Assembly: GCF_000168975.1 (NCBI RefSeq)
Contig: NZ_AAUW01000005.1
Coordinates: 1-64,000, forward strand
Source of the DNA: Roseibium aggregatum IAM 12614
Lineage (GTDB): Bacteria > Pseudomonadota > Alphaproteobacteria > Rhizobiales > Stappiaceae
DNA length: 64,000 nucleotides
Direction of reading: 5' to 3'
A program made the position numbers and the translations under genes. This document shows, in pieces, positions 1 to 64,000 of the stretch; within the stretch, counting starts at the first letter, position 1; the number at the start of each line of letters is the position of its first letter. Below the pieces are notes generated by a model that made no database searches, was not told where the DNA came from, and was given only the letters and a program-made list of their open reading frames with translations.

Positions 1-1
1 G

Positions 2-586
2 ATGGTGCTGGTGCACGGCTATCTGGCCGGTGGTTTTGCGGCCAAGGACAAGTGCATCACCAAGCCGGAAGACATGCCGGGCCTTCAGACCCGCGCGGCC
101 GGCAAGGCCTTCGAGCAGATGCTTGCAGGCGCCGGGGCCTCGATTGCGTCCATGGCATCTTCCGAAGTTTACAACGCCATGCAATCCGGCGTTCTGGACG
201 CGGTCAACACCTCGTCCTCGTCCTTCGTCAGCTACCGCATCTATGAGCAGGTCGCCTGCTACACTCCGGCTGGCGAATATGCACTCTGGTTCATGTACCA
301 GCCGCTCCTGATGAACAAGGCCAAGTTCGACAGCCTGACGGAAGAGCAGCAGAAAGCCCTTCTGGCAGCGTCGGAAAAGGCCCAGGCCTTCTATCTGGAG
401 GAAGCCAAGAAGGAAGATGCGGTGTCTGCTGAGGTCTTCCGTGAAAACGGTGTCGAGATTGCAGAAATGAGCGCCGCGGACTTCGATGCCTGGCGGACCC
501 TTGCCAAGGAAACATCCTACAAGGCTTTTGTAGAGGAGACCCCGAACGGTCAGCAGCTTCTCGATCTGGCATTGTCCGTAGAATAA
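2..586 (+). CDS. TRAP transporter substrate-binding protein, DctP type (3' part)
   Basis: Periplasmic solute receptor of a TRAP transporter; the signal peptide and N-terminal half lie before the window. The visible 194 residues carry typical DctP-fold segments: an MPGLQTRAAG stretch, then SSEVYNAMQSGVLDAVN, the conserved ligand-contact and hinge region of the family. The dctQ and dctM subunits follow, then malonyl-CoA decarboxylase and malonyl-CoA synthetase, so malonate is the likely ligand (inference from context; related rhizobial systems use the same gene set). A strong hairpin at 600-623 separates it from dctQ and could raise its expression above the membrane subunits. Confidence 0.9.
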   Translation: MVLVHGYLAGGFAAKDKCITKPEDMPGLQTRAAGKAFEQMLAGAGASIASMASSEVYNAMQSGVLDAVNTSSSSFVSYRIYEQVACYTPAGEYALWFMYQPLLMNKAKFDSLTEEQQKALLAASEKAQAFYLEEAKKEDAVSAEVFRENGVEIAEMSAADFDAWRTLAKETSYKAFVEETPNGQQLLDLALSVE

Positions 587-599
587 GCGTCTGAACTTG

Positions 600-623
600 C
601 GGGGCGGGCTGAAACCCGCCCCG
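600..623 (+). terminator. Hairpin between dctP and dctQ
   Basis: Perfect 9-bp stem (CGGGGCGGG / CCCGCCCCG) with a 6-base loop, 14 bases after the dctP stop and 38 before the dctQ start. There is no long T run. It is more likely a 3'-end stabiliser or partial attenuator that gives excess binding protein, as often seen in TRAP and ABC operons, than a full terminator. Confidence 0.6.
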
Positions 624-661
624 AACCCTTTCCAAAGGACCTCTTTTCTAAGGAGTGACCC

Positions 662-1210
662 ATGGCGGGCCACAGTACGGCTGCGGTGGCGCATGCCGGC
701 AGCAATCCCTTCTTGCGCTTCGTCGCCGCGATTTCCACCGTGGCCGGCTGGTGTTCGGCAGCAATGATCGTCGTCGCGGTCGTTGTTACCTGTCAGATGA
801 TCTTCGTGCGGCTGGTGCTTAACGCCTCCACCGTCTGGCAGACTGAAACGGTCATCTATCTGGTGATCGCCGCAACCCTTGTGGGCCTGCCGTATGTTCA
901 GCGGCTCCGGGGGCACGTCAATGTCGACCTGTTTCCCTTATGGCTGTCGCCGCGAGCCCGCTACGTGCTGGCCTGCATCACGCTGTCGCTTTCGATACTG
1001 GTCATGGCGATGATGCTCTTTTACGGCTTCGAATTCTGGTACCTTGCCTGGTCGAAAGGCTGGACCTCCGACACGGTCTGGGGCGTCAGGCTCTGGATCC
1101 CTTATCTGTCGATCCCTGTCGGCATCGGGCTGCTGTTGCTGCAGCTTACGGCTGACCTTTACGCGGTTCTCACCGGTATCGACAAACCCTTCGGTCTGGA
1201 GGACAAATAA
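662..1210 (+). CDS. TRAP transporter small permease, DctQ type
   Basis: Small membrane subunit of the TRAP transporter, which pairs with DctM to move the periplasmic ligand inward with Na+. The 182 residues show four hydrophobic segments (about 22-45, 58-78, 97-120 and 140-163). The motif WQTETVIYLVIAATLVG is typical of DctQ. The ATG has a good ribosome site (AGGAG at 651-655). Its TAA overlaps the ATG of the next gene by one base, so the two are translationally coupled. Substrate is inferred from the operon as malonate. Confidence 0.9.
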   Translation: MAGHSTAAVAHAGSNPFLRFVAAISTVAGWCSAAMIVVAVVVTCQMIFVRLVLNASTVWQTETVIYLVIAATLVGLPYVQRLRGHVNVDLFPLWLSPRARYVLACITLSLSILVMAMMLFYGFEFWYLAWSKGWTSDTVWGVRLWIPYLSIPVGIGLLLLQLTADLYAVLTGIDKPFGLEDK

Positions 1211-2526
1211 TGGATCCCCTGCTGCTCGGCGCACTGGTTGCGGTCGCCACTATCCTTGTCCTCTTCTCCGGCATTTCCGTTGCCATCGGTCTATTGATCG
1301 TCTCCGCGGGTTTTCTGCTGGCATTCGACGGTTTCCGGTCGCTGGAACTGATGCCCGAAATCCTGTTCGGCAAACTTGATAACTTCGCGCTTCTGTCGAT
1401 CCCCATGTTCATCATCATGGGTGCTTCCATCGCCTCGACACGGGCGGGGGCGGATCTATATGAAGCGTTGGAACGCTGGCTCACGCGAGTGCCTGGCGGA
1501 CTGGTGGTCTCCAACCTCGGCGCCTGTGCCCTTTTCGCCGCCATGTCCGGATCTTCACCGGCCACCTGTGCGGCCATCGGCAAGATGGGTATTCCGGAAA
1601 TGCGCAAGCGTGGGTATCCGGATGGCGTTGCCGCCGGTTCCATCGCTGCCGGCGGAACGCTCGGCATCCTGATCCCGCCGTCGGTCACCATGATCGTCTA
1701 CGGTATTTCGACGGAAACCTCGATCGGCCGCCTGTTCCTGGCCGGCGTCATTCCCGGCTTGATGCTGATGGGGCTTTTCATGGCCTGGTCGCTCTATTCG
1801 ACCTGGCGCAGCGGCAATGCCAGCGTGCTTAGCGCGGGCAGCTATTCCTGGGCGGAAAAGTTCGAGATCCTGCCGCGCGTGCTGCCGTTCATGCTCATTA
1901 TCCTGGGTGTGCTCTATGCCATGTACGGCGGTATCGCCACACCGTCTGAAACAGCGGCTGTCGGCGCTCTTCTTTGCCTCGTGATCGCGGTCATCATCTA
2001 CCGGCTCTGGAGCCCCAAGCTGCTCTGGACCGTGCTGCGCGACAGCACCCGGGAAAGCGTGATGATCCTCTTCATCATCGCGGCAGCAGGCGTCTTCTCC
2101 TACATGCTGTCGTCGCTGTTCATCACCCAGGCGATTGCCGAATGGATCGGAACTCTGTCGGTCAACCGCTGGATCCTGATGGCGGCAATCAACGTCTTCC
2201 TGCTGATAGCCGGTTTCTTCCTGCCGCCGGTCGCGGTGATCCTGATGGCCGCACCGATCCTGCTGCCGATCATTACCACCGCAGGCTTCGATCCGATCTG
2301 GTTCGCAGTGATCCTGACCATCAACATGGAGATCGGCCTGATTTCCCCTCCGGTCGGGTTGAACCTTTACGTGATCAACGGCATTGCCCCCGACATTTCT
2401 CTGAAGACGATCCTCACCGGGTCTCTGCCATTCGTGGCCTGCATGTTCCTGGCGATCGTCATTCTCTGCCTGTTCCCGGAATTGGCCACCTGGCTGCCGG
2501 ACGTGGTCATGGGAGAAGCGCTTTGA
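1210..2526 (+). CDS. TRAP transporter large permease, DctM type
   Basis: Large, channel-forming subunit of the TRAP transporter in the inner membrane. At 438 residues it has the usual DctM length and is hydrophobic throughout. Family signatures include AAMSGSSPATCAAIGKMG, GILIPPSVTMIVYG and, near the C-terminus, EIGLISPPVGLNLYVING. It begins inside the dctQ stop codon and its TGA overlaps the ATG of malonyl-CoA decarboxylase (TGATG, 2524-2528). This ties transport to malonyl-CoA metabolism in one translation unit. Confidence 0.93.
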   Translation: MDPLLLGALVAVATILVLFSGISVAIGLLIVSAGFLLAFDGFRSLELMPEILFGKLDNFALLSIPMFIIMGASIASTRAGADLYEALERWLTRVPGGLVVSNLGACALFAAMSGSSPATCAAIGKMGIPEMRKRGYPDGVAAGSIAAGGTLGILIPPSVTMIVYGISTETSIGRLFLAGVIPGLMLMGLFMAWSLYSTWRSGNASVLSAGSYSWAEKFEILPRVLPFMLIILGVLYAMYGGIATPSETAAVGALLCLVIAVIIYRLWSPKLLWTVLRDSTRESVMILFIIAAAGVFSYMLSSLFITQAIAEWIGTLSVNRWILMAAINVFLLIAGFFLPPVAVILMAAPILLPIITTAGFDPIWFAVILTINMEIGLISPPVGLNLYVINGIAPDISLKTILTGSLPFVACMFLAIVILCLFPELATWLPDVVMGEAL

Positions 2527-3791
2527 TGTTCCTGGCAGACCTGCTCACCACCGTTTTCGAACGAAGATACCTGCCGAAATGGGCGGACAAGGCGGATGAC
2601 CGTCCGCTCGAAGCGCTCGTCACCGATCTGATCGGTGCAACTGGCGAAGTCTCCGGGCAAAATCTTGCCCGGCAGATCCTCGCCCGGTACAGCGCGCTGA
2701 ACGACGAGGAAAAACGTGGCTTTTTCCGGTATCTCGCGGAAGGCCTGGCAGTGTCGGTTTCCGCCGTTCGTTCAGCGCTGGAGCTTTACGAAAAAGGACA
2801 ATCGAAGGCGAGCTACCGGGAATTCATGGAGGCGGTCGAACCGCCCCGGCAGGAGCTGATCCGGCGGCTCAATCAGGTTCCCGACGCAACCCGGCTTCTG
2901 GTCGGCATGCGCGAGGATCTGCTGCGCCTGAGCAAGGGCGACGATGCCCTGCAGGCGCTTGATCTGGACTTCCGGCATCTGTTTGCAAGCTGGTTCAATC
3001 GCGGTTTTCTCGTCCTGAGGCCGATCAACTGGGAAAGCCCGGCCCAGCTTCTGGAAAAGATCATCGCCTATGAGGCTGTGCACGCGATCGATAGCTGGAG
3101 CGATCTCCGCCGCCGGCTGGAGCCCGTCGACAGGCGCTGTTTTGCGTTTCTGCATCCGGCGATGCCAGATGAACCGCTGATCTTTGTGGAAGTGGCCCTG
3201 ACAAAGGGAATACCGGGATCCATCCAGGGCCTCCTTGCCGAAAACCGGACCCAGATCGAGCCGGACAAGGCAGATACGGCGGTCTTTTATTCGATCTCAA
3301 ACTGCCAGGCAGGCCTTGCCGGTATTTCCTTCGGCAACTCGCTGATCAAGCAGGTGGCCGCGGATCTGTCGCTGGAACTGCCCAAGCTCAAGACGTTCGT
3401 CACCTTGTCCCCAATCCCGGGGCTGGTCCGCTGGCTGGACAGTGAGGGCATCGACCACACCTCAGCCGACGAGGACACCCTTCGCAAGCTGGCAGCGCGC
3501 TATCTGATGACCGCAAAACGCACGGACGGTCTGCCGCTCGATCCGGTCGCCCGCTTCCATCTCGGCAACGGCGCCCTTGTCCATCAGGTGCATGTGGGCG
3601 CGGATCTTTCCGACAAGGGGTTGAAGCAGTCCGCGGGCGTGATGGTCAATTATCTCTACGACCTGGAGAAGGTGACGCAGAACCATGAAAGGTTCGCTTC
3701 GTCACAGACAATCGCCGCCTCGTCTGAAATCAAATCGCTCAGCACCGCTGGAGACAAAGCTTTCACTTTGGAGCTTCCCGCGTTGAACTGA
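2526..3791 (+). CDS. matA: Malonyl-CoA decarboxylase
   Basis: Converts malonyl-CoA to acetyl-CoA and CO2 in the cytoplasm, the second step of malonate use. The ATG at 2526 overlaps the dctM stop and gives 421 residues, normal for bacterial MCD. Residues 1-150 look like the helical MCD N-terminal domain. The C-terminal catalytic domain shows HPAMPDEPLIFVEVAL, FYSISNCQAGLAGISFGN, TLSPIPG and FHLGNGA, the last holding a histidine that is catalytic in this family. The frame is open far upstream, but those codons lie inside dctM and are not part of the gene. Confidence 0.93.
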   Translation: MFLADLLTTVFERRYLPKWADKADDRPLEALVTDLIGATGEVSGQNLARQILARYSALNDEEKRGFFRYLAEGLAVSVSAVRSALELYEKGQSKASYREFMEAVEPPRQELIRRLNQVPDATRLLVGMREDLLRLSKGDDALQALDLDFRHLFASWFNRGFLVLRPINWESPAQLLEKIIAYEAVHAIDSWSDLRRRLEPVDRRCFAFLHPAMPDEPLIFVEVALTKGIPGSIQGLLAENRTQIEPDKADTAVFYSISNCQAGLAGISFGNSLIKQVAADLSLELPKLKTFVTLSPIPGLVRWLDSEGIDHTSADEDTLRKLAARYLMTAKRTDGLPLDPVARFHLGNGALVHQVHVGADLSDKGLKQSAGVMVNYLYDLEKVTQNHERFASSQTIAASSEIKSLSTAGDKAFTLELPALN

Positions 3792-3883
3792 ATGCGGTTA
3801 ACAAGCTCTAACACTATAGAATCGATCAGCTTTTTAGCCTTTCAAGGCTGGATGGGACACCTGCTGATCCAGGAGCCACATAA

Positions 3884-5401
3884 ATGACAAACCCACTCTA
3901 CGACCAACTCTTCGGAAAGCACGCCGGCAAGACCACTCCCTTTCTGATCTTTCAGGACGGCTCCATCCTGACCCATTCGGCGTTTCTGGAAAGTGCAGCA
4001 CAGATTGCCCACGTTCTGACCGACCACGGCATGGTGGCTGGTGACCGGCTGGCGGCACAGGTCGAAAAGTCCGCCACAGCATTGGCACTTTATGCGGCCT
4101 GTGCCCAGACCGGCATCGTGTTTCTTCCGCTAAACACAGCCTATACCGTCGATGAACTCAGCTATTTTATCGAAAACAGCGGTGCCCGCACCGTGGTCTG
4201 CGACGGTTCCAGCAAAACCGTGCTGGAACCCGTCGCCTCCAGGCTCGGCGCCCGTCTCGAAACGCTCAACGCCGACGGGACCGGTTCTCTGACCGATCAG
4301 GCGAAGAACAAACCGTCCGAGTTTGAGACGGTGGACCGCGCGCCGGACGATCTGGCTGCGTTCCTTTACACATCAGGCACAACCGGACGCTCCAAGGGAG
4401 CGATGCTGACGCAGGCAAACCTCCTGTCGAATGCCACCACCCTGGCAGATCTCTGGCGCTTCACCGACAAGGACGTGCTGCTGCATGCCTTGCCGATCTT
4501 CCACACGCATGGTCTCTTCGTTGCGACCAACGTGTCGCTGGTGGCAGGCGGCGCGATCCTGTTCCTGCCGAAATTCGATCTCGACGCAATGATCGGCCTG
4601 ATGCCGAAAGCAACGACGATGATGGGCGTGCCGACCTTCTACACCCGCCTGCTTCAGGACGACCGCTTCACAGCCGGGCTGACCAAGGGCATGCGGCTGT
4701 TCATTTCCGGAAGCGCGCCGCTGCTTGCCGACACGCACCGGCAGTTCGAGGAGCGGACCGGCCACCGGATTCTGGAACGCTATGGCATGACCGAAACCAA
4801 CATGAACACCTCCAACCCTTATGAGGGCGAGCGCCGCGCCGGAACCGTCGGGTTTCCGCTGCCGGGCGTTGAACTGAAGATCACCGATCCGGCCACGGGC
4901 GACACGCTGCCGCCGGAAACGGTTGGCCAGATCGAGGTGCGCGGGCCGAACGTCTTCAAGGGATACTGGCAGATGCCGGAAAAGACGGCTGCGGAACTGC
5001 GTGAGGACGGCTTCTTCATCACCGGCGATCTCGGGATGATCGATGCCGATGGCTACGTTCATATCGTCGGGCGCAACAAGGACCTGATCATTTCGGGCGG
5101 CTACAACATCTATCCGAAAGAGATCGAACTGATCCTGGATGCCCAGCCGGGTGTGCGGGAAAGCGCCGTTATCGGCGTGCCGCATTCGGACTTCGGTGAA
5201 ACGGTGCTGGGCCTTGTGGTGCCGGACGGCAGCCAAACTCCGGATCTGGACGCGATCCTGGCCGTTGCCGGAACATCTCTGGCCCGTTTCAAGCATCCGC
5301 GAAAGCTTGTCGTGGTCGACAGCCTGCCGCGAAACACCATGGGCAAGGTCCAGAAAAACATCCTGCGCGAACAGTTCAAGGATACCTTCGCCACAGCTTG
5401 A
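3884..5401 (+). CDS. matB: Malonyl-CoA synthetase
   Basis: Acyl-adenylate-forming enzyme that activates malonate with ATP and CoA, giving malonyl-CoA for the decarboxylase just upstream. Of 505 residues, the adenylation core has the P-loop TSGTTGRSKGAM, the motif YGMTETNMNTSNPYEGERR that fits MatB, GDLG, and a C-terminal domain with the catalytic lysine in NTMGKVQKN. AGGAG at 3871-3875 supports the ATG. A 92-base gap after matA leaves room for a second promoter. Specificity for malonate is inferred from the TRAP/MCD context plus the motif. Confidence 0.93.
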   Translation: MTNPLYDQLFGKHAGKTTPFLIFQDGSILTHSAFLESAAQIAHVLTDHGMVAGDRLAAQVEKSATALALYAACAQTGIVFLPLNTAYTVDELSYFIENSGARTVVCDGSSKTVLEPVASRLGARLETLNADGTGSLTDQAKNKPSEFETVDRAPDDLAAFLYTSGTTGRSKGAMLTQANLLSNATTLADLWRFTDKDVLLHALPIFHTHGLFVATNVSLVAGGAILFLPKFDLDAMIGLMPKATTMMGVPTFYTRLLQDDRFTAGLTKGMRLFISGSAPLLADTHRQFEERTGHRILERYGMTETNMNTSNPYEGERRAGTVGFPLPGVELKITDPATGDTLPPETVGQIEVRGPNVFKGYWQMPEKTAAELREDGFFITGDLGMIDADGYVHIVGRNKDLIISGGYNIYPKEIELILDAQPGVRESAVIGVPHSDFGETVLGLVVPDGSQTPDLDAILAVAGTSLARFKHPRKLVVVDSLPRNTMGKVQKNILREQFKDTFATA

Positions 5402-5527
5402 GGTCAGGCGCATACCCCGGCAAGCTCCAGAAGCTGGCCGGGTTTGTGCTTGCCGGTTGGATCTTCCGGTTTGGTCTGCCGTCCAAACTCGTGCGAGCTC
5501 TGAAGAAGGTCATTCAGGGCAGTCATC

Positions 5528-5803
5528 ATGGGCGAATAGCAGAACGAAGACCGCAAGATTCCGGCAAGCGACCCGGTCATCAGGCTGACCCGCTACACTC
5601 AGGTCCCGATCCTGTTGGGGCTCAGCATTGCCATGGCCCTGTTTCTCGTCACCTTTATCTTCGATATCTACGACGCGATCCAGAGCTTCGAGTTTCTGGA
5701 CCGGAAGAAGACAATCCTTCTGGTCCTCAATCTGCTCGACATGGTCTTGATCGCCAATCTGGTGATCATGGTGGTGACAAACGTCTTCAAGTCGAGTGAC
5801 TGA
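5528..5803 (+). pseudogene. Remnant of a UPF0114 (YqhA-type) membrane protein gene
   Basis: From about 5588 to 5803 the frame encodes two membrane segments that align by eye with the first half of UPF0114/YqhA: LLGLSIAMALFLVTFIFDIY, then LLVLNLLDMVLIANLVIMVV. The family is normally about 160-180 residues with further membrane segments. Here TGA stops it after VTNVFKSSD and no second half is visible before the repeats at 5849. The only ATG with plausible spacing (5528) is followed by TAG at codon 4; a TTG at 5615 would lose the start of the first helix. I therefore call it a decayed gene. A short functional variant starting at a rare codon cannot be excluded. Confidence 0.55.
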
Positions 5804-5848
5804 TGGGGAGGGACCGCGGTGTTTGTTGCGGATGCCCGGACAAGGGGC

Positions 5849-5893
5849 CCATCCTTCGAGACGGACCTGATGGTCCTCCTCAGGATGAGGTTG
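5849..5893 (-). repeat. REP-like palindromic repeat, copy 1
   Basis: Read on the minus strand it begins CAACCTCATCCTGAGGA and ends TCTCGAAGGAT, the same ends as the copy at 5930-5974 in the opposite orientation. Its centre is a small hairpin (GGACC-ATCA-GGTCC). Repeats of this CCTCATCCTGAGGA / TCTCGAAGGAT type are frequent between genes in Hyphomicrobiales (established knowledge). Confidence 0.75.
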
Positions 5894-5929
5894 GGTGTTT
5901 GTCGATGTTGATCCATGCTCGCCTCCTCT

Positions 5930-5974
5930 CAACCTCATCCTGAGGAAGCGCGAAGCGCTGTCTCGAAGGATCGG
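5930..5974 (+). repeat. REP-like palindromic repeat, copy 2
   Basis: Same 17-base start and 11-base end as copy 1 but on the plus strand, so the two face each other across 36 bases. The centre differs in sequence (AGCGC-GAA-GCGCT) yet still forms a hairpin, which suggests the structure rather than the sequence of the middle is conserved. Confidence 0.75.
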
Positions 5975-6049
5975 CCACACACGCCTGAGGACGCCTATAA
6001 AGCAGTCGTCTGGAGAGCGCAGTTGGAAAAGGGGCTCAAGGCGGCAGGA

Positions 6050-7297
6050 TCAGTTCCAGCCGCCGGCGTAGGTCTTGTAGAAGATGTGCAGACCGACCTG
6101 GCCGCGTTTGGCCATGGATTTTGCCCACCGCGGATTGACGTAGGTCGCGTGGTAGTGGGTCGAGGCGTCGACCATCTTGGAATAGCGCTGGCCGTCGGTC
6201 ACTTGCCTTGCCAGCTTCTGCGCCGTTGCCCAGGCAGCTGGACTGGAAATACGGTCCTTGATGCCATCGCAGGCGAACGAGAACTGGCAGCGGTTGCGCT
6301 TGTGGCGGTTCTGGTAAACGACGCCGCAGATACTGTCCGGATAGGCCGGGTTCTTGACCCGGTTCAGCACGACCTGCGCCACGGCCACCTGGCCGTCTTC
6401 GCTTTCGCCGCGGGCTTCAAAGTAGATGGCCTCGGCCAGGCAGCGCTGTTCCTTCTTGTCTCCAACGGAAAGTGGCAACGGCTTCTGGGCCCACCAATGG
6501 GGATTTTCAGGATCTTCCGGTGGCGGCAGTTCCTGCTCATACATGGCCGCGCCGAACAGCGCGTCAAAGGGTTCCTTGGTTTCCTTCACGCTGTCAGGAG
6601 CGTAAGCGGAAACGAGCGAGAAGCTGGCCGCCGCCGCATTGCGGGCCATCATCACCTTTTGCAGATCCAGCGGACCGCCTTCCGGGAAACCGTCCTTGCC
6701 ATGGCTGGCCAGCATGCTGGTTTCCTGAGAATTGAGCGGCTGTGCCTTGACGAAGGCAACGCGCGGCAGATCCTCGTGTTTCTTCTCCGTCGAGATCAGG
6801 CTGGACATGGAATAGAGATTGCCGGCCGCCCTGTCGACCATCTGGCGATCCGGCGCCATCGTGATCAAGCGGTCGCTCTTGGCGGTGCTGTTGGTTCGGA
6901 TCTTGTCGGGAATTTCGGTCGGACGGTCGCTCATCGCAACTTCCTGAAGACCGACAAGCGGCCGCGCTTCAAAGGCATCATCTGCGGAGTTCAGCGTCAG
7001 CACCGGCGAGGAGATGTAGTCCGGTACGGGTGTCGTCCCGAGAGCCAGTTGCGGCGCGATTTTCGTGGTGAAATTCGCAGGCTCGAGATACATCATCCAG
7101 CGCGGAGATTCAGCCTTGCGCGCGTTGACGAGCGAGAAGATGTCCTGATTTCCCACCGATCCGCCGATACCGATCCAGACCAGCGGACAGGCAACAAGCA
7201 CATATTTGAGCCGGCGCATACGCGCACGGACCGGGCCGAAATCCTGTGTCACTTTCGAAGAAAACCGCTTTCCGTTGCGGGACTTAAGGCCAGACAT
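6050..7297 (-). CDS. Cell wall hydrolase, SleB family
   Basis: Peptidoglycan hydrolase of the Hydrolase_2 (SleB) family, probably acting in the periplasm. From the ATG at 7297 it has 415 residues. A membrane anchor lies at about 30-46 ([15 protein letters not shown]), then a long linker of unknown fold, then the catalytic domain in the last 130 residues. This starts at [13 protein letters not shown], whose glutamate is the family's catalytic acid, and runs through [20 protein letters not shown] to the C-terminal [11 protein letters not shown] chose 7297 over the in-frame start at 7369 because GGAG lies just upstream. Single gene, with its promoter probably in 7298-7529. Confidence 0.85.
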
Positions 7298-7529
7298 ACG
7301 CAGCCAACTCCAACTCGTTACACATCGTCCCGAAACGCCGGACGAACAGCGTGAACGCTGTGTAAACAACGACGCTGAAATTGAAGATGTGCGCTTAACC
7401 TTGAAAGAGCGTTAATAAGACTGGAATTCGCGGAAATTCGTGGAAGTTTTCGCGCCTACAGGGTGCGTTATGGTTAATATTACGAAGGACTTAACTTTGA
7501 AGACGGCGTGAAAAAAACGCAGAACGCCG

Positions 7530-8561
7530 TCAGCGCCCGCCGACACGTAGCCCGGGAGCAGGCCGTTCACTCAACAATTGATGGCGGAACCGGAAGAGGG
7601 CGGCGGGGCGGCCACCAGTCGCGGTTGACGTTGCGCCGGTCGGTTCGACAAGGTCGGCATTTTCCACCAGGCGGCGAAAATTCTGCTTGTGCAGATGGCG
7701 TCCGGAAATGGCCTCGACCGAGGTTTGCAGTTCGGTAAGGGTGAAGGTTTCCGGCATCAGCTCGAAAATTACCGGTCGGTATTTCAGCTTGCCGCGCAGC
7801 CGGGAAATGGCCGTCGCCAGCACCCGGCGATGGTCAAACCGCATCGACGCGCCGAGAAACGGCAGGTTGGACCGGCGCAGGGCCGCAGGCCGTCCATCGG
7901 TCCGCGCTTCCTCGACGAGACCTGCTTCATAGAGCAGCTCGAACCGCTCCAGCGCCCGCTCTTCGTCCCAGGAAGTTCCACCTGTGCCAAAGGCCAGCCG
8001 GACCCGTTCCTGACGCCCGAGCGGTTTGGGCGGTTCGCCAGAGGGGGGCGGTTCGCTGGCCCACAAGTCGAGCGCGGGCAGGATGTCCCGATCCAGGACA
8101 TCTGGCCGTCCGGTGCGCCAGTCTTCCCAGGGGAAATAATCGTACCAGGAGCGCCATGCCGAATCGTGCCGCGACAACATGCTTTCCGAATCCGGTGTCT
8201 GGCGGGTCAATGCCAGATATCCGACCGAAACCACGTGCGGGCCCTCGTCGCCGGAAACCCGGTGGCGGCCCCGGTCGCCGAATGTATAGAGCTGTTCCAC
8301 ATACCCCAGTCTCAGCGCGGTCTGGTTTTCCACCCACGACCGCAGGCCGATTTCGAAGGTACGGTGGTGGATCGGGTCGAACGGACCAAAGGGCAGACTG
8401 TCGAGCGTTGCCTCGCCCGGGGCGTTTGCTCCGGGATCTGCGCCAGTTCCCCTACCGGTCTGCTTCGCATCGTTCACATGGACGATCTGAGGCAGGCCTC
8501 CGGCAACCGATACGATGACGGCATTCAATCCGATTTCAATATTGGCTTGCCGGTGGGGCAT
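7530..8561 (-). CDS. nrtR: NrtR-type NUDIX transcriptional regulator
   Basis: Regulator built from a non-catalytic NUDIX domain that senses ADP-ribose-type ligands and a winged-helix DNA-binding domain; NrtR proteins control NAD metabolism. The ATG at 8561 with GGAG upstream gives 343 residues. Residues 5-160 hold the degenerate NUDIX fold with TFEIGLRSWVENQTALRLGY followed by VEQLYTFGDRGR, an NrtR hallmark; the catalytic Nudix box is missing, as expected. The C-terminal third (SNLPFLGASMRFDHRRVLATAI onward in pieces) matches the NrtR winged helix. No NAD gene lies nearby, so targets are elsewhere. It sits 19 bases after the phosphatase-like gene, likely in one operon. Confidence 0.8.
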   Translation of the reverse strand: MPHRQANIEIGLNAVIVSVAGGLPQIVHVNDAKQTGRGTGADPGANAPGEATLDSLPFGPFDPIHHRTFEIGLRSWVENQTALRLGYVEQLYTFGDRGRHRVSGDEGPHVVSVGYLALTRQTPDSESMLSRHDSAWRSWYDYFPWEDWRTGRPDVLDRDILPALDLWASEPPPSGEPPKPLGRQERVRLAFGTGGTSWDEERALERFELLYEAGLVEEARTDGRPAALRRSNLPFLGASMRFDHRRVLATAISRLRGKLKYRPVIFELMPETFTLTELQTSVEAISGRHLHKQNFRRLVENADLVEPTGATSTATGGRPAALFRFRHQLLSERPAPGLRVGGR

Positions 8562-8580
8562 TGGGTCTCCGTGGTGGCCG

Positions 8581-9087
8581 TCAGTCGATCGGCATGACAA
8601 AGGGGGTGCCTTCAAAGGCATTGGCTCCGCGGCCGATGCCCCGGATGGCGTCGATCATGCGGCCGTCGCGGCCGAGAAGCTTGTCGCCAATGGCAACAAT
8701 ACGTGCATTCGGCGTGGCCGAGGGCGAGCGTTCGCGCAGGATCTTCGCGAGACGGTGTTCGTCCGCCTCCGGATTGAGCGCACAAGCCGCCACATAGGCA
8801 CCGGCTGTGGAGCGGCTGATACCCGCCCAGCAATGAATGACCAGCGGGTCCTGCTGGTCCCAGGAATTCACGAAAGAGAGAAAGGCCTGCACATGCCGTT
8901 CGCTGGCGGGCACCAGTCCCTGCACCGGGCTGACAATGTCATTGAAGGCAAGCGACAGATGCCGCTCCGGTAAAATGCCGGCCGGGGTCGGAACGTTCAT
9001 TTCCGCATTGATCAGCGTTATAACGGATTTGGCACCAGTGGTGGCAACCGTTTCAGGTAGTTTCGACAGGGAGCAGACGTGCAGCAT
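8581..9087 (-). CDS. Tyrosine/dual-specificity phosphatase-like protein
   Basis: A 168-residue cytoplasmic protein with the cysteine phosphatase P-loop HCWAGISRS (pattern HCxxGxxRS) at about residue 85, preceded by an acidic loop region (FNDIV). This supports a cysteine-dependent phosphatase fold; substrate is unknown. It lies in the minus-strand run ygfZ - HD hydrolase - this gene - nrtR, with gaps of 54 and 19 bases to its neighbours. Many alphaproteobacteria carry this conserved gene annotated simply as protein tyrosine phosphatase. I cannot assign a pathway. Confidence 0.75.
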   Translation of the reverse strand: MLHVCSLSKLPETVATTGAKSVITLINAEMNVPTPAGILPERHLSLAFNDIVSPVQGLVPASERHVQAFLSFVNSWDQQDPLVIHCWAGISRSTAGAYVAACALNPEADEHRLAKILRERSPSATPNARIVAIGDKLLGRDGRMIDAIRGIGRGANAFEGTPFVMPID

Positions 9088-9141
9088 GACAGAACCGGTT
9101 CTTCGTATCTGCCACTAAACTAGGGTCATTCGCTGGCAACG

Positions 9142-9804
9142 TCACCCGTTTGCTTGTTTGCTTTTCGGGTTGTTCCCAGCTTCGCGCAGGGCCTCGATCT
9201 CATCGAAGCGCTGCATGAACATTTCCTGGGCAGTTTTCACCGGCAAAGGCTTAAGACCGTAGCGTAATTTGCCATCGGCATCGAGGGGGAAACCGCGCGG
9301 TTTGCCGAAAATCTTCGCCGCCTCGGTTTCCTCGAAACCGGCCAGTTCCACGGCTTCGAAATAGGCACAGATGATGTCTGCGCGCTTGGCGAGCTTCTTC
9401 ACGGCCACGGGTATGGCAGCCGGAAGGCCGAACCGAAGGTGAATGGCCGCCTGAAGACGGGCTTCAACCGCCTTGTAGGCTTCGCCGATGACGGATTTGA
9501 ACGGGGAAATCATGTCGCCGATGACATACTCCGGCGCGTCGTGAAGCAGTACCGCCAGCCGCCAGTGCGGTGGCAGGTCGGGCTTCAGCATAAAGGCGAT
9601 GTCCTCGACGATCAGCGAATGTTCGGCGACCGAGAAGGCATGATTGCCGTAGGTCTGGCCGTTCCAGCGGGCGACACGGGCAAGCCCGTGGGCGATGTCG
9701 GAAATCTCGACGTCGAGCGGCGAGGGGTCCAGAAGATTGAGCCGTCTGCCGGACAACATGCGCTGCCAGGCGCGCGGGGGCTGGTCGATACGGGCAGAGG
9801 CCAT
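9142..9804 (-). CDS. HD-domain phosphohydrolase, YfbR-like
   Basis: Metal-dependent hydrolase of 220 residues with the HD signature spread as expected: H in GNHAFSVAEHSLIVED, the HD pair in LAVLLHDAPEYVIGDM, and a distal D in KLAKRADIICAYFEAVEL. It resembles YfbR-type 5'-deoxynucleotidases in length and motif spacing, so a nucleotide-monophosphate phosphatase role is possible but not shown. The start at 9804 lies 23 bases after the ygfZ stop, consistent with an operon. Confidence 0.75.
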   Translation of the reverse strand: MASARIDQPPRAWQRMLSGRRLNLLDPSPLDVEISDIAHGLARVARWNGQTYGNHAFSVAEHSLIVEDIAFMLKPDLPPHWRLAVLLHDAPEYVIGDMISPFKSVIGEAYKAVEARLQAAIHLRFGLPAAIPVAVKKLAKRADIICAYFEAVELAGFEETEAAKIFGKPRGFPLDADGKLRYGLKPLPVKTAQEMFMQRFDEIEALREAGNNPKSKQANG

Positions 9805-9827
9805 CGGTTCTCAAGGGTCTCGCGGTT

Positions 9828-10754
9828 TCAGTCCGCGGTGCTCGGCTCCGGCAAGGAAAAGGAAGCCCAGTCGGGCAGCTTGACCAGAATCTCCGCGTCA
9901 CCGCATTGCAGAGGGGTGCCGTTGTCCTTGGCTTGGGCAACCTTGTCAAGGCGCAGAAGCGCAAGGCCCACAGCGCCATCGTCGGTCAGGGCGCTGGAGC
10001 CGAGGGCGCCGATGGATTTGCCACCTGCCGTTATATCAGTGCCTTTTTCCGGAAGAGCATCGCTGCTTTCGATCTGAACGAACCGCTTGCGGGCACTGCC
10101 CCGGTGGTGCATGCGCGAAACGACTTCCTGCCCGACATAACATCCCTTGGAAAAGGAAACGCCGCCAAGCTGATCAAGATCGGCGTCATGCGGGAAGATG
10201 TCCGAGTAGTCGTAGTCCTTCAGGCCCTCCGGCACACCCATTGAAATGCGATGACGGTCATAGGCCGCAAGGTCCTGAGCCGTGGCCAGGAGCTTTAAGG
10301 CGAGCTCTACGACAGGCCCAGCAATACGCTTGCCGAGCGCGGGCAGGCGTGGGTCGGTGACGGCAGAAAGAGCGCCGTCCACATCACTGTCCAGACCCTT
10401 GCCCGCTTCCGGATTGTCATCCCAAAGAGCAATCACGCCAACGTTTTCCGGCAGCAGCTCCAGATCCACCTTCGCCCGCAACCGGTAGAAAGTCAGCCGT
10501 TTCACAAGATCGGCAGCGGTTGCCGAAGGCGCGTCCAGCAGATAACCGCTTTCCAGACGGTAAATCAGGAAGTCGAACAGGATCTTCCCCTGGGGCGTCA
10601 GCAGGGCACCTGCACTTGCGCCGCCATCCTTCATGCCGTCGATATCTGCCGTCACCAGATTTTGCAGGAAATGCTGTGCGTCGGCACCGCCAACGCGGAT
10701 CAGCGAGCGGTCGGACAGAGGGGCGTAGGACAAGGTCGGCACGGCAGGCTCCAT
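9828..10754 (-). CDS. ygfZ: Folate-binding Fe-S cluster maturation protein YgfZ
   Basis: GcvT-like tetrahydrofolate-binding protein that helps assemble or repair iron-sulfur clusters. The diagnostic motif KGCYVGQEVVSRMHHRG (K-G-C-Y-x-G-Q-E) is present about two thirds along the 308 residues, with its conserved cysteine. The N-terminus VGGADAQHFLQNLVTADI is typical. It heads the minus-strand operon continuing to the HD hydrolase, the phosphatase-like protein and nrtR. Its promoter should lie in 10755-10937, shared with the divergent dihydroorotase-like gene. Confidence 0.88.
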   Translation of the reverse strand: MEPAVPTLSYAPLSDRSLIRVGGADAQHFLQNLVTADIDGMKDGGASAGALLTPQGKILFDFLIYRLESGYLLDAPSATAADLVKRLTFYRLRAKVDLELLPENVGVIALWDDNPEAGKGLDSDVDGALSAVTDPRLPALGKRIAGPVVELALKLLATAQDLAAYDRHRISMGVPEGLKDYDYSDIFPHDADLDQLGGVSFSKGCYVGQEVVSRMHHRGSARKRFVQIESSDALPEKGTDITAGGKSIGALGSSALTDDGAVGLALLRLDKVAQAKDNGTPLQCGDAEILVKLPDWASFSLPEPSTAD

Positions 10755-10937
10755 GGAAAGGATGGCTGTTTCAGACAGAGTGTCTGGCCAGATTTACTTG
10801 ATTGGCACATAGGCTCTTTGCCCACCGTGGGCAAGGTTCTGAATCTGCCGGCCCCTGTCTGGCCCTTTGCCGCCGGGCCGCGTATAAGCCCGGTAAACCG
10901 ACCTGCCGATAGACCCGAATTTACGCGGAGGAGCCAC

Positions 10938-12269
10938 ATGAGCGCGACCTATGACCTGATCCTGAAGGGCGGAACCGTTGTCAATCAGGATGGCGAGGGA
11001 CAGCGTGATGTTGCTGTTCGCGATGGCCGGATTGCGGGCATCGGCTCCTTCGACGCATCGCAGGCAGGCGAAACAGTCGATTGCACAGGCCTGCATGTTC
11101 TTCCCGGTGTCATGGACACCCAGGTGCATTTCCGCGAGCCGGGTCTCGACCACAAGGAAGACCTGGAATCAGGGTCCCGGGCTGCGGTCATGGGCGGTGT
11201 CACCGCGGTGTTCGAAATGCCGAACACCAATCCGCTGACGACCTCTGAATCAGCTCTTGCCGACAAGGTGCAGCGCGGACACCACCGCATGCACTGCGAC
11301 TTTGCCTTCTGGGTTGGCGGTACACGGGACAACGTCAAGGATATTCCGGAGCTGGAGCGTCTGCCGGCCGCCGCAGGCATCAAGGTGTTCATGGGCTCCT
11401 CTACCGGTGATCTTCTGGTGGAAGACGACAAGGGCGTGAAGGAAATCTTGTCCACGACCCGCCGCCGGGCAGCCTTCCACTCCGAGGACGAGTTCCGCCT
11501 GCGCGAACGTCAGGGAGAGCGGGTTGAAGGCGATCCGAGCTCTCACCCGATCTGGCGCGACGAGACCGCAGCGCTCCAGTGCACCCAGAGGCTGGTGGGC
11601 ATTGCACGCGAAACCGGCGCCAAGATCCACATTCTGCATCTGTCGACGGCGGAAGAGGTGGATTTCCTGATCGACCACAAGGACGTTGCCTCCATCGAGG
11701 TCACCCCGCACCATCTGACCCTGACGGACGAAGCCTACCACCGGCTGGGTACGCTGGTTCAGATGAACCCGCCGGTGCGCGCGCCGCGGCACTCGGAGCG
11801 CCTGTGGTGGGCCTTGCAGCAGGGCATTCTCGACATTTTCGGCTCCGATCATGCGCCTCACCTGCTGGAAGAAAAGCAGAAGCCCTATCCGGCATCGCCG
11901 TCTGGCATGACCGGTGTGCAGACGCTGGTGCCGATCATGCTGGATCACGTCAATGCAGGCCGTCTCAGCCTGGCGCGCTTTGTTGACATGACCAGCGCAG
12001 GCCCGGCCCGTCTCTTCCAGACGGCGCGCAAGGGCCGGATCGCCGTCGGCTATGATGCCGACTTCACCGTGGTGGATATGAAGCGCAAGGAAACGATCCG
12101 CAACGAGTGGATTGCCTCCAAGTGTGGCTGGACACCCTATGACGGCAAGAATGTCACCGGCTGGCCGGTTGGCACCGTTGTTCGCGGACAGCGTGTCATG
12201 TGGGAGGGCGAACTGGCAGCCCCCTCGCGCGGTGAAGCCGTCCGTTTTCTCGACGCACTGAAAGCCTGA
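10938..12269 (+). CDS. pyrC: Dihydroorotase-like amidohydrolase with altered metal motif
   Basis: Amidohydrolase-superfamily protein of 443 residues, closest to class I dihydroorotases (third step of pyrimidine synthesis). The ATG at 10938 follows a strong GGAGGAG site. Visible signatures: VHFREPG, GGVTAVFEMPNTNP, the lysine in AGIKVFMGSSTGD that would be carboxylated, AAFHSEDEF, HILHLST and FGSDHAPH. The first histidine of the usual HxH is replaced by glutamine (DTQVH), a substitution I recall in a Hyphomicrobiales subgroup. It may still be the dihydroorotase or have a related hydrolase role; no pyrB is adjacent to help decide. Confidence 0.78.
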   Translation: MSATYDLILKGGTVVNQDGEGQRDVAVRDGRIAGIGSFDASQAGETVDCTGLHVLPGVMDTQVHFREPGLDHKEDLESGSRAAVMGGVTAVFEMPNTNPLTTSESALADKVQRGHHRMHCDFAFWVGGTRDNVKDIPELERLPAAAGIKVFMGSSTGDLLVEDDKGVKEILSTTRRRAAFHSEDEFRLRERQGERVEGDPSSHPIWRDETAALQCTQRLVGIARETGAKIHILHLSTAEEVDFLIDHKDVASIEVTPHHLTLTDEAYHRLGTLVQMNPPVRAPRHSERLWWALQQGILDIFGSDHAPHLLEEKQKPYPASPSGMTGVQTLVPIMLDHVNAGRLSLARFVDMTSAGPARLFQTARKGRIAVGYDADFTVVDMKRKETIRNEWIASKCGWTPYDGKNVTGWPVGTVVRGQRVMWEGELAAPSRGEAVRFLDALKA

Positions 12270-12516
12270 AAAAGCCGTTCCTGGGAACCTGAGGCATGAA
12301 TGGGCCGTTTTCCCCGTTCAGGCCAGGTTCACGTTACGTCTGCTAACTGTACAAAAATGTGATGTGAATAACAGCCGCGAGCTGACTAATGTGCGACCTT
12401 GCGGCTGAAAGGTGGAAGGAAACCAATAAGTAACCGTGTTTCCTAACCCGATCTACACAGGTTTTGGTTACGGTTTTAATCGAGCTTTATGGGTTTTTGC
12501 GTTGGGGAGCTCAGGG

Positions 12517-13740
12517 ATGTTGTCAATGGAAATGAATAGCCGGAGCAGGCGCAAGCGCTCGCTGCTCAACCTGACCGGTGCCGCAGTTATTTCGGTCGCC
12601 GCGATGTCGTCGGCATTCGCGCGGGACGCCGCTCCGGAGACGGATGTGGCAAGCGAACCGCCGTTGCATATGCTGGTGTCGCTGGACGACCAGAAGATCA
12701 AGGTCTATCGCGGCCTGGATCTGATCGAGGTTTCGTCGATTTCCTCCGGAAAGCGCGGCCACAGCACACCGACTGGCGTGTTTTCCATTCTGGAAAAGAA
12801 GCGCAAGCACTTTTCCAATCTCTACGACGATGCACCGATGCCCTTCATGCAGCGGCTGACCTGGTCAGGCATTGCCCTGCACGTCGGCAGGCTGCCCGGC
12901 TATCCGGCCTCTCACGGCTGCATTCGTCTTCCCAAGGCCTTTGCGCAGTCGCTCTACAGCATGACCGAGCGCGGCATGCATGTTGTCGTGACCAGGGGAG
13001 ATGCGAACCCGCTGGGTGTCCATCACGCGGTGCTGCCGCAGCCCTATGTGGCGGAAACAGAGGTCGCAAGCCTGACGGATGAGACCATCGCGTCAGATCC
13101 GGCCCTGCGCGGGGCCATTCAGGAAGCGCCCCTGCAGGCCAATCTGCCGGCGGTACAGCCTGAAAATCCGTATTTCGATCAACCGCTTCGGATGATCATC
13201 ACGCCGCAGAAAGCGCCGAGCCGTATTCAGGTGCTGCAGCAACTGCTCAACCAGATGGGCTTTAACGCCGGTCCGGAAGACGGTGTCATGGGCCGCAAGA
13301 CCCGCGCCGCCATCAGCCTCTATCAGGAAGGGGCCGAACTGCCGGTAACCGGTCAGTTGACCAATGCACTGGAAGGTCGCATTCACGCCGACGCCGGCTA
13401 CGAAGAACCGCAGAACGCCACCTTGCGGATCCGCCGCAAGTTTCGCGATGTCTATTCCGCACCGGTGACGATCAAGGATATTGATCAGGAAATCGGAACG
13501 CACGTTTTCACCGCGATGGATTTCAAGCCCGGCGACACGTCCGTTGACTGGATCGCGGTGTCCGCGGAAGAGGAACGCGGCGGCTCGGCAACCGATGTTC
13601 TCGACCGGATCGAGGTGTCCAGGAAGGTGGCGCTTGAAGTGTCCACAATGCTGACCCCGGGCTCGTCCCTGACGGTCACGGACCGCAACTTCACCCGCAA
13701 TACCGGTCTTGGCACCGACTTCGTGGTGATCACCCGCTAG
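12517..13740 (+). CDS. L,D-transpeptidase (YkuD) with peptidoglycan-binding domain
   Basis: Periplasmic enzyme that forms or edits L,D-crosslinks or attaches proteins to peptidoglycan. From ATG 12517 (GGGAG upstream) it has 407 residues: signal sequence with a basic N-terminus (SRSRRKRS) and cleavage near SAFA-RD, YkuD domain at about 45-190 with HVGRLPGYPASHGCIRLP holding the catalytic cysteine, then a PG_binding_1-like domain (LLNQMGFNAGPEDGVMGRKT) and an uncharacterised C-terminal 100 residues. A GTG at 12436 would add 27 residues and spoil the signal peptide. The hairpin at 13776-13795 ends the transcript. Confidence 0.88.
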   Translation: MLSMEMNSRSRRKRSLLNLTGAAVISVAAMSSAFARDAAPETDVASEPPLHMLVSLDDQKIKVYRGLDLIEVSSISSGKRGHSTPTGVFSILEKKRKHFSNLYDDAPMPFMQRLTWSGIALHVGRLPGYPASHGCIRLPKAFAQSLYSMTERGMHVVVTRGDANPLGVHHAVLPQPYVAETEVASLTDETIASDPALRGAIQEAPLQANLPAVQPENPYFDQPLRMIITPQKAPSRIQVLQQLLNQMGFNAGPEDGVMGRKTRAAISLYQEGAELPVTGQLTNALEGRIHADAGYEEPQNATLRIRRKFRDVYSAPVTIKDIDQEIGTHVFTAMDFKPGDTSVDWIAVSAEEERGGSATDVLDRIEVSRKVALEVSTMLTPGSSLTVTDRNFTRNTGLGTDFVVITR

Positions 13741-13775
13741 GTTCAGATATCCCAACCGTGCTGGACAAGCGACAG

Positions 13776-13795
13776 GCCCCCGCCTCGGCGGGGGC
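13776..13795 (+). terminator. Terminator after the L,D-transpeptidase gene
   Basis: Perfect 9-bp GC-rich stem (GCCCCCGCC / GGCGGGGGC) with a two-base TC loop, followed by TATTCTGTTCT. The same 20 bases recur at 15703-15722 after the chemoreceptor gene. Confidence 0.8.
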
Positions 13796-13990
13796 TATTC
13801 TGTTCTGGCGTCCCCGGTCATTAGACGAGTTATAGTCTAGGTTGTATTTGTAAATACTGCTCTCAAAATATTTCTCAAAAAATCGACAAGTAAAAATATG
13901 TGTCGACTTCGTCAAAAATGCCAAGGTCATGGAAAATTTACGATCATACGGCAGAAATACCTTCAGTAAGTTCCCCCAAAGGTATGTCAG

Positions 13991-15679
13991 ATGAAATACA
14001 ACAGCATTCCCCTGACCTGGAAAATTGCCATTCCAGCGGTAACTGTTTTCGCCTTCACAATTCTGATCGCAATTATCAGCCTGAATTCCCTTCACAGGGG
14101 AATGCTTGAAGAGCGCCTTCTTGGTATCAAGAACATCGACCAGGCCGCGATCGCGATAGCGAAACGCTACAATGATATGGCAGAGGCCGGCACTCTGACC
14201 GCCGAGGAAGCCAGACAGCGTGCTGCTGTTGCCATTGGCGGAATGCAGTTTAGCGGTGACGGCTACATATTCGTCTATGACAAGGAAGGAACGCTGCTGG
14301 TCCACCCGCGCTCCGAGATCGTTGGCGACAATCGCTGGGACAACGTCGACCCGGATGGCGTCTATATTACGAGGGAGCTGGTCAAGGCAGGCGACGCCGG
14401 GGGAGCCTATATTCAATATCAGACTAGGAAGAAGACCGGAGACGAGGTCTATCCGAAGCACGCATGGAGCGAACTTTTCGCACCCTGGGGCTGGTATGTC
14501 GGCAGCGGTGTCTATGTGGATGACCTTAACGCTGCGTATTGGGACGTCGCCATTGTATTGATCGCCGTGTCTGCCATCGGTGCGCTCGTTGCGGGATTCG
14601 TTGCCTATTTCACGATCCGTAGTATCAGCCGACCGATTAATGCCCTTACCAGCAACATGAACAGCCTCGCTGAAGGCAATAGTTCCATTGAAGTGACGGG
14701 AACCGAACGCGGGGACGAAATCGGCCAGATGGCATCCGCTATGGAGGTCTTCGTTCGCAATGAGAATGCGCGCAAGCAGCTTGAAGAGGAACAGCTGGCC
14801 AATCAGGAACAGGCTGCGCGGCGTGGTGAGGAAATCCAGCGTATGAGTGCCGAATTCGATCGCCAGATCATGGAGATGATGAACATCATCGAGGGTTCGG
14901 TTCGCCGTCTGCAGAACGCATCGGAGGAAATGACGAACGGAGCGGAACAGACGACGTCTCAGAGCGGGCTTGTCTCAAACGCCTCCTCTCAGGCCGCCCG
15001 CAACGTGGAAACGGTTGCCGCTGCTGCAGAAGAGCTTTCGGCATCGGTGAACGAGATCCGGCGGCAGGTTCAATCTTCCAGCGAGATCGCCTCCCAGGCA
15101 GCCTCCGAAGCCCGCGCGACCAACGAACGGATGAACGGTCTCTCCGAAGCAGCCGGTCGGATCGGCGAAGTGGTGACCCTGATTCAGGCGATTGCCGAAC
15201 AGACGAACCTTCTAGCCCTGAACGCAACGATCGAGGCTGCGCGCGCTGGCGAAGCCGGCAAGGGCTTTGCTGTCGTTGCTGCCGAGGTCAAGGAACTCGC
15301 CACCCAGACATCGAAGGCAACCGAGGAAATCTCGAGCCAGATCTCGGCAATTCAGGGTGAAACCCAGTCTGCTGCGAATGCAATCTCGTCCGTGACGCAG
15401 ATCATCAACAGCATGAACGAAATCGCACAGTCGATCTCTTCGGCGGTCGAGGAACAAGGTATGGCGACGCAGGAAATCGCTGAGAACGCGACAGAAGCGT
15501 CGCGGAGTACGGTAGAAGTGACCAACAGCATCGAGAGCGTCTCCTTGGCGGCGGAAAACACCCGTCACAATGCAGAAACAGTCGATGTCTCTGCACGCCA
15601 GCTTGAAGAAAACGCCAAGACCCTGAAGAGCCAGGTCGCCGCCTTTCTGGACGGTGTACGAACACAGTCCGCAGCCTGA
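13991..15679 (+). CDS. Methyl-accepting chemotaxis protein with single Cache domain
   Basis: Membrane chemoreceptor of 562 residues. Order: first membrane helix at about 11-32; a periplasmic single Cache (sCache_2-like) sensor at about 35-185 with [16 protein letters not shown] and a [11 protein letters not shown] strand; second helix at about 190-212; HAMP domain ([16 protein letters not shown] ... [13 protein letters not shown]); long coiled coil with the hairpin tip [20 protein letters not shown] that contacts CheA/CheW. No C-terminal pentapeptide for CheR is seen. The sCache type often binds small carboxylates, but the ligand is unknown. The gene is isolated between two identical terminators, with an AT-rich promoter region at 13850-13985. 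Confidence 0.93.
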
Positions 15680-15702
15680 TCGGCTTCAGACAATGTGCCA
15701 AG

Positions 15703-15722
15703 GCCCCCGCCTCGGCGGGGGC
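15703..15722 (+). terminator. Terminator after the chemoreceptor gene
   Basis: Identical in all 20 bases to the hairpin at 13776-13795, here followed by TTTTCTGT, so a good Rho-independent terminator on the plus strand. Confidence 0.85.
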
Positions 15723-15912
15723 TTTTCTGTCTGATGGGCTTCAGGTGGTCCATCCCGGCAAACCGAAGGCGCGTCAGGAACGGATCGGCTGGTGCTCACG
15801 GCCGGTTTTATTATCCGGACAACGGCTCGAATCTCCGCAAACGTCACCAAACTGTCGCGTCCGTCACGTATCGGAAGGCAGTTTATTGGCGCAGGTGACT
15901 CGGGAGAAAGAC

Positions 15913-17175
15913 ATGGCGCAGAGCACGCTCACCGCATCGAAGAAACGTCTCAAGAATGCGGTTCACCGGTCTGAAGCAACGTCCAAAGACGGCTTTCTGG
16001 AGCGCCTGTTCACATTTGCCTTCAAGGGGCTTGTCTATCCGCAGATCTGGGAAGATCCGGATGTCGACATGAAGGCCCTGCGCCTGACGCCGGACTCCAG
16101 GATGATTGCCATTGCGTCCGGCGGCTGCAATGTCATGTCGTACCTGACGGCAAACCCGGCCGAAATTACCGCAGTCGATCTCAACCGCGCACATGTTGCG
16201 CTGGGCCGCTTGAAGCTGGCGGCCGCCAAGCATCTGCCGAATTACGAGATTTTCTACAGGTTCTTCGGTGAAGCCGACGAAAAGGCCAATGTGGCTGCCT
16301 ATCAGCGCTTCCTGAAGGACAAGCTCGATCCGGAAACGGTCGCCTACTGGGAAGGCCGCGACATGGCCAACTGGGGCCGCAAGCGGATCACGCTGTTCTC
16401 GCGCGATCTCTATCACCACGGCCTGCTGGGCTACTGCATCGGTGCCGGGCACCTGATCGCGAAGCTCTATGGCATTGACCCGAAATACATGGTCAAGACC
16501 AAGTCGCTGGAAGAGCAGCGCAGCTTCTTTGATACCGCGCTGGCGCCGCTGTTCGACAAGCGTCTGGTACGCTGGGCAACATCGAAGAAGATGTCTCTCT
16601 ACGGCCTCGGTATTCCCCCGGCGCAATATGATGCGCTGGTATCTGCCAGTGCCGAGGGCGACATGTCCGCGGTTCTGCGCCAGCGGCTCGAGAAGCTGGC
16701 TTGCGACTTTTCCATGCAGGACAACTATTTTGCCTGGCAGGCCTTCGGCAGGGGCTATGCCCCCGGTGGTCAGGACAGCACAGGTCCGGCAGGGCCCTTG
16801 CCGCCCTATCTGAAGCGGGAACACTTCGAGGAAATCCGTCAGCGTGCCGGCCGTGTCCGGGTGCTCAACCGGAATTTCACCGAGCATCTCCAGTCGGTTC
16901 AGGACGACACGCTCGATGCCTACGTGTTGCTCGACGCTCAGGACTGGATGACCGATCATCAGCTCAACGCTCTCTGGGCCGAAATCACCCGCACCGCCCG
17001 CCCGGGCGCCCGGGTCATCTTCCGCACGGCTGCCGAACCGACCTTGCTGCCGGGCCGCGTCGCCGACCGAATTCTGGATCGCTGGACCTATGAGGAAGAG
17101 GAAAGCCTGGAACTCGGCCGTCAGGACCGTTCTTCCATCTATGGTGGCTTCCACCTTTATGTGTTCAACGGTTAG
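15913..17175 (+). CDS. btaA: BtaA, 3-amino-3-carboxypropyl transferase of betaine lipid synthesis
   Basis: Transfers the aminocarboxypropyl group of S-adenosylmethionine to diacylglycerol, giving diacylglycerylhomoserine at the membrane. 420 residues, a full-length DUF3419/BtaA protein: FKGLVYPQIWEDPDVDMKAL near the N-terminus, IASGGCNVMSYL (SAM-binding), ITAVDLNRAHVALG, and LDAYVLLDAQDWM near the C-terminus. The ATG at 15913 follows GGGAGAAAG. It lies 32 bases before btaB. In other alphaproteobacteria the pair is induced by phosphate starvation so that phospholipids can be replaced; I did not identify a convincing Pho box upstream. Confidence 0.92.
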   Translation: MAQSTLTASKKRLKNAVHRSEATSKDGFLERLFTFAFKGLVYPQIWEDPDVDMKALRLTPDSRMIAIASGGCNVMSYLTANPAEITAVDLNRAHVALGRLKLAAAKHLPNYEIFYRFFGEADEKANVAAYQRFLKDKLDPETVAYWEGRDMANWGRKRITLFSRDLYHHGLLGYCIGAGHLIAKLYGIDPKYMVKTKSLEEQRSFFDTALAPLFDKRLVRWATSKKMSLYGLGIPPAQYDALVSASAEGDMSAVLRQRLEKLACDFSMQDNYFAWQAFGRGYAPGGQDSTGPAGPLPPYLKREHFEEIRQRAGRVRVLNRNFTEHLQSVQDDTLDAYVLLDAQDWMTDHQLNALWAEITRTARPGARVIFRTAAEPTLLPGRVADRILDRWTYEEEESLELGRQDRSSIYGGFHLYVFNG

Positions 17176-17207
17176 ACTGGCCTGTCTCAGGACGGAAAAC
17201 GAGCATC

Positions 17208-17864
17208 ATGACCCAAGCTGTCGAAACGGCCCGGCTGATGGACGCCGTCTATCGCCATCAGCGCCATTTTTATGACCTGACCCGCAAGTTCTATCTGCTC
17301 GGGCGTGACAGGCTGATCCGAGACCTCCAGCCTCCGCGAGGAGGCACTGTTCTGGAACTTGGCTGCGGCACGGGCCGGAACCTGATTGCAGCCGCAAAGG
17401 CTTATCCGGACGTGCGCTTCTTCGGTGTCGACATTTCCAGGAACATGCTGGAAACCGCGCAGAAGAATATCGACAAGGCTGGCCTGACGGACCGGATCAC
17501 GCTTGTGGAGGGCGATGCCGCCAATCCCGCTGCAACGGAAGGCCTTGGCGTGCCGGCTTTCGACCGGGTGTTCTATTCCTACACGTTGTCCATGATCCCG
17601 ATCTGGCGTGAAGCACTGGCGGCAGGTGCTGCCCGGCTGGCGCCGGACGGACGTATTCACGTCGTCGATTTCGGTCAGCAGGAGCGGATGCCGGGCTGGT
17701 TCAAGCGCCTGCTGTTTGCCTGGCTGAAATCCTTCCACGTGTCTCCGCGCGCAAGTCTGGAAGACGAACTGACAGGTCTTGCCGCCAACAACGGCGCGCT
17801 ACTGTCATTCCACCGTCTTTACGCCGGCTATGCGGATTATGCGGTGATCTCCAGACCGGTGTAG
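17208..17864 (+). CDS. btaB: BtaB, betaine lipid N-methyltransferase
   Basis: SAM-dependent methyltransferase that trimethylates diacylglycerylhomoserine to the betaine lipid DGTS. 218 residues with the N-terminal YRHQRHFYDLTRKFYLLGRD typical of BtaB, SAM motif I VLELGCGTGRNL, and FFGVDISRNML. It follows btaA by 32 bases, which gives the specific assignment; the sequence alone could be any class I methyltransferase. The gene converges on the caspase-like gene, with only 41 bases between stops. Confidence 0.9.
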   Translation: MTQAVETARLMDAVYRHQRHFYDLTRKFYLLGRDRLIRDLQPPRGGTVLELGCGTGRNLIAAAKAYPDVRFFGVDISRNMLETAQKNIDKAGLTDRITLVEGDAANPAATEGLGVPAFDRVFYSYTLSMIPIWREALAAGAARLAPDGRIHVVDFGQQERMPGWFKRLLFAWLKSFHVSPRASLEDELTGLAANNGALLSFHRLYAGYADYAVISRPV

Positions 17865-17905
17865 AAAGAATAGCGGGTCCTGCGAAAAAGAAACCGGCGC
17901 TGACC

Positions 17906-19411
17906 TCAGGGACATCCCTGCTGGGCCCAGAGCCGCAAGGCATTCTTGAAGGCGCCACCGTAGGGGTGTTCCTTCGCCACGGCGCGGGACTTGTCAGCGA
18001 CATAGGTCTTGGCCTGGTCGCACAGGTTGGCCTGTTCCCAGTGATGGCACGCAGCGCAGGTCTTGTCCTTCCAGACGGCCTCCGGCAGGCCTTCGATCGG
18101 CGGATATTTCGGTGACCCTGTGATCAGTTCCGAAATGCTGCGGCTGGCAATTTCCGGATCCCCCATGGCGAGCGGCGCATTGAACGCGATGACCGCGGGC
18201 GGGCCTTTCTGATCCTGGTCAGTGGAGGGCTGTTGAGCGGCCACAGGCGCCTCTTCCGGCGGCGGCTGATTGGTAACCGGGTCGGTGCTCTGCTCCTTGT
18301 TCAGGATCGTCTGCAGTTCCAGGCGCGCCAGTTCTGTAAACGCCCCGTTTGGATAGGCATCCAGATAGGTCTGATAGGCGCTTGCCGTTCCCTCGCGGCG
18401 CGCTGTCTCGATCATGTCGCGCTCGCTTGTCTGGGGGGCGGCAGGCTCGGAGGCGGGTTGCGACGGAGCCTCTGCCGACACGACAGGCTGTGCCTCTTTC
18501 TCCATCAGCACCGTCAGGAGTTCCCTGGCTTCCCCCGCATAGCGGCTGTCCGGGTGCGCACGCAGGAACAAGAGCACCTGCAAGGGGTCCTGGCTGAGCT
18601 TGACCGTGTCCCAGATCTGCCGAAGCTCGACTTCTTCCGCTGAAGGGGCCTTGGCGGGAACGAACTGAAAATCGACGGTAAGGGAGGACGTATCCCAGGG
18701 CGTCTGCTGGTTGCCGGTATCCTTCAGAACGTCGACCCGAACTTCCCTGAAAAGAGTTTCAACGGACATTCCGGGTGTCGGCAGGTGCCGCGCCAGCGCT
18801 TCTGTGAACGGGCTGTTGCCGCCTGCACCATCAAGGGCAATATCGCCGGGGGCTGTCGAATAGGCCAGGAAGGTGCCTCTGGGGGCCTTCATTTCCGCAA
18901 GGCCGTTGTCGCTCAGGTCCGGGATCGCAGCGAACGGGTTGTTCCGGCAGGCATCCAGAATGACGATATTGGTCCGGTTGCGCGCCGAAAACATCTGCCG
19001 CAGAACGGCCTGGGCCGGCACGCCGACAAGGCTGAGGTCGGCAGCGTCCTGGAGCTCAATGTCGACCGGAAGCAGAAAGTTCGTACCGAAGGACTGCACA
19101 CCGTGGCCGGCATAGTAGAAAAGCCCGGTCGCGTCCTCGCCGGCTGCCCGCAAACGGCTGCCGAACCGTGAGATCGCCGTGATCATTTCGTGCTGGCTGG
19201 AATCCGTGACGAGCGTTACCTCAAAGCCGACCTTGCGCAGCGTGTCGGCCATCAGCTCGGCATCGTTGACCGGATTGTCCAGCGGCGTGACCTCGGTGTA
19301 GTTGCCGTTGCCAACCACCAGCGCCAGTCGCGCTTCCGCCTGCGCCCTGCTCATGAACAGGCCAAGGCTGACTGTCAGCGCCAGAAGAAAACCGATCGCA
19401 GTGCGATGCAT
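17906..19411 (-). CDS. Secreted caspase-family protein with C-terminal CXXCH motif
   Basis: Peptidase C14-like protein, 501 residues from ATG 19411, which leaves a clean signal peptide (residues 1-25, cleavage after RAQA); a TTG at 19435 is an alternative start. The caspase fold spans about 27-250 with catalytic H103 in YYAGHG and C155 in ILDACRNNPF. A Q/P/E-rich, TPR-like segment follows (TAYPNGAFTELA-type repeats). The last 52 residues hold KTCAACHHW, a CXXCH motif at about 452-456, plus two more cysteines. In the periplasm this could bind haem c, or be a disulfide or metal site. It starts 8 bases after the YceI-OmpA gene, so both are probably cotranscribed. Role unknown. Confidence 0.82.
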   Translation of the reverse strand: MHRTAIGFLLALTVSLGLFMSRAQAEARLALVVGNGNYTEVTPLDNPVNDAELMADTLRKVGFEVTLVTDSSQHEMITAISRFGSRLRAAGEDATGLFYYAGHGVQSFGTNFLLPVDIELQDAADLSLVGVPAQAVLRQMFSARNRTNIVILDACRNNPFAAIPDLSDNGLAEMKAPRGTFLAYSTAPGDIALDGAGGNSPFTEALARHLPTPGMSVETLFREVRVDVLKDTGNQQTPWDTSSLTVDFQFVPAKAPSAEEVELRQIWDTVKLSQDPLQVLLFLRAHPDSRYAGEARELLTVLMEKEAQPVVSAEAPSQPASEPAAPQTSERDMIETARREGTASAYQTYLDAYPNGAFTELARLELQTILNKEQSTDPVTNQPPPEEAPVAAQQPSTDQDQKGPPAVIAFNAPLAMGDPEIASRSISELITGSPKYPPIEGLPEAVWKDKTCAACHHWEQANLCDQAKTYVADKSRAVAKEHPYGGAFKNALRLWAQQGCP

Positions 19412-19418
19412 GAGAGGC

Positions 19419-20501
19419 TTATTCGACAACGACAAACTCTATCCGCCGGTTGCGGCGCTTTCCGTCCGCAGATGTGTTTGCTGCGACGGGCCGGCTTTCA
19501 CCATAACCGACGCTCTTGATCCTGCTCTCGGGAATGCTCTTCGAGACAAGATATTGTTTGACCGCACCCGCCCGGCGCTCGGACAGAAGCTGGTTCGATG
19601 TATCGCTGCCGTCACTGTCCGTGTGGCCGCCGACTTCGATAACCAGTCCCGGGCATCTCAAGATGATGTCAACGAGGCTGTTCAACAGCGGTTCGCTTCG
19701 CGGGTCAAGCTGCGAACTGCCACTTGGAAAATAAATATTGTCCGTGCGGGACAGGATCTCGAACCGGCCGGTGCAGGCTTCACTGTCCAGGTTGCCTTCC
19801 GGTTCCAGCGCGGTGCTCGCCGCCGATTGGGAGGCTGTAACCTTTGGTGCCGCATCCGTCGAAACACTCTGAGCCGGTTCAGCGGCTTTGCGCGCGAAGA
19901 CAAAATCGAAGGAAACCGTTGCCGAAGGCACAATCACCACACCGGCGGCTTCCTCGAGCTTCTTGATGCCGCCGCCAAGGTTGAAGTCAGACGCCGCAAC
20001 GGAAACCGGCGCAGTGCTCGAAACGGCAACCAGATCCGCGCTCAGGTAGGTCACGGCAACGTCGGACTGGAAGGATTTGGAAACACCGTGAAGATCCAGC
20101 TTGAAATCCAGCGGTATGATCTTGCGTTTGACGGTCGGAAGGTCGGCCAGAGCCGACGCATCGATTTGCGTGGTGATCACCGCCTCGGGGAATTCGAACG
20201 TCTCGAAGAACAAAAACCGCATGCGCACGTTTCTGAGGTCGATTTTCGTATCGATTGAGTCCAGATAGATGCGAACTCTGGCGTTGCCGGTTTCGTCTAT
20301 GCCGCCTTCAAATTCGGCGAAAGAGCTGGATTCCACGATTGTGAGGTTCTTCACCGACTGGAACCGGAGGGACGATGCGTCCCGCTGCAGGGTCCAACCA
20401 CCCTGGAAGAATTCTTCCGCCGCGGTGGCCGGCGACTGAAACAGGGCAACAGTCATGAGCGCGAGGAACAGGTATTTCCAGGCGAGCCGTGCACAATTCA
20501 T
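19419..20501 (-). CDS. YceI-like / OmpA fusion protein
   Basis: 360 residues with a signal peptide (cleavage near ATA-AEE). Residues about 30-215 look like a YceI lipocalin-type beta barrel (LRFQSVKNLTIVESSSFAEF; DLHGVSKSFQSDVAVTYL), a fold that binds isoprenoid-like lipids. Residues about 240-360 are an OmpA C-terminal peptidoglycan-binding domain: FPSGSSQLDP, GGHTDSDGS, NQLLSERRAGAVKQYL, VGYGESRPV, RRNRRIEF. The protein would sit in the periplasm tethered to the wall. Such fusions exist but are uncommon. The caspase-like gene follows directly, suggesting joint function at the cell envelope. Confidence 0.82.
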   Translation of the reverse strand: MNCARLAWKYLFLALMTVALFQSPATAAEEFFQGGWTLQRDASSLRFQSVKNLTIVESSSFAEFEGGIDETGNARVRIYLDSIDTKIDLRNVRMRFLFFETFEFPEAVITTQIDASALADLPTVKRKIIPLDFKLDLHGVSKSFQSDVAVTYLSADLVAVSSTAPVSVAASDFNLGGGIKKLEEAAGVVIVPSATVSFDFVFARKAAEPAQSVSTDAAPKVTASQSAASTALEPEGNLDSEACTGRFEILSRTDNIYFPSGSSQLDPRSEPLLNSLVDIILRCPGLVIEVGGHTDSDGSDTSNQLLSERRAGAVKQYLVSKSIPESRIKSVGYGESRPVAANTSADGKRRNRRIEFVVVE

Positions 20502-20665
20502 CTTCTAACCCTTTCAGCCCGGTCGGCGTTAACCGCCAGATTTCCGCAGCGTGCTGAAAGTTTTACAACGTCGGTTGAGGAATGCAATGTGCAGCTACAG
20601 GGTTTCCCTTATTGCCCGCTCGACTTGGTAAAGAAGCCGGCTGGCCATTCAACCCCAGAAGACTG

Positions 20666-21634
20666 TCATCGATAAGTCCGTTTCTCGATCGGTGTCTGCC
20701 GAATCTTTTCAAGCAGCATGTCGAGCAGTGCCTGTTCGGCCCGGTTCAGTTTCGCCTTCGGATTCCAGACCACATGCACGTCGATCTCCGGCAGCGCGTC
20801 ATAGGGCGGTAATTGCCACAAAAGTCCATCGCGGATGTCCCGCTTGGCGACGTGGACGGGCAGGGGGCCGATACCCAGCCCGGCGATGATCATGCGCCGC
20901 ACTTCTTCCAGATTGGCGGAAGTGCCGACGACCCTGTCTTCCAGATCGGCTTCCGCGCGCATCAAGGTGACCGGACGGAGCGCATCTTCCAGCCGGTCGG
21001 TCACGAAACTGACCGAGGACTGGCCCGCAAGATCGGCCTTCGTCAGGTTCGTCTTGCCGAATAGCGGATGGGGTGGGCCGCAGAAAAGGCCGAAGAACTC
21101 ACGGAAAAGGCGCAGATATTCAAGCTTCGGGTTGCGTTCGCGCACCAGGCAGACAGCAAGAGACGCCCTGCGCGAGGTCACGGCCTCCAGCGCGTCCTTG
21201 CTGGCGGACACATTGACCGTCAGCGTTGCCGCAGGATGGCGTTCATGAAAGGCGCGCAAGGTGTCGTCGTAAAGCGGCGAGACCACGTGACTGGCCATGG
21301 CGATCTCGACATGGCCACGGATCTCGTCGGTGACGTCGCGCATCAGCGTACCAAGCCGCAGGATGGATCCCTGGATCTCGATGGCTTCCTTCAGCAGCAG
21401 TTGACCGGCTTCCGTCAGCTCGAACTGGCCCGGCTTGCGGTTGATGAGCTTGCGCCCCAACCGGTCCTCCAGCCGCTTCAGCGCGCTGGAAACGGTCGGT
21501 TGCTTGAGGCGCAGCCGATCCGCCGCCCTCGTCACGCTGCCCGATTGGGCCAGCACGATAAAGGTTCTCAGCAGGTTCCAATCCAGTTCGCGGGCAAGCC
21601 GCTCTGCCTGGATGGGGCGCAATCGCTCAGTCAT
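20666..21634 (-). CDS. LysR-family transcriptional regulator of the divergent amine operon
   Basis: 322 residues. The N-terminal winged helix is clear (LLRTFIVLAQSGSVTRAADR, then LKQPTVSSALKRLEDRLG), followed by a linker helix and the LysR effector-binding domain (HVEIAMASHVVSPLYDDTL; FFGLFCGPPHPLFG). It is transcribed away from the ABC transporter operon starting at 21743. Inverted repeats in the 108-base gap are likely its operator. By the usual LysR logic it should activate the operon with a pathway compound as coinducer and repress itself (inference). Confidence 0.9.
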   Translation of the reverse strand: MTERLRPIQAERLARELDWNLLRTFIVLAQSGSVTRAADRLRLKQPTVSSALKRLEDRLGRKLINRKPGQFELTEAGQLLLKEAIEIQGSILRLGTLMRDVTDEIRGHVEIAMASHVVSPLYDDTLRAFHERHPAATLTVNVSASKDALEAVTSRRASLAVCLVRERNPKLEYLRLFREFFGLFCGPPHPLFGKTNLTKADLAGQSSVSFVTDRLEDALRPVTLMRAEADLEDRVVGTSANLEEVRRMIIAGLGIGPLPVHVAKRDIRDGLLWQLPPYDALPEIDVHVVWNPKAKLNRAEQALLDMLLEKIRQTPIEKRTYR

Positions 21635-21678
21635 TGATCAGATCTATAGTTATAATTTCTACTATCTATTTGATCAAT
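21633..21678. promoter_or_regulatory. Probable LysR operator between regulator and amine operon
   Basis: Two nested inverted repeats: ATTGATCA (21633-21640) with TGATCAAT (21671-21678), and inside them ATAGT-N10-ACTAT (21646-21665). The inner one fits the LysR box style (short dyad with about 10-11 bases between arms). The area is AT-rich against a GC-rich background and lies directly upstream of the regulator start. Confidence 0.6.
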
Positions 21679-21742
21679 AAACACCCTTCTGCGACGCTGA
21701 AGTCAAGCAATTTTGACAAGGCATCTGGCAGGGTTTGAGCGC

Positions 21743-22609
21743 ATGAGCGTCGAGGCGCGGGAAAAACGACAGCCATGGATACTTCTCTCCCCAGCGCTGA
21801 CCGCAGTCGGGTTGCTGCTGTTTGTGCCGCTTGTCTTCATCGTGGTCTATTCCTTCTGGCTGCGCACAGCCACCGGCGCCGACCAGGCGGGCTTTTATCT
21901 GGACAACTGGAACGAGGCACTCACCGATCCCTTCTATCGGGACATCCTGCTCGGCACGCTGCGGATCGCGGCAATTACGACAATTGCCTGCGCCGTCATG
22001 GGCTATCCGGCGGCTTATTTCATCGCCCGCTCGCGTGGCAACAAGGCATTGCTGCTGCTGTTGCTGATGCTGCCCTTCTGGATCAGCTACATCATCCGCA
22101 CCATGTCCTGGATCAACATTCTGGGCGTGTCCGGCGCGGTCAACTGGGCGCTGCTCAATCTTGGCATCGTCTCCGAACCGGTCCAGATGCTCTATAACGA
22201 GCCGACGGTGATCCTGGGCCTCGTGCATTTCCTGCTGCCCTTCATGGTGTTGAACGTCTACGTGGCGCTGGAAGGGATCGATGTATCGCTGGAAGACGCC
22301 GCCTGTTCGCTCGGCTCCACCCGCTGGCAGGCGTTCCGGGAAGTCACCTTGCCGCTGTCCCTGCCGGGGCTGGCCGCGGGCGGCCTGCTCTGCTTCGTGC
22401 TGAGCGCCGGTACCTACATCACGCCGCTGGTTCTGGGCGGGCCGACGGACGCCATGTTCGCCAATCTCGTTTTCGAGGCGATCATTACCCAGCTCAACTG
22501 GCCACTCGGCTCGGCGCTCTCGCTCATGCTGCTCGCCGTCCTCGGCACCCTGGTACTCATCTACAACCACTATCTCGGCATGGGCCAATTGATGAAGGGG
22601 CTGGGCTGA
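21743..22609 (+). CDS. ABC transporter permease, spermidine/putrescine type (PotB-like)
   Basis: First inner-membrane subunit of a polyamine-type importer. 288 residues from ATG 21743 (a TTG at 21713 is a weaker option). Six hydrophobic segments are visible, and the BPD_transp_1 coupling motif EDAACSLGSTRWQAFREVTLP contacts the ATPase. It overlaps the next permease by one base (TGATG). The group PotB-PotC-PotD-PotA imports polyamines or related amino compounds; the catabolic genes downstream suggest an acetylated or amino-substituted substrate. Confidence 0.9.
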   Translation: MSVEAREKRQPWILLSPALTAVGLLLFVPLVFIVVYSFWLRTATGADQAGFYLDNWNEALTDPFYRDILLGTLRIAAITTIACAVMGYPAAYFIARSRGNKALLLLLLMLPFWISYIIRTMSWINILGVSGAVNWALLNLGIVSEPVQMLYNEPTVILGLVHFLLPFMVLNVYVALEGIDVSLEDAACSLGSTRWQAFREVTLPLSLPGLAAGGLLCFVLSAGTYITPLVLGGPTDAMFANLVFEAIITQLNWPLGSALSLMLLAVLGTLVLIYNHYLGMGQLMKGLG

Positions 22610-23394
22610 TGGGGTGGCAACTGATCCGGGCCTATACGCTGCTGGTCTATCTGTTCATGTTTCTGCCGGTCGCGGTGGTGGTGCTGCTCAGCTTCAACGC
22701 CAGCCAGTTCGGCAGCTTTCCGATGACCGGCTTCTCGTTCCGCTGGTTCGTTGAACTGGCCGGCAACGACGCCATCCTGCGGGCGTTCCAGACCTCAATC
22801 ATCCTCGGCGCGCTGACGGCGCTGATCTCCACGACACTCGGCGTTCTGGCAAGCCTTGCCCTGGTGCGCTACGAGGTGCCGGGCCGCAACCTGATCTCCA
22901 CCCTCCTGATTGCCCCCATCCTGGTGCCGGAGGTGGTGCTGGCGGTCGCCTTGCTGCTGTTCCTGAATTTCCTGTCGATCAACAAGAGCTTCTTCCTGCT
23001 GCTGATGGGGCACGTCATCTTCACGCTGCCCTTCGTCATCCTCGTGGTGCAGGCCCGCCTCGTCGGCATTCGCCGCGACTATGAGGAAGCCGCTCTCAGC
23101 CTTGGCGCCAGCCCGGTGCAGGCCTTCTTCCAGATTACGCTGCCGCTGCTGGCGCCTGCTGTCTTCGCCGGCATGTTGTTCGCCTTCACCATCAGCTTTG
23201 ACGACATTACCGGCACCTTGTTCTGGAAGCCGGGCGGGGTCGAAACCGTGCCCACCCAGATCTTTGCCATGCTGCGCAATTCCATCTCTCCGGAGATCAA
23301 CGCCCTCGGCACTGTGATGATTTTCCTTACCGTCGGCCTGCCGCTTATCGGGCTGGCAATTGCCCGGCGGATGGCCATGCAGCGCGGCAGTTAG
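22609..23394 (+). CDS. ABC transporter permease, spermidine/putrescine type (PotC-like)
   Basis: Second inner-membrane subunit, 261 residues, with six hydrophobic segments and the coupling loop EEAALSLGASPVQAFFQITLP. The N-terminal FNASQFGSFPMTGFSFRWF matches PotC-type proteins. Start codon overlaps the stop of the first permease; the binding-protein gene follows after 52 bases. Confidence 0.9.
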   Translation: MGWQLIRAYTLLVYLFMFLPVAVVVLLSFNASQFGSFPMTGFSFRWFVELAGNDAILRAFQTSIILGALTALISTTLGVLASLALVRYEVPGRNLISTLLIAPILVPEVVLAVALLLFLNFLSINKSFFLLLMGHVIFTLPFVILVVQARLVGIRRDYEEAALSLGASPVQAFFQITLPLLAPAVFAGMLFAFTISFDDITGTLFWKPGGVETVPTQIFAMLRNSISPEINALGTVMIFLTVGLPLIGLAIARRMAMQRGS

Positions 23395-23446
23395 AACCGC
23401 GCGATCAAAGCAAGTAAATGACACAAGAACCAGAGTGGAAACCAAG

Positions 23447-24586
23447 ATGGACAATACCAAACGCTATGAGCGTCTGCGCGAACGCTATCTCAACGGCGAT
23501 CTCGACCGCCGCAAGTTCCTTGGCTTGATCGGGGCCGCCGGTCTCGCCTACGGGGTGCAGACACCCTTTGCTCGCCATGCCATGGCTGCAACCGAGGAAG
23601 TTCGCTTCGATGGCTGGGGCGGGGTCGTTTCGGAAGCCTTCCGCAAATATGCCTTCGATCCGTATACCGAAAAGACCGGTATCAAGGTTGTCGACGGAAC
23701 GTTCGGCGGCGGTGACGAATATCTGTCGCGCGTCAAGGCCAGCCAGGAAGGCGAATACAACATCGCGCATCTGTCCGGCGTCTTCGACTATGCGCGCTAC
23801 GTCAATCTCGGGCTGAACTCGACGCTCAACGAGGACAACATCCCGAACCTGAAATACGTGATCCCGAAACTGACGGACGTCTTCCGGGGTGTCACCGACG
23901 GCAAGCTGTCCTGCGTGCCTTATGACTACGGCACCACGGGCATTGCCTATAACCGGAAATACATCTCTGACGATGAAGCCAAGGAGAAGGGCGCGAAGCT
24001 CCTGATCGATGAAGCCTACAAGGGCAAGATCGGCGGTTGGTCCGACTGGCGCACGCGCGTCTGGTACGCATCGCTGCAGACCGACCAGGACCCGAACAAC
24101 GCAACGGATATGGATGCCGTCTGGCAGGCCGTGCGCACCAACCGCGACCTGCTGCTGAAATACTGGCAGTCCGGCGCTGAGCTCATGAGCCTTCTGGCGG
24201 AAGAGGAAATCTACGTCACCGAAGGCTGGTCCGGCCGGATTTATGCGCTGCAGGAGCAGGGCCACGACATCGGTTATATCGATCCGCCCAACGGTTTCGG
24301 CTGGCAGGAATGCCTGTTCGTGATCAAGGGCTCGCCGATGGAAGCCTGTGAAGAGCTGCTCAACTTCATGCTGGCGCCGGAAACCTCCATCGCGGTCGCC
24401 GAAGGCCAGAACTATCCACCGGCGCTCGACCCGACAAAGGTCGACCTCGGCAAGAAGATCCCGACCCTGCCGGCCTTCGACCCGACAGGAACGCTCGACG
24501 GTCTGACCTTCGCCAATCCGGAATACTGGAACAGCCACGAGCAGGACTGGTCCAAGATGTTCGGGCGGATCCAGAAGGGTTACTGA
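23447..24586 (+). CDS. Periplasmic polyamine-type substrate-binding protein (PotD-like), Tat signal
   Basis: Extracellular binding protein of the importer, 379 residues from ATG 23447. The N-terminus holds DRRKFLGLIGAAGLAYG, a twin-arginine signal, so it is probably exported folded through Tat; cleavage near HAMA-ATE. The mature part has the PotD fold: FGGGDEYLSRVKASQEGEYN, SCVPYDYGTTGIAYNRKY, and PPNGFGWQECLFVIKGSP. It follows the permease genes rather than preceding them. A 12-bp hairpin (24616-24642) separates it from the ATPase gene. Confidence 0.9.
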   Translation: MDNTKRYERLRERYLNGDLDRRKFLGLIGAAGLAYGVQTPFARHAMAATEEVRFDGWGGVVSEAFRKYAFDPYTEKTGIKVVDGTFGGGDEYLSRVKASQEGEYNIAHLSGVFDYARYVNLGLNSTLNEDNIPNLKYVIPKLTDVFRGVTDGKLSCVPYDYGTTGIAYNRKYISDDEAKEKGAKLLIDEAYKGKIGGWSDWRTRVWYASLQTDQDPNNATDMDAVWQAVRTNRDLLLKYWQSGAELMSLLAEEEIYVTEGWSGRIYALQEQGHDIGYIDPPNGFGWQECLFVIKGSPMEACEELLNFMLAPETSIAVAEGQNYPPALDPTKVDLGKKIPTLPAFDPTGTLDGLTFANPEYWNSHEQDWSKMFGRIQKGY

Positions 24587-24615
24587 GCCCGGTACGGCCC
24601 CATCACTGACCCAGC

Positions 24616-24642
24616 ACCTTCCGGCAGTTGCTGCCGGAAGGT
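24616..24642 (+). terminator. Hairpin between binding-protein and ATPase genes
   Basis: Perfect 12-bp stem (ACCTTCCGGCAG / CTGCCGGAAGGT) with a TTG loop, followed by CGTCTTCT. It sits 29 bases after the binding-protein stop and may cause partial termination or protect the 3' end of the upstream message. Confidence 0.65.
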
Positions 24643-24672
24643 CGTCTTCTCCCCAGGACCTGGAGAATTTGC

Positions 24673-25758
24673 GTGAGCGCGGTTTCCCTCAAAAATATCG
24701 TCAAGAAGTTCGGCGGCTTCACCGCCGTTCACCGGATGAGCATGGACATCCCGGACGGAAGCTTCGTCACGCTGCTCGGCCCCTCCGGATGCGGCAAGAC
24801 GACGACCCTCAGGATGATCGCCGGTCTGATCGACCCCACCGAAGGCGACATCACCATCAAGGGACAGCGCATCAACGATGTGCCGATCCACAGGCGGAAC
24901 CTCGGTCTCGTCTTTCAGAATTACGCACTGTTCCCGCACAAGACGATTGCCGAAAACGTGGCTTTCGGCCTGAAATACCGCGATATCTCCAAGGCGGATG
25001 CCGCGATGAAGGTGCGCGACGTGCTGGAACTGGTGCAACTGCCCCACGTCAGCGACCGATACCCCAAGCAGCTTTCCGGCGGCCAGCAGCAGCGTATCGC
25101 CCTGGCGCGGGCCATCGTCATCGAACCCGATGTCCTGCTGCTGGACGAGCCGCTGTCCGCGCTCGATGCCAACCTGCGGGAAGACATGCGCGTCGAACTG
25201 AAGCGCATCCAGCACCGGATCGGCATTACCACTGTTTTCGTCACCCATGACCAGTCCGAAGCGCTTGCCATGTCCGACAGGATCGTCGTCATGTCCAACG
25301 GGCGGGTGGAACAGATAGGCACGCCGCAGGAGGTCTACAACACACCTGCAAGCGAGTTCGTCTCGCGCTTCCTGGGCATCTCCAACATTCTGCCTGCCAC
25401 ATGCCAGGCGGTGGACGGGCAGGACCTGTCTCTCGAATTGCCTCACTTCGGCAAGATCAGCATGCCGAGGGAAAAGGCCCCCAACGTGTCGCAACCCGGT
25501 CCTGCACAGCTTGTGATCCGGGCGGAAAAACTTCTGCTGGCGGAAAAATCCGCTCCGGCGGATGATCGCATCGCGCTCGACGGCAAGGTCGAGGCGGTGG
25601 ACTACCAGGGTCAGGCGGCACGGTATTTCGTGCGTGTCGGCGACCAGCAGCTTCAGGTGATCAACATGATCGATCAGCACCCTTTTGAGGAAGGCTCCGA
25701 CGTTTCCGTTCGCTTCCGCCCGCGCGACTGCGCAGCCCTGCCGGGAGCTGCTTCATGA
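24673..25758 (+). CDS. ABC transporter ATPase, spermidine/putrescine type (PotA-like)
   Basis: Cytoplasmic ATPase that drives the importer. GTG start at 24673 with TGGAG upstream gives 361 residues. Motifs: Walker A GPSGCGKTTT, Q-loop VFQNYALFP, signature LSGGQQQRIALARA, Walker B VLLLDEPLSALD, H-loop VTHD. The last 100 residues form the TOBE regulatory domain seen in PotA. Its stop overlaps the ATG of the aminotransferase by four bases, so transport and catabolism are translated together. Confidence 0.92.
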   Translation: MSAVSLKNIVKKFGGFTAVHRMSMDIPDGSFVTLLGPSGCGKTTTLRMIAGLIDPTEGDITIKGQRINDVPIHRRNLGLVFQNYALFPHKTIAENVAFGLKYRDISKADAAMKVRDVLELVQLPHVSDRYPKQLSGGQQQRIALARAIVIEPDVLLLDEPLSALDANLREDMRVELKRIQHRIGITTVFVTHDQSEALAMSDRIVVMSNGRVEQIGTPQEVYNTPASEFVSRFLGISNILPATCQAVDGQDLSLELPHFGKISMPREKAPNVSQPGPAQLVIRAEKLLLAEKSAPADDRIALDGKVEAVDYQGQAARYFVRVGDQQLQVINMIDQHPFEEGSDVSVRFRPRDCAALPGAAS

Positions 25759-27110
25759 GCCGTCCTCAAACCTCTCATCTGTTCTACCAGTCCCGCCAGC
25801 GCCGGCCCGTTCTGGACCAGGCGCGCGGCGTCTACATGTGGGACGTCGACGGCAAGCGCTATCTCGACGGCTCCTCCGGGGCGATGGTCTGCAACATCGG
25901 CCATTCCAACCCGCGCGTGCTCGAGGCAATGCGCAAACAGATGGACAAATCCACTTTCGGGTACCGTCTTCACTTCGAAACCGAACCGGCTGAACTGCTG
26001 GCCGCCAGGACGGCCGCGCTGGCGCCTGAGGGGCTGGAAAAGGTCTTCTTCGTTTCCGGTGGATCGGAAGCGGTGGAAAGCGCCATCAAGCTGGCCCGCC
26101 AGAACGCAATCGCGATCGGCGAGGCTCAGCGCTACAAGATCATCTCGCGCGAACCGAGCTATCACGGCTGCACGCTCGGTGCGCTGGCCCTGACAGGCTA
26201 CGCGCCGCTTACCGCCCCATTCGACCCGATGATGCGGCCGATGCCGAAGATCCCGGCACCGCGTGCCTATCTCGACGGGCTGGACCCGGACGATGAGGCA
26301 ACGGGGCAGCATTATGCCGACATGCTGGAGGCAAAGATCCTGTCCGAAGGCCCGGAAACGATCCTCGCCTTCATCGTCGAACCGGTCGGCGGCGCTTCAA
26401 CCGGTGCGCTTGTGCCCCCCAAAGGTTACATGCAGCGCATCCGCGAGATCTGCACCCGTTACGGCGTCCTGCTGATCCACGACGAGGTCATGACCGGAGG
26501 CGGGCGAACCGGCAAGTTCTTTGCCGGTGAGCACTGGAACGTGGATCCGGATATCCTGGTCATCTCCAAGGGCTTTGCCGCGGGGTATGCACCGCTCGGC
26601 GCCATGATCGCGCATAAGGACATCGTCACCAACGTGCTCGACAATGGCGGTTTCCTGCATGGCTTCACCTATGCCGGCAATCCGCTTGCCTGCTCTGCCG
26701 GCCTTGCGGTGCTGGAAGAGATCGAGCGGGAAAACCTTTGCCAGAACGCGGCTGAGACCGGGGCGCTCCTGAAGCGCGAACTGAAGAAGCTGATGGACCG
26801 TTATTCGATCATCGGCGACGTGCGCGGCGAAGGTCTTCTGCTGGCCTTTGAACTGGTCGAGGACCGGGCAAGCCTGAGACCGCTTGCGAAGGAACTGAAC
26901 GCCTTCAACGAGTTGGTCGATATCGCGTACGAGAACGGCCTCATCATCTATTCCCGCAGGACGCGGGGCGGCTACAGCGGCGATCATTTCCTGATCGCAC
27001 CGCCGATGATCTCGACCCCGGATCATGTTGCCGAGATCATCGAAGGCCTCGACCTTTCTCTCCGCCAGTTCCTCGACAGGATTTCAAGGCAACAGGCCAA
27101 AGCCAGCTGA
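25755..27110 (+). CDS. Class III (omega) aminotransferase
   Basis: PLP-dependent aminotransferase of the acetylornithine/GABA/omega-amino acid class, 451 residues. Key pieces: VFFVSGGSEAVESAIKLAR, SYHGCTLGALALTG, LLIHDEVMTGGGRTGKFF (D binds the PLP ring nitrogen), and the Schiff-base lysine in VISKGFAAGYAPLG. It should remove a terminal amino group from the imported compound or its deacetylated form. Overlaps potA by 4 bases and is followed by the BKACE gene after 10 bases. Confidence 0.9.
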   Translation: MSRPQTSHLFYQSRQRRPVLDQARGVYMWDVDGKRYLDGSSGAMVCNIGHSNPRVLEAMRKQMDKSTFGYRLHFETEPAELLAARTAALAPEGLEKVFFVSGGSEAVESAIKLARQNAIAIGEAQRYKIISREPSYHGCTLGALALTGYAPLTAPFDPMMRPMPKIPAPRAYLDGLDPDDEATGQHYADMLEAKILSEGPETILAFIVEPVGGASTGALVPPKGYMQRIREICTRYGVLLIHDEVMTGGGRTGKFFAGEHWNVDPDILVISKGFAAGYAPLGAMIAHKDIVTNVLDNGGFLHGFTYAGNPLACSAGLAVLEEIERENLCQNAAETGALLKRELKKLMDRYSIIGDVRGEGLLLAFELVEDRASLRPLAKELNAFNELVDIAYENGLIIYSRRTRGGYSGDHFLIAPPMISTPDHVAEIIEGLDLSLRQFLDRISRQQAKAS

Positions 27111-27120
27111 AAATCAAGAC

Positions 27121-28050
27121 ATGACAGACAAGATCATCATCACCTGTGCCGTCACGGGCTCCATTCATACGCCCACCATGTCGCCCCATCTGCCGGTGAC
27201 GCCCGCTGAAATTGCCGGACAGGCCATTGGCGCCGCCGAGGCGGGTGCGGCCATCCTGCATCTGCATGCGCGCAATCCCGAGACCGGTCAGCCGTCGGCC
27301 CGTGAAGCCGATTTCATGGCCTTCCTGCCGGAGATCAAGGCAGGCTGCAGCGCGGTGCTCAATCTGTCCACCGGAGGCAGCGCCATCATGAGCCTGGAGG
27401 ACAGGCTTGCCGGTCCGCTGAAGGCTGAGCCGGAAATGTGCTCTCTCAACATGGGCACCATGAACTTCGCGCTTTATCCGCTGGCCGACCGCTACGACAC
27501 GTGGCTTCACGACTGGGAACAGCCGTTCCTGCGCGGCACGGACGATCTCGTCTTCAAGAACACACCGCGGGACATCGAATTCGTGCTCACCCAGATGGGG
27601 CAGCAGCGCGGCGCGCGCTTCGAGTTCGAATGCTACGACGTCGGACACCTCTACATGCTGCGCCACTTCGCTGACCGCGGGCTCGTCAAACCGCCGTTCT
27701 TCATCCAGTTCGTCTTTGGTGTCCTGGGCGGTATCGGCGCCGATCCGGAGAACCTGCAACACATGAAGCGGATGGCGGACAAGCTTTTCGGCGACGACTA
27801 TATCTTCTCTGTCCTTGCAGCGGGACGACAACAGATCCCCTTTGCGACAATTGCCGCCAGCATGGGCGGGCACGTGCGCGTTGGGCTGGAAGATAATCTC
27901 TACATCGCCAGGGGCGAACTTGCCCGGTCCAACGCAGAGCAGGTCACCAAGATCCGCAAGATTGTCGAAGAACTCGGACGCAAGGTTGCCACACCGGACG
28001 AAGCCAGGCAGATGCTGGGCCTCAAGGGCGCGGGCGGGACGGCCTTCTGA
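27121..28050 (+). CDS. BKACE-family beta-keto acid cleavage enzyme (DUF849)
   Basis: Zinc enzyme related to Kce (3-keto-5-aminohexanoate cleavage): it condenses a beta-keto acid with acetyl-CoA and splits it into acetoacetate and a new acyl-CoA. 309 residues as a TIM barrel. TCAVTGSIHTP at the N-terminus, zinc-binding HLHAR, NLSTGG, FECYDVGHLYML, and GHVRVGLEDN near the C-terminus all match the family. Substrate varies widely in BKACE proteins. Here the neighbouring aminotransferase and amine oxidase suggest a beta-keto acid made from an amino compound. Confidence 0.9.
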   Translation: MTDKIIITCAVTGSIHTPTMSPHLPVTPAEIAGQAIGAAEAGAAILHLHARNPETGQPSAREADFMAFLPEIKAGCSAVLNLSTGGSAIMSLEDRLAGPLKAEPEMCSLNMGTMNFALYPLADRYDTWLHDWEQPFLRGTDDLVFKNTPRDIEFVLTQMGQQRGARFEFECYDVGHLYMLRHFADRGLVKPPFFIQFVFGVLGGIGADPENLQHMKRMADKLFGDDYIFSVLAAGRQQIPFATIAASMGGHVRVGLEDNLYIARGELARSNAEQVTKIRKIVEELGRKVATPDEARQMLGLKGAGGTAF

Positions 28051-28052
28051 TC

Positions 28053-28541
28053 ATGAGTGGCATTACGATCAGGCGGGCAAAGCGGGAGGATGCCGAAAGG
28101 CTTCATGCGGCACTGCTCCAGCTTTCAGCCGATATGGGCGACACCCACGTTGCCAGTCTCGATGATGTGATCCGCCACGGGTTCTCGGAAGCCCCGGCTT
28201 TTTTCGCGCTGCTGGCAGAAAGAAATGCTGACGGCCGGACACTCGGAGTGTTGCAGGCCTCGCCGGTCTTTTCGACCACACGCGGCGGCACCGGTCTCTA
28301 TGTTTCCGACCTCTGGGTCGACAGTGAGGCGCGCGGAGAAGGGCTGGGCCAGCGCCTGCTCGCCGCGAGCCTCGACCTTGCCCCTGAAAGCTGGACACCG
28401 GTCTTTCTGAAACTCGCCGTTTATCACGACAATCCGCATGCACGCCGTTTTTACGAACGGCTCGGTTTTGCGCCTCGGGAAGGCGAAACCGTCTTCGATC
28501 TGCGCGCACCGGCATTCGACAAATTGAGGGACCGCTCATGA
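28053..28541 (+). CDS. GNAT-family N-acetyltransferase
   Basis: 162 residues of the GNAT fold: N-terminal TIRRAKREDAERLHAALLQL, central VSDLWVDSEARGEGLGQRLL (the acetyl-CoA pyrophosphate loop, Q/R-x-x-G-x-G/A), and the C-terminal NPHARRFYERLGFAPREGE. This resembles diamine/polyamine acetyltransferases. Starts 2 bases after the BKACE stop and overlaps the deacetylase gene by 4 bases. An acetyltransferase next to a deacetylase could mark protection of an amine during part of the pathway, or detoxification. Confidence 0.88.
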   Translation: MSGITIRRAKREDAERLHAALLQLSADMGDTHVASLDDVIRHGFSEAPAFFALLAERNADGRTLGVLQASPVFSTTRGGTGLYVSDLWVDSEARGEGLGQRLLAASLDLAPESWTPVFLKLAVYHDNPHARRFYERLGFAPREGETVFDLRAPAFDKLRDRS

Positions 28542-29560
28542 AAGCCATTTTTGACGACCGCCAGTGGGCGCATGATCCCAAGCACTTCATGGCAAATGGA
28601 ACCAGGCTTGCCAATCCGGAGCAGCCAAGGCGCATCGAGGTCCTGACAGCAGGTGCCAAGGCAGCCGGCTGCCGTTTCGAGGTGCCGGACGATCATGGCC
28701 TCGGGCCGATCGCAGCGCTTCATTCGGCTGAATACCTGGTGTTTCTTCAAACGATCCATGACCGCTGGAGCCGGATCGAGGGCGCGTCCGACGAGGTCAT
28801 CCCGAACATTCATCCGGACAGGCGCACGGCAAGTTATCCGCGCTCGGCGGTTGGTCAGGCAGGGTTCCACCAGGCCGATACCAGTTGCCCCATTGCCGCG
28901 GGCACCTGGGAAGCGGCCTATTGGTCCGCTCAAAGCGCAATTCACGGCGCGGATCTCATGGCGGCCGGGGAACAGGTCGCCTATGTGCTGTCGCGCCCGC
29001 CCGGCCACCATGCTTTTGGTGATCTGGCAGGCGGGTTCTGCTTCCTCAACAATTCCGGCATCGTGGCCGAAAGGCTTCTGAAGGCGGGCAAGCGTCCGGC
29101 GATCCTCGATATCGATGTCCACCATGGCAATGGCACGCAAGGCATCTTCTATGAGCGCGGTGACGTTCTCACCGTTTCGCTGCATGCCGATCCGGTGCGG
29201 TTCTATCCGTTCTTCTGGGGACACGGTCATGAGCGCGGCGAGGGTGCCGGTCGAGGCTGCAATCTCAACCTGCCCCTGGCACGCGGCACCGGGGATGACG
29301 AATACCTGAAAGCTCTGGAAACGGCTTTCGACCATATCCGGGCATTCGGCACCGACATTCTTGTTGTTGCCCTGGGTCTTGATGCTTATGAGAAGGATCC
29401 CCTCAAGGGGCTTGCCATCACCACGCCCGGGTTCGGACGGATCGGTGCCGCTATCGCGAAGCTCGGCCTGCCGGTGCTGTTCGTGCAGGAGGGCGGCTAT
29501 CTTTCGGAAGAACTGGGCCAGAACCTCACCAGTTTCCTCAAAGGGTTCCAGGACGCATGA
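28538..29560 (+). CDS. Histone-deacetylase-family amidohydrolase (acetylpolyamine deacetylase type)
   Basis: Zinc amidohydrolase of 340 residues that removes acetyl groups from amines; bacterial members often act on acetylpolyamines. Visible: RPPGHHAFGD (general-base histidine pair), ILDIDVHHGNGTQ and LGLDAYEKDPL (zinc ligands), VQEGGYLSEELG (transition-state tyrosine). The polyamine-type ABC importer upstream makes an N-acetylated amine the likely substrate. ATGA overlaps with neighbours on both sides show tight coupling. Confidence 0.9.
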   Translation: MKAIFDDRQWAHDPKHFMANGTRLANPEQPRRIEVLTAGAKAAGCRFEVPDDHGLGPIAALHSAEYLVFLQTIHDRWSRIEGASDEVIPNIHPDRRTASYPRSAVGQAGFHQADTSCPIAAGTWEAAYWSAQSAIHGADLMAAGEQVAYVLSRPPGHHAFGDLAGGFCFLNNSGIVAERLLKAGKRPAILDIDVHHGNGTQGIFYERGDVLTVSLHADPVRFYPFFWGHGHERGEGAGRGCNLNLPLARGTGDDEYLKALETAFDHIRAFGTDILVVALGLDAYEKDPLKGLAITTPGFGRIGAAIAKLGLPVLFVQEGGYLSEELGQNLTSFLKGFQDA

Positions 29561-30657
29561 TCGAGACATCGGACTTTCTGATCATCGGCGGCGGCATCGC
29601 CGGCACCGGGGCCGCAGCGCGGCTTGCGCCGGAAGCAAAAGTCAGCGTGCTGGAAATGGAAGATGCGCTCGGCCGCCACGCAACCGGCCGCTCTGCCGCC
29701 ATCTTCATCCGCAACTACGGCAATGCCACCTTACGGGCCTTGAATGCCGCTTCCGAACCGGTTCTGAAGAACCCGGAAGGAATTTCCGACGAAAGCCTGC
29801 TGTCGCCCCGGGGTGAGATGCTGATTGCGACCGAGGACGAACTGGACGCGTTCAAGGCCTATCTGGACGGCGGAGACGGCATGGAAGTCCTGACGGCGGA
29901 CGAAGCCGTCGCCCTGTTTCCATTGCTGCGCAAGGAGAGGATTGCCGCTGCCGCCATCGAGTGGGACGCACAGGATATCGACGTCGACAGGCTGTTGCAG
30001 GGCTTTGCCCGGTTTGCACGCAAGGCCGGTGCGCGCTTCGTTACCGAAGCACCGGCGCAGAGCATTCTCAGGAGCGGTGACAAGTGGCGTGTCGAAACGC
30101 CCAAAGGCGTGTTTGAGGCCCCGGTCCTCATTAATGCCGCCGGAGCCTGGGCCGATCAGATCGCGGATCTGGCAGGCGTCCGCAAGATCGGCCTCGTGCC
30201 CATGCGCCGCTCGGCCGCCATCGTGCCGCCACCGGACGGCGTCGATGTCACCAAATGGCCGCTCGTCGCCAGTGCGTCGGAGCAATGGTACGCCAAGCCG
30301 GATGCGGGAAAGTTCATGGTCTCGCCCGCCGACGAGGACCCTGTCGAACCGCACGATGCCTGGGCCGACGACATGGTTCTGGCCGAAGGGCTGCACCGCT
30401 TTGAGCAGGCCGTGACCATGCCCGTCACGCGCGTTGAGCGGAACTGGGCGGGCTTGCGCAGCTTCGTTGCGGACCGCACTCCTGTGGTTGGTTTCGCACC
30501 GGACGCGGAAGGGTTTTTCTGGCTTGCCGGTCAGGGCGGCTACGGCGTACAAACGGCACCGGCGCTGTCCCGGCTCGTTGCGGATCTTTGCCTCAAACAC
30601 CCGAGCGAGCTGCCCGAAAAGGTCGTGACCGCTCTCGATCCCGCCCGCTTGTTCTGA
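29557..30657 (+). CDS. FAD-dependent amine/D-amino acid oxidase-like protein
   Basis: DAO-family flavoprotein, 366 residues. FAD-binding dinucleotide fold at the N-terminus (DFLIIGGGIAGTGAA), followed by GRHATGRSAAIFIRNYGN; later VLINAAGAWADQIADLAG, and the C-terminal FAD site FFWLAGQGGYGVQTAPAL. It would oxidise a secondary amine or amino acid to an imine. The RidA gene 36 bases downstream could speed imine hydrolysis. Overlaps the deacetylase gene by 4 bases. Confidence 0.88.
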   Translation: MIETSDFLIIGGGIAGTGAAARLAPEAKVSVLEMEDALGRHATGRSAAIFIRNYGNATLRALNAASEPVLKNPEGISDESLLSPRGEMLIATEDELDAFKAYLDGGDGMEVLTADEAVALFPLLRKERIAAAAIEWDAQDIDVDRLLQGFARFARKAGARFVTEAPAQSILRSGDKWRVETPKGVFEAPVLINAAGAWADQIADLAGVRKIGLVPMRRSAAIVPPPDGVDVTKWPLVASASEQWYAKPDAGKFMVSPADEDPVEPHDAWADDMVLAEGLHRFEQAVTMPVTRVERNWAGLRSFVADRTPVVGFAPDAEGFFWLAGQGGYGVQTAPALSRLVADLCLKHPSELPEKVVTALDPARLF

Positions 30658-30693
30658 GCGGGCGTCTCTTTCAAAACAAGAAGGAATTCAAAC

Positions 30694-31044
30694 ATGTCCG
30701 ACATCAAACGGCTGGAAGTTGGCCCGCGCATGAGCCAGGCTGTCATCCATGGCGGTCTCGTCTATCTCGCTGGCCAGGTCGGTAATCCGGGCGACACTGT
30801 CACCAACCAGACCCAGACCATCCTGGAACGGATCGATGCTCTTCTGGCGCAGGCCGGAAGCGACAAGAGCCGCATTCTTCAGACGACCATCTGGATGGAC
30901 GACATGAAGGACTTTGCCGAGATGAACAAGGTCTGGGACGCCTGGGTGGACCCGGCCAATCCGTCGGCACGCGCAACCGGTGAAGCCAAGCTGGCAGCCC
31001 CGGAATACAAGGTCGAGATCATCGTCATCGCGGCGCTCGCTTAA
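30694..31044 (+). CDS. RidA-family protein (enamine/imine deaminase)
   Basis: 116 residues, typical RidA size and pattern: HGGLVYLAGQVGNPGDTV, QTQTILERIDALLAQAGSDK, ILQTTIWMDDMKDFAEMN, and the C-terminal PSARATGEAKLAAPEYKVEI with its conserved arginine-containing segment. It hydrolyses reactive imines, here probably products of the FAD enzyme. Last gene of the operon; REP-like repeats follow. Confidence 0.9.
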   Translation: MSDIKRLEVGPRMSQAVIHGGLVYLAGQVGNPGDTVTNQTQTILERIDALLAQAGSDKSRILQTTIWMDDMKDFAEMNKVWDAWVDPANPSARATGEAKLAAPEYKVEIIVIAALA

Positions 31045-31093
31045 AGCGAGGTCGGCCGGTTCAAAGTCAGGGCTTCCGGTTTCAACCACCGGC

Positions 31094-31135
31094 GTCATCC
31101 CGGCCAAGCGTAGCGCGAGCCGGGATCGGGGAGCC
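31094..31135 (+). repeat. REP-like element, GTCATCCCGGCC type
   Basis: Begins GTCATCCCGGCC and folds with GCCGGGAT across a short centre. This repeat type is widespread between genes in alphaproteobacteria. Together with 31185-31217 it forms a two-hairpin unit after ridA. Confidence 0.65.
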
Positions 31136-31184
31136 AGGGAGCTATCTTTTGAGGCCGCTCAAACGAGAGGCCCCGGCTCACCGG

Positions 31185-31217
31185 TCCCGGATCTCCGCTC
31201 CGCTGCGTCCGGGAAGA
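31185..31217 (+). repeat. Second hairpin of the REP-like unit
   Basis: GTCCCGGAT and ATCCGGGAC-like arms (TCCCGGA / TCCGGGA) around a 16-base centre with two CTCCGCT-like repeats. Probably the partner of the element at 31094-31135. Confidence 0.5.
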
Positions 31218-31311
31218 CGTACCGAGGGGCTGTCTTCAAAAGAATCCGCCGCTCAAAAGTGTCGGGCGGGTCATTCTGAATGACGCAAAAGGCTGTGCGT
31301 TAAAAAGAGAA

Positions 31312-31351
31312 AAAGCGTGTCGCCTGAATTCGAAAGATCGCGACACGCTTT
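31312..31351 (-). terminator. Terminator of the monooxygenase-DUF2783 transcript
   Basis: Twelve-bp stem (AAAGCGTGTCGC / GCGACACGCTTT) with a 16-base loop. On the minus strand it is followed by a T-rich run (TTTTTCTCTTTTT), 17 bases after the DUF2783 stop. It could also stop plus-strand transcripts from the amine operon. Confidence 0.75.
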
Positions 31352-31368
31352 ATTTGTTGGCGCTGACG

Positions 31369-31548
31369 TCATATCTCGAGATTGCTGGCAGCATCGGCAA
31401 CAAGCGAGCGCGCACGACCGGCATCGGCGATCTCATGCACCAGCAGCAAGGCGAGCTTGGCGAGATAAAGCTCCCGGCGATCAGGCCCGATGGCATCGAG
31501 CTGTTCGGCCAGGGCCTCGTAAACGGTTTCCAGATCGGCGGGCGTCAT
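31369..31548 (-). CDS. Small DUF2783-like protein, 59 residues
   Basis: Translates to a 59-residue, helix-rich protein starting MTPADLETVYEALAEQLD and containing ELYLAKLALLLVHEIADAG, which resembles DUF2783 by eye. That family is found beside FAD monooxygenases. Its ATG overlaps the stop of the monooxygenase gene (ATGA, 31545-31548), so translation is coupled. A TTTTTCCTCC-complement (GGAGGAAAAA) lies just upstream as ribosome site. Function unknown; perhaps a small partner of the monooxygenase. Short enough to be missed by default gene callers. Confidence 0.75.
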   Translation of the reverse strand: MTPADLETVYEALAEQLDAIGPDRRELYLAKLALLLVHEIADAGRARSLVADAASNLEI

Positions 31549-33152
31549 GTTTTTCCTCCAGCTACTGCCAACTCGAGAGCTGCGCGGACTGCTTCTGGTG
31601 AAGCGGATTGCCAGCGCGCCGCGATATGCATGTCAGGCCGGACGAGATAGGCACTGCCGGGTGAAGCCGCCAGCACATCAGCCGCTTCAGAGCCCGGCTG
31701 CAGCACAAGCGGGGTGAGATCCAGGTCGGCGAGACGATCGGCCAACTCCGGACTGAAGACGATCAGCGAAAACCCGTCGCCGAGCAGGTCGGACAGGAAC
31801 CCGCCATTAACGCGCGCATTCGGCAAGACCGCGCCGGGTTTTGGTCCGCCTTCGAAGCCGTCCTCATCGGGAGTGACAATCGGACTGTCGGCATAAGTAT
31901 AGGGCGTCATCTGGCGCGGGTTGGCGAGCTCTCCTGCAAAGGGATGGCTGAGCGAAAGATTGAGCGCTGCATCGCGCATCAACTGCCAGCCTGCCGTTGG
32001 TGGTGTCATGAACCGGGCTGATTTGGACGCATTCTGAAACACATCCAGCGTCGCGCCGCGCCGCTCGGGCGTATAGCTGTCGAGGAGGCGAGGGCCGGCT
32101 TTGCCTTTCAGCACCCAGGCCAGCTTCCAGGCGATGTTATGGGCGTCGGCAAGACCGTTGTTGAGCCCGCGCACGCCGAAGATCGGCACGATATGCGCGC
32201 TGTCACCGATGAAGAACACCCGGCCGTCGCGGTAGTCATCCAGCGCCAGGGTGTTGGCCGAGTAGATGCTCCACCATTCCAGGTCCCAGTCACCGTCATA
32301 ACCGATTTCCGTCAGAACGGCGGCCACCGAGGCCCGCACGGTGTCCTCGCGGATCGCCTCGGCTTCATCCTCGCCATCGCGAAGCTGATAGTCGATGCGC
32401 CAGATGTTGTCGGGCTGCTTGTGAACCAGGATCGTTCCGCCGCGACGGCAATCCGGATCGAACAGGGCGCGTCGGATGGTCGGGTAATCATGCTCCATCT
32501 GGACGTCGGCAATCACGTAGCGGCCTTCAAAATTTTCGCCTTTGAGCCGCAACCCGCGCAGCCCCCTGATGGTGCTGCGTGCGCCGTCTGCTGCCAGCAG
32601 CCAGTCACAGTCGACCTGGTAGGTGTCCACAGGGTCCTGGATCGTCAGGCGGACGCCTTCTTCAAGGTCTTCAAGTCCGGAGACGCGGCTTTGCCATCTC
32701 GTTTCGATCAGCGGCTCCTGCTCGATTGCATCCCACAGGTACTGCTCGATGTATTGCTGTTCGAGATTGTACATCGGCCGGTACTTTTCGCGCGGGCTGT
32801 CCGGCATTTCGAATTCGAGGATCTTCCGGCCGCGATAGAAGCTGCGGCCCCTGGTCCAGCCGAGTGATTTTTCCAGAAAGGGTTTCACAGCGCCGAGCCT
32901 ATCCAGAATGTGGTAGCTCTGCCGGGCAATACAGATCGCACGGCTGCCGTCGTTGAAGGTGGCCTTCGCATCGAAGAGGACAGACGCAATTCCTTCCTGA
33001 GCCAATGCCAGCGCGGCCGTCATGCCGACCGGCCCCGCACCGGCAATGGCGACACGGACAGGCCGGGTCAGATGCGCACGGTTCGAAGGCGGATCGAAAT
33101 GCGGATAGGTGAAATAGAGCGAGTCCGTTTCGGCGCGTCCGGCTGGCCTCAT
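31545..33152 (-). CDS. FAD-dependent aromatic monooxygenase, phenol hydroxylase/MhpA type
   Basis: Flavoprotein hydroxylase of 535 residues. FAD-binding VRVAIAGAGPVGMTAALALAQ at about 32-52, the DG-type motif DWLLAADGARSTIRG, and the second FAD motif GRVFFIGDSAHIVPIFGVRG with LNNGLADAHNIAWKLA. The C-terminal 130 residues look like the thioredoxin-like tail of phenol hydroxylase relatives. It would hydroxylate an aromatic ring using NAD(P)H and O2; substrate unknown. GGGAGGA supports the ATG at 33152. Divergent from the LuxR-type gene 91 bases away, which may regulate it. Confidence 0.88.
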   Translation of the reverse strand: MRPAGRAETDSLYFTYPHFDPPSNRAHLTRPVRVAIAGAGPVGMTAALALAQEGIASVLFDAKATFNDGSRAICIARQSYHILDRLGAVKPFLEKSLGWTRGRSFYRGRKILEFEMPDSPREKYRPMYNLEQQYIEQYLWDAIEQEPLIETRWQSRVSGLEDLEEGVRLTIQDPVDTYQVDCDWLLAADGARSTIRGLRGLRLKGENFEGRYVIADVQMEHDYPTIRRALFDPDCRRGGTILVHKQPDNIWRIDYQLRDGEDEAEAIREDTVRASVAAVLTEIGYDGDWDLEWWSIYSANTLALDDYRDGRVFFIGDSAHIVPIFGVRGLNNGLADAHNIAWKLAWVLKGKAGPRLLDSYTPERRGATLDVFQNASKSARFMTPPTAGWQLMRDAALNLSLSHPFAGELANPRQMTPYTYADSPIVTPDEDGFEGGPKPGAVLPNARVNGGFLSDLLGDGFSLIVFSPELADRLADLDLTPLVLQPGSEAADVLAASPGSAYLVRPDMHIAARWQSASPEAVRAALELAVAGGKT

Positions 33153-33243
33153 CTGCGTGTCCTCCCTGATTGTCGAGGGAAGATTAGGAGGTGGGGCCTC
33201 CCGCGTCTGTCCCCTTTTGGGGAGGACATGCTATCAGCATCTC

Positions 33244-33954
33244 ATGAGCACACCGGACGGACACACGACTGCCTGTCACATTGAAGCCTGCCTCGCGGAT
33301 CTGGGCACGGATCGGTTTGCCCAGACCTTTGTTGCATTTGTCGAAACGCTTGGCGTCGACCAGATCATGGTGTTTGCCATCGAGGGCACACAGGCGCGCT
33401 GCCTGTTGTCCTGGCACTTCAGCCGCTCTGCCATGGCCGGGAAACTGGCCGAAACCTATCTCGATGGCTGGTTTCTCAAGGACCCGCTGTTGCCGGACCT
33501 GATGGCCGCACCGACCCAATCCGTGACCTTGAGCCGGCTGGACGAGATCAAGGGCCGGATGAGCGCGGACTACCGGAAGCTCTTTTTCGAAAACCCCGGC
33601 ATGCTGGCGAAAACAACACTGCTGGCAGTCGGAGAAAGACTGCGCCTTTTCGTCAGCCTTTATCAGAGCGATCCGGCCGCTTCCCTGTGTGACCCCGATC
33701 TGGCGCGCCTCGCCGGACGGCTGGCGCTGCTTCATTTCGAAAAGGCATCGGACACGGACCTGCCACCGCCCCTGGCGGCGCTCAGCGAGCGAGAGCGTTC
33801 GGTATGTCTCGGCATCCTGTCTGGACGCAAGGCGGAGGCGATTGCGGCGGATCTGGACGTCGCCCCGTCAACGGTGATCACCTACCGCAAACGCGCGTAC
33901 GCCAAGCTTGGCGTCACCTCGAGAGCAGGTCTCTTTGCCATCTGCGGAAGGTAG
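33244..33954 (+). CDS. LuxR-type regulator
   Basis: 236 residues. The C-terminal LuxR helix-turn-helix is clear: LSERERSVCLGILSGRKAEA, then IAADLDVAPSTVITYRKRAY and LGVTSRAGLF. The N-terminal 165 residues contain an unidentified sensor region; I do not see the tryptophan/tyrosine/aspartate set of canonical acyl-homoserine-lactone receptors, so it is better called a LuxR-type regulator than a quorum receptor. Divergent from the monooxygenase gene and a candidate controller of it. Confidence 0.82.
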   Translation: MSTPDGHTTACHIEACLADLGTDRFAQTFVAFVETLGVDQIMVFAIEGTQARCLLSWHFSRSAMAGKLAETYLDGWFLKDPLLPDLMAAPTQSVTLSRLDEIKGRMSADYRKLFFENPGMLAKTTLLAVGERLRLFVSLYQSDPAASLCDPDLARLAGRLALLHFEKASDTDLPPPLAALSERERSVCLGILSGRKAEAIAADLDVAPSTVITYRKRAYAKLGVTSRAGLFAICGR

Positions 33955-33971
33955 CCCAAGGAGCGGGCGGT

Positions 33972-34790
33972 TCAGGAATGTCCGCCCGCGGTTCCGCTTG
34001 TCATGACCTTCATCTGCCTCGCCGTTTCCGCATCTGCCGGAAAGAACGCCTCGATGGCGATTTCGGACAGGGTGACATCCACCGCCGTGCCGAACACCGT
34101 CGTGGTGCTCAGGAAGCTCAAGGCTCCATTGGGGCCTTGCAGATAAAGCGGAACGGCGATGCGCCCTTCAGGGGCGGGGCCTGGTTTGTGGGCTTTAGCG
34201 GCCTGATCCGGAACCATGGCGGCAAGCTCCTCCTTGAGCGCGGCCAGCTTCGGATCGGCGGACTGCTCGACCTCATGGGCTAGGCGCGCAAGGATATGCG
34301 TTTGCCATTCGCCGAGATTGAGGATCCGCGAGGCTAGTCCTTCAGGATGCAGACTGAGGCGCAGAACGTTTACCGGCGCTTCCAGAAGGTGGGGTGCGAC
34401 ACCGTCCAGCAGGGCAAGGATCGCCTGATTGGCGGCCTGCAGCTCCCAATAGCGGTTCACGGCAAGGGCGGGATGGGGCATGTGCCCGTCGAGGATCTGA
34501 CGGACAATGGCTGTTGCCGCGGCAAGTCCGGGTTCCCCCAGATCGTGCTGCGGATAGTGCGGGGCATGGCCTGCGGCAACGAGAATGGCGTTGCGTTCGC
34601 GCAAGGGGATATTCAGATGCCCGGCCAGATGCATCACCATGTCCCGGCTCGGGCGCGATCGCCCGGATTCCAGAAAACTCAGGTGCCGTTGAGAGATGTC
34701 CGCTTCGCTCGCCAGCGCAAGCTGGCTCATCCGCCGGTGCTGCCGCCATTGACGCAGCAGATCGCCCGCAGTCTCTGTTGTCCGCTTCAT
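33972..34790 (-). CDS. XRE-family regulator with MmyB-like ligand domain
   Basis: 272 residues from ATG 34790. N-terminal helix-turn-helix (LLRQWRQHRRMSQLALASEA, ISQRHLSFLESGRSRPSRDM), then the MmyB-like ligand-binding domain: ALAVNRYWELQAANQAILAL, LHPEGLASRILNLGEWQTHI. Regulators of this type usually control a divergent short-chain dehydrogenase or efflux-like gene and respond to small hydrophobic ligands. Here the divergent genes at 34921-35667 are the likely targets. An in-frame ATG at 34826 adds 12 atypical residues. Confidence 0.87.
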   Translation of the reverse strand: MKRTTETAGDLLRQWRQHRRMSQLALASEADISQRHLSFLESGRSRPSRDMVMHLAGHLNIPLRERNAILVAAGHAPHYPQHDLGEPGLAAATAIVRQILDGHMPHPALAVNRYWELQAANQAILALLDGVAPHLLEAPVNVLRLSLHPEGLASRILNLGEWQTHILARLAHEVEQSADPKLAALKEELAAMVPDQAAKAHKPGPAPEGRIAVPLYLQGPNGALSFLSTTTVFGTAVDVTLSEIAIEAFFPADAETARQMKVMTSGTAGGHS

Positions 34791-34920
34791 GATCGTTATC
34801 TTGCCGGTACAGTTTTCTAGTTTCAATTACCCCTGAAGTAATCGACTTCAGAACACCGGTTGGCAATCCTTTCGCCATTGCCGTCCGCACTGTGCGGGTG
34901 GATTTCACGATTGGAGAAAG

Positions 34921-35334
34921 ATGATGACCAAATCGAACACACCTGTTCCCTTGAAGGTTGTTCTGAGGTTTGACGCGCTCACCTGCGCGGTGATGGGTTC
35001 CCTGCTCATCGGGGCGTCGGGATGGATCGCCGGGTTGACGGCGCTTTCTGCTGGCCTTCTGTTCTGGGCAGGGCTGGCCCTGTTCCCGGTGGCGGTGTTC
35101 ATGGCGGTCTTTGCGTATGCGGATAAGGTGCCCGGCTGGGCGTCCGGCCTGATTGTCACCGGCAACCTTCTCTGGGCTGTCGCCAGTCTTCTCTTGCCGG
35201 TCACCGGTCTGGTTTCGCCCAACAGTCTGGGGTGGGCGTTTCTTCTGGTTCAGGCCGTTGCCGTGCTCTGTTTTACCTGGTTGGAGTGGAAAGCCGCACG
35301 GCTTCAGCCGGTCGTCGCGCGACCGCTTGCTTGA
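34921..35334 (+). CDS. Small four-helix membrane protein
   Basis: 137 residues with four hydrophobic segments (about 17-38, 44-65, 74-97 and 102-124) and a short basic C-terminus. GGAGAAAG precedes the ATG. I do not recognise a named family; the pattern resembles small DoxX/SPW-like membrane proteins, which is weak evidence. Divergent from the XRE regulator, and followed after 12 bases by the DUF1330 gene, so the pair is probably an operon under that regulator. Confidence 0.7.
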   Translation: MMTKSNTPVPLKVVLRFDALTCAVMGSLLIGASGWIAGLTALSAGLLFWAGLALFPVAVFMAVFAYADKVPGWASGLIVTGNLLWAVASLLLPVTGLVSPNSLGWAFLLVQAVAVLCFTWLEWKAARLQPVVARPLA

Positions 35335-35346
35335 AGAGGTCGGACC

Positions 35347-35667
35347 ATGACCTGTTATGCCGTAGGTCACCTGCGCGAAGTCGCAATGGGACCAGACATC
35401 GTCGCCTACCTGGAAGGGATCGACGCGACGCTCGCAGCGTTCGAAGGCCACTTCATCATCCACGGCGGCGAGAAGCATCAACTGGAAGGCGCGTTTCGGG
35501 GAGACCTAATCGTGATTGCCTTCCCTGACCGGGAACACGCCGAGGCCTGGTATGCGTCGCCGGCCTACCGGACAATCCTGCCTCTGCGCTTGAGGAAGGC
35601 GGTGGGGGATGTGTTCCTCATCGAAGGGGTAGGGGAAGATCACAAGGCAACCGATGTGTTGCCGTGA
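35347..35667 (+). CDS. DUF1330 protein
   Basis: 106 residues of the DUF1330 dimeric alpha-beta barrel family: VAYLEGIDATLAAFEGHFII, GGEKHQLEGAFRGDLIVIAF, then REHAEAWYASPAYRTILPLR. Biochemical role unknown. Related folds include small monooxygenase-like and EthD-like proteins. Second gene of the unit controlled by the neighbouring XRE regulator (inference). Confidence 0.85.
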   Translation: MTCYAVGHLREVAMGPDIVAYLEGIDATLAAFEGHFIIHGGEKHQLEGAFRGDLIVIAFPDREHAEAWYASPAYRTILPLRLRKAVGDVFLIEGVGEDHKATDVLP

Positions 35668-36566
35668 TCTTGCGGCACCCGTGTCGCACCAAAAGCAAAG
35701 GCCGGTCCCCGGTGAAGGGAGCGGCCCTTTGCGCTGATGTTTTTTCGTAGTTCGCGCTTGGCGCGAATGGCTCATATTTCGGGAAGAGAAACGTGACCGC
35801 GGCCCGTGTACCGAAGCCGTCCGGACCGTTGTCCGAACTTGCCGCATAGTAGCGAACCCCCGCCTGCAAGCTGATGGGTTGCTTGTCGATCGTCACGAGT
35901 TTGGCAACCATCGCATTGATCGGAACCGACCATTCGTTTTGACGTCCAGTCGTAGGTGGTTTCCGAGTTCAGCGTGAACGTCCAGGCGTCTTTGGTGGTG
36001 TAGGACAGGAACGGCTGGAGGAAGGTTGAGTTGACGTCGCTGCGGTTACCGTCGCCCGCATAGGACCAGACATGGTTGGCAAGTGCGCCGTAGGTCCAGG
36101 GACCGGACTGACGCAGGACAACGCCTGTCGGTCCCGCGCCCCATTTGCGGGTGCTCAACAGATCATCGGTGCCTGTTGGCAGCAGCAGCACCGGGCCGAG
36201 ACCCCAGATGATTTCGCCGGCGGTCGGTTCCTTGGGTGAAAAGAAGAAGCTCTGCGTAGTATCGCTGAGACCGAACTGTGTGCCTGAATTTCCGGCGATG
36301 TCATCCTGCCAGACCACGGGCACGATCGTCCGCGAGATCAGGTTACAGTGCTCGTTGAGTGAAATCGGAATCACCGCCTGAATGTTCAGCGTAACCTTGT
36401 CGCCGTCCGACGGGCCAAATCCGTGATCGTAGTTCCATTGAAACGGCACGCTGATAAGCGATGCCACTGGATTGGAGAGCTTCTTGGCAAGATCGGCGTC
36501 TTGAGCGCCTGCCGGCGTCATCTGGCAGAATAGCGCGAGAGCTCCCAAGACAAACAACTGCTTCAT
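35618..36566 (-). pseudogene. Outer-membrane transporter-like protein with frameshift
   Basis: The first 208 codons encode a signal peptide (cleavage near AGA-QDA) and a beta-barrel protein of the kind annotated as transporter or MetA-pathway phenol-degradation protein: VASLISVPFQWNYDHGFGP, GPVLLLPTGTDDLL, WGAGPTGVVLRQSGPWTYGA. At the A4 run (plus-strand TTTT at 35937-35940) the frame breaks. Removing one base restores DWTSNEWSVPINAMVAKLV and the family end QAGVRYYAASSDNGPDGFG. The restored frame then runs past TFLFPK, the usual terminus, to 35618; unrestored, it stops at 35772. Either a real inactivation, a phase-variable run, or a sequencing error. Last gene of the sulfatase cluster. Confidence 0.7.
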
Positions 36567-36703
36567 GTTACTTGCCTTCCATGTCCAGGGCCGCTTGTTG
36601 CCGTAGCAGGGGCCTGATCCTCAATGAGACCCAGATCTGTCGTCTGGATGTGGCGGATGTATTTCTGGAAAAAGCAATCTGAAGTATCGCGCGCCTTTTC
36701 CTT

Positions 36704-38659
36704 CTACTTTTGCGAAAACTGCTGTTTGTAGGATTGAAGCGTCGGGTCGGACGGATTGGCAACCAGAGCCTTTTGCAGACTGAGCTGCGCTCCTGCCATG
36801 TCGCCGACCGCCATCTTGATGCGCACCTGCATCACCCAGGCGTTGACCATTTGCGGATCAAGCAGGGTAACTTCCTCAAAGGCTGCTATGGCTGCCGGGA
36901 TATTGCGAAGGACGAGCGCCGTTCCGCCCAGAACGAGCTGAGTTTCCGGAAAATCCGCCTTGTATGCGAGCGACTGTTGCCATTCGGTGGTGGCACTGGA
37001 TGCCGCCTGGGCCATCTTGCCGGGCATATGGGCAATCGGCGCGCCGATCATGAGGCGGGCTGCGGCAATCCGGACGGCTTTGACCGGGTCGCTCAAGGCA
37101 GGAATGATCCGCGGAAGCCGCTGGGTTGGCGGCACCTGCTGCTGCAGCGCCAGCGCTCCGGCGCGGACCATTGGGTCCGGGTCTGAAAAAAGGTCGGTGA
37201 CAGCTTCGGCGATCTCCGGTGTCGCGACAGGCAGCAGCAGGTCCAGCGCGCTCGCCCGCACGATCCCCGGGTAGCTCGCCTGATGGGCGACCGCCAGAAG
37301 GTCCGCGGCGTTCACGCCCGGGTTCTGCCGAGCGACTGAAAAGATCTCCGCGAAATGCGGGCCGCGGTGGCGGCTGTCCGGAAACCGCTTTTCAAGTTCT
37401 CCGGCGGCCCATGCGGCGGACTTGTCGTCGTGGCAATCGTTGCAGGCATTGGGCGTACCGAGCTTTTCCGAAAGATCCGGCCGTGGAACGCGGAAGGAAT
37501 GATCCCTCCGGCCATCGATGCCCATATAGACCCGCTCGATCATATGGCAGGATTTGCACGCGGCGCCAGGCGTCGCCGGTTGGTGAAAATGATGAGAGGG
37601 ATCGTCATAGAGCTTGGCGGTCAGTGACGGGAAGGCCTCGTTGCCCGCAGGGCTGTGACATTGGGTGCACACGGCGTTTGCCTCTGCACGCAATTGCCCG
37701 CTATGCGGCTCGTGGCAATTGCTGCAGCTCACGCCCTTGGCGTACATCTTCGACTGCAGGAACGATCCGTAGACATAGACCTCGTCAAGGATCTGCCCGT
37801 CTGCGTGATAAAGGCCTTCACGAAGCGGCGACAGGCGGTACGCGTCATGGAACGGTATGCCCGGCACCGGATTGCCGTCTTCAAAGGCTTCGCGGCGCGA
37901 ATGACAGCTTGCGCATTGCTGGATCTCCGCTTCCGGCCGGCCTTTTGCAAACACCGGCAGAAGACCGGACGGGCCGGTTCCCGGGAAGGGGCTTTGGGCA
38001 TAGGTCTCCGGGTCTTTCGCCCAGGCAAGATGTGCGGCGCCCGGACCGTGGCACGCTTCGCAGCCAACCCCGATTTCCGCCTGCCGGCTGGAATAGGTTC
38101 TGGTTCCGGGGTCGTAGTTCTTTTCAAAGCCGGTGGCGTGACACTCGGCGCAGCGGGCGTTCCAGTTCTTGTAAGGACCGGTCCAGTGCAAACCGTCTTG
38201 CGGTGGAGGAGCGTCGTTGCCGTAAAGGTGATACCAGCGCTTGTTCTCCTGGTCCCAGACCACATCGAAGGACTGAACCCGGCCTCGTTCCGTTTCAACC
38301 AGATACTGCTGCAATGGCGCGATCCCGTCGACACCGATCACCTTGAAGGTTTGCGTCTTTCCCGGAACGTCGCTTGTCTCGATGAAATAGGCGCCGTCGC
38401 GAGTGAAGAAGCGGCTGGTGCGTCCCTTGTTCGTGAACTGCGAATTGTCGAAGTCGGCGTCAACCGTGTCCGGTCCTGGCTCCATCCAGGCCTTGGAATG
38501 GTGTGAGCGGCGCCACGCGCTGGCTTCCGCCTCATGGCAGCCGGTACAGGTTGCCGTCCCGGCATAGTCCGGAACAGCGGAAGAAAGGTTTTCGGCTGCA
38601 ATGGCGCTCTGGAACCAGAGCGTTGCAATGAGCACGATGAGCAATCGGGTGAACAACAT
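36704..38659 (-). CDS. Octaheme cytochrome c with HEAT/TPR-like C-terminus
   Basis: 651 residues with a signal peptide (cleavage near AIA-AEN). Eight CXXCH haem motifs are visible: CTGCH, CAECH, CEACH, CASCH, CSNCH, CTQCH, CKSCH and CNDCH, all in the first 430 residues, in a layout like cytochrome c554/NrfB-type multihaem proteins. The remainder holds HEAT-like repeats (VRASALDLLLPVATPEIAEA) and a TPR-like tail (AIAAFEEVTLLDPQMVNAWV). It is a periplasmic electron-transfer or redox protein; partner unknown. It lies between the HAD hydrolase and outer-membrane protein genes of the sulfatase cluster. Confidence 0.87.
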   Translation of the reverse strand: MLFTRLLIVLIATLWFQSAIAAENLSSAVPDYAGTATCTGCHEAEASAWRRSHHSKAWMEPGPDTVDADFDNSQFTNKGRTSRFFTRDGAYFIETSDVPGKTQTFKVIGVDGIAPLQQYLVETERGRVQSFDVVWDQENKRWYHLYGNDAPPPQDGLHWTGPYKNWNARCAECHATGFEKNYDPGTRTYSSRQAEIGVGCEACHGPGAAHLAWAKDPETYAQSPFPGTGPSGLLPVFAKGRPEAEIQQCASCHSRREAFEDGNPVPGIPFHDAYRLSPLREGLYHADGQILDEVYVYGSFLQSKMYAKGVSCSNCHEPHSGQLRAEANAVCTQCHSPAGNEAFPSLTAKLYDDPSHHFHQPATPGAACKSCHMIERVYMGIDGRRDHSFRVPRPDLSEKLGTPNACNDCHDDKSAAWAAGELEKRFPDSRHRGPHFAEIFSVARQNPGVNAADLLAVAHQASYPGIVRASALDLLLPVATPEIAEAVTDLFSDPDPMVRAGALALQQQVPPTQRLPRIIPALSDPVKAVRIAAARLMIGAPIAHMPGKMAQAASSATTEWQQSLAYKADFPETQLVLGGTALVLRNIPAAIAAFEEVTLLDPQMVNAWVMQVRIKMAVGDMAGAQLSLQKALVANPSDPTLQSYKQQFSQK

Positions 38660-38781
38660 TCTGGACGCTCAAACCTTTCCATCAATTCCGCTGGGTAAAA
38701 CGAGACGTCAATTACCGCTCAGTCTCGCCGTTGCCTGACAACCATTCCAATGGTTCACTTCATGCGTCTTCTCCTGCGGAT

Positions 38782-39777
38782 CTAGTCCGGAAAGATCTGC
38801 TTCCAATCGTCTTTCATGCTGATGATATGCCACCCTTCTTTCGAGGCGTCGTCCAGTCCCTTGTTCAGCGTGCCGAAATGGGTATCGCGATCATAGGCAT
38901 ATTCCCTGTCCGCATCATCGTGATGGACGATCATGCCGAGGCGCTTTCCCGAACCGGCAGTCGTATATTGCAGCATCTGATAGTCGCCATCGGAGTTGCC
39001 GAACGCAGCCAAGGGGCGCTTGCCGATGTGGCTGAGGATACCGACGGGCTTGCCGTCCTTGTCGTCGATAAAGGCAACCTTGGGTGTCCGCATCAAAGTG
39101 GGAACGCCGTCGATCACCTTGTATTCCGTAACGATCGACGAGCCGACCACCTGCTCGGGCGGGATCCCGTAGACTTTCTCGGTCCATGGGCGCATGAATT
39201 CGATGCCGCCACCGGAGACGATGAAGGTCTTGAAGTCGTTCGCGCGCAGATAGGCGAGAAGGTCCAGCATCGGCTGATAGACAAGTTCGGTATAGGGCTT
39301 GTCGAATTTCGGGTGTTTTGTGGTTGCGATCCAGTCCGTGACCGTCTTTTCGAACGCTTCCGTGCTCATGCCTGCGTGGGTGGCTGCGACGATTTCCAGC
39401 AGGCCTTTTTCGCCAGCCTTACCGAGCGCTTCCATGTCGTTTTCCAGAACGGCCTGGAAGGGCTGGGTCGTCTTCCATTCGGGGTGGTCCGGGGCCATGG
39501 CCTTCACCCGGTCGAGTGCGAAGGCAAACTGGGTGTACATGGGATGCTCCACCCACAAGGTGCCGTCATTGTCGAAGGTGGCGATCCGGTCTCCCGGCGC
39601 CACGTAATCCGCTCCACCTTCCGCCGTGACGGCTTCGACGAAGTCAACGATAGCCTGCTTGTTTGCACCATCGTTCCAGGACGGCAACGGATCGGATTGG
39701 GCAAGGGCTCCCGCCGTCGAGACGCTGACCGCGACCAGGTAAAGCACCAACGTTCTGTAGAGAGATCTGGCGTTCAT
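38782..39777 (-). CDS. Exported HAD-family hydrolase
   Basis: 331 residues with a signal peptide (cleavage near ALA-QSD). HAD motif I is ATFDNDGTLW (nucleophile D with DxD), motif II FIVSGGGIEFM, and motif IV AAFGNSDGDYQML. An exported HAD phosphatase is unusual compared with the mostly cytoplasmic family. Members of this size are commonly found near arylsulfatases. It probably hydrolyses a phosphate ester in the periplasm, substrate unknown. Gaps of about 80-120 bases separate it from its neighbours on the same strand. Confidence 0.83.
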   Translation of the reverse strand: MNARSLYRTLVLYLVAVSVSTAGALAQSDPLPSWNDGANKQAIVDFVEAVTAEGGADYVAPGDRIATFDNDGTLWVEHPMYTQFAFALDRVKAMAPDHPEWKTTQPFQAVLENDMEALGKAGEKGLLEIVAATHAGMSTEAFEKTVTDWIATTKHPKFDKPYTELVYQPMLDLLAYLRANDFKTFIVSGGGIEFMRPWTEKVYGIPPEQVVGSSIVTEYKVIDGVPTLMRTPKVAFIDDKDGKPVGILSHIGKRPLAAFGNSDGDYQMLQYTTAGSGKRLGMIVHHDDADREYAYDRDTHFGTLNKGLDDASKEGWHIISMKDDWKQIFPD

Positions 39778-39860
39778 GGCTGAAACCTTCCGAAATGATC
39801 ATTTCTGGTTGGTGTCCGCTCCGTCACTGATCGGGGCGGACACTGTCGGCGTGTTTCAGA

Positions 39861-41507
39861 TCAGTTTCCGGTCGGCAGGCCGATCGAGAAGCCGTCCTTG
39901 GCAAGGGCATCCTGAACGTACTTGAAGCGTTGATACTGGGTCAAAGTAATCGGCCCCGTGTAAACTTCACTCTGCAGCTTCCGCGGCGGGTACTTGACGT
40001 AGGATTCAACGAGTTTCTTCACTTCCTCGTTGATCACCGGCAGATACCAGGTGCGTTCGGTGAAGTTGTTCATGAACATGTCGTATCGTTCCTGCGGGTC
40101 GGCAAGCAGATTGAAGATCTGCGGCACAGTTGCGACATAGCTTTCCGGACCCTTCCACCCTAAGTTGGTGTCAACCGCAAGTCCACCTGTAGATGCGCCG
40201 TCATCGCCGCGCAGGTTGAACACGGCCTTGTAGTTGCCGACGCGGGCAGCACCGGGAGACAGTTCGTTCTCGGTGAAATAGAACCAGGCTTTGCGGCCGG
40301 AGTCTCCCGTGCCTTCCCAGACTGGTGTCATGTCGTAGCTGTCGAAGATGATCGGCTTGCCTTCGCGGTCTTCGGTCGGCAGCGTGATGTCGGCAACGGA
40401 GGCGAAGGTTGCCATCAGATCAAGACCGCCGACGACCGCTGCACTCTTCGTGTCCGGTTTGACATGACCGGGCCAGCGGACGATGGCCGGAACCCGGTTG
40501 CCGCCTTCACGCACGGTGCCCTTGGTGCCCCGGAACGGTGTGTAGCCCGCGTCCGGATAAACGTCCTGCCAGGCGCCGTTGTCCGTGGTCCAGAAAACGA
40601 TCGTATTGTCGGCAAGGCCAAGCTCGTCGAGCTTGTTGACCAGATTGCCGATGCGGGTGTCGAGTTCAACGACGGAATCGGCATATTTGGTCTTGGAGAT
40701 CGACTTTCCTTCAAATTCCGGTGCCGGCAGGTTCGGCTGGTGCACCTTCATGAAGTTGACGTTGATGAAGAACGGCGTGTCCGGCTTCTTTGCGGCCTCT
40801 TCCAGAAACTCCAGACCGGCTTTTTCGACATACCCGTCAAAATAGGGGATCCCGACCACGCCCTTGTCCGGCGTGTCCACATATTGGCCGTTGATCTTGA
40901 AGTCTTCCGTGGGCTTTTCACCGGCTTTGCCCGACAAAGACCCCTTGGTGACCTTTGCGAACATCTCGCGCAGGTCTTTCGGCATATCCGGGAACCAGGT
41001 CGGATCGGCATAGGTATAGGCGTTGAGGTGATAGAGGCCGACATGTTTCATCACGTCGTAGCCCTGCGCATTGGGCAGGGCGTAATCGTCTTCCCCAAGG
41101 TGCCACTTGCCGGTGAAATAGGTGTCATAGCCACCGGTTTTCAGGACCGATGCCAACGTCCACTCGGCAGCGGGAAGCCCGCCGCCCTGGCCCTGAAACG
41201 CCACGGTCGTCATACCGGAGCGGTTGGGAATACGGCCTGTCTGCATGGCAGCGCGGCCGGGCGTGCAACTGGGCTGTGCATAGAATTGGGTGAACATCAT
41301 GCCGTCGTCGGCCAGTTTGTCGATGTTCGGCGTCGGCATGCCACGCGCTTCACCGCCCAGATACGGACCCGTGTCGCCGTAGCCGGTATCGTCCGAGACA
41401 ATGAAGAGGATGTTGGGTTTCTTCGCGTCCTGGGCGAAGGCCATGCCTGACAGCGCTGTGCAGGCCATGCCTGCGACCACCAGTCTGGTTACTATTCTGG
41501 TCAACAT
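39861..41507 (-). CDS. Exported arylsulfatase (formylglycine sulfatase)
   Basis: 548 residues with signal peptide (cleavage near AFA-QDA). The sulfatase signature SCTPGRAAMQTGR places C81 for conversion to formylglycine; metal ligands are in FIVSDDTGYGD, and PFFINVNFMKVHQPN plus FWTTDNGAWQDVYPD complete the active site. It would release sulfate from an organic ester in the periplasm, for sulfur or carbon supply. AAGGAG precedes the ATG, two bases after the stop of the 92-residue gene. No formylglycine-generating enzyme is visible in the window, so maturation depends on a gene elsewhere. Confidence 0.92.
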   Translation of the reverse strand: MLTRIVTRLVVAGMACTALSGMAFAQDAKKPNILFIVSDDTGYGDTGPYLGGEARGMPTPNIDKLADDGMMFTQFYAQPSCTPGRAAMQTGRIPNRSGMTTVAFQGQGGGLPAAEWTLASVLKTGGYDTYFTGKWHLGEDDYALPNAQGYDVMKHVGLYHLNAYTYADPTWFPDMPKDLREMFAKVTKGSLSGKAGEKPTEDFKINGQYVDTPDKGVVGIPYFDGYVEKAGLEFLEEAAKKPDTPFFINVNFMKVHQPNLPAPEFEGKSISKTKYADSVVELDTRIGNLVNKLDELGLADNTIVFWTTDNGAWQDVYPDAGYTPFRGTKGTVREGGNRVPAIVRWPGHVKPDTKSAAVVGGLDLMATFASVADITLPTEDREGKPIIFDSYDMTPVWEGTGDSGRKAWFYFTENELSPGAARVGNYKAVFNLRGDDGASTGGLAVDTNLGWKGPESYVATVPQIFNLLADPQERYDMFMNNFTERTWYLPVINEEVKKLVESYVKYPPRKLQSEVYTGPITLTQYQRFKYVQDALAKDGFSIGLPTGN

Positions 41508-41509
41508 AC

Positions 41510-41788
41510 CTAATGGCTCCTTTTTGGACCATTTGTGGAGGAGGCCGGTGACGGCCCGTCGATACGAACGCTTCCTGTCAGAAAGCTCGAAATTTCCCGT
41601 TCGAGTTCTTCGATCACGGCACGATAGTCTGCGGCTTTGGCTTCATCGTTTCCCCAGCGTTCCAGAGCGCAACATGCGGTTGTGTAGTCCTCGCAAAGTG
41701 ACAGGAAGGCGGGGTGAGTGCTGCAGAGGCGGCGAAGAGCAAGTTCGTCCACTTTGAAGCGACGCATGATGAGAGCTGCGACCGGCAT
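41510..41788 (-). CDS. Small conserved protein upstream of the arylsulfatase
   Basis: 92 residues, mainly helical by inspection: FKVDELALRRLCSTHPAFLS, LCEDYTTACCALERWGNDE, YRAVIEELEREISSFL. No signal peptide or membrane segment, so cytoplasmic. I do not recognise a named family, though similar short proteins occur next to sulfatase genes. First gene of the minus-strand cluster, two bases from the arylsulfatase, so translation is probably coupled. Alternative start at the ATG seven codons in (41767). Confidence 0.65.
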   Translation of the reverse strand: MPVAALIMRRFKVDELALRRLCSTHPAFLSLCEDYTTACCALERWGNDEAKAADYRAVIEELEREISSFLTGSVRIDGPSPASSTNGPKRSH

Positions 41789-42005
41789 GACGACACTGCT
41801 CCGTTCTCGAGAGCTCCTGGAAAATTCCAGTAAGATTACGTTCGGGAAACAGAGCGGTTACAAGGTGTGAACAGGTACGAACAGGAGTCTTGGGGGCTGT
41901 TTACCGTCTTCGCCGGTTTTGGGAATTGTTACGGATGACAAAGCTGATGGCATTGGACTATCGTTCGGATGAAGTTAATTCACGGCACTTTCGAGTGGGG
42001 GGAAG

Positions 42006-43811
42006 ATGCGGTCTGGCGGGCAACACATAGTTGCAACAGGTGACGTGGAGGAGTTCGATTGCCCGGCCCGCGTACGGGAAGAAATGTCCCGTGTCCTGCA
42101 AAGCGATCACTTTCAGGCAACCCCCAAGCGCCGCGCCATGCTGACGTTCCTGATAGAGGAGGCCTTGGCCGGGCGCGCAGAGACGTTGAAGGGCTACACC
42201 ATCGGACTGGCGGTCTTCGGCCGCGACGAGAGCTTCGACCCGCAGTCCGACCCGATCGTGCGTCTGGAGGCCCGGCGTCTCCGGCACGATCTGGACAGCT
42301 ATTACATCGCCGATGGCGCCCAAAACCCGATCCGCATTTCCATTCCCAAAGGCCAATACGCTCCGAAGTTTCACAACAATCTGGCAGACGTTTCCGCAAA
42401 GGAGGTCCCGATTGAAGCAAGGGAGGAGAGTGTTCAGGCCAAACGGCCCGAAGAAGTTGAAACCGCTGCGCACGCTTCCGGGACGGTATCCAGATTGCCC
42501 TGGGCGCTTGCCGCCGCAGCAATCCTGTTTGTGCTGGCGGCGCTTGCAGCCGCAGCCGTAATGCATTTCCTGCCGGCACAAGAGGAGCAGGATGAGGTCT
42601 TGAAACCGTCGGTAATGGTACTTCCCTTCAGGGTGTCATCAACGGACCCGGAACAGCAGATACTGGCGGAAGGAATCGCGGAGCAGATCATGACCGCCCT
42701 CAGCCGGTTTCCGGACTTTCGCATCTTCTGGCCGCCGTCCGGTGCCAACGGGGCCAGCACAATGGATCCGGTTGAGATCGGCCGGCAGGAGGATGTCTCC
42801 TTCCTGATTACGGGCGCTGTCGGATCGGAAGGCGGGGTGATCCGTGTCAGCGCCAAACTGGTTCACAGCCCCAGTAGGCGGGTCCTGTGGTCGAGCAGTT
42901 ACGACCGCGTCCGCAGCAGATCGACCTTGCTGGAAATCGAGGAAAGCATCGCTTCGGACATCGCAACCGTCGCCGGGCAGCCATATGGTGTGATCAAGTC
43001 CGAGCTGGCAAGCACTCTGCCTGCCGGGAACGAGCCGAGTAACGACAGTTTCGAATGCGTGTTGCGCGGCTACGTCTACCGGAGGAACTTTTCGAAACAA
43101 CTCCATGCAACGGTCCAGTCGTGCCTGGAGCGCGCGGTCAAACGGGATCCGGGGTATGTCGAAGCCTGGGCCATGCTGGGCTGGATCTATCTGGATGCCG
43201 CACGCTTCGGTCTGACTGCGGACGGAAGCAAGGAACTTGCCTTCGACCGTGCACTGGATGCTGCGTCACATGCCTTGAGCCTTGATGGCAACAATATCCT
43301 GGCGCTCAAGGCGCTTTCGTCGATCAATCACTACATGGGCAATATCGAGGAAGGCGAAAGGCTGGCCAAAAAGGCGCTCGCTCTCAATCCCAACGATCCG
43401 GACACCATGGCCCAACTCGGCTGGCGGCTGGCGGTGGCAGGCAAATTCGACGAAGGCATTTCGTATCTGGAAAAGGCGATAGAGCGCACACGAAACGCGC
43501 CCGGCTGGTACTATCACCTGATCGCCGTCGATCATCTGCTGAAGGGCCAATATGCGGAAATGCTGACCGCCGCGAAGAAGGGCGTTCTGGACGGGTCCGG
43601 GATTAGCTGGTGCCTCGTCGCAATAGCACAGTCCAAACTTGGCAATAAGGCTGCCGCCCATGCAGCACTGGAGAAAATGGCGGAGATGTCTCCCGAGTTA
43701 GGTCGGGACCCGGCCAGTTACCTGCGCTCGCATCAGGCCAGCGATCAAATCGTCACTGCCCTGATCGAAGGCTTGAAAACAGCCGGCTGGAAAGATCCTG
43801 CCGGAGATTGA
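42006..43811 (+). CDS. Membrane-anchored TolB/TPR regulator, CadC/ToxR-like architecture
   Basis: 601 residues. Residues about 20-118 form a conserved N-terminal domain (FQATPKRRAMLTFLIEEALA, GYTIGLAVFGRDESFDPQSD, VRLEARRLRHDLDSYY) found in alphaproteobacterial one-component regulators. One membrane helix at about 160-182 (LAAAAILFVLAALAAAAVMH) follows, then a TolB-like domain (SVMVLPFRVSSTDPEQQILA), then TPR repeats to the C-terminus. This suggests a cytoplasmic N-terminal domain linked to a periplasmic sensor. Divergent from the sulfatase cluster, and the likely regulator of it. Whether the N-terminal domain binds DNA is inferred. Confidence 0.78.
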   Translation: MRSGGQHIVATGDVEEFDCPARVREEMSRVLQSDHFQATPKRRAMLTFLIEEALAGRAETLKGYTIGLAVFGRDESFDPQSDPIVRLEARRLRHDLDSYYIADGAQNPIRISIPKGQYAPKFHNNLADVSAKEVPIEAREESVQAKRPEEVETAAHASGTVSRLPWALAAAAILFVLAALAAAAVMHFLPAQEEQDEVLKPSVMVLPFRVSSTDPEQQILAEGIAEQIMTALSRFPDFRIFWPPSGANGASTMDPVEIGRQEDVSFLITGAVGSEGGVIRVSAKLVHSPSRRVLWSSSYDRVRSRSTLLEIEESIASDIATVAGQPYGVIKSELASTLPAGNEPSNDSFECVLRGYVYRRNFSKQLHATVQSCLERAVKRDPGYVEAWAMLGWIYLDAARFGLTADGSKELAFDRALDAASHALSLDGNNILALKALSSINHYMGNIEEGERLAKKALALNPNDPDTMAQLGWRLAVAGKFDEGISYLEKAIERTRNAPGWYYHLIAVDHLLKGQYAEMLTAAKKGVLDGSGISWCLVAIAQSKLGNKAAAHAALEKMAEMSPELGRDPASYLRSHQASDQIVTALIEGLKTAGWKDPAGD

Positions 43812-43929
43812 GATCCGCAAGGACTGCTTGAATTGCCTGTGAGGCAATGCAGCCATGAGGCGTTCCCGGAACGGCGGCGCTTGTTGCCTCAACCGTTCCG
43901 GAAAACCGGCTGTGAAAACCTGCAGGCCG

Positions 43930-44157
43930 TTAACAGCCCGGTGTCATCGAGGTACCTTCGGACATTGCGCCGGCACATGCGTCAGGATCGCCGTCCGGTC
44001 CCTGATCAACGGAGCTCAGATCACCTATGGGAGGCGCGGCACTGCCGTTTTCCAGACCATCACCGGACTGGCTGCTGGATTGGCAGCCGCTCAGGGCCAG
44101 GAGCGAAATCAGAAAGGCAGCGGAGAAAAATCTTACAATCATATTGGTCACTCGCAT
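43930..44157 (-). CDS. Small lipoprotein
   Basis: 75 residues with a lipoprotein signal: hydrophobic FFSAAFLISLLALSGC, lipobox LSGC. The mature part is short, acidic and serine/glycine-rich (SSSQSGDGLENGS), probably disordered. The ATG at 44142 gives a shorter signal peptide and a nearer GAGTG site, and may be the real start. No family recognised. Confidence 0.55.
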   Translation of the reverse strand: MRVTNMIVRFFSAAFLISLLALSGCQSSSQSGDGLENGSAAPPIGDLSSVDQGPDGDPDACAGAMSEGTSMTPGC

Positions 44158-44312
44158 GCGCCGCAGGTGGCGGGAGTTGGAAGGCGGGGCGCAAGCACGT
44201 GCTTATGGGGTAACGAACGGCCTGCGCTCGTATTGATTGTCACGATTTTTTCATTTGCCGCAATAGCCCGGTCGATTGACGTGCCCGATTTATCTGGCGA
44301 CTTGCGGTCACC

Positions 44313-44350
44313 GGGCACTCTGGTCAGTCTTGGGGCACTCTGGTCAGTCT
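44313..44350. repeat. Tandem 18-base direct repeat at a gene end
   Basis: GGGCACTCTGGTCAGTCT occurs twice (44313-44330 and 44333-44350), separated by TG, a period of 20. The second copy covers the stop codon of the gene ending at 44344, so this is a local duplication of that gene's 3' end. Confidence 0.9.
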
Positions 44351-45048
44351 CCGGCCACGAAATAATGCAGCGTGCCGTCCGGGCCGATGCCGACGCGATA
44401 AAACGTCCAGGCACCAAAGTCCTTCATTTCGGCGTAATCACCCGCAGTAACGATCCGGAACATCTCGACTTTCTGATCAGGCGTCAGGTCGTGCAAAGGG
44501 TAACGGGCAAAGTAAGGCCAGACATACATTTCCTGGGGCGTACCGGCATCGACGTGGAGGAAACCGGCATCCATGATGTCGGCAAGAATGGCCAGGATCT
44601 CGAAGCCTTCGCCGTCGCCGGAGCTTTCTTTCAGGAAGTCGATCGGGTCGTCGATGTGCCCGAACGAGACGGTGGGCGGCAGTTCGTTGCTTTCGAACAC
44701 CATCCGCAGTCGTTCCATGTTTCCTGAAAGCGCGGCTTCCTTGAGTTGGGCCTGCATGCGCTGAACAGGTTTCGGCAGATACGATGTGCTGTAAAGCACC
44801 TGAGGCAGCTCCGCGCTGTCATTCGCAGGTGTTTGAGCCTCTTCGGCAGCAGCGGGTTCGGCGTCCTCCGATTCTTCGGCCTCTGGCAATGTGAGGTCAT
44901 CTGCCGGAATGGCCGGTGCGTTTGAAGGCTCGCTCGGCGCAACCGGGATCGTTTCAACCTGGACTGTCTTGGCGACACCCGTAGCTGCGAAAGCTGTGCC
45001 TGCCAGAAGACCGGCGGCCAGAACCGCGGTCTGATAAATCCGACTCAT
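44344..45048 (-). CDS. Conserved exported protein of unknown function
   Basis: 234 residues: signal peptide (cleavage near AFA-ATG), a proline/glutamate-rich linker to about residue 75, then a folded domain (PKPVQRMQAQLKEAALSGNM, DPIDFLKESSGDGEGFEILA, MYVWPYFARYPLHDLTPDQK). I know similar proteins only as hypotheticals in Hyphomicrobiales. GAGGA supports the start. Its 3' end carries a tandem 20-base duplication (44313-44350). Downstream is the small lipoprotein gene on the same strand, 186 bases away. Confidence 0.7.
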   Translation of the reverse strand: MSRIYQTAVLAAGLLAGTAFAATGVAKTVQVETIPVAPSEPSNAPAIPADDLTLPEAEESEDAEPAAAEEAQTPANDSAELPQVLYSTSYLPKPVQRMQAQLKEAALSGNMERLRMVFESNELPPTVSFGHIDDPIDFLKESSGDGEGFEILAILADIMDAGFLHVDAGTPQEMYVWPYFARYPLHDLTPDQKVEMFRIVTAGDYAEMKDFGAWTFYRVGIGPDGTLHYFVAGD

Positions 45049-45260
45049 GAAAGTTCCTCGTTTATCCGCACCTGTCCATCGCCGTTGTTGTCATGGCGGT
45101 GAAGGCAGGCATCGCCCCGCGCCTTTCCTTAAACAATTCATGCGAGACTGGAAACATCGGGACTGGAATTTCCTCTTGTCTTGTCACGGCCCCACCGGGC
45201 CGCTATCGAGAGGTCCGTTCGCTCTTAAAGTAAAATCAAGGGTCTAGAAAAGGACCGACC

Positions 45261-45914
45261 GTGTCGTTTTTCGAATATGCGCTGATCGGGTTTTTTGTTG
45301 GCATTCTCACAACAGCGCCTGTCGGTCCTGTCAATATCATGGCCATTCAACACGCCGTACACGGCGGGTTCCGTCAAGGGGTCTTCGTGGGGCTGGGGGC
45401 CGTTCTCGCCGATACCATTTTTGCCGCGGCGGCGATTTTCGGCGTGTCGGCGGTCACCAATTTCATCAAGGGCCAGTTCGACCTCATCGAGATTTTCGGC
45501 GGGGCGTTGCTGATCATTTTTGGCATCAAGATCTGGAATACCCATCCGCATCTGACCCGGGACGGCAAGCAAAGGGAACACGGATTTTGGGCCGATGCGA
45601 CGGCGGCCTTTTTCATGGCCATCACCAATCCGGGCGCGGTGCTCGCCTTTGTGGCGATATTCGGCAGTCTCGGCGACTACCGCCCCCAGAGCGGGGATCA
45701 TTTCGGTGCATTGGTGATGGTTGCTGGCGTCACGGCAGGCGCAACCACATGGTGGGTGCTGGTTTCGGCGTCCGTCTCGCACTTCAAGTCGCGTATCGAC
45801 GATCTCTGGCTGGATCGCGCCAACCATATTGCCGGAATTCTGCTGGTCCTGTTCGGCGCGCTGATCTATCTCAAGCTCGCGCTGGAAGCGGCAGGCGTTG
45901 AGCTGACTGCTTAA
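45261..45914 (+). CDS. LysE-family exporter
   Basis: Inner-membrane exporter of amino acids or similar metabolites, 217 residues with six hydrophobic segments. Typical LysE/RhtB features: GILTTAPVGPVNIMAIQHAV, FVGLGAVLADTIFAA, and AFFMAITNPGAVLAFVAIF. GTG start at 45261; AAAAGGA upstream. Substrate unknown. Single gene. Confidence 0.88.
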   Translation: MSFFEYALIGFFVGILTTAPVGPVNIMAIQHAVHGGFRQGVFVGLGAVLADTIFAAAAIFGVSAVTNFIKGQFDLIEIFGGALLIIFGIKIWNTHPHLTRDGKQREHGFWADATAAFFMAITNPGAVLAFVAIFGSLGDYRPQSGDHFGALVMVAGVTAGATTWWVLVSASVSHFKSRIDDLWLDRANHIAGILLVLFGALIYLKLALEAAGVELTA

Positions 45915-45955
45915 GCGCGCCGGAAACACGAAGCCGCAGGTAAAAGGCGGGAATC

Positions 45956-45977
45956 AAAAAGGCCGGACAACCGGCCT
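45956..45977 (-). terminator. Bidirectional terminator between lysE-like and 90-residue genes
   Basis: Stem AGGCCGG / CCGGCCT with ACAA loop. On the minus strand it is followed by TTTT, 26 bases after the stop of the 46003-46275 gene, making a good terminator; on the plus strand the T run is weak. Confidence 0.75.
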
Positions 45978-46002
45978 CTTCAGAACGTGTGCCGAGAGAG
46001 AG

Positions 46003-46275
46003 TTACTGCAGAACCCGGTTCACGGTGTAGTCGCCTTGCAGGATACGGTCCGGCAGGCCTTCGGCCAATTTGGCCACGGCATCCTCACCATAGGCGGCAA
46101 CCAGATCCGCAAGCGCGGTGAACATTGCCGCATGTGCGACCGCGTCCGCATCCACGCCATTGGCGATGGCTTCAGCCCATGCGTCTGAAATGAAGCCGAG
46201 GGCAGCACGCCTGATGTCTTCGTCTTCAGCAAATTCGGCTTCCATTGCCGCGTCGGCGTAATCGTCGTTTATCAT
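46003..46275 (-). CDS. Small acidic helical protein of unknown function
   Basis: 90 residues, strongly acidic and alanine-rich: DDYADAAMEAEFAEDEDIRR, FISDAWAEAIANGVDADAVA, FTALADLVAAYGEDAVAKLA. No signal peptide. AAGGA lies just upstream of the ATG. A 9-bp hairpin at 46301-46324 sits 25 bases upstream in the probable leader. Family not recognised; the codon use fits its surroundings, so I believe it is real. Confidence 0.7.
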   Translation of the reverse strand: MINDDYADAAMEAEFAEDEDIRRAALGFISDAWAEAIANGVDADAVAHAAMFTALADLVAAYGEDAVAKLAEGLPDRILQGDYTVNRVLQ

Positions 46276-46300
46276 TCGCTTCCTTACCGGTCCTTCCCGA

Positions 46301-46324
46301 ACGCAAGGGAAACAACCCTTGCGT
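46301..46324 (-). promoter_or_regulatory. Leader hairpin upstream of the 90-residue gene
   Basis: Perfect 9-bp inverted repeat ACGCAAGGG / CCCTTGCGT around AAACAA, in the probable 5' leader of the minus-strand gene starting at 46275. Could affect translation or be a protein-binding dyad; it has no T run on the minus strand. Confidence 0.4.
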
Positions 46325-46466
46325 GTTCCTGCCCCGAATCTTGAGTATTGATCCTAGCACGGCGAACCGCGCTGATAAGTAACCGTGAACGCAAACTTAA
46401 CGGCCACCCACAAATTTGATTCAAAAGGTTAACCAACTCGTAACGATTTGAAGTTTTTTGCGGAAA

Positions 46467-46877
46467 TTACCGGCCGTAGCGGCTCGTGACGTCGCTGATG
46501 ATGACCTCTCCTTCGCTCAAGTACTGTGCCATTGCGAGACGGGCAGCCTCGGTGCACTCTCTATAAGCGACTGAGAAACCACGATATCCTTGGTTAAAAC
46601 GCTCGATGAACCTGCGGCGCCGATTCTCGTCCAGTGTTTCAGCGTCCAGGAAATCCTCCATGCGGTCACGCCAGCTTGGGGTATCGCTTTCCTTGCACAG
46701 CGGACGCAGGAAATGCAGCGCTCCGAAGATCTCCGACAGACGCATGAGTTGCTGTTCGTAGGGCGGCTCGTCGACCGCGGTTTCCTGGGCCGATACAACC
46801 TGAACCGGATACACGCTCCCCAAGGCCAGAACGACAGCGGTCCGGAAAAAGAAAGCTTGCAGGCGGCGGTTCATCAT
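46467..46877 (-). CDS. TIGR02301-family exported protein
   Basis: 136 residues from ATG 46877, with signal peptide (cleavage near VSA-QET). The core matches the alphaproteobacterial family TIGR02301: PPYEQQLMRLSEIFGALHFL, SWRDRMEDFLDAE, RRRFIERFNQGYRGFSVAYR and ECTEAARLA. Function unknown, periplasmic by its signal. A start 13 codons upstream (46916) would bury the signal peptide. Two minus-strand neighbours lie upstream at 46938. Confidence 0.82.
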   Translation of the reverse strand: MMNRRLQAFFFRTAVVLALGSVYPVQVVSAQETAVDEPPYEQQLMRLSEIFGALHFLRPLCKESDTPSWRDRMEDFLDAETLDENRRRRFIERFNQGYRGFSVAYRECTEAARLAMAQYLSEGEVIISDVTSRYGR

Positions 46878-46937
46878 GGGCCGATCATGCGGAACGCAGA
46901 CCGGCACCGCAAGCACTATGGCAAGTTGATCCCAAGA

Positions 46938-47384
46938 TTAGACGCCCGGCTGCTGTTCGCCGGAGGCCTTCATGTGCCGCCGGATACGGTCGGGCGTGCC
47001 GGGTGTGGTCAGCAGACCATCAAGATCTTCTATCCGGAACCAGTCGAGCGCGGCAGCATCGTCGGCGGCAACAGCATCGCCGGAAACATAGGGTCCACAA
47101 AACACGGTCAAAATGAAATGGGTGGCAACGTGGCCGTCGTCGTCGCGCTGGATCGAATCGAATGTCTCCACAGGCTCGCCAAGTTCCGCGGTGACGCCGG
47201 TTTCCTCAAACAGTTCACGCGCGGCTGCTTCCTGCAGGGTTTCGCCCAGTTCGATCACACCACCAGGCAGGCTCCAGTGATCCTTGAATGGAGGCCTGCC
47301 ACGTTTCACCAGCAGGGCACGGCCATCGCGGTGGCACAGGACACTGACACTGGCGCGTGGTGTTTCCGGATAAAACCTGGACAT
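46938..47384 (-). CDS. NUDIX hydrolase
   Basis: Mg-dependent pyrophosphohydrolase of 148 residues from ATG 47384. The Nudix box is complete: GGVIELGETLQEAAARELFE followed by ETGV (GX5EX7REUXEEXGU). LPGGVIELGE and the N-terminal RASVSVLCHRDGRALLVKRG match ADP-ribose/8-oxo-dGTP-type members. Substrate cannot be told from motifs. Followed by the TIGR02301 gene on the same strand. Confidence 0.88.
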   Translation of the reverse strand: MSRFYPETPRASVSVLCHRDGRALLVKRGRPPFKDHWSLPGGVIELGETLQEAAARELFEETGVTAELGEPVETFDSIQRDDDGHVATHFILTVFCGPYVSGDAVAADDAAALDWFRIEDLDGLLTTPGTPDRIRRHMKASGEQQPGV

Positions 47385-47443
47385 GGAACCTCGGCGGGCG
47401 GAGAAAACTCTGATTCTGCCCGGCCACAATAAGCGGCCTTGTT

Positions 47444-47956
47444 CTATGCGAACAGGGCGTCGATTTCCGCCTGCGCGCCTTCACCTTCGTGCTGGGTTGC
47501 TTCGGGCTCCACATGGCCGTGGATGACGGCGCCGGCAACGGCGATCAGAGGCTTGATTTCAACCGTGGCCTTGTCGGCTATTTCCGCCGCGATCATTGCC
47601 GGGTCCGGCGTGTCGCGAAGCTGATCCTGAATGTTGCGCACGAGTTTGTTGATGCCCGCGACCTGTTTTTCCAGGTGCTCGCGCAGATATGCCGGGGCGG
47701 CGTGATAGGCCATGATGGCCAGGTTCTTGTCCTTGAAAGACGAGTTCTCGAAGTGACCCTCATAGTCGAGCGGTTCCCATTCCAGAACATCTTCGGCGCA
47801 GTCCGGCATGTCCGGAAGCATTTCCAGAAGCATCATAACTTCATTGAAATGATTGAGATAATCGGTCGCCAGGCCGGTATGGGGATTGATGTTTGCCTCT
47901 TCCAGCCTTTCGGCTGCCAGCTCCCCGGCGCCCAAAACTGGATTCAAACATTCCAT
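47444..47956 (-). CDS. Conserved cytoplasmic protein of unknown function
   Basis: 170 residues from ATG 47956 with AGGGGGA upstream. Starts MECLNPVLGAGELAAERLEE and contains LNHFNEVMMLLEMLPDMPDC, FENSSFKDKNLAIMAYHAAP and a C-terminal IAVAGAVIHGHVEPE segment. Longer frames upstream are not part of the gene because they run through the intergenic region. I know comparable proteins only as conserved hypotheticals of Hyphomicrobiales. No signal peptide or clear motif. Confidence 0.7.
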   Translation of the reverse strand: MECLNPVLGAGELAAERLEEANINPHTGLATDYLNHFNEVMMLLEMLPDMPDCAEDVLEWEPLDYEGHFENSSFKDKNLAIMAYHAAPAYLREHLEKQVAGINKLVRNIQDQLRDTPDPAMIAAEIADKATVEIKPLIAVAGAVIHGHVEPEATQHEGEGAQAEIDALFA

Positions 47957-48070
47957 ACCCGTCCCCCTGTTATTGACTTGGGACCTACGGTACTTCTTTT
48001 TTATTTCCAATTGCCTAACTCGGCGGAACCCTGTTTGCGCTTGTTGAGGTATCCCCATGGGAGAAAAACG

Positions 48071-48826
48071 ATGTGCGGCCGCCTGGCTCTGACGACACCA
48101 CCGGATGCTGTGCGCAGCTTCTTTGATTATGTCGATCAGCCCAATTTTCCGCCGCGATACAATATCGCGCCCACCCAGCCACTGGCCATCGTGCGTCAGT
48201 CGCTCGACGGCACGCGTCGCTTTCACCTTGTCCGCTGGGGCTTGATGCCGCCCTGGGTCAAGGACCCGGCGAGTTTCACGCTTTTGATCAATGCACGAGC
48301 CGAAACAGCATCGCAAAAGCCGTCGTTTCGCAACGCCATGCGCCATCACAGGTGCCTTGTGCCCGCCTCAGGCTTTTATGAGTGGCGGCGCACGCCGGAA
48401 GGCAAGCAGCCTTTCTGGATTCGCCCGGCAGAGGGCGACATCATGGGCTTTGCCGGACTTTGGGAAACCTGGTCGGATCCTGATGGCGGCGATATCGATA
48501 CCGGCGCAATCCTCACCATCCAGTCCAACCGGATGATGTCGGCAATCCATAACCGGATGCCAGTCATCCTGAAGCGGGAGGATTTCGGCACCTGGCTGGA
48601 TGTCGCCAATGTGGACAGGCGAGAAGCTGAAAAGCTGCTGCAGCCGGTGGAAGACGATTTTCTGGTGGCAACGCCGGTTTCGAACCGGGTGAACAAGGTG
48701 GCCAACGACGACGCCGATGTGCAACGCGAGATTTCGCCGGACGAAATGTCGGTGCCCTTGAAAAAGGTTGCCAGGCCGGCGGCGGAAAAAGCCCGGGCCG
48801 ACAAAAAGCAGCTCGATCTGTTCTGA
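48071..48826 (+). CDS. SRAP protein (YedK/HMCES family)
   Basis: Protects abasic sites in single-stranded DNA by forming a covalent link through cysteine 2. 251 residues beginning MCGRLALTT, with C2 exposed after Met removal. Further family motifs: PPRYNIAPTQPLAIV, RWGLMPPWVKD, NARAETASQKPSFRNA, RCLVPASGFYEWRR and IHNRMPVIL (active-site histidine). GGGAG upstream supports the start. Single plus-strand gene before the methyltransferase. Confidence 0.93.
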   Translation: MCGRLALTTPPDAVRSFFDYVDQPNFPPRYNIAPTQPLAIVRQSLDGTRRFHLVRWGLMPPWVKDPASFTLLINARAETASQKPSFRNAMRHHRCLVPASGFYEWRRTPEGKQPFWIRPAEGDIMGFAGLWETWSDPDGGDIDTGAILTIQSNRMMSAIHNRMPVILKREDFGTWLDVANVDRREAEKLLQPVEDDFLVATPVSNRVNKVANDDADVQREISPDEMSVPLKKVARPAAEKARADKKQLDLF

Positions 48827-48905
48827 TCCGCTCCGGGCATTCAAATTTGCCGTGCAAAACTCCGTCCATGGCTGTAGGGCAGGGGCTCAGCCGCAAGGAT
48901 AGATC

Positions 48906-49778
48906 ATGAGCAATAACGACACGCCTGAATTCGAGCCGGACGAGGACTTAGACGACGCTCCTGAAAACGAAGCGTTGGCGGAAGCCTATAATCGCGGCCT
49001 GGCCCTGCAGAAATCAGGTGATCTGGAAGGGGCAGCGCTTGCCTTCCGCGAAGCCTTGGCTCTCGATCCGGACGATCCGGGCGGTGTCAGCATCCGCCTG
49101 GCGGCCATTGGCGCGGAAGCCGCGCCGCAGAAAATGCCGGATGCCTATGTCGCCACCCTGTTTGACCAGCATGCCGATGTCTTTGACGACATCCTGGTTG
49201 ATGAACTTGGCTATTGCGTGCCGTTGCTGGTGCGCGACCTTGTTCAGAAACTCGAGATCGGTCCTTTCGACCGGCTGCTCGACCTTGGCTGCGGGACGGG
49301 TCTTACAGGGATGGCTCTTGCCGACTGCACGAGCCATCGGACCGGCGTCGATCTCTCTGAACGGATCGTCGAGCTTGCCTACGACCGAGAAGTTTATGAC
49401 GATCTTTATGTCGGTGAAGCTGTCGCGTTTCTTGAGGAATTCGAGGAAGACGACGGCTCACGGCCAAGCTGGGACATGATCGCGGCCACCGACGTGTTTC
49501 CCTATCTGGGCGCTGTCGAACCTTTTCTGGCAGGTGCCATCGACCGTTTGACCCCGGGTGGTTACCTGGCCTTTTCGACCGAAACCCTGCCGGAACAAGT
49601 GCTGCAGGGCCGTTCTTATATGGTTGGGCCCAAAAGCCGCTTTGCGCAGGGGGAAGACTATATTCGCACATCTCTCGATACGGCCGGTTTCGACATTCTC
49701 GCAATGGACCCGATCACCGTGCGCCTGGAGGAAGGCGATCCTGTTCCCGGACATCTGGTGATCGCACGGCTGCGCTGA
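48906..49778 (+). CDS. TPR-containing SAM-dependent methyltransferase
   Basis: 290 residues. An N-terminal acidic stretch and one TPR-like hairpin (AEAYNRGLALQKSGDLEGAA, FREALALDPDD) precede a class I methyltransferase domain with motif I LLDLGCGTGLTGMAL, GVDLSERIVELA, and DMIAATDVFPYLGAVEPFL. The repeat may bind a protein partner, so a protein methyltransferase is possible. Target unknown. An extended imperfect dyad at 49780-49830 may end the transcript. Confidence 0.85.
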   Translation: MSNNDTPEFEPDEDLDDAPENEALAEAYNRGLALQKSGDLEGAALAFREALALDPDDPGGVSIRLAAIGAEAAPQKMPDAYVATLFDQHADVFDDILVDELGYCVPLLVRDLVQKLEIGPFDRLLDLGCGTGLTGMALADCTSHRTGVDLSERIVELAYDREVYDDLYVGEAVAFLEEFEEDDGSRPSWDMIAATDVFPYLGAVEPFLAGAIDRLTPGGYLAFSTETLPEQVLQGRSYMVGPKSRFAQGEDYIRTSLDTAGFDILAMDPITVRLEEGDPVPGHLVIARLR

Positions 49779-49850
49779 CGCTCAGCCGCTGAACGTTGCC
49801 TCCTATGATGCAGCGCTCAGCGGCTCAGGACCGGAAGGTTTTCAAAAAAG

Positions 49851-50282
49851 TCAGTCTGTGCTCTGCATGCGCAGATAGGGTTCACCGTCGGAGGTCCGCT
49901 TGACCGCGACACCGTCGCCGGTGATCACGACCACCACCCTGCTGCGAAAGGCCGAGAAACTGTCGAAGGTGACCACATCCACCGGTGTGTCGAACTTGAT
50001 AGTCACCCTGTAGTGGCCCGTTGGGCCAACCCGGGTCAGCGACAGCACTTCACCTTCGAAGGGTTGCTTCAAATACGTGCCGGAGACGCGGCTGCCGACG
50101 GCAAACTGCATCTGGTTCGGACGGGCGGCGGTCGCAGACGCGGTGTTCCAGTCCTTGAAGCCGTATTGGGCGGAGAGAATTTCGAGCGCCTGGCTGTGAG
50201 AGATGTCCTGCCCCTTGGCAGCAAGCGCGGCGCGCAGGCGCTTGGCCTGTGCCTTGAGATTGGCAACGCTGGGTAGCGTCAT
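49851..50282 (-). CDS. Protein with glyoxalase-related N-terminal domain (PF20066-like)
   Basis: 143 residues. The N-terminal 45 (LKAQAKRLRAALAAKGQDIS, HSQALEILSAQYGFKDWNTA) match the glyoxalase-related PF20066 helix-rich domain. The rest looks like a small beta barrel (VGSRVSGTYLKQPFEGEVLS, YRVTIKFDTPVDVVTFDSF). It is not a metal glyoxalase: no usual metal ligand set is visible. GGAAAGG supports the start. Role unknown; small proteins of this type often sit in variable regions. Confidence 0.75.
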   Translation of the reverse strand: MTLPSVANLKAQAKRLRAALAAKGQDISHSQALEILSAQYGFKDWNTASATAARPNQMQFAVGSRVSGTYLKQPFEGEVLSLTRVGPTGHYRVTIKFDTPVDVVTFDSFSAFRSRVVVVITGDGVAVKRTSDGEPYLRMQSTD

Positions 50283-50504
50283 GGGATTACCTTTCCAAGA
50301 AAGGCAGGCGGTAAGGTGTTCGCCACTTGGCGGCGACCCGTCATGGGGCCCGCGTTGCCATCAGCCTGCACTGTCTCGTGAAGGTCGATCAAAGCTGCAA
50401 GACGTCTTGCGCAAGGGTATTCACCATGGCCGAAGCCTGCGGGCGGCTGGTTCCCTCAAACCGGCGCAAGGCATACGCCTGGCCGCGGTGCCTGTCAACG
50501 CGGC

Positions 50505-50530
50505 AAAAAAGAAGCCGCTGGCGCGGCTTC
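50505..50530 (-). terminator. Strong minus-strand terminator downstream of dnaA
   Basis: Stem GAAGCCGC / GCGGCTTC with a 4-base loop, followed on the minus strand by six T (50510-50505). It lies 172 bases past the dnaA stop, much farther than needed for a simple terminator, and closes the candidate sRNA at 50531-50661. Confidence 0.8.
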
Positions 50531-50661
50531 AAGGAGAGGGAGGTTAAGATGAAACACCCGGCGGCTGTTACCGCCTGAGTTCGACCGCGCCCTGGCGGAC
50601 GCATAGGGGTGATTGCCCTGTGTAGGGGGCAGGGCAATCGCGGAGGCGGGCAAGGCCCGCC
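50505..50661 (-). ncRNA. Possible 3'-UTR small RNA of dnaA with anti-ribosome-site stretch
   Basis: On the minus strand between dnaA and the terminator at 50505-50530 the sequence forms three hairpins: GGCGGGC/GCCCGCC (50645-50661), GATTGCCCT/AGGGCAATC (50611-50639) and GGCGG/CCGCC (50560-50575). A single-stranded CCTCCCTCTCC stretch (50533-50543) precedes the terminator. Pyrimidine anti-Shine-Dalgarno loops plus a terminator hairpin are hallmarks of several alphaproteobacterial trans-acting sRNAs. It could arise by processing of dnaA mRNA or from its own promoter. The 419-base gap 50283-50701 holds no other gene I can support. Confidence 0.35.
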
Positions 50662-50669
50662 GCCGCAGG

Positions 50670-50697
50670 TTTTCCGGGGGAGGGGTGTCCCCGGAAA
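50670..50697 (-). terminator. Hairpin directly after dnaA
   Basis: Stem TTTCCGGGG / CCCCGGAAA with a 9-base loop, 4 bases past the dnaA stop on the minus strand, without a clear T run. May slow polymerase or protect the mRNA end, leaving the stronger terminator at 50505-50530. Confidence 0.5.
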
Positions 50698-50701
50698 CGG
50701 A

Positions 50702-52165
50702 TCAGGCGTGGATCAGACGCTTCAGAAGTTCCACTTCCTGGGCAAGGGCCTTGTCCTTGGTCACCATGTCCTCGATCTTGCGGACGGCATGCAGCACCGT
50801 GGTGTGGTCGCGGTTGCCGAACCGCCGACCGATTTCCGGCAGTGAGCGTCCGGTCATCACCTTCGCGATATACATCGCGATCTGGCGTGGACGAACCAGC
50901 GTGCGGGCCCGGCAGGACGACAACAGGTCGGCCTTGGTGACACTGAAATGCTTGCAAACCACCTGTTGGATCTCTTCCACCTTGATGGAGCGTGGTTCAC
51001 CGATCCGCACGAGGTCGTGCAAGGTCTTTTCCGCCAGATCCATCGTCACCGGCTGTTTTGTAAGCTGGTTGTGCGCGAACAGTCGATTGAGAGCACCTTC
51101 CAGGTCCCGGGCCGATGCAATCACGTAACGCGCGATGTAATCGGCAACATCTTCGGGAACGGAAAACCCCGGATGCGTGCGGCGTGCTGCGTTGATCCGC
51201 TTTTTCAGGATATCGTGGCGCAGCGCATAGTCGGTGGCCTGAATGCCAACGACCTCGCCCTTCTGGATCCGGAAGCGCAGGGCATCGCCAAGCGTATCGA
51301 GATCTTCTGCCGGCCGGTCGGCCGCCATGATGATCTGGCTCGGCGATTCCATCAGCAGTTCCAGTGTCTTGCTGAATTCCTCGGCGGCCTGCTTGCCATG
51401 CAGGAACTGCAGGTCGTCTACCAGCAAGAGGTCGATGGAGCGCATAGCCTGCCGTAGGATAGGAAATGCTGGCGTTCTGAGGGCTGGGACCAGGTGATAC
51501 ATGAAGAATTCGGCTGACAGATACGCAACCTGCCGTCCCGTCTTGCGGGCCTCCGAGGCTGCTGCCTGCAGCAGATGGGTCTTGCCGATGCCGGTGGCGG
51601 AATGGATATAGAGCATATCCAGGGTGCCCTGGTGACCTGCAGCCATCTGGCGCACGGCTGCGCAGGCAAGGCTGTTCGAGGCGCCTTCCGCAAAGGTGTC
51701 GAACGTCAGCTTCGGATTGAGGGACGCTCCGTTCAGGAAATCGGCCGCCGCATCCTCATTGCTGTCTGCAAGACAGGGAATGACCGGAACGCCGTAAGAA
51801 GCGCCGAATTGAGGCGTGCTCGCGAAAGGACCGGGACGGCCGCTGATCCGCCGGGCAGAGATCGCCTTGGGGGCAAGACCGGTAGTGATCTGACGCGGAC
51901 GCAGAGCGCCGCGAACGGTCAACTCGATACGGTTGATAGCGTCCTGCTCACGTTTCCAGAGCCCGACGAGCTGCTTCTCGTAGTTGTTCTGGATCCAGTT
52001 TTTCAGGAAGCGGGTGGGTACCGACAGGCGCACCGCATCGCCTGTGGTTTCTTCGTGGTTTACTCTGCCGAACCAGTTGGAAAATACATCGTCACCGAGC
52101 TCGTTTCTCAGTTCCTTTTTCACACGATCCCATTGATCCGAACCAGCTAAGTTCTGAACCTGCAT
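50702..52165 (-). CDS. dnaA: Chromosomal replication initiator DnaA
   Basis: Starts chromosome replication by binding DnaA boxes and melting the origin. From ATG 52165 (GGAGG seven bases upstream; another ATG at 52177 lacks this) it has 487 residues. Domain I at the N-terminus (VKKELRNELGDDVFSNWFGR); AAA+ domain with Walker A IHSATGIGKTHLLQA and Walker B LLLVDDLQFLHG; DNA-binding domain IV with CRARTLVRPRQIAMYIAK and FGNRDHTTVLHAVRKI, the DnaA signature. No dnaN or recF follows and rpsT, often next to dnaA in this group, is absent. Confidence 0.97.
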   Translation of the reverse strand: MQVQNLAGSDQWDRVKKELRNELGDDVFSNWFGRVNHEETTGDAVRLSVPTRFLKNWIQNNYEKQLVGLWKREQDAINRIELTVRGALRPRQITTGLAPKAISARRISGRPGPFASTPQFGASYGVPVIPCLADSNEDAAADFLNGASLNPKLTFDTFAEGASNSLACAAVRQMAAGHQGTLDMLYIHSATGIGKTHLLQAAASEARKTGRQVAYLSAEFFMYHLVPALRTPAFPILRQAMRSIDLLLVDDLQFLHGKQAAEEFSKTLELLMESPSQIIMAADRPAEDLDTLGDALRFRIQKGEVVGIQATDYALRHDILKKRINAARRTHPGFSVPEDVADYIARYVIASARDLEGALNRLFAHNQLTKQPVTMDLAEKTLHDLVRIGEPRSIKVEEIQQVVCKHFSVTKADLLSSCRARTLVRPRQIAMYIAKVMTGRSLPEIGRRFGNRDHTTVLHAVRKIEDMVTKDKALAQEVELLKRLIHA

Positions 52166-53111
52166 TGTGGCCTCCATCGGAGGGACCGTTTTTATGGAAT
52201 CGCTCCCCCCCGTGCACTGTCTATGGACAACGGTGTTCCGCCTCGCTGCCCGTTTCTTTCTTTAGGTCTCTTGCCCGTTGCGGGTCTTTGGACCGGGTGG
52301 CTTATTAACGCCTATGAAACACCATTAACCTTTTGCTTACCATGTTTACAAATAGCTTATTTTTATGAGGTCATAGACGTATCATATTGTGATTTTTGTA
52401 GATGACGGGCGCTGCGCATGTAAATTTTACATGGCGAATCTTGCTTTTCGTCATCGTCAGGACATGCCGCAAGTCCCGACCCAGTTGTTCTCCTGTTGCT
52501 GTTACCGCTCTGCCTTTGAGCTTGAAGACAACTTTAGGAAAAATTTAACTTTTCGGGAATTTTTCTGCGAGTTTTCAAAAGTCTGATGACAAATTAAGAA
52601 CATTAAACAATAAAAAAAATCGGATTAATCGAAAGATAATGTCATTTCTGACGAGGATGCGTACGCATCGGTTCACCCGCGCTGCGGCTGCAAGAGCGCA
52701 TGGCAGTCCTTTTCTCAGCTGATCAGAGACGGTTCGTGGTGGTAGCTGGGGACAATGTGCGTGGTTAAATCGCGCGCAGTGTGCGTTTTGGGTAACGCGT
52801 TCTGTCTGGTTCCTGTTTCCATAAAGTGCTGACAGATCAAGAGCCTGACGGGATCAATGCATACGTTGCCGGTGCTTGCCCGTGGTCACAGGTCCAGCCA
52901 ATCTTATCCCCAGCTCCGGGGAAACGTGGGCAACCTGACAGTTTTGACAATTGATCGGCCGGGGCTTTTAAAGACGGACAAGGGCTTTCCGGTGCTAGGT
53001 GCTTTTACTTAGCTGTGACTGTGAGTTCTCCAAGTAGAGATCAGTAAATCACGGCCACCGGTCAGGTCGGCATGGCGAAGCCGGTTTTAACCGGCTTCGC
53101 CAGGTGTGAGA
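52166..53111. other. 946-base gene-free region upstream of dnaA
   Basis: Holds the dnaA leader and promoter on the minus strand. 52310-52640 is markedly AT-rich against its surroundings, with runs such as AATAAAAAAAATCGG. A near-perfect dyad (CATGTAAA-T-TTTACATG) lies at 52417-52433. The only DnaA-box-like site I found is TTATCCCCA at 52905-52913, one mismatch from TTATCCACA. A hairpin at 53074-53101 ends the region. I see no credible gene in it. Origin function is not supported by box clustering. Confidence 0.6.
53074..53101. terminator. Hairpin after the GH-A-like gene
   Basis: Perfect 11-bp stem GGCGAAGCCGG / CCGGCTTCGCC with loop TTTTAA, 11 bases after the stop of the minus-strand gene at 53112. 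No T run in either direction, so termination is probable but not certain. Confidence 0.55.
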
Positions 53112-54392
53112 TCAAGTCGTCGCCTGGAAAATTTTAGCGACAGTCGAAAACAGATAGTTTCTGTTCGTGTGGACATCTATCGGCTTATTGGGTCGGGTAT
53201 TGTCCCAGATGGGGGCGTTGTTGGGCAGACCGGGGCCGCGCTTCACCGAAACGAGGCCAAAGCCGTCATTGTCCCAATAGCCGTTGGGAAAACCCGGAGC
53301 GGGCGGGCCGCCCCACCAGGTGTAGATGTTGGGGGCTTCTGGCTGGTTCCAGAGTTCATCGCAATATTCGAAGTAATAGAGGCCGATACAAAGCGGGTGG
53401 GCAAAGGCCTGCGGCAGCATTTTCTGCACAACTTGCGCCGCCTTGCTGCAGGTCTGATCGTCTGCATAGATCGTCCCGGGGTCGTTCGGGTTCCGGTGGC
53501 TGGTGGCAGGCATGCCCCACTCGGTCAGGAGAACGGGTTTCATGGCCCGCGGCGGCAAGTTGCCATAGTCCTTGAAGATGCTCTCGAAGGTCTCTGTCTG
53601 GTAGGTGTTGACGCCCCAGAAGTCGATGCTCGGGCAGTTCTCCATATAAGAGGACGCCTTCAGGGGAATGTTGGGGTCGTCATGGGTGGCCATGCCAGCC
53701 AGCTTGCCTGGCGCTTCTTCTTTCACGATGGCAGCCATCTTCTCCACCTGACCCCACCAGAACTTGGCCAATTCCGGTTTGTTGTAGCAAACGTCGGCCC
53801 CGTCCTGCTCGTTCTGGATGGTAAACCCCACCACCGCCGGATGATCTGCAACGGATCTGACCGTCTCACGCAACACATTGGTCCAGTAATCGATCTCTGC
53901 CTGTGTGGCCCGGTCGTATTGGGTCTTCCAGAACATCGTGGCGGGCAGGGGAATTCCGACCAGTACGGACTTGCGCATCTTCGCTTCAGGTGGCGCAAAC
54001 TTGTCCCAGGCCAGATCCAGAAAGAACTGATGCGTGAAACAGTGGCCGCTGTCCCAGGGAACCGGAAAGCTCCCGTTTCCTTCCAGTTGCCGCGACAGCA
54101 TGCAGTAGACCCGAAGCGAATTATTGTAGAGGTGCCTGAAATTGGGAAAATCGCGCAAAAGCAAGGGCGACCAGCTTGAAATGAACGTGGTGCCTGCTTC
54201 GAATTCATCCCAATACCAGTCCCCCAGGGCGGGGGCATAGGAATTGGAGCCATTGATCGGGGCAGGGGAATAGCAGACCCCTTTCAGTTTGACTTTCTCG
54301 CTCTTGGGTGGCTGTCCCTCTTCCGAGAGTTCGCAATAAAGAGATGCGGTTCCATCGCTGTCGACGGAACATGTCCATTTGGTTTTTGTCAT
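53112..54392 (-). CDS. Clan GH-A-like glycoside hydrolase or transglycosidase
   Basis: 426 residues with a TIM-barrel glycosidase pattern. A probable acid/base glutamate follows strand 4 in VVGFTIQNEQDGAD, and a probable nucleophile is in KPVLLTEWGMPATSHRNPN, the spacing typical of clan GH-A. Other pieces: SIDFWGVNTYQTETFESIF, GLYYFEYCDELWNQPEAPNI and KGVCYSPAPINGSNSYAPAL. The latter is reminiscent of glucanosyltransferase-like proteins (GH72 and bacterial relatives). There is no signal peptide, odd for such an enzyme. No carbohydrate gene lies nearby. The ATG lacks a clear ribosome site, so the start is uncertain. Confidence 0.65.
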   Translation of the reverse strand: MTKTKWTCSVDSDGTASLYCELSEEGQPPKSEKVKLKGVCYSPAPINGSNSYAPALGDWYWDEFEAGTTFISSWSPLLLRDFPNFRHLYNNSLRVYCMLSRQLEGNGSFPVPWDSGHCFTHQFFLDLAWDKFAPPEAKMRKSVLVGIPLPATMFWKTQYDRATQAEIDYWTNVLRETVRSVADHPAVVGFTIQNEQDGADVCYNKPELAKFWWGQVEKMAAIVKEEAPGKLAGMATHDDPNIPLKASSYMENCPSIDFWGVNTYQTETFESIFKDYGNLPPRAMKPVLLTEWGMPATSHRNPNDPGTIYADDQTCSKAAQVVQKMLPQAFAHPLCIGLYYFEYCDELWNQPEAPNIYTWWGGPPAPGFPNGYWDNDGFGLVSVKRGPGLPNNAPIWDNTRPNKPIDVHTNRNYLFSTVAKIFQATT

Positions 54393-54586
54393 GATGGGGT
54401 GCCTGAAATAAAGGGTTTCGAATAATGCGCGGCGCTCAGAAAGCCTATACCTTTTCGTGTAATCTAGAAACGATACAATCCAAGGGTGATGAATGAAGCT
54501 TTAAACCGGTCGCCATCATTGTGGCGAATGCGGTTCGCAAGAGGCACTGCCAAGGGCATTCAGGACGGCGCAATTCGGGCAGCTCA

Positions 54587-54618
54587 TAAAAAATGCCGGC
54601 GCTTGTGGCGCCGGCATT
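54587..54618 (-). terminator. Terminator of the FAD-linked dehydrogenase gene
   Basis: Eleven-bp stem AATGCCGGCGC / GCGCCGGCATT with a 5-base loop; on the minus strand a T6 run follows. It lies 31 bases after the stop at 54649, a standard Rho-independent terminator. Confidence 0.85.
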
Positions 54619-54648
54619 GATTGTTTGCAGAGTTGAGCCGATGACAGT

Positions 54649-56061
54649 CTAGAGAATGCGGCCGCGGTTCAGCAGGCCTTTGGGATCGAACGCGTCCTTG
54701 ATTCGCTTCATGAGATCCAGTTCGATACCCTGCTTGACGTCCTTAAGGAGATCGCGCTTGAGACGGCCGATGCCGTGCTCCGCGGAGATGCTGCCGCCGA
54801 ATTCGTTGACGATGCCATGAACAATGGCATTCATTTCATCCCACTTTGCCAGGTACTCTTCCTTGTCGGCACCAACCGGCTGGCTGACATTGAAGTGGAT
54901 GTTGCCGTCGCCGATATGGCCGAACGGAACGGGCCGGCATCCCGGCACGAAAGCTTCAACCGCCGCCATGGCCTTGTCCAGAAAGTCGGGGATCGAGGCA
55001 ACGGGCACGGAAACGTCATGCTTGATCGATCCGCCTTCAGGCTTCTGCACTTCCGACATGCCGTGGCGGATATGCCAGAAATCCTGAACCTGGGTCAGGT
55101 TCTGCGCGAAGGCGGCATCTTCCACTAGGCCTGCTTCGAAGGCCTCGCCAAGAATGCTCTCCATCAGATCCCGGACAGGAAAGGCGTCCGAACCGCTGGA
55201 CAGCTCCATCATGACGTACCAGGCGTGCTCGCCTTCGAGCGGGTCTCGCGCCCCTTCAAGATGGCGAAGGCAGAATTCAACACCAACGCGTGGCATGATT
55301 TCGAAGCCGGTCAGAACCGGACCGGCCTGCGCCTTGGCAAGGGTGAACAGCTTGAGGGCAGCCTGCGGGTCCGGCAGGCCGACGAAGGCGGCTTCCTGCT
55401 TCTTGGGCCTGGGGAAAAGTTTGAGTGCCGCGGCGGTAATGATGCCAAGTGTTCCTTCGCCGCCGATAAATAATTGTTTCAAATCATAACCGGTATTGTC
55501 CTTGCGAAGGGTTCTCAGACCATTCCAGATCTCCCCAGTCGGCAGCACCACTTCGAGGCCCAGAACCAGATCGCGCGTGTTGCCATAGGCCAGCACGGCG
55601 GTGCCGCCGGCATTCGTGGAAATGTTGCCGCCGATCTGGCACGAGCCCTGTGCGCCAAGTGAAAGCGGGAACAACCGATCCACCTTTTCCGCTTCGTTCT
55701 GCAGTGTTTCCAGCACCACGCCAGCTTCGGCCGTGATGGTGAAGCCTGCCGGGTCGACCGCGCGGACCTTGTTCAGCCGGGACAGGGAAAGAACGATTTC
55801 GTCGCCGGTTTCCTGCGGAATCTGGCCCCCGACGAGACCGGTGTTGCCTCCTTGCGGGACGACCTTGAGATCGTTCTGATAGGCATAGGTCATGACAGCG
55901 CTGACCTCTTGCGTGCTGCCCGGGCGCAGCACCATGGGAGTGACGCCCTGATACAGGTCGCGCCATTCTGTGAGGTAGGGAGCCTGGTCGTCCGGACTGG
56001 TCAGAACATTGGCTTCGCCGATCATCTCGGCAAAGCGGTCGGCATGGGCAGTGCGCTCCAT
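54649..56061 (-). CDS. FAD-linked D-2-hydroxyacid dehydrogenase, GlcD/D2HGDH type
   Basis: VAO-fold flavoprotein of 470 residues. The FAD-binding domain shows KVVPQGGNTGLVGGQIPQ and GSCQIGGNISTNAGGTAVLA with YGNTRDLVLGLEVVLPTGE; the C-terminal oxidase domain shows FGHIGDGNIHFNVSQP and SAEHGIGRLKRDLL (metal and substrate site). Likely oxidises a D-2-hydroxyacid such as D-2-hydroxyglutarate or D-lactate in the cytoplasm, passing electrons to the respiratory chain. Single gene; divergent from fabI with 170 bases between starts. Confidence 0.88.
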   Translation of the reverse strand: MERTAHADRFAEMIGEANVLTSPDDQAPYLTEWRDLYQGVTPMVLRPGSTQEVSAVMTYAYQNDLKVVPQGGNTGLVGGQIPQETGDEIVLSLSRLNKVRAVDPAGFTITAEAGVVLETLQNEAEKVDRLFPLSLGAQGSCQIGGNISTNAGGTAVLAYGNTRDLVLGLEVVLPTGEIWNGLRTLRKDNTGYDLKQLFIGGEGTLGIITAAALKLFPRPKKQEAAFVGLPDPQAALKLFTLAKAQAGPVLTGFEIMPRVGVEFCLRHLEGARDPLEGEHAWYVMMELSSGSDAFPVRDLMESILGEAFEAGLVEDAAFAQNLTQVQDFWHIRHGMSEVQKPEGGSIKHDVSVPVASIPDFLDKAMAAVEAFVPGCRPVPFGHIGDGNIHFNVSQPVGADKEEYLAKWDEMNAIVHGIVNEFGGSISAEHGIGRLKRDLLKDVKQGIELDLMKRIKDAFDPKGLLNRGRIL

Positions 56062-56230
56062 GAGCGAGGTCCTCGTGAAGTTTGACGGTAAAATTCGGGC
56101 GCCAACATAGTGTCTGAGAGCGTCTGCGTCGACGGTTCATTCCGTCACCGTGTCTCTTGAAGGAACAGACCCCTTGTGCCATAGGAAGCCAGCCCGCTGG
56201 GGTGGTATTGGAATTCTTTCGGAGACGACT

Positions 56231-57049
56231 ATGGCGGAAACGCGCGGACTGATGAATGGCAAACGCGGCCTGATCATGGGTGTGGCAAACAACAAGTCAA
56301 TTGCCTGGGGCATTGCCAAAGCACTGGCCGACGCGGGAGCAGAACTGGCTCTTACCTATCAGGGCGACGCGTTGAAGAAGCGCGTCGAACCTTTGGCTGA
56401 CCAGTTGGGCGCCATCGTTGTTGGCCATTGCGACGTGACCGATGGCGCCTCCATCGATGCCGTCTTCAAGGCGCTGGAAGACAAATGGGGCAAGATCGAC
56501 TTTCTCGTCCACGCGGTTGCCTTCTCCGACAAATCCGAACTGACCGGCCGTTTCGTCGATACGTCTTCCGACAACTTTGCCCGCACCATGGATATCTCCT
56601 GCTATTCGCTGACCGCTGTCACTCAGCGTGCAGAGAAGCTGATGTCCAATGGCGGTTCCATCCTGACGCTGACCTATTACGGCGCCGAAAAGGTGATGCC
56701 GCATTATAATGTCATGGGCGTTGCCAAGGCTGCACTGGAAACCAGCGTGAAGTATCTGGCGATGGATCTCGGCCCCCAGAACATTCGCGTCAACGCGATT
56801 TCCGCCGGTCCGATCAAGACGCTTGCCGCCTCCGGTATCGGCGACTTCCGCTACATTCTGAAGTGGAACGAATACAACTCGCCCCTGCGCCGCACGGTGA
56901 CGATCGAGGAAGTTGGCGACAGTGCCCTGTTCCTGCTGTCCGACCTTGGTCGCGGTGTGACCGGCGAGATCCAGCACGTCGACTGTGGCTACAACATCGT
57001 CGGAATGAAGGCGGTAGACGCCCCGGATATTTCCGTCGTCAAGGATTGA
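56231..57049 (+). CDS. fabI: Enoyl-ACP reductase FabI
   Basis: Last reductive step of each fatty-acid elongation cycle, NADH-dependent. 272 residues from ATG 56231 with GGAGACG upstream; the open frame starts earlier, but those codons are the leader. Motifs: RGLIMGVANNKSIAWGIAKA (atypical SDR cofactor loop), catalytic YYGAEKVMPHYNVMGVAKAA (Y-x6-K pair) and RVNAISAGPIKTLAASGI. A terminator follows at 57059. The usual triclosan target in this group. Confidence 0.95.
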   Translation: MAETRGLMNGKRGLIMGVANNKSIAWGIAKALADAGAELALTYQGDALKKRVEPLADQLGAIVVGHCDVTDGASIDAVFKALEDKWGKIDFLVHAVAFSDKSELTGRFVDTSSDNFARTMDISCYSLTAVTQRAEKLMSNGGSILTLTYYGAEKVMPHYNVMGVAKAALETSVKYLAMDLGPQNIRVNAISAGPIKTLAASGIGDFRYILKWNEYNSPLRRTVTIEEVGDSALFLLSDLGRGVTGEIQHVDCGYNIVGMKAVDAPDISVVKD

Positions 57050-57058
57050 CCGTTTCGG

Positions 57059-57085
57059 ATGGCCGGTTTCAAACCGGCCATTTTC
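57059..57085 (+). terminator. Terminator of fabI
   Basis: Stem ATGGCCGGTTT / AAACCGGCCAT around a single C, followed by TTTTCAT. Ten bases after the fabI stop; strong Rho-independent terminator. Confidence 0.85.
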
Positions 57086-57136
57086 ATATTGAATGAGCCC
57101 GTTTGTCAGGGCTGACCCCGTTTTCCGGAAACTGAC

Positions 57137-57781
57137 ATGACATCTGTGCTGAGTGCCCCGAAATCCGGCCTGCTGCCCAAGCTGCACGATCCGGAGTTCC
57201 TGGTCTTCGTCCGCCATGGACAAACGGACTGGAATTTCGAAGGGCGCATGCAGGGCCAGAAGGATATTCCGCTCAATGAGACCGGACGCGGCCAGGCCAG
57301 TGGCAATGGCGAGAGACTGAAGGCGTTTCTGGAGCGCGAGGCGATCGATCCGGCAGGGCTGGATTTTGTTGCCTCACCGCTTCACCGCACACGATCCACC
57401 ATGGAACTGCTGCGCCAGTCCATGGGGCTGCCGGTTGAGGCCTACCGCCTTGAGGATCAGCTCAAGGAGATTACCTTCGGCGACTGGGAAGGCTTCACGC
57501 TGGAAGAACTCGCCGATGAGGAACAGGATCTGATTCTGCACCGCCGGGCCGACAAATGGGGCTTCGTTCCCCCTGGCGGCGAAAGCTACAAGATGCTGAC
57601 GGAGCGGATCAGCCGCTGGCTGGTGACCGTCGACCGGCCGTCTGTCGTCGTGTCCCATGGCGGTGTCTTCCGTGTTCTGCGCGGTTTGCTGGAAGGGCTG
57701 GGCACCGATGTGGTGCCCAAGCTGGATGTGCCGCAGGACAAGGTCTTTGTCTGGCGTGATGGCACGTTCGAGGTTGTCTGA
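57137..57781 (+). CDS. Histidine phosphatase family protein
   Basis: 214 residues of the phosphoglycerate-mutase-like superfamily. The phosphohistidine motif is FLVFVRHGQTDWN-like (LVFVRHGQTDWNFEGRMQGQ); the second histidine is in VVVSHGGVFRVLRG, and FGDWEGFTLEEL matches cofactor-independent phosphatases such as CobC/GpmB relatives. Substrate unknown. GGAAACTGAC precedes the ATG. A hairpin at 57896 may end the message. Confidence 0.88.
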   Translation: MTSVLSAPKSGLLPKLHDPEFLVFVRHGQTDWNFEGRMQGQKDIPLNETGRGQASGNGERLKAFLEREAIDPAGLDFVASPLHRTRSTMELLRQSMGLPVEAYRLEDQLKEITFGDWEGFTLEELADEEQDLILHRRADKWGFVPPGGESYKMLTERISRWLVTVDRPSVVVSHGGVFRVLRGLLEGLGTDVVPKLDVPQDKVFVWRDGTFEVV

Positions 57782-57802
57782 AGCACCGGCATGCAAGCAT
57801 TG

Positions 57803-57820
57803 ATCTGCTGATCAGCAGAT
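57803..57820. repeat. Perfect 18-base palindrome
   Basis: ATCTGCTGATCAGCAGAT reads identically on both strands, 22 bases after the histidine phosphatase stop. Without an unpaired loop it is more like a protein-binding dyad than a terminator. Confidence 0.6.
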
Positions 57821-57895
57821 ACCCTGGGCAAACGGGTAAATCTTAGATTTTGCAACAACGCTGTTGGCAGCGCGCCCCGTGATTTCCGCCTAATC

Positions 57896-57924
57896 CCTGA
57901 GCACCGCGCGCTCGGGCGATTTTG
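57896..57924 (+). terminator. Probable terminator after the histidine phosphatase gene
   Basis: Seven-bp stem CCTGAGC / GCTCGGG (one G-T pair), loop ACCGCGC, then CGATTTTGTT. About 115 bases past the stop. Moderate quality. Confidence 0.5.
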
Positions 57925-58305
57925 TTGAAGACAGACCAAGCGGTTTGTCTTGAGATGTGCGACAAGCTGATCTTGCTGTTCGCATCGGCAGGCGTTTCAT
58001 AGCGGGTCCGGTTCCCGCCCCACGGGGTCTGCCTCTGTTCGTTTAGCTGATAATGATCATAGGAAAGTGTCAGAAGGTCTGATCGAAAGCTGTTCTTGAG
58101 TACGTCATTTCGTCTTCATTTATGGGTCCGCACCCTAAGGAAGGTGGTTTTCTCCTGTCACGATCGGCATTGCAAAAAAGACAAGGTATCTCAGCGGCAA
58201 TTTCTGTGTCGGGCATATCCTGCGCTGGTGATCGGTCGAGGTGAATGAAACGTAAAAGACGACAGCTAATGCGAGGGAGCCCGGAGAAAATCTAGGTCAG
58301 GTGCC

Positions 58306-59490
58306 GTGTCCGCCAATGAATTTTACAGCGAGCTGCCAAGCTTTTCAGATTTCAGTACGGTCGGGGATCTCGCCGATTACCGACCCGTGCCGGACGACTG
58401 GTACGTTCTTGCCGCAGATATTGTCCGCTCCAGCGATGCAGTTGCACAGGGCCGGTACAAGGAAGTCAACATGGTTGGCGCCGCGGCAATCGCGGCAGTC
58501 CTGAACCGGATCGGCAGTGACCGGGTTCCTTTTGTTTTCGGGGGGGACGGCGCGATGCTGCTCGTGCCCAAACACGATGTCGAGGCTGCCTGTGACGCGC
58601 TTGCAGGTGTTGTCGGTCTTGCGCGTCAGGTCATGGAGCTGGAGTTGCGTGCAGCGGCTATCCCGGTATCGCATCTGAGGGTGCTGGGCGGCGATGTCCG
58701 TGTGCGCAAATACCGCCTCAGTCCTGGCAATCACCTTGCCATGATCCTGGGGGACGGGCTGGCCATCGCCGATCGCATCCTGAAAGATCAGGAGAAATCC
58801 CGCCCATTTGCGATCTCAATCCCCGATGCTGCCTTGCCGCCGCTTGACGGGCTGTCTTGCCGTTGGGAGCCGCTTCCTTCGCAAAATGGCCACATCGTGT
58901 CCCTGATCGTCAAACCGTCCGGACGCATTCCCATGCAAGATATCCTGCGGGGGCTGGCTGATAAGCTCGGCTACGACCCTTCGACGGATGACAGCCGGGC
59001 GAGGCTTGCGGACAAATCGCGCCTGCGTTTTCGCTTTCCCCCAACCGGCACGCGCCATGAAGTGCGGCTCGGGTCTCCGGGCAGGCACTTTCGCGGACGG
59101 GCGAAGGCGTTGCTGGAAGCGGTTGTCTTCATGATCAGCTATCATACGGGCTGGCGCATCGGCCCCTTCGATCCGAAGCGTTATTTTCCGGAGCTTGGCC
59201 TGAACACGGACCATCGGAAGGTCGGCGACAGCCTGCAGCTTGTTCTGGATATGACACCCGAACAGCTTGGAAGGGTCGAAGAGTACCTCAAAGCCGGCTA
59301 TGCAGCCGGCGATCTTGTGTACGGGCTTCACGTTTCCGCGTCAGCGCTGATGACCTGCTTCGTGGAGGACATCAGCAACAGCCGGCATATTCACTTTGTT
59401 GACGGCGCCGACGGCGGATTTTCCTTTGCAGCAGCCGAATTCAAGAAGCGGCAGGCGGAGATGACTGCGAAAGCGGCCGGTCAGGCCTGA
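58306..59490 (+). CDS. DUF3095 protein
   Basis: 394 residues from a GTG at 58306. The N-terminal half resembles class III nucleotide cyclase folds in motif style: YVLAADIVRSSDAVAQGRYK (metal-binding-like D in an ADI strand) and VPFVFGGDGAMLLVP (GGDGA). The C-terminal 200 residues are the DUF3095 conserved part (FAAAEFKKRQAEM at the end). Function is undescribed as far as I know. It converges on and overlaps the GGDEF/EAL gene by 10 bases at the 3' ends, next to a cyclic-di-GMP enzyme, which is suggestive only. Confidence 0.78.
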   Translation: MSANEFYSELPSFSDFSTVGDLADYRPVPDDWYVLAADIVRSSDAVAQGRYKEVNMVGAAAIAAVLNRIGSDRVPFVFGGDGAMLLVPKHDVEAACDALAGVVGLARQVMELELRAAAIPVSHLRVLGGDVRVRKYRLSPGNHLAMILGDGLAIADRILKDQEKSRPFAISIPDAALPPLDGLSCRWEPLPSQNGHIVSLIVKPSGRIPMQDILRGLADKLGYDPSTDDSRARLADKSRLRFRFPPTGTRHEVRLGSPGRHFRGRAKALLEAVVFMISYHTGWRIGPFDPKRYFPELGLNTDHRKVGDSLQLVLDMTPEQLGRVEEYLKAGYAAGDLVYGLHVSASALMTCFVEDISNSRHIHFVDGADGGFSFAAAEFKKRQAEMTAKAAGQA

Positions 59491-61754
59491 CCGCGCAGCG
59501 GGCCGTACCCTTCGAGCGCAGGCACCTTGGGTTTGAAATTCTGTTTCAGGATCATCGTCGCCAGCTCGGCATCAGGGACGGCCTGCGAAATCAGGAACCC
59601 CTGGATGACATCGCAGCCGTGGCGTTTCAGCCAGTCCCGCTCGCCCGCGGTTTCCACGCCTTCGGCCAGCACGCTGATGTCGAGGCTCTTGGCAAGGTTG
59701 ATCAGTGCGCTGGTGAACTTCTGCAGAGCCGGATCGGTATCAACCCCGGAAATGAAGCTGCGGTCGATCTTGACCCGATCGACGTTGAGATCGCGCAGGC
59801 TGGAAATACTGGAATGGCCTGTTCCAAAGTCATCCAGCTCGATGAAAAAACCAAGTTCGGACAGCCGCGCGATATTCTGCCTGATCGGAGTGGCCGTGAC
59901 TTCATCGATCATCACGGCTTCCAGGATTTCAAGGTTTATGTGAGCCGGTTTCAGGCCAAGCTCGATTACTTGCTTGTGGAGCACGTCCACGGCCTTGGTG
60001 CTGGTCAGGAGACTGGCGGTAACGTTGAGGCCCAGATGCATGGCGGACCGTGTCTTGCCGCTGAGACTTGCGGCGAAGTTCAGCGCATGGCTGCGTACCG
60101 CGTCCTCGATGTCCTCCATATACCCGGCTTCCATGGCGGCCGGCAGGAAGGCGCCGGGATAGCGGATGGTGTCGTCGTCTATCCAACGGGCCAGGGCTTC
60201 GGCGCCCACCACTTCGCCCGTGTGAATATTCACCTGAGGCTGGAACCAGGCGACGATATTTCCCCCCTTGAGGGCATTCTGCAGCTCCTTGGCAATCTGA
60301 TCGCTTTCCTCGAAGGCGGTGCGCATCGCCGGGGTGAACCGGCCGAACTTGCGCGGCCCCTTCTGCTTTGCGGCCCGGAGCGCCAGGGCCGCGTCGGTCA
60401 GAATGTGATCGGAGATCTGGTCGCCCGGACTGCTGATGAAAATGCCTGCATTGGCCTCGATCGCCGATCTGTTGTTGCCGATGATCCGATCCGTTGAGAT
60501 TTCCTGAAGCAAGGTGAAGGCAAGTTGCTCAAATTGTGCCGCCTTTTTGAGGCGCGGACGAAAAAGCAGGAACTCCGTCCCGCCTGTCCTGCACAGAAAG
60601 TCATCCGGCTCGGCGTGCTGGTTCAACTGCTCGGCGACCTGCCGAAGTAGGGAATCGCCATTATGATCGCCAAACCGGTCGTTCACCTTCTTGAATTCCC
60701 GAAGGTCGATCAGGATAGCGCCGGTCCGCAGTCCGGGCTCTGCCGGAGGCAGGTTCCGGATGGTGTTCAACAGGGCGCGCCTGTTCGGAAGGCCGGTCAG
60801 GGGATCGTGAAAGCCGAGGTTTTCGAATTCCTGCTGCGTCTTGTCGGCAAGCGCGCGCGACAGGGCGATGGCTATGGCAAAGGCCGCGACGATCACCAGT
60901 CCACCGACGAGCCCGGCAAGGGAGACGGCAAAGAGCGTTTCGGATCGTTGCCGCTGCAGGTCCATCAAGAGATAGTCGACCGTGGATTGCCACAAGGCAA
61001 ACGTGGCATTTACCAGCGCCGGCTGCATGTTCACCACCGGCCGGGTCATGACGTCCCCGCCCTTTTCGGCGGTGATCGTCGAAGACAGCATTTTTGACCC
61101 GGCGTTCTGGAAGGCAACGTTTGTTTTCCGGAAAACGCCGGCCTGCTTCTTCAACAGCTCGGCTTGTGCGCCGGTCAGGTCGTGGAAGTATTCCATGGTA
61201 TCGCGCGAGGCACCGTCGGCCGCAATCTTGTACTGACCGCCCTGGACCGGGATCACCATCTTGTCCCAGACATTTATTTCGCCCCAGGTGGAGATATTCT
61301 TGGCGTTGTTCGCCATGATCGCAGATTGAATCACCACGGTTGGCAAGGTGTCGGTAATGAGCTGCGGAAGCTTCGCGGTTTCGAAGGAGGAGGCTGAACT
61401 CAACCTGGTGATCTGGGAGATTTTAGAGGCAAGGATTTGAGCCTGACGAAGCGCGAGGGGAATGCTGCGCTCTTCCAGCAGGGTGTCGAGCGATAGCACA
61501 AGGTCCGCAGATCGCTCACTCCCGCCCAGCTCTTCCAGGCGCTCGCGCAGGTGGTCCGGTGTGCTGCTGATCTTTCCGGTGAGGGCTTTTTCCTGCAGCA
61601 GCGGTCCCAGCGCTTCAATCAGGTGAAGACCGGCGAGGCTGTTGTCGATCGAGTTGACCTTGTCGAACTTGTTATGAAACCAGAGCGAGGCAAACACCAG
61701 GCTGGGTGCCAGCAGGAATACGATCAGTCCAGTTAGCCAGCCCCTGATCCGCAA
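59481..61754 (-). CDS. GGDEF/EAL membrane protein, probable cyclic-di-GMP phosphodiesterase
   Basis: 757 residues from a TTG start at 61754 (AAGAGGC upstream). Two membrane helices (about 7-27 and 272-295) enclose a 240-residue periplasmic helical sensor, possibly NIT-like. The GGDEF domain is degenerate: GGTEF instead of GGDEF and DLREFKKVND, so cyclase activity is unlikely; it may bind GTP. The EAL domain looks active: VGAEALARW, NLEILEAVMIDE, IELDDFGTGHSSI, VDRVKIDRSFI and EGVET. It should hydrolyse cyclic-di-GMP. Overlaps the DUF3095 gene by 10 bases tail to tail. Confidence 0.9.
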   Translation of the reverse strand: MRIRGWLTGLIVFLLAPSLVFASLWFHNKFDKVNSIDNSLAGLHLIEALGPLLQEKALTGKISSTPDHLRERLEELGGSERSADLVLSLDTLLEERSIPLALRQAQILASKISQITRLSSASSFETAKLPQLITDTLPTVVIQSAIMANNAKNISTWGEINVWDKMVIPVQGGQYKIAADGASRDTMEYFHDLTGAQAELLKKQAGVFRKTNVAFQNAGSKMLSSTITAEKGGDVMTRPVVNMQPALVNATFALWQSTVDYLLMDLQRQRSETLFAVSLAGLVGGLVIVAAFAIAIALSRALADKTQQEFENLGFHDPLTGLPNRRALLNTIRNLPPAEPGLRTGAILIDLREFKKVNDRFGDHNGDSLLRQVAEQLNQHAEPDDFLCRTGGTEFLLFRPRLKKAAQFEQLAFTLLQEISTDRIIGNNRSAIEANAGIFISSPGDQISDHILTDAALALRAAKQKGPRKFGRFTPAMRTAFEESDQIAKELQNALKGGNIVAWFQPQVNIHTGEVVGAEALARWIDDDTIRYPGAFLPAAMEAGYMEDIEDAVRSHALNFAASLSGKTRSAMHLGLNVTASLLTSTKAVDVLHKQVIELGLKPAHINLEILEAVMIDEVTATPIRQNIARLSELGFFIELDDFGTGHSSISSLRDLNVDRVKIDRSFISGVDTDPALQKFTSALINLAKSLDISVLAEGVETAGERDWLKRHGCDVIQGFLISQAVPDAELATMILKQNFKPKVPALEGYGPLRGQA

Positions 61755-62065
61755 CGGTTTGCCTCTTGGTTATTATTCGTTCGCAACGTGTAATAAAGGT
61801 AGAGGTTTAAGGATTGGCAAATCCAGGGTCGAATTTCGGCGAACCATTCGCGAATTTTCCCATGTCGAACAAGCAGAGCTTGTGAAACCCGTTCCGATGG
61901 CCGCAGCATCCATTCGAAATCTACTTGTTTTCAATTTTGGGAAGTCCGATGAGCGCATGTGCCTGTCAAAAAAATCCCTATTCCCGGCTGTGGGCTTGAG
62001 CTTGCGGGCGTGATGGCGTATCGCTCGGCGCCTGAACCTTCATTTGCAAACCTCGGTCACCGTTC

Positions 62066-63151
62066 ATGTCGCACAACAGCTTTGGTCATCTTTTCCGGGT
62101 TACCACCTGGGGCGAAAGCCACGGTCCCGCAATCGGTTGCGTGGTCGATGGTTGCCCGCCGCTCATTCCGCTGACGGAGGCCGATATCCAGGGTTTCATG
62201 GACAAGCGCAAGCCCGGTCAGTCCCGCTTCACAACACAGCGGCGCGAGCCGGATGAGGTCAAGATCCTCTCCGGTGTCATGGTCGATGAGGATGGCGTTC
62301 AGAAAACCACCGGAACGCCGATTTCGCTGTTCGTGGAAAACACCGACCAGCGCTCCAAGGACTATTCCGAGATCAAGGACAGGTTCCGTCCCGGCCACGC
62401 CGACTTCACCTATGACGCCAAATACGGCATTCGCGACTATCGTGGTGGCGGCCGGTCGTCGGCGCGTGAAACGGCGATGCGTGTTGCCGCCGGGGCTGTC
62501 GCCCGCAAGGTGCTGCAAGGTGTGACCGTTCGCGGTGCCCTGGTGCAGATAGGACCGCACAAAATCGACCGGAGCAACTGGAACTGGGCGGAAGTGGATA
62601 ACAACGCCTTCTTCTGCCCCGATGCCGAGGCTGCCGTCTTCTGGGCGGACTATCTGGACGGGATCCGCAAGGCCGGGTCTTCCGTCGGTGCGGTCATCGA
62701 AGTGGTTGCCGAAGGTGTGCCGGCCGGCTGGGGCGCGCCGATCTACGGCAAGCTGGACACGGATCTTGCTGCGGCAATGATGTCGATCAACGCGGTCAAG
62801 GGGGTCGAGGTCGGCAACGGATTTGATGCCGCAAGCCTGACCGGTGAAGACAATGCCGACGAGATCCGCCTGGACGATGTCGGCCGTCCCGTATTCCTGA
62901 GCAACAATTCCGGTGGCATTCTCGGCGGGATATCGAACGGCGATCCGCTGGTCGTCCGCTTTGCGGTCAAACCGACGTCATCGATCCTGACCGAGCGCAA
63001 GTCGATCACAAGCAAGGGCGAGGAGGTCGATGTCATGACCAAGGGCCGGCACGACCCCTGCGTCGGCATTCGCGCGGTGCCGGTCGGCGAAGCGATGATG
63101 GCTTGTGTCCTGGCGGACCATTTCCTGCGTCATCGCGGCCAGGTTGGCTGA
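62066..63151 (+). CDS. aroC: Chorismate synthase
   Basis: Last step of the shikimate pathway, 5-enolpyruvylshikimate-3-phosphate to chorismate, needing reduced FMN. 361 residues, full length. Signatures: [76 protein letters not shown] and [19 protein letters not shown]. Single gene divergent from the GGDEF/EAL protein (312-base gap with no gene seen). Confidence 0.96.
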
Positions 63152-63273
63152 CCGGCGCCTGGACTGCGTTACAACTGATTACATTTCCGGAAGGCGAGGA
63201 CCATGGACCTTGCCTGTCATCTCCCTAGTTTTATTTGCAGTATGACGTGTGATGCATTTCAGGGAGTGATGAC

Positions 63274-64000
63274 ATGAACGAAATGACGCCTGTGCGCCGT
63301 ATGACGGCAAAGGATTTTCCTCAGGAACTGCTCGATCTTTATGATTTTTACGCACATGGAAAAATCACCAAGCGCGAGTTCATGAACGGAGCTGCCAAAT
63401 TCGCGGTCGGAGGACTGACTGCCGCGATGCTGCTCGACCAACTTTCGCCCAACTATGCGCTTGCCCAGCAGGTTGCTCCGGACGATGCCGGGATCGTCAC
63501 CGAACGCATCACGTATCCATCACCGAACGGCCATGGTGAGGTCAACGGCTATCTGGTGAAGCCCGCAGGCGCGACCGGCAAATTGCCGGCGGTGCTTGTG
63601 GTGCACGAGAACCGGGGTCTCAACCCTTACATCGAGGATGTCGCGCGCCGTCTCGGCAAGGCCGGTTTCATGGCACTGGCGCCCGATGGCCTGACCTCCG
63701 TCGGCGGGTATCCCGGAAATGACGATCAGGGCCGCGAGCTGCAGCGCACGGTCGACGGCACCAAGCTGATGAATGATTTTTTCGCCGGTTTTGAGTATCT
63801 GCTCAAAAGTGACGACAGCACCGGCAAGGTTGGTGCTGTCGGCTTCTGTTATGGCGGTGGTGTCGTCAACGCAATTGCGGTTGCCTATCCGGAGCTTGCC
63901 GCCGGTGTGCCGTTCTACGGCCGTCAGCCGGATCCCGCGGATGTCTCCAAGATCGAAGCGCCTCTGATGTTGCAGTATGCCGAACTGGACGAGCGTATCA
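63274..64000 (+). CDS. Dienelactone hydrolase family protein (5' part)
   Basis: Alpha/beta hydrolase running off the window end; 242 codons visible and open. AGGGAG precedes the ATG at 63274. Residues 27-60 hold [20 protein letters not shown], a Tat-like or anchor-like segment, so it may be exported. The hydrolase core shows [20 protein letters not shown] and the cysteine nucleophile in [19 protein letters not shown] (GxCxGG, where typical lipases have serine). Usual DLH enzymes are cytoplasmic and about 240 residues; this one has an N-terminal extension of about 60. Confidence 0.85.

Follow-up and report, generated by a model that had tools for sequence, protein, structure and literature searches.

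A candidate operon of Roseibium aggregatum for the degradation of beta-lysine or N6-acetyl-beta-lysine by transient N-acetylation

Which compound is taken up and degraded by the products of a ten-gene operon of Roseibium aggregatum IAM 12614, and why does this operon encode both an acetyltransferase and a deacetylase? The window (the whole stretch of DNA analysed; 64,000 nucleotides, positions 1 to 64,000 of contig NZ_AAUW01000005.1) contains a LysR gene opposite ten co-directional genes. The first-pass annotation had described a LysR regulator facing an operon of these protein families, and profile matches and open reading frames confirmed all eleven genes, in position as well as in family. 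The genes and one intergenic hairpin are listed here; loci refer to the 60 loci of the conservation survey below.

20666..21634, minus strand: divergent LysR-family regulator (PF03466 109.6 bits, PF00126 75.2 bits; in 58/60 loci)
21743..22609, plus strand: ABC permease 1, PotB-like (PF00528; PotB model 194.5 bits, below the cut-off of 348)
22609..23394, plus strand: ABC permease 2, PotC-like (PF00528; PotC model 206.8 bits, cut-off 326; overlaps permease 1)
23447..24586, plus strand: substrate-binding protein, distantly PotD-like (PF13416 89.1 bits; PotD model 42.6 bits, cut-off 582)
24587..24672, plus strand: intergenic hairpin between binding protein and ATPase (RNA fold -34.9 kcal/mol, z -2.66; equalled by 1 of 200 shuffles)
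24673..25758, plus strand: ABC ATPase, PotA-like, GTG start (TIGR01187 potA subfamily 360.3 bits, above the cut-off of 355.6)
25755..27110, plus strand: class III aminotransferase (AT3), proposed N6-acetyl-beta-lysine transaminase (PF00202 344.2 bits; NF005685 451 bits, below the cut-off of 485; 60/60 loci)
27121..28050, plus strand: BKACE, proposed to cleave 3-keto-6-acetamidohexanoate with acetyl-CoA (PF05853 371.9 bits; NF053538 506.9 bits, above the cut-off of 430; 57/60 loci)
28053..28541, plus strand: GNAT, proposed omega-amine (N6) acetyltransferase
28538..29560, plus strand: HDAC-fold amidohydrolase of the acetylpolyamine type, proposed 4-acetamidobutyryl(-CoA) deacetylase (PF00850 227 bits)
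29557..30657, plus strand: FAD enzyme, D-arginine dehydrogenase (DauA)-like, optional (PF01266 186.6 bits; 34/60 loci)
30694..31044, plus strand: RidA-like imine deaminase, optional (PF01042 93.9 bits; TIGR00004 64.7 bits, below the cut-off of 106.25; 23/60 loci)

Three of the four ATGA overlaps reported earlier are indeed ATGA (ATPase/AT3 at 25755, GNAT/HDAC at 28538 and HDAC/FAD enzyme at 29557); the fourth, between the two permease genes at 22609, is TGATG. The other junctions are gaps of 2 nt (BKACE-GNAT), 10 nt (AT3-BKACE), 36 nt (FAD enzyme-RidA), 52 nt (permease 2-binding protein) and 86 nt (binding protein-ATPase, with the hairpin inside). The start of permease 1 is the ATG picked by our script; an alternative TTG start lies at 21713.

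Conservation was surveyed in 80 loci retrieved by means of the HDAC-type protein. Counts were made in the 60 loci with at least 7.5 kb before and at least 3.2 kb after the HDAC gene, while the 20 truncated at contig ends were excluded. Gene presence, here and in the 21 genomes described below, was called by identity thresholds that we set in the scripts, and the FAD enzyme and RidA were counted within 8 kb around the HDAC gene. The genes were not usually separate, and the earlier claim of one conserved unit stands: AT3 and an ABC transporter were present in all 60 loci, LysR in 58, BKACE in 57, GNAT in 46, the FAD enzyme in 34 and RidA in 23. GNAT was missing from 14 loci, and in three (L044, L048, L073) no cleavage module adjoined AT3, their genomes holding distant BKACEs only. 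One of the excluded loci (L037) speaks against linkage, as its 10 kb upstream contain neither AT3 nor BKACE and a BKACE fragment lies at a contig end elsewhere in the genome. The ten-gene set is one version of a modular pathway: the complete set of the window (Pot transporter scored via binding protein and permease 2) was found in 17 of the 60 loci. Among HDAC-type relatives at 51-59% identity the cluster was present in 2 of 13 loci read, and in locus L122 an HDAC-FAD pair occurs without AT3 or BKACE. None of the 18 relatives at 44-48% identity (L142-L159) lies next to BKACE. A Phaeobacter locus (L119, AT3 46%) was rejected as a cluster member, being a paralogue in another context.

In a sample not selected by HDAC, AT3 matches were found in 23 of 398 genomes (four best first-look candidates scored per genome), 21 of them at an identity of at least 54%. 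Two were dropped: G280 (46%), with none of the partner genes, and G174 (49%), with CoA-transferase, thiolase and the HDAC type. AT3 was accompanied by a 3-oxoacid cleavage module in 19 of the 21 genomes (BKACE in 17, CoA-transferase plus thiolase in 2), by a deacylase in 20 (HDAC type in 17, ArgE type alone in 3) and by GNAT in 16. No cleavage module adjoining AT3 was found in G171 and G055, no deacylase in G321 and no GNAT in five of the genomes; G262 and G071 were read as 4-kb loci alone, and G123 was assumed to be interrupted at a contig boundary.

The exchange of parts between clusters indicates what the core reactions may be. CoA-transferase A/B and thiolase replace BKACE on plasmid CP081101.1 and in G238, G386 and G796, the last belonging to the family of R. 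aggregatum. Both solutions act on 3-oxo acids, so that AT3 most likely converts the imported amino acid to a 3-oxo acid, as judged from these gene families. An ArgE/DapE deacylase occurs without the HDAC type in G238, G032 and G386 (3/21 genomes) and on CP081101.1, which makes N-deacylation a probable step of the route. GNAT is found with either deacylase type (with the ArgE type in G238 and G032), in keeping with an acetyl group that is attached and taken off again later; for the GNAT/deacetylase pair, the most plausible reading is that a second amine is capped temporarily with acetyl. The first-pass annotation had placed deacetylation first, an order that does not account for GNAT. In the position of the Pot-type transporter, 11 of the 60 loci carry an amino-acid ABC transporter (SBP_bac_3 by Pfam in L062) alongside the same enzymes, the other 49 being of the Pot type, and the polyamine-type substrate proposed earlier is not supported in view of this exchange. 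The window's own transporter reached none of the Pot equivalog cut-offs (PotB, PotC and PotD as listed; PotA equivalog 362.1 bits, cut-off 482), and the broad potA subfamily model was the sole Pot model passed. Its binding protein has 4gl0 and 7xjm as nearest PDB entries (E 5e-13 to 8e-13).

Our preferred reading, to which we assign a probability of about 0.5, is that the operon imports and degrades beta-lysine (3,6-diaminohexanoate) or N6-acetyl-beta-lysine by transient N-acetylation. The general scheme, in which an amino acid with a second amine receives a temporary acetyl cap and is cleaved as a 3-oxo acid, is considerably safer, and we regard it as likely. Gene content, synteny, the interchange of parts and the position of AT3 orthologues beside genes for 3-oxoacid cleavage and N-deacylation were observed directly; the substrate, the order of capping and uncapping and the role of the FAD enzyme we infer. 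After ABC import of either compound, GNAT would acetylate the distal amine, a step unnecessary if the acetylated solute is imported; the cap would keep the later ketone from ring closure with that amine. AT3 would then take off the 3-amine to give 3-keto-6-acetamidohexanoate, which BKACE and acetyl-CoA would convert to 4-acetamidobutyryl-CoA and acetoacetate. Finally, the HDAC-fold enzyme would remove the acetyl group, yielding GABA directly or via the CoA ester. The type of route suggested earlier (import, deacetylation, transamination, beta-keto cleavage) is supported, while its substrate class and its deacetylation-first order are probably wrong.

The same chemistry has reportedly been described by Barker and co-workers (1979-1981) in Pseudomonas, where beta-lysine is converted via N6-acetyl-beta-lysine, 3-keto-6-acetamidohexanoate and 4-acetamidobutyryl-CoA to GABA. 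To our knowledge that route consists of enzyme activities without genes, its 4-acetamidobutyryl-CoA deacetylase (EC 3.5.1.51) included. N6-acetylation, 3-transamination, cleavage of 3-keto-6-acetamidohexanoate and the EC 3.5.1.51 deacetylation would be common to both; what differs is that window-type clusters cleave by BKACE or by CoA-transferase and thiolase, and deacetylate with an HDAC-fold or ArgE/DapE enzyme. The first-pass annotation knew of no described pathway with exactly this gene set; the chemistry does match the route of Barker and co-workers, and an identical operon was not found in the portions seen of the openly licensed literature searched. No lysine 2,3-aminomutase scored over the cut-off of 525.4 bits in 19 genomes (nine match at 302-339 bits, the window's genome having no match), so beta-lysine would have to be external. 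N-acetyl-beta-lysine is an established compatible solute, according to the available part of PMC2412884.

The individual enzymes were compared with characterised relatives. SSAT and thialysine acetyltransferase came closest to the GNAT model; plant enzymes of the ornithine/lysine type were also among the matches. For BKACE, the score for the lysine-fermentation enzyme Kce (NF052387) was 254.6 bits, below the cut-off of 382. At the position of a Glu in the lysine-fermentation enzyme 2y7d, which we take to bind the amine, 78 of 87 BKACE orthologues have I, 8 have V and 1 has a gap (position matched by eye); a neutral, acetylated side chain would fit such a pocket. The five best PDB sequences for the HDAC-type protein are acetylpolyamine amidohydrolases (one a mutant of another), and its metal and catalytic residues are kept: H157, H158, D193, H195 and D282 in 93/93 orthologues and Y321 in 92/93, with one gap. 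In the M. ramosa enzyme, E106 and E117 are presumably the acidic residues facing the polyamine. The E106 position holds V, T, A, I or S in all 93 orthologues, whereas the alignment at E117 is ambiguous and the nearby D114 is invariant. Only 3 of 151 members of the wider family are acidic at the E106 position (some genomes occurring twice in that set). Loss of the polyamine-binding acids as proof against polyamines was rejected, since it is clear only at the E106 position and common to the wider family; it was kept as a weak argument. According to the part of PMC4784309 available, two enzymes of the acetylpolyamine type deacetylate acetylputrescine and acetylcadaverine. The acetamidoalkyl end of these compounds resembles 4-acetamidobutyrate.

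Clusters in a second class of Pseudomonadota, presumably Gammaproteobacteria, bear on the end product. Of 274 genomes searched in that class, the starting genome alone matched; in its family, 11 of 121 genomes did, at 12 places. Eight places were read (L179, L186-L192; G713, G715, G730 and G745 were left out): CoA-transferase was present in all eight, thiolase in six and another GNAT in L187, L189, L190 and L192. A gabT gene borders four of the eight, with TIGR00700 over its cut-off in all three scored, and gabD was scored in L187. The four gabT-bordered genomes belong to one genus, and G715 carries an APAH-type HDAC, gabT and gabD at the same site without the cluster, so that the adjacency counts as a single event, one insertion or one loss, and is weak; in G070, gabT and gabD lie elsewhere. 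With G715 and G070 as control genomes the adjacency was rejected as proof of a GABA product.

Other substrates were weighed against this background. From the swaps, a 3-oxo acid and a deacylation step follow, but the carbon chain of the substrate does not; the same logic of acetylation, transamination, cleavage and deacetylation could apply to a different beta-amino acid that also bears a second amino group, such as 3,5-diaminohexanoate or beta-ornithine. BKACE falls in a curated family (NF053538) named for 3,5-dioxohexanoate (3,5-dioxohexanoate:acetyl-CoA acetone transferase), which we counted against the beta-lysine reading and for this alternative, since this C6 compound, with its oxo group at C5, is like 5-acetamido-3-oxohexanoate. 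The gabT/gabD genes beside four clusters hint weakly at GABA instead, and we consider this alternative rather unlikely. We find improbable a route in which deacetylation directly follows the uptake of an N-acetylated amine or polyamine and is itself followed by transamination or oxidation, RidA hydrolysis and BKACE cleavage. Such a route would suit the kinship of the HDAC-type enzyme, the prevalence of Pot-type transporters and the loci lacking GNAT, but no route that turns polyamines into a beta-keto acid is known to us, GNAT is left without explanation, and the amino-acid transporters and the ArgE-type and CoA-transferase/thiolase substitutes speak against it. The non-acidic E106 position adds little, given D114 and the wider family.

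The FAD enzyme raises a further possibility, namely that the substrate is a D/L-alpha-amino acid resembling lysine or arginine, on which the DauA-like enzyme or a racemase would act first. The nearest PDB relative of the FAD enzyme is by far DauA (293.8 bits; next kind 79.2), with which it aligns near full length. Six of seven residues that we take to form the DauA active site (H48, Y53, E87, R222, Y249, R305, Q336; positions counted by eye) are kept in the window protein, H48 being replaced by I, and E87 is kept in 42 of 47 orthologues. An alanine-racemase-family gene occurs in 6 of the 60 loci, never together with the FAD enzyme. The FAD enzyme appears to retain residues for a cationic D-alpha-amino acid, and beta-lysine explains neither these nor the racemase simply. 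However, with the FAD enzyme missing from 26 loci and the racemase from 54, neither is core, and alpha-keto acids are not substrates of BKACE or of 3-oxoacid CoA-transferase and thiolase; we regard this possibility as very improbable. Oxidation to an imine followed by RidA, a step of the earlier scheme, would be a side branch outside the core, as both the FAD enzyme (34/60) and RidA (23/60) are optional. Under the beta-lysine reading the DauA-like enzyme and RidA would provide an additional entry point that most likely serves the other stereoisomer.

Known systems share single steps with the proposed pathway. In lysine fermentation, according to the part of PMC3149608 available, Kce cleaves a C6 3-keto acid with acetyl-CoA as a BKACE-family enzyme. 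The 5-amine stays free in that system, and the Glu of its enzyme is replaced by I or V in the BKACE orthologues. The deoxyribonate catabolic operon, as far as described in the available part of PMC6365646, uses BKACE to cleave a 3-keto acid aerobically, with acetoacetate handled by other genes, but its substrate is a sugar acid, an SDR dehydrogenase replaces the aminotransferase, and acetylation is absent. PA0321 and PA1409 of Pseudomonas aeruginosa are HDAC-fold amidohydrolases that deacetylate a linear omega-acetamido chain; there the substrate is a polyamine, no partner acetyltransferase was known at the time, and BKACE is not mentioned in the excerpt (PMC4784309).

Somewhat more tentatively than the substrate itself, at slightly less than even odds, we propose a modular pathway of Proteobacteria for beta-lysine and N6-acetyl-beta-lysine, with an acetyl cap, two unrelated cleavage solutions and two unrelated deacylase folds, in which the HDAC-fold enzyme would be the missing EC 3.5.1.51 and which would link a methanogen and halophile osmolyte to aerobic recycling. 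The pathway is directly testable with four small enzymes. If true, it would supply the genes of a bacterial pathway so far described through its enzyme activities, give a physiological substrate to an HDAC-fold subfamily currently annotated as histone deacetylase family protein, explain a BKACE subfamily and offer a marker by which to follow how an osmolyte of archaea and bacteria is recycled.

Opposite a LysR gene, the window carries all ten genes of the families named in the first-pass annotation, the whole spanning 20666-31044:

20666-21634, minus strand: LysR gene, facing ten plus-strand genes
run ending at 31044, plus strand: two ABC permeases, binding protein, ABC ATPase, class III aminotransferase (AT3), beta-keto acid cleavage enzyme (BKACE), GNAT acetyltransferase, HDAC-fold amidohydrolase, DAO-family FAD enzyme and RidA homologue

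Instead of the four ATGA overlaps reported before, three (25755, 28538 and 29557) and one TGATG (22609) were counted; the remaining gaps are 2, 10, 36, 52 and 86 nt. The longest of these (24587-24672), between the binding-protein and ATPase genes, forms a hairpin (RNA fold, z -2.66), which perhaps stabilises the upstream message. The closest named locus is that of Stappia sp. BW2, with an HDAC-type protein 96% identical. Just past the LysR gene, on the minus strand, a Peptidase_C14 caspase-fold protein adjoins a YceI + OmpA-domain protein (17906-19411 and 19419-20501). Elsewhere in the window are a multihaem cytochrome and a DUF3419 protein adjoining a Cache-domain chemoreceptor (36704-38659, 15745-17175 and 13991-15679). 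The same genome holds a second BKACE (G000:C27:42458-43372), 60% identical to that of the operon.

The operon is real and conserved. A scan with the HDAC-type protein, using one genome per species, yielded 80 loci (69-96% identity); counts were made on the 60 with sufficient flank on both sides, and the other 20 were excluded. AT3 was present in 60/60, LysR in 58, BKACE in 57 and GNAT in 46. All 60 had an ABC transporter, which was of the polyamine (Pot) type in 49 and of the polar-amino-acid type in 11. The FAD enzyme (34/60) and RidA (23/60) were less constant, and the full gene set of the window occurred in 17 loci. Minor genes were of the alanine-racemase family (6), M20 amidohydrolases (5) and the creatininase family (3). 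At L037, one of the excluded loci, neither AT3 nor BKACE was found across 10 kb upstream. HDAC-type relatives stood alone at L122 and at 11 of 13 loci with 51-59% identity. At L122 (genome G339, 8769-10897) the HDAC-type gene is paired with an FAD gene in the absence of AT3, BKACE and GNAT; a different ABC system, a SnoaL-like gene and an Amidohydro_2 gene lie nearby.

As a sample not picked via the HDAC-type protein, 398 Pseudomonadota genomes were searched for AT3. It was matched in 23, in 21 of them with at least 54% identity. Adjoining AT3 in these 21 genomes were BKACE (17), CoA-transferase A/B with thiolase (2) or neither (2); the deacylase was of the HDAC type in 17 and ArgE/DapE alone in three, with none in one, and GNAT was present in 16. 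Of the weaker matches, G280 (46%) lacked any partner gene and G174 (49%) had CoA-transferase, thiolase and an HDAC-type gene. Within the window's family, 30 of 87 genomes contained AT3. No cleavage module was found beside AT3 at five loci (L044, L048, L073, L181 and L182), and no deacylase at one (L174).

The replacements are more informative than the fixed gene set. Downstream of AT3 on the roseobacter plasmid CP081101.1 come 3-oxoacid CoA-transferase A and B (exceeding the cut-offs of TIGR02429 and TIGR02428), an ArgE/DapE deacylase and a thiolase; neither BKACE nor an HDAC-type gene was found at this locus. The same replacements occur in genomes G238, G386 and G796, the last from the window's own family, and G032 retains BKACE and GNAT with ArgE in place of HDAC. 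Eight loci were read in another class, presumably Gammaproteobacteria: all have AT3 (47-50%) and CoA-transferase, six have thiolase, and the deacylase within the cluster is ArgE in five and HDAC-type in three. Both BKACE and the unrelated pair CoA-transferase/thiolase dismantle 3-oxo acids; the HDAC type and ArgE have unrelated folds and both strip an N-acyl group. These two exchanges indicate that a 3-oxo acid is very probably the product of AT3 and that N-deacylation belongs to the route. At the 11 loci and at plasmid loci, an ABC transporter for polar amino acids takes the place of the Pot type, so that the imported compound is probably an amino acid. The pathway class proposed at first stands; its deacetylation-first order and its polyamine-type substrate class are probably wrong.

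The FAD enzyme is nearest to D-arginine dehydrogenase and retains six of seven active-site residues named for that enzyme. It never co-occurs with the racemase-family gene (34/60 and 6/60, numbers that are small and lineage-linked). On the simplest reading, the FAD enzyme or racemase would handle the other stereoisomer and RidA would hydrolyse the imine. In eight genomes a DMF-amidase beta-subunit-like gene (PF20254) lies immediately 5' of AT3, in the window's order (L123, L125, L126, L178 and L181-L184); other loci carry a gene of the creatininase family, or the racemase together with an M20 amidohydrolase. These accessory hydrolases look like alternative openers of amide-bound substrate forms.

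Beta-lysine breakdown in Barker's Pseudomonas is the known case of a route with this logic of 3-oxo acid formation and deacylation. There, N6-acetyl-beta-lysine is reportedly transaminated to 3-keto-6-acetamidohexanoate and split to give 4-acetamidobutyryl-CoA, which is deacetylated en route to GABA. In four genomes of one genus in the other class (L187, L189, L190 and L192) the cluster lies between an APAH-type HDAC gene and gabT, which it adjoins; in L187 gabD comes next. Since in G715 (L199) the corresponding site is free of the cluster, this adjacency counts as a single event and is a weak pointer to GABA. N-acetyl-beta-lysine is itself described as a recognised compatible solute (PMC2412884). 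No lysine 2,3-aminomutase over the cut-off was found in 19 genomes, so the substrate would be external, in agreement with the transporter at all 60 loci. The AT3 loci that lack a cleavage module or a deacylase, and the HDAC-type relatives found on their own, speak against the beta-lysine reading. We consider it likely that the operon handles an amino acid with a second amine, by way of a temporary acetyl cap and 3-oxo acid cleavage; the best specific reading, with a probability of about 0.5, is that it would degrade beta-lysine or N6-acetyl-beta-lysine through transient acetylation.
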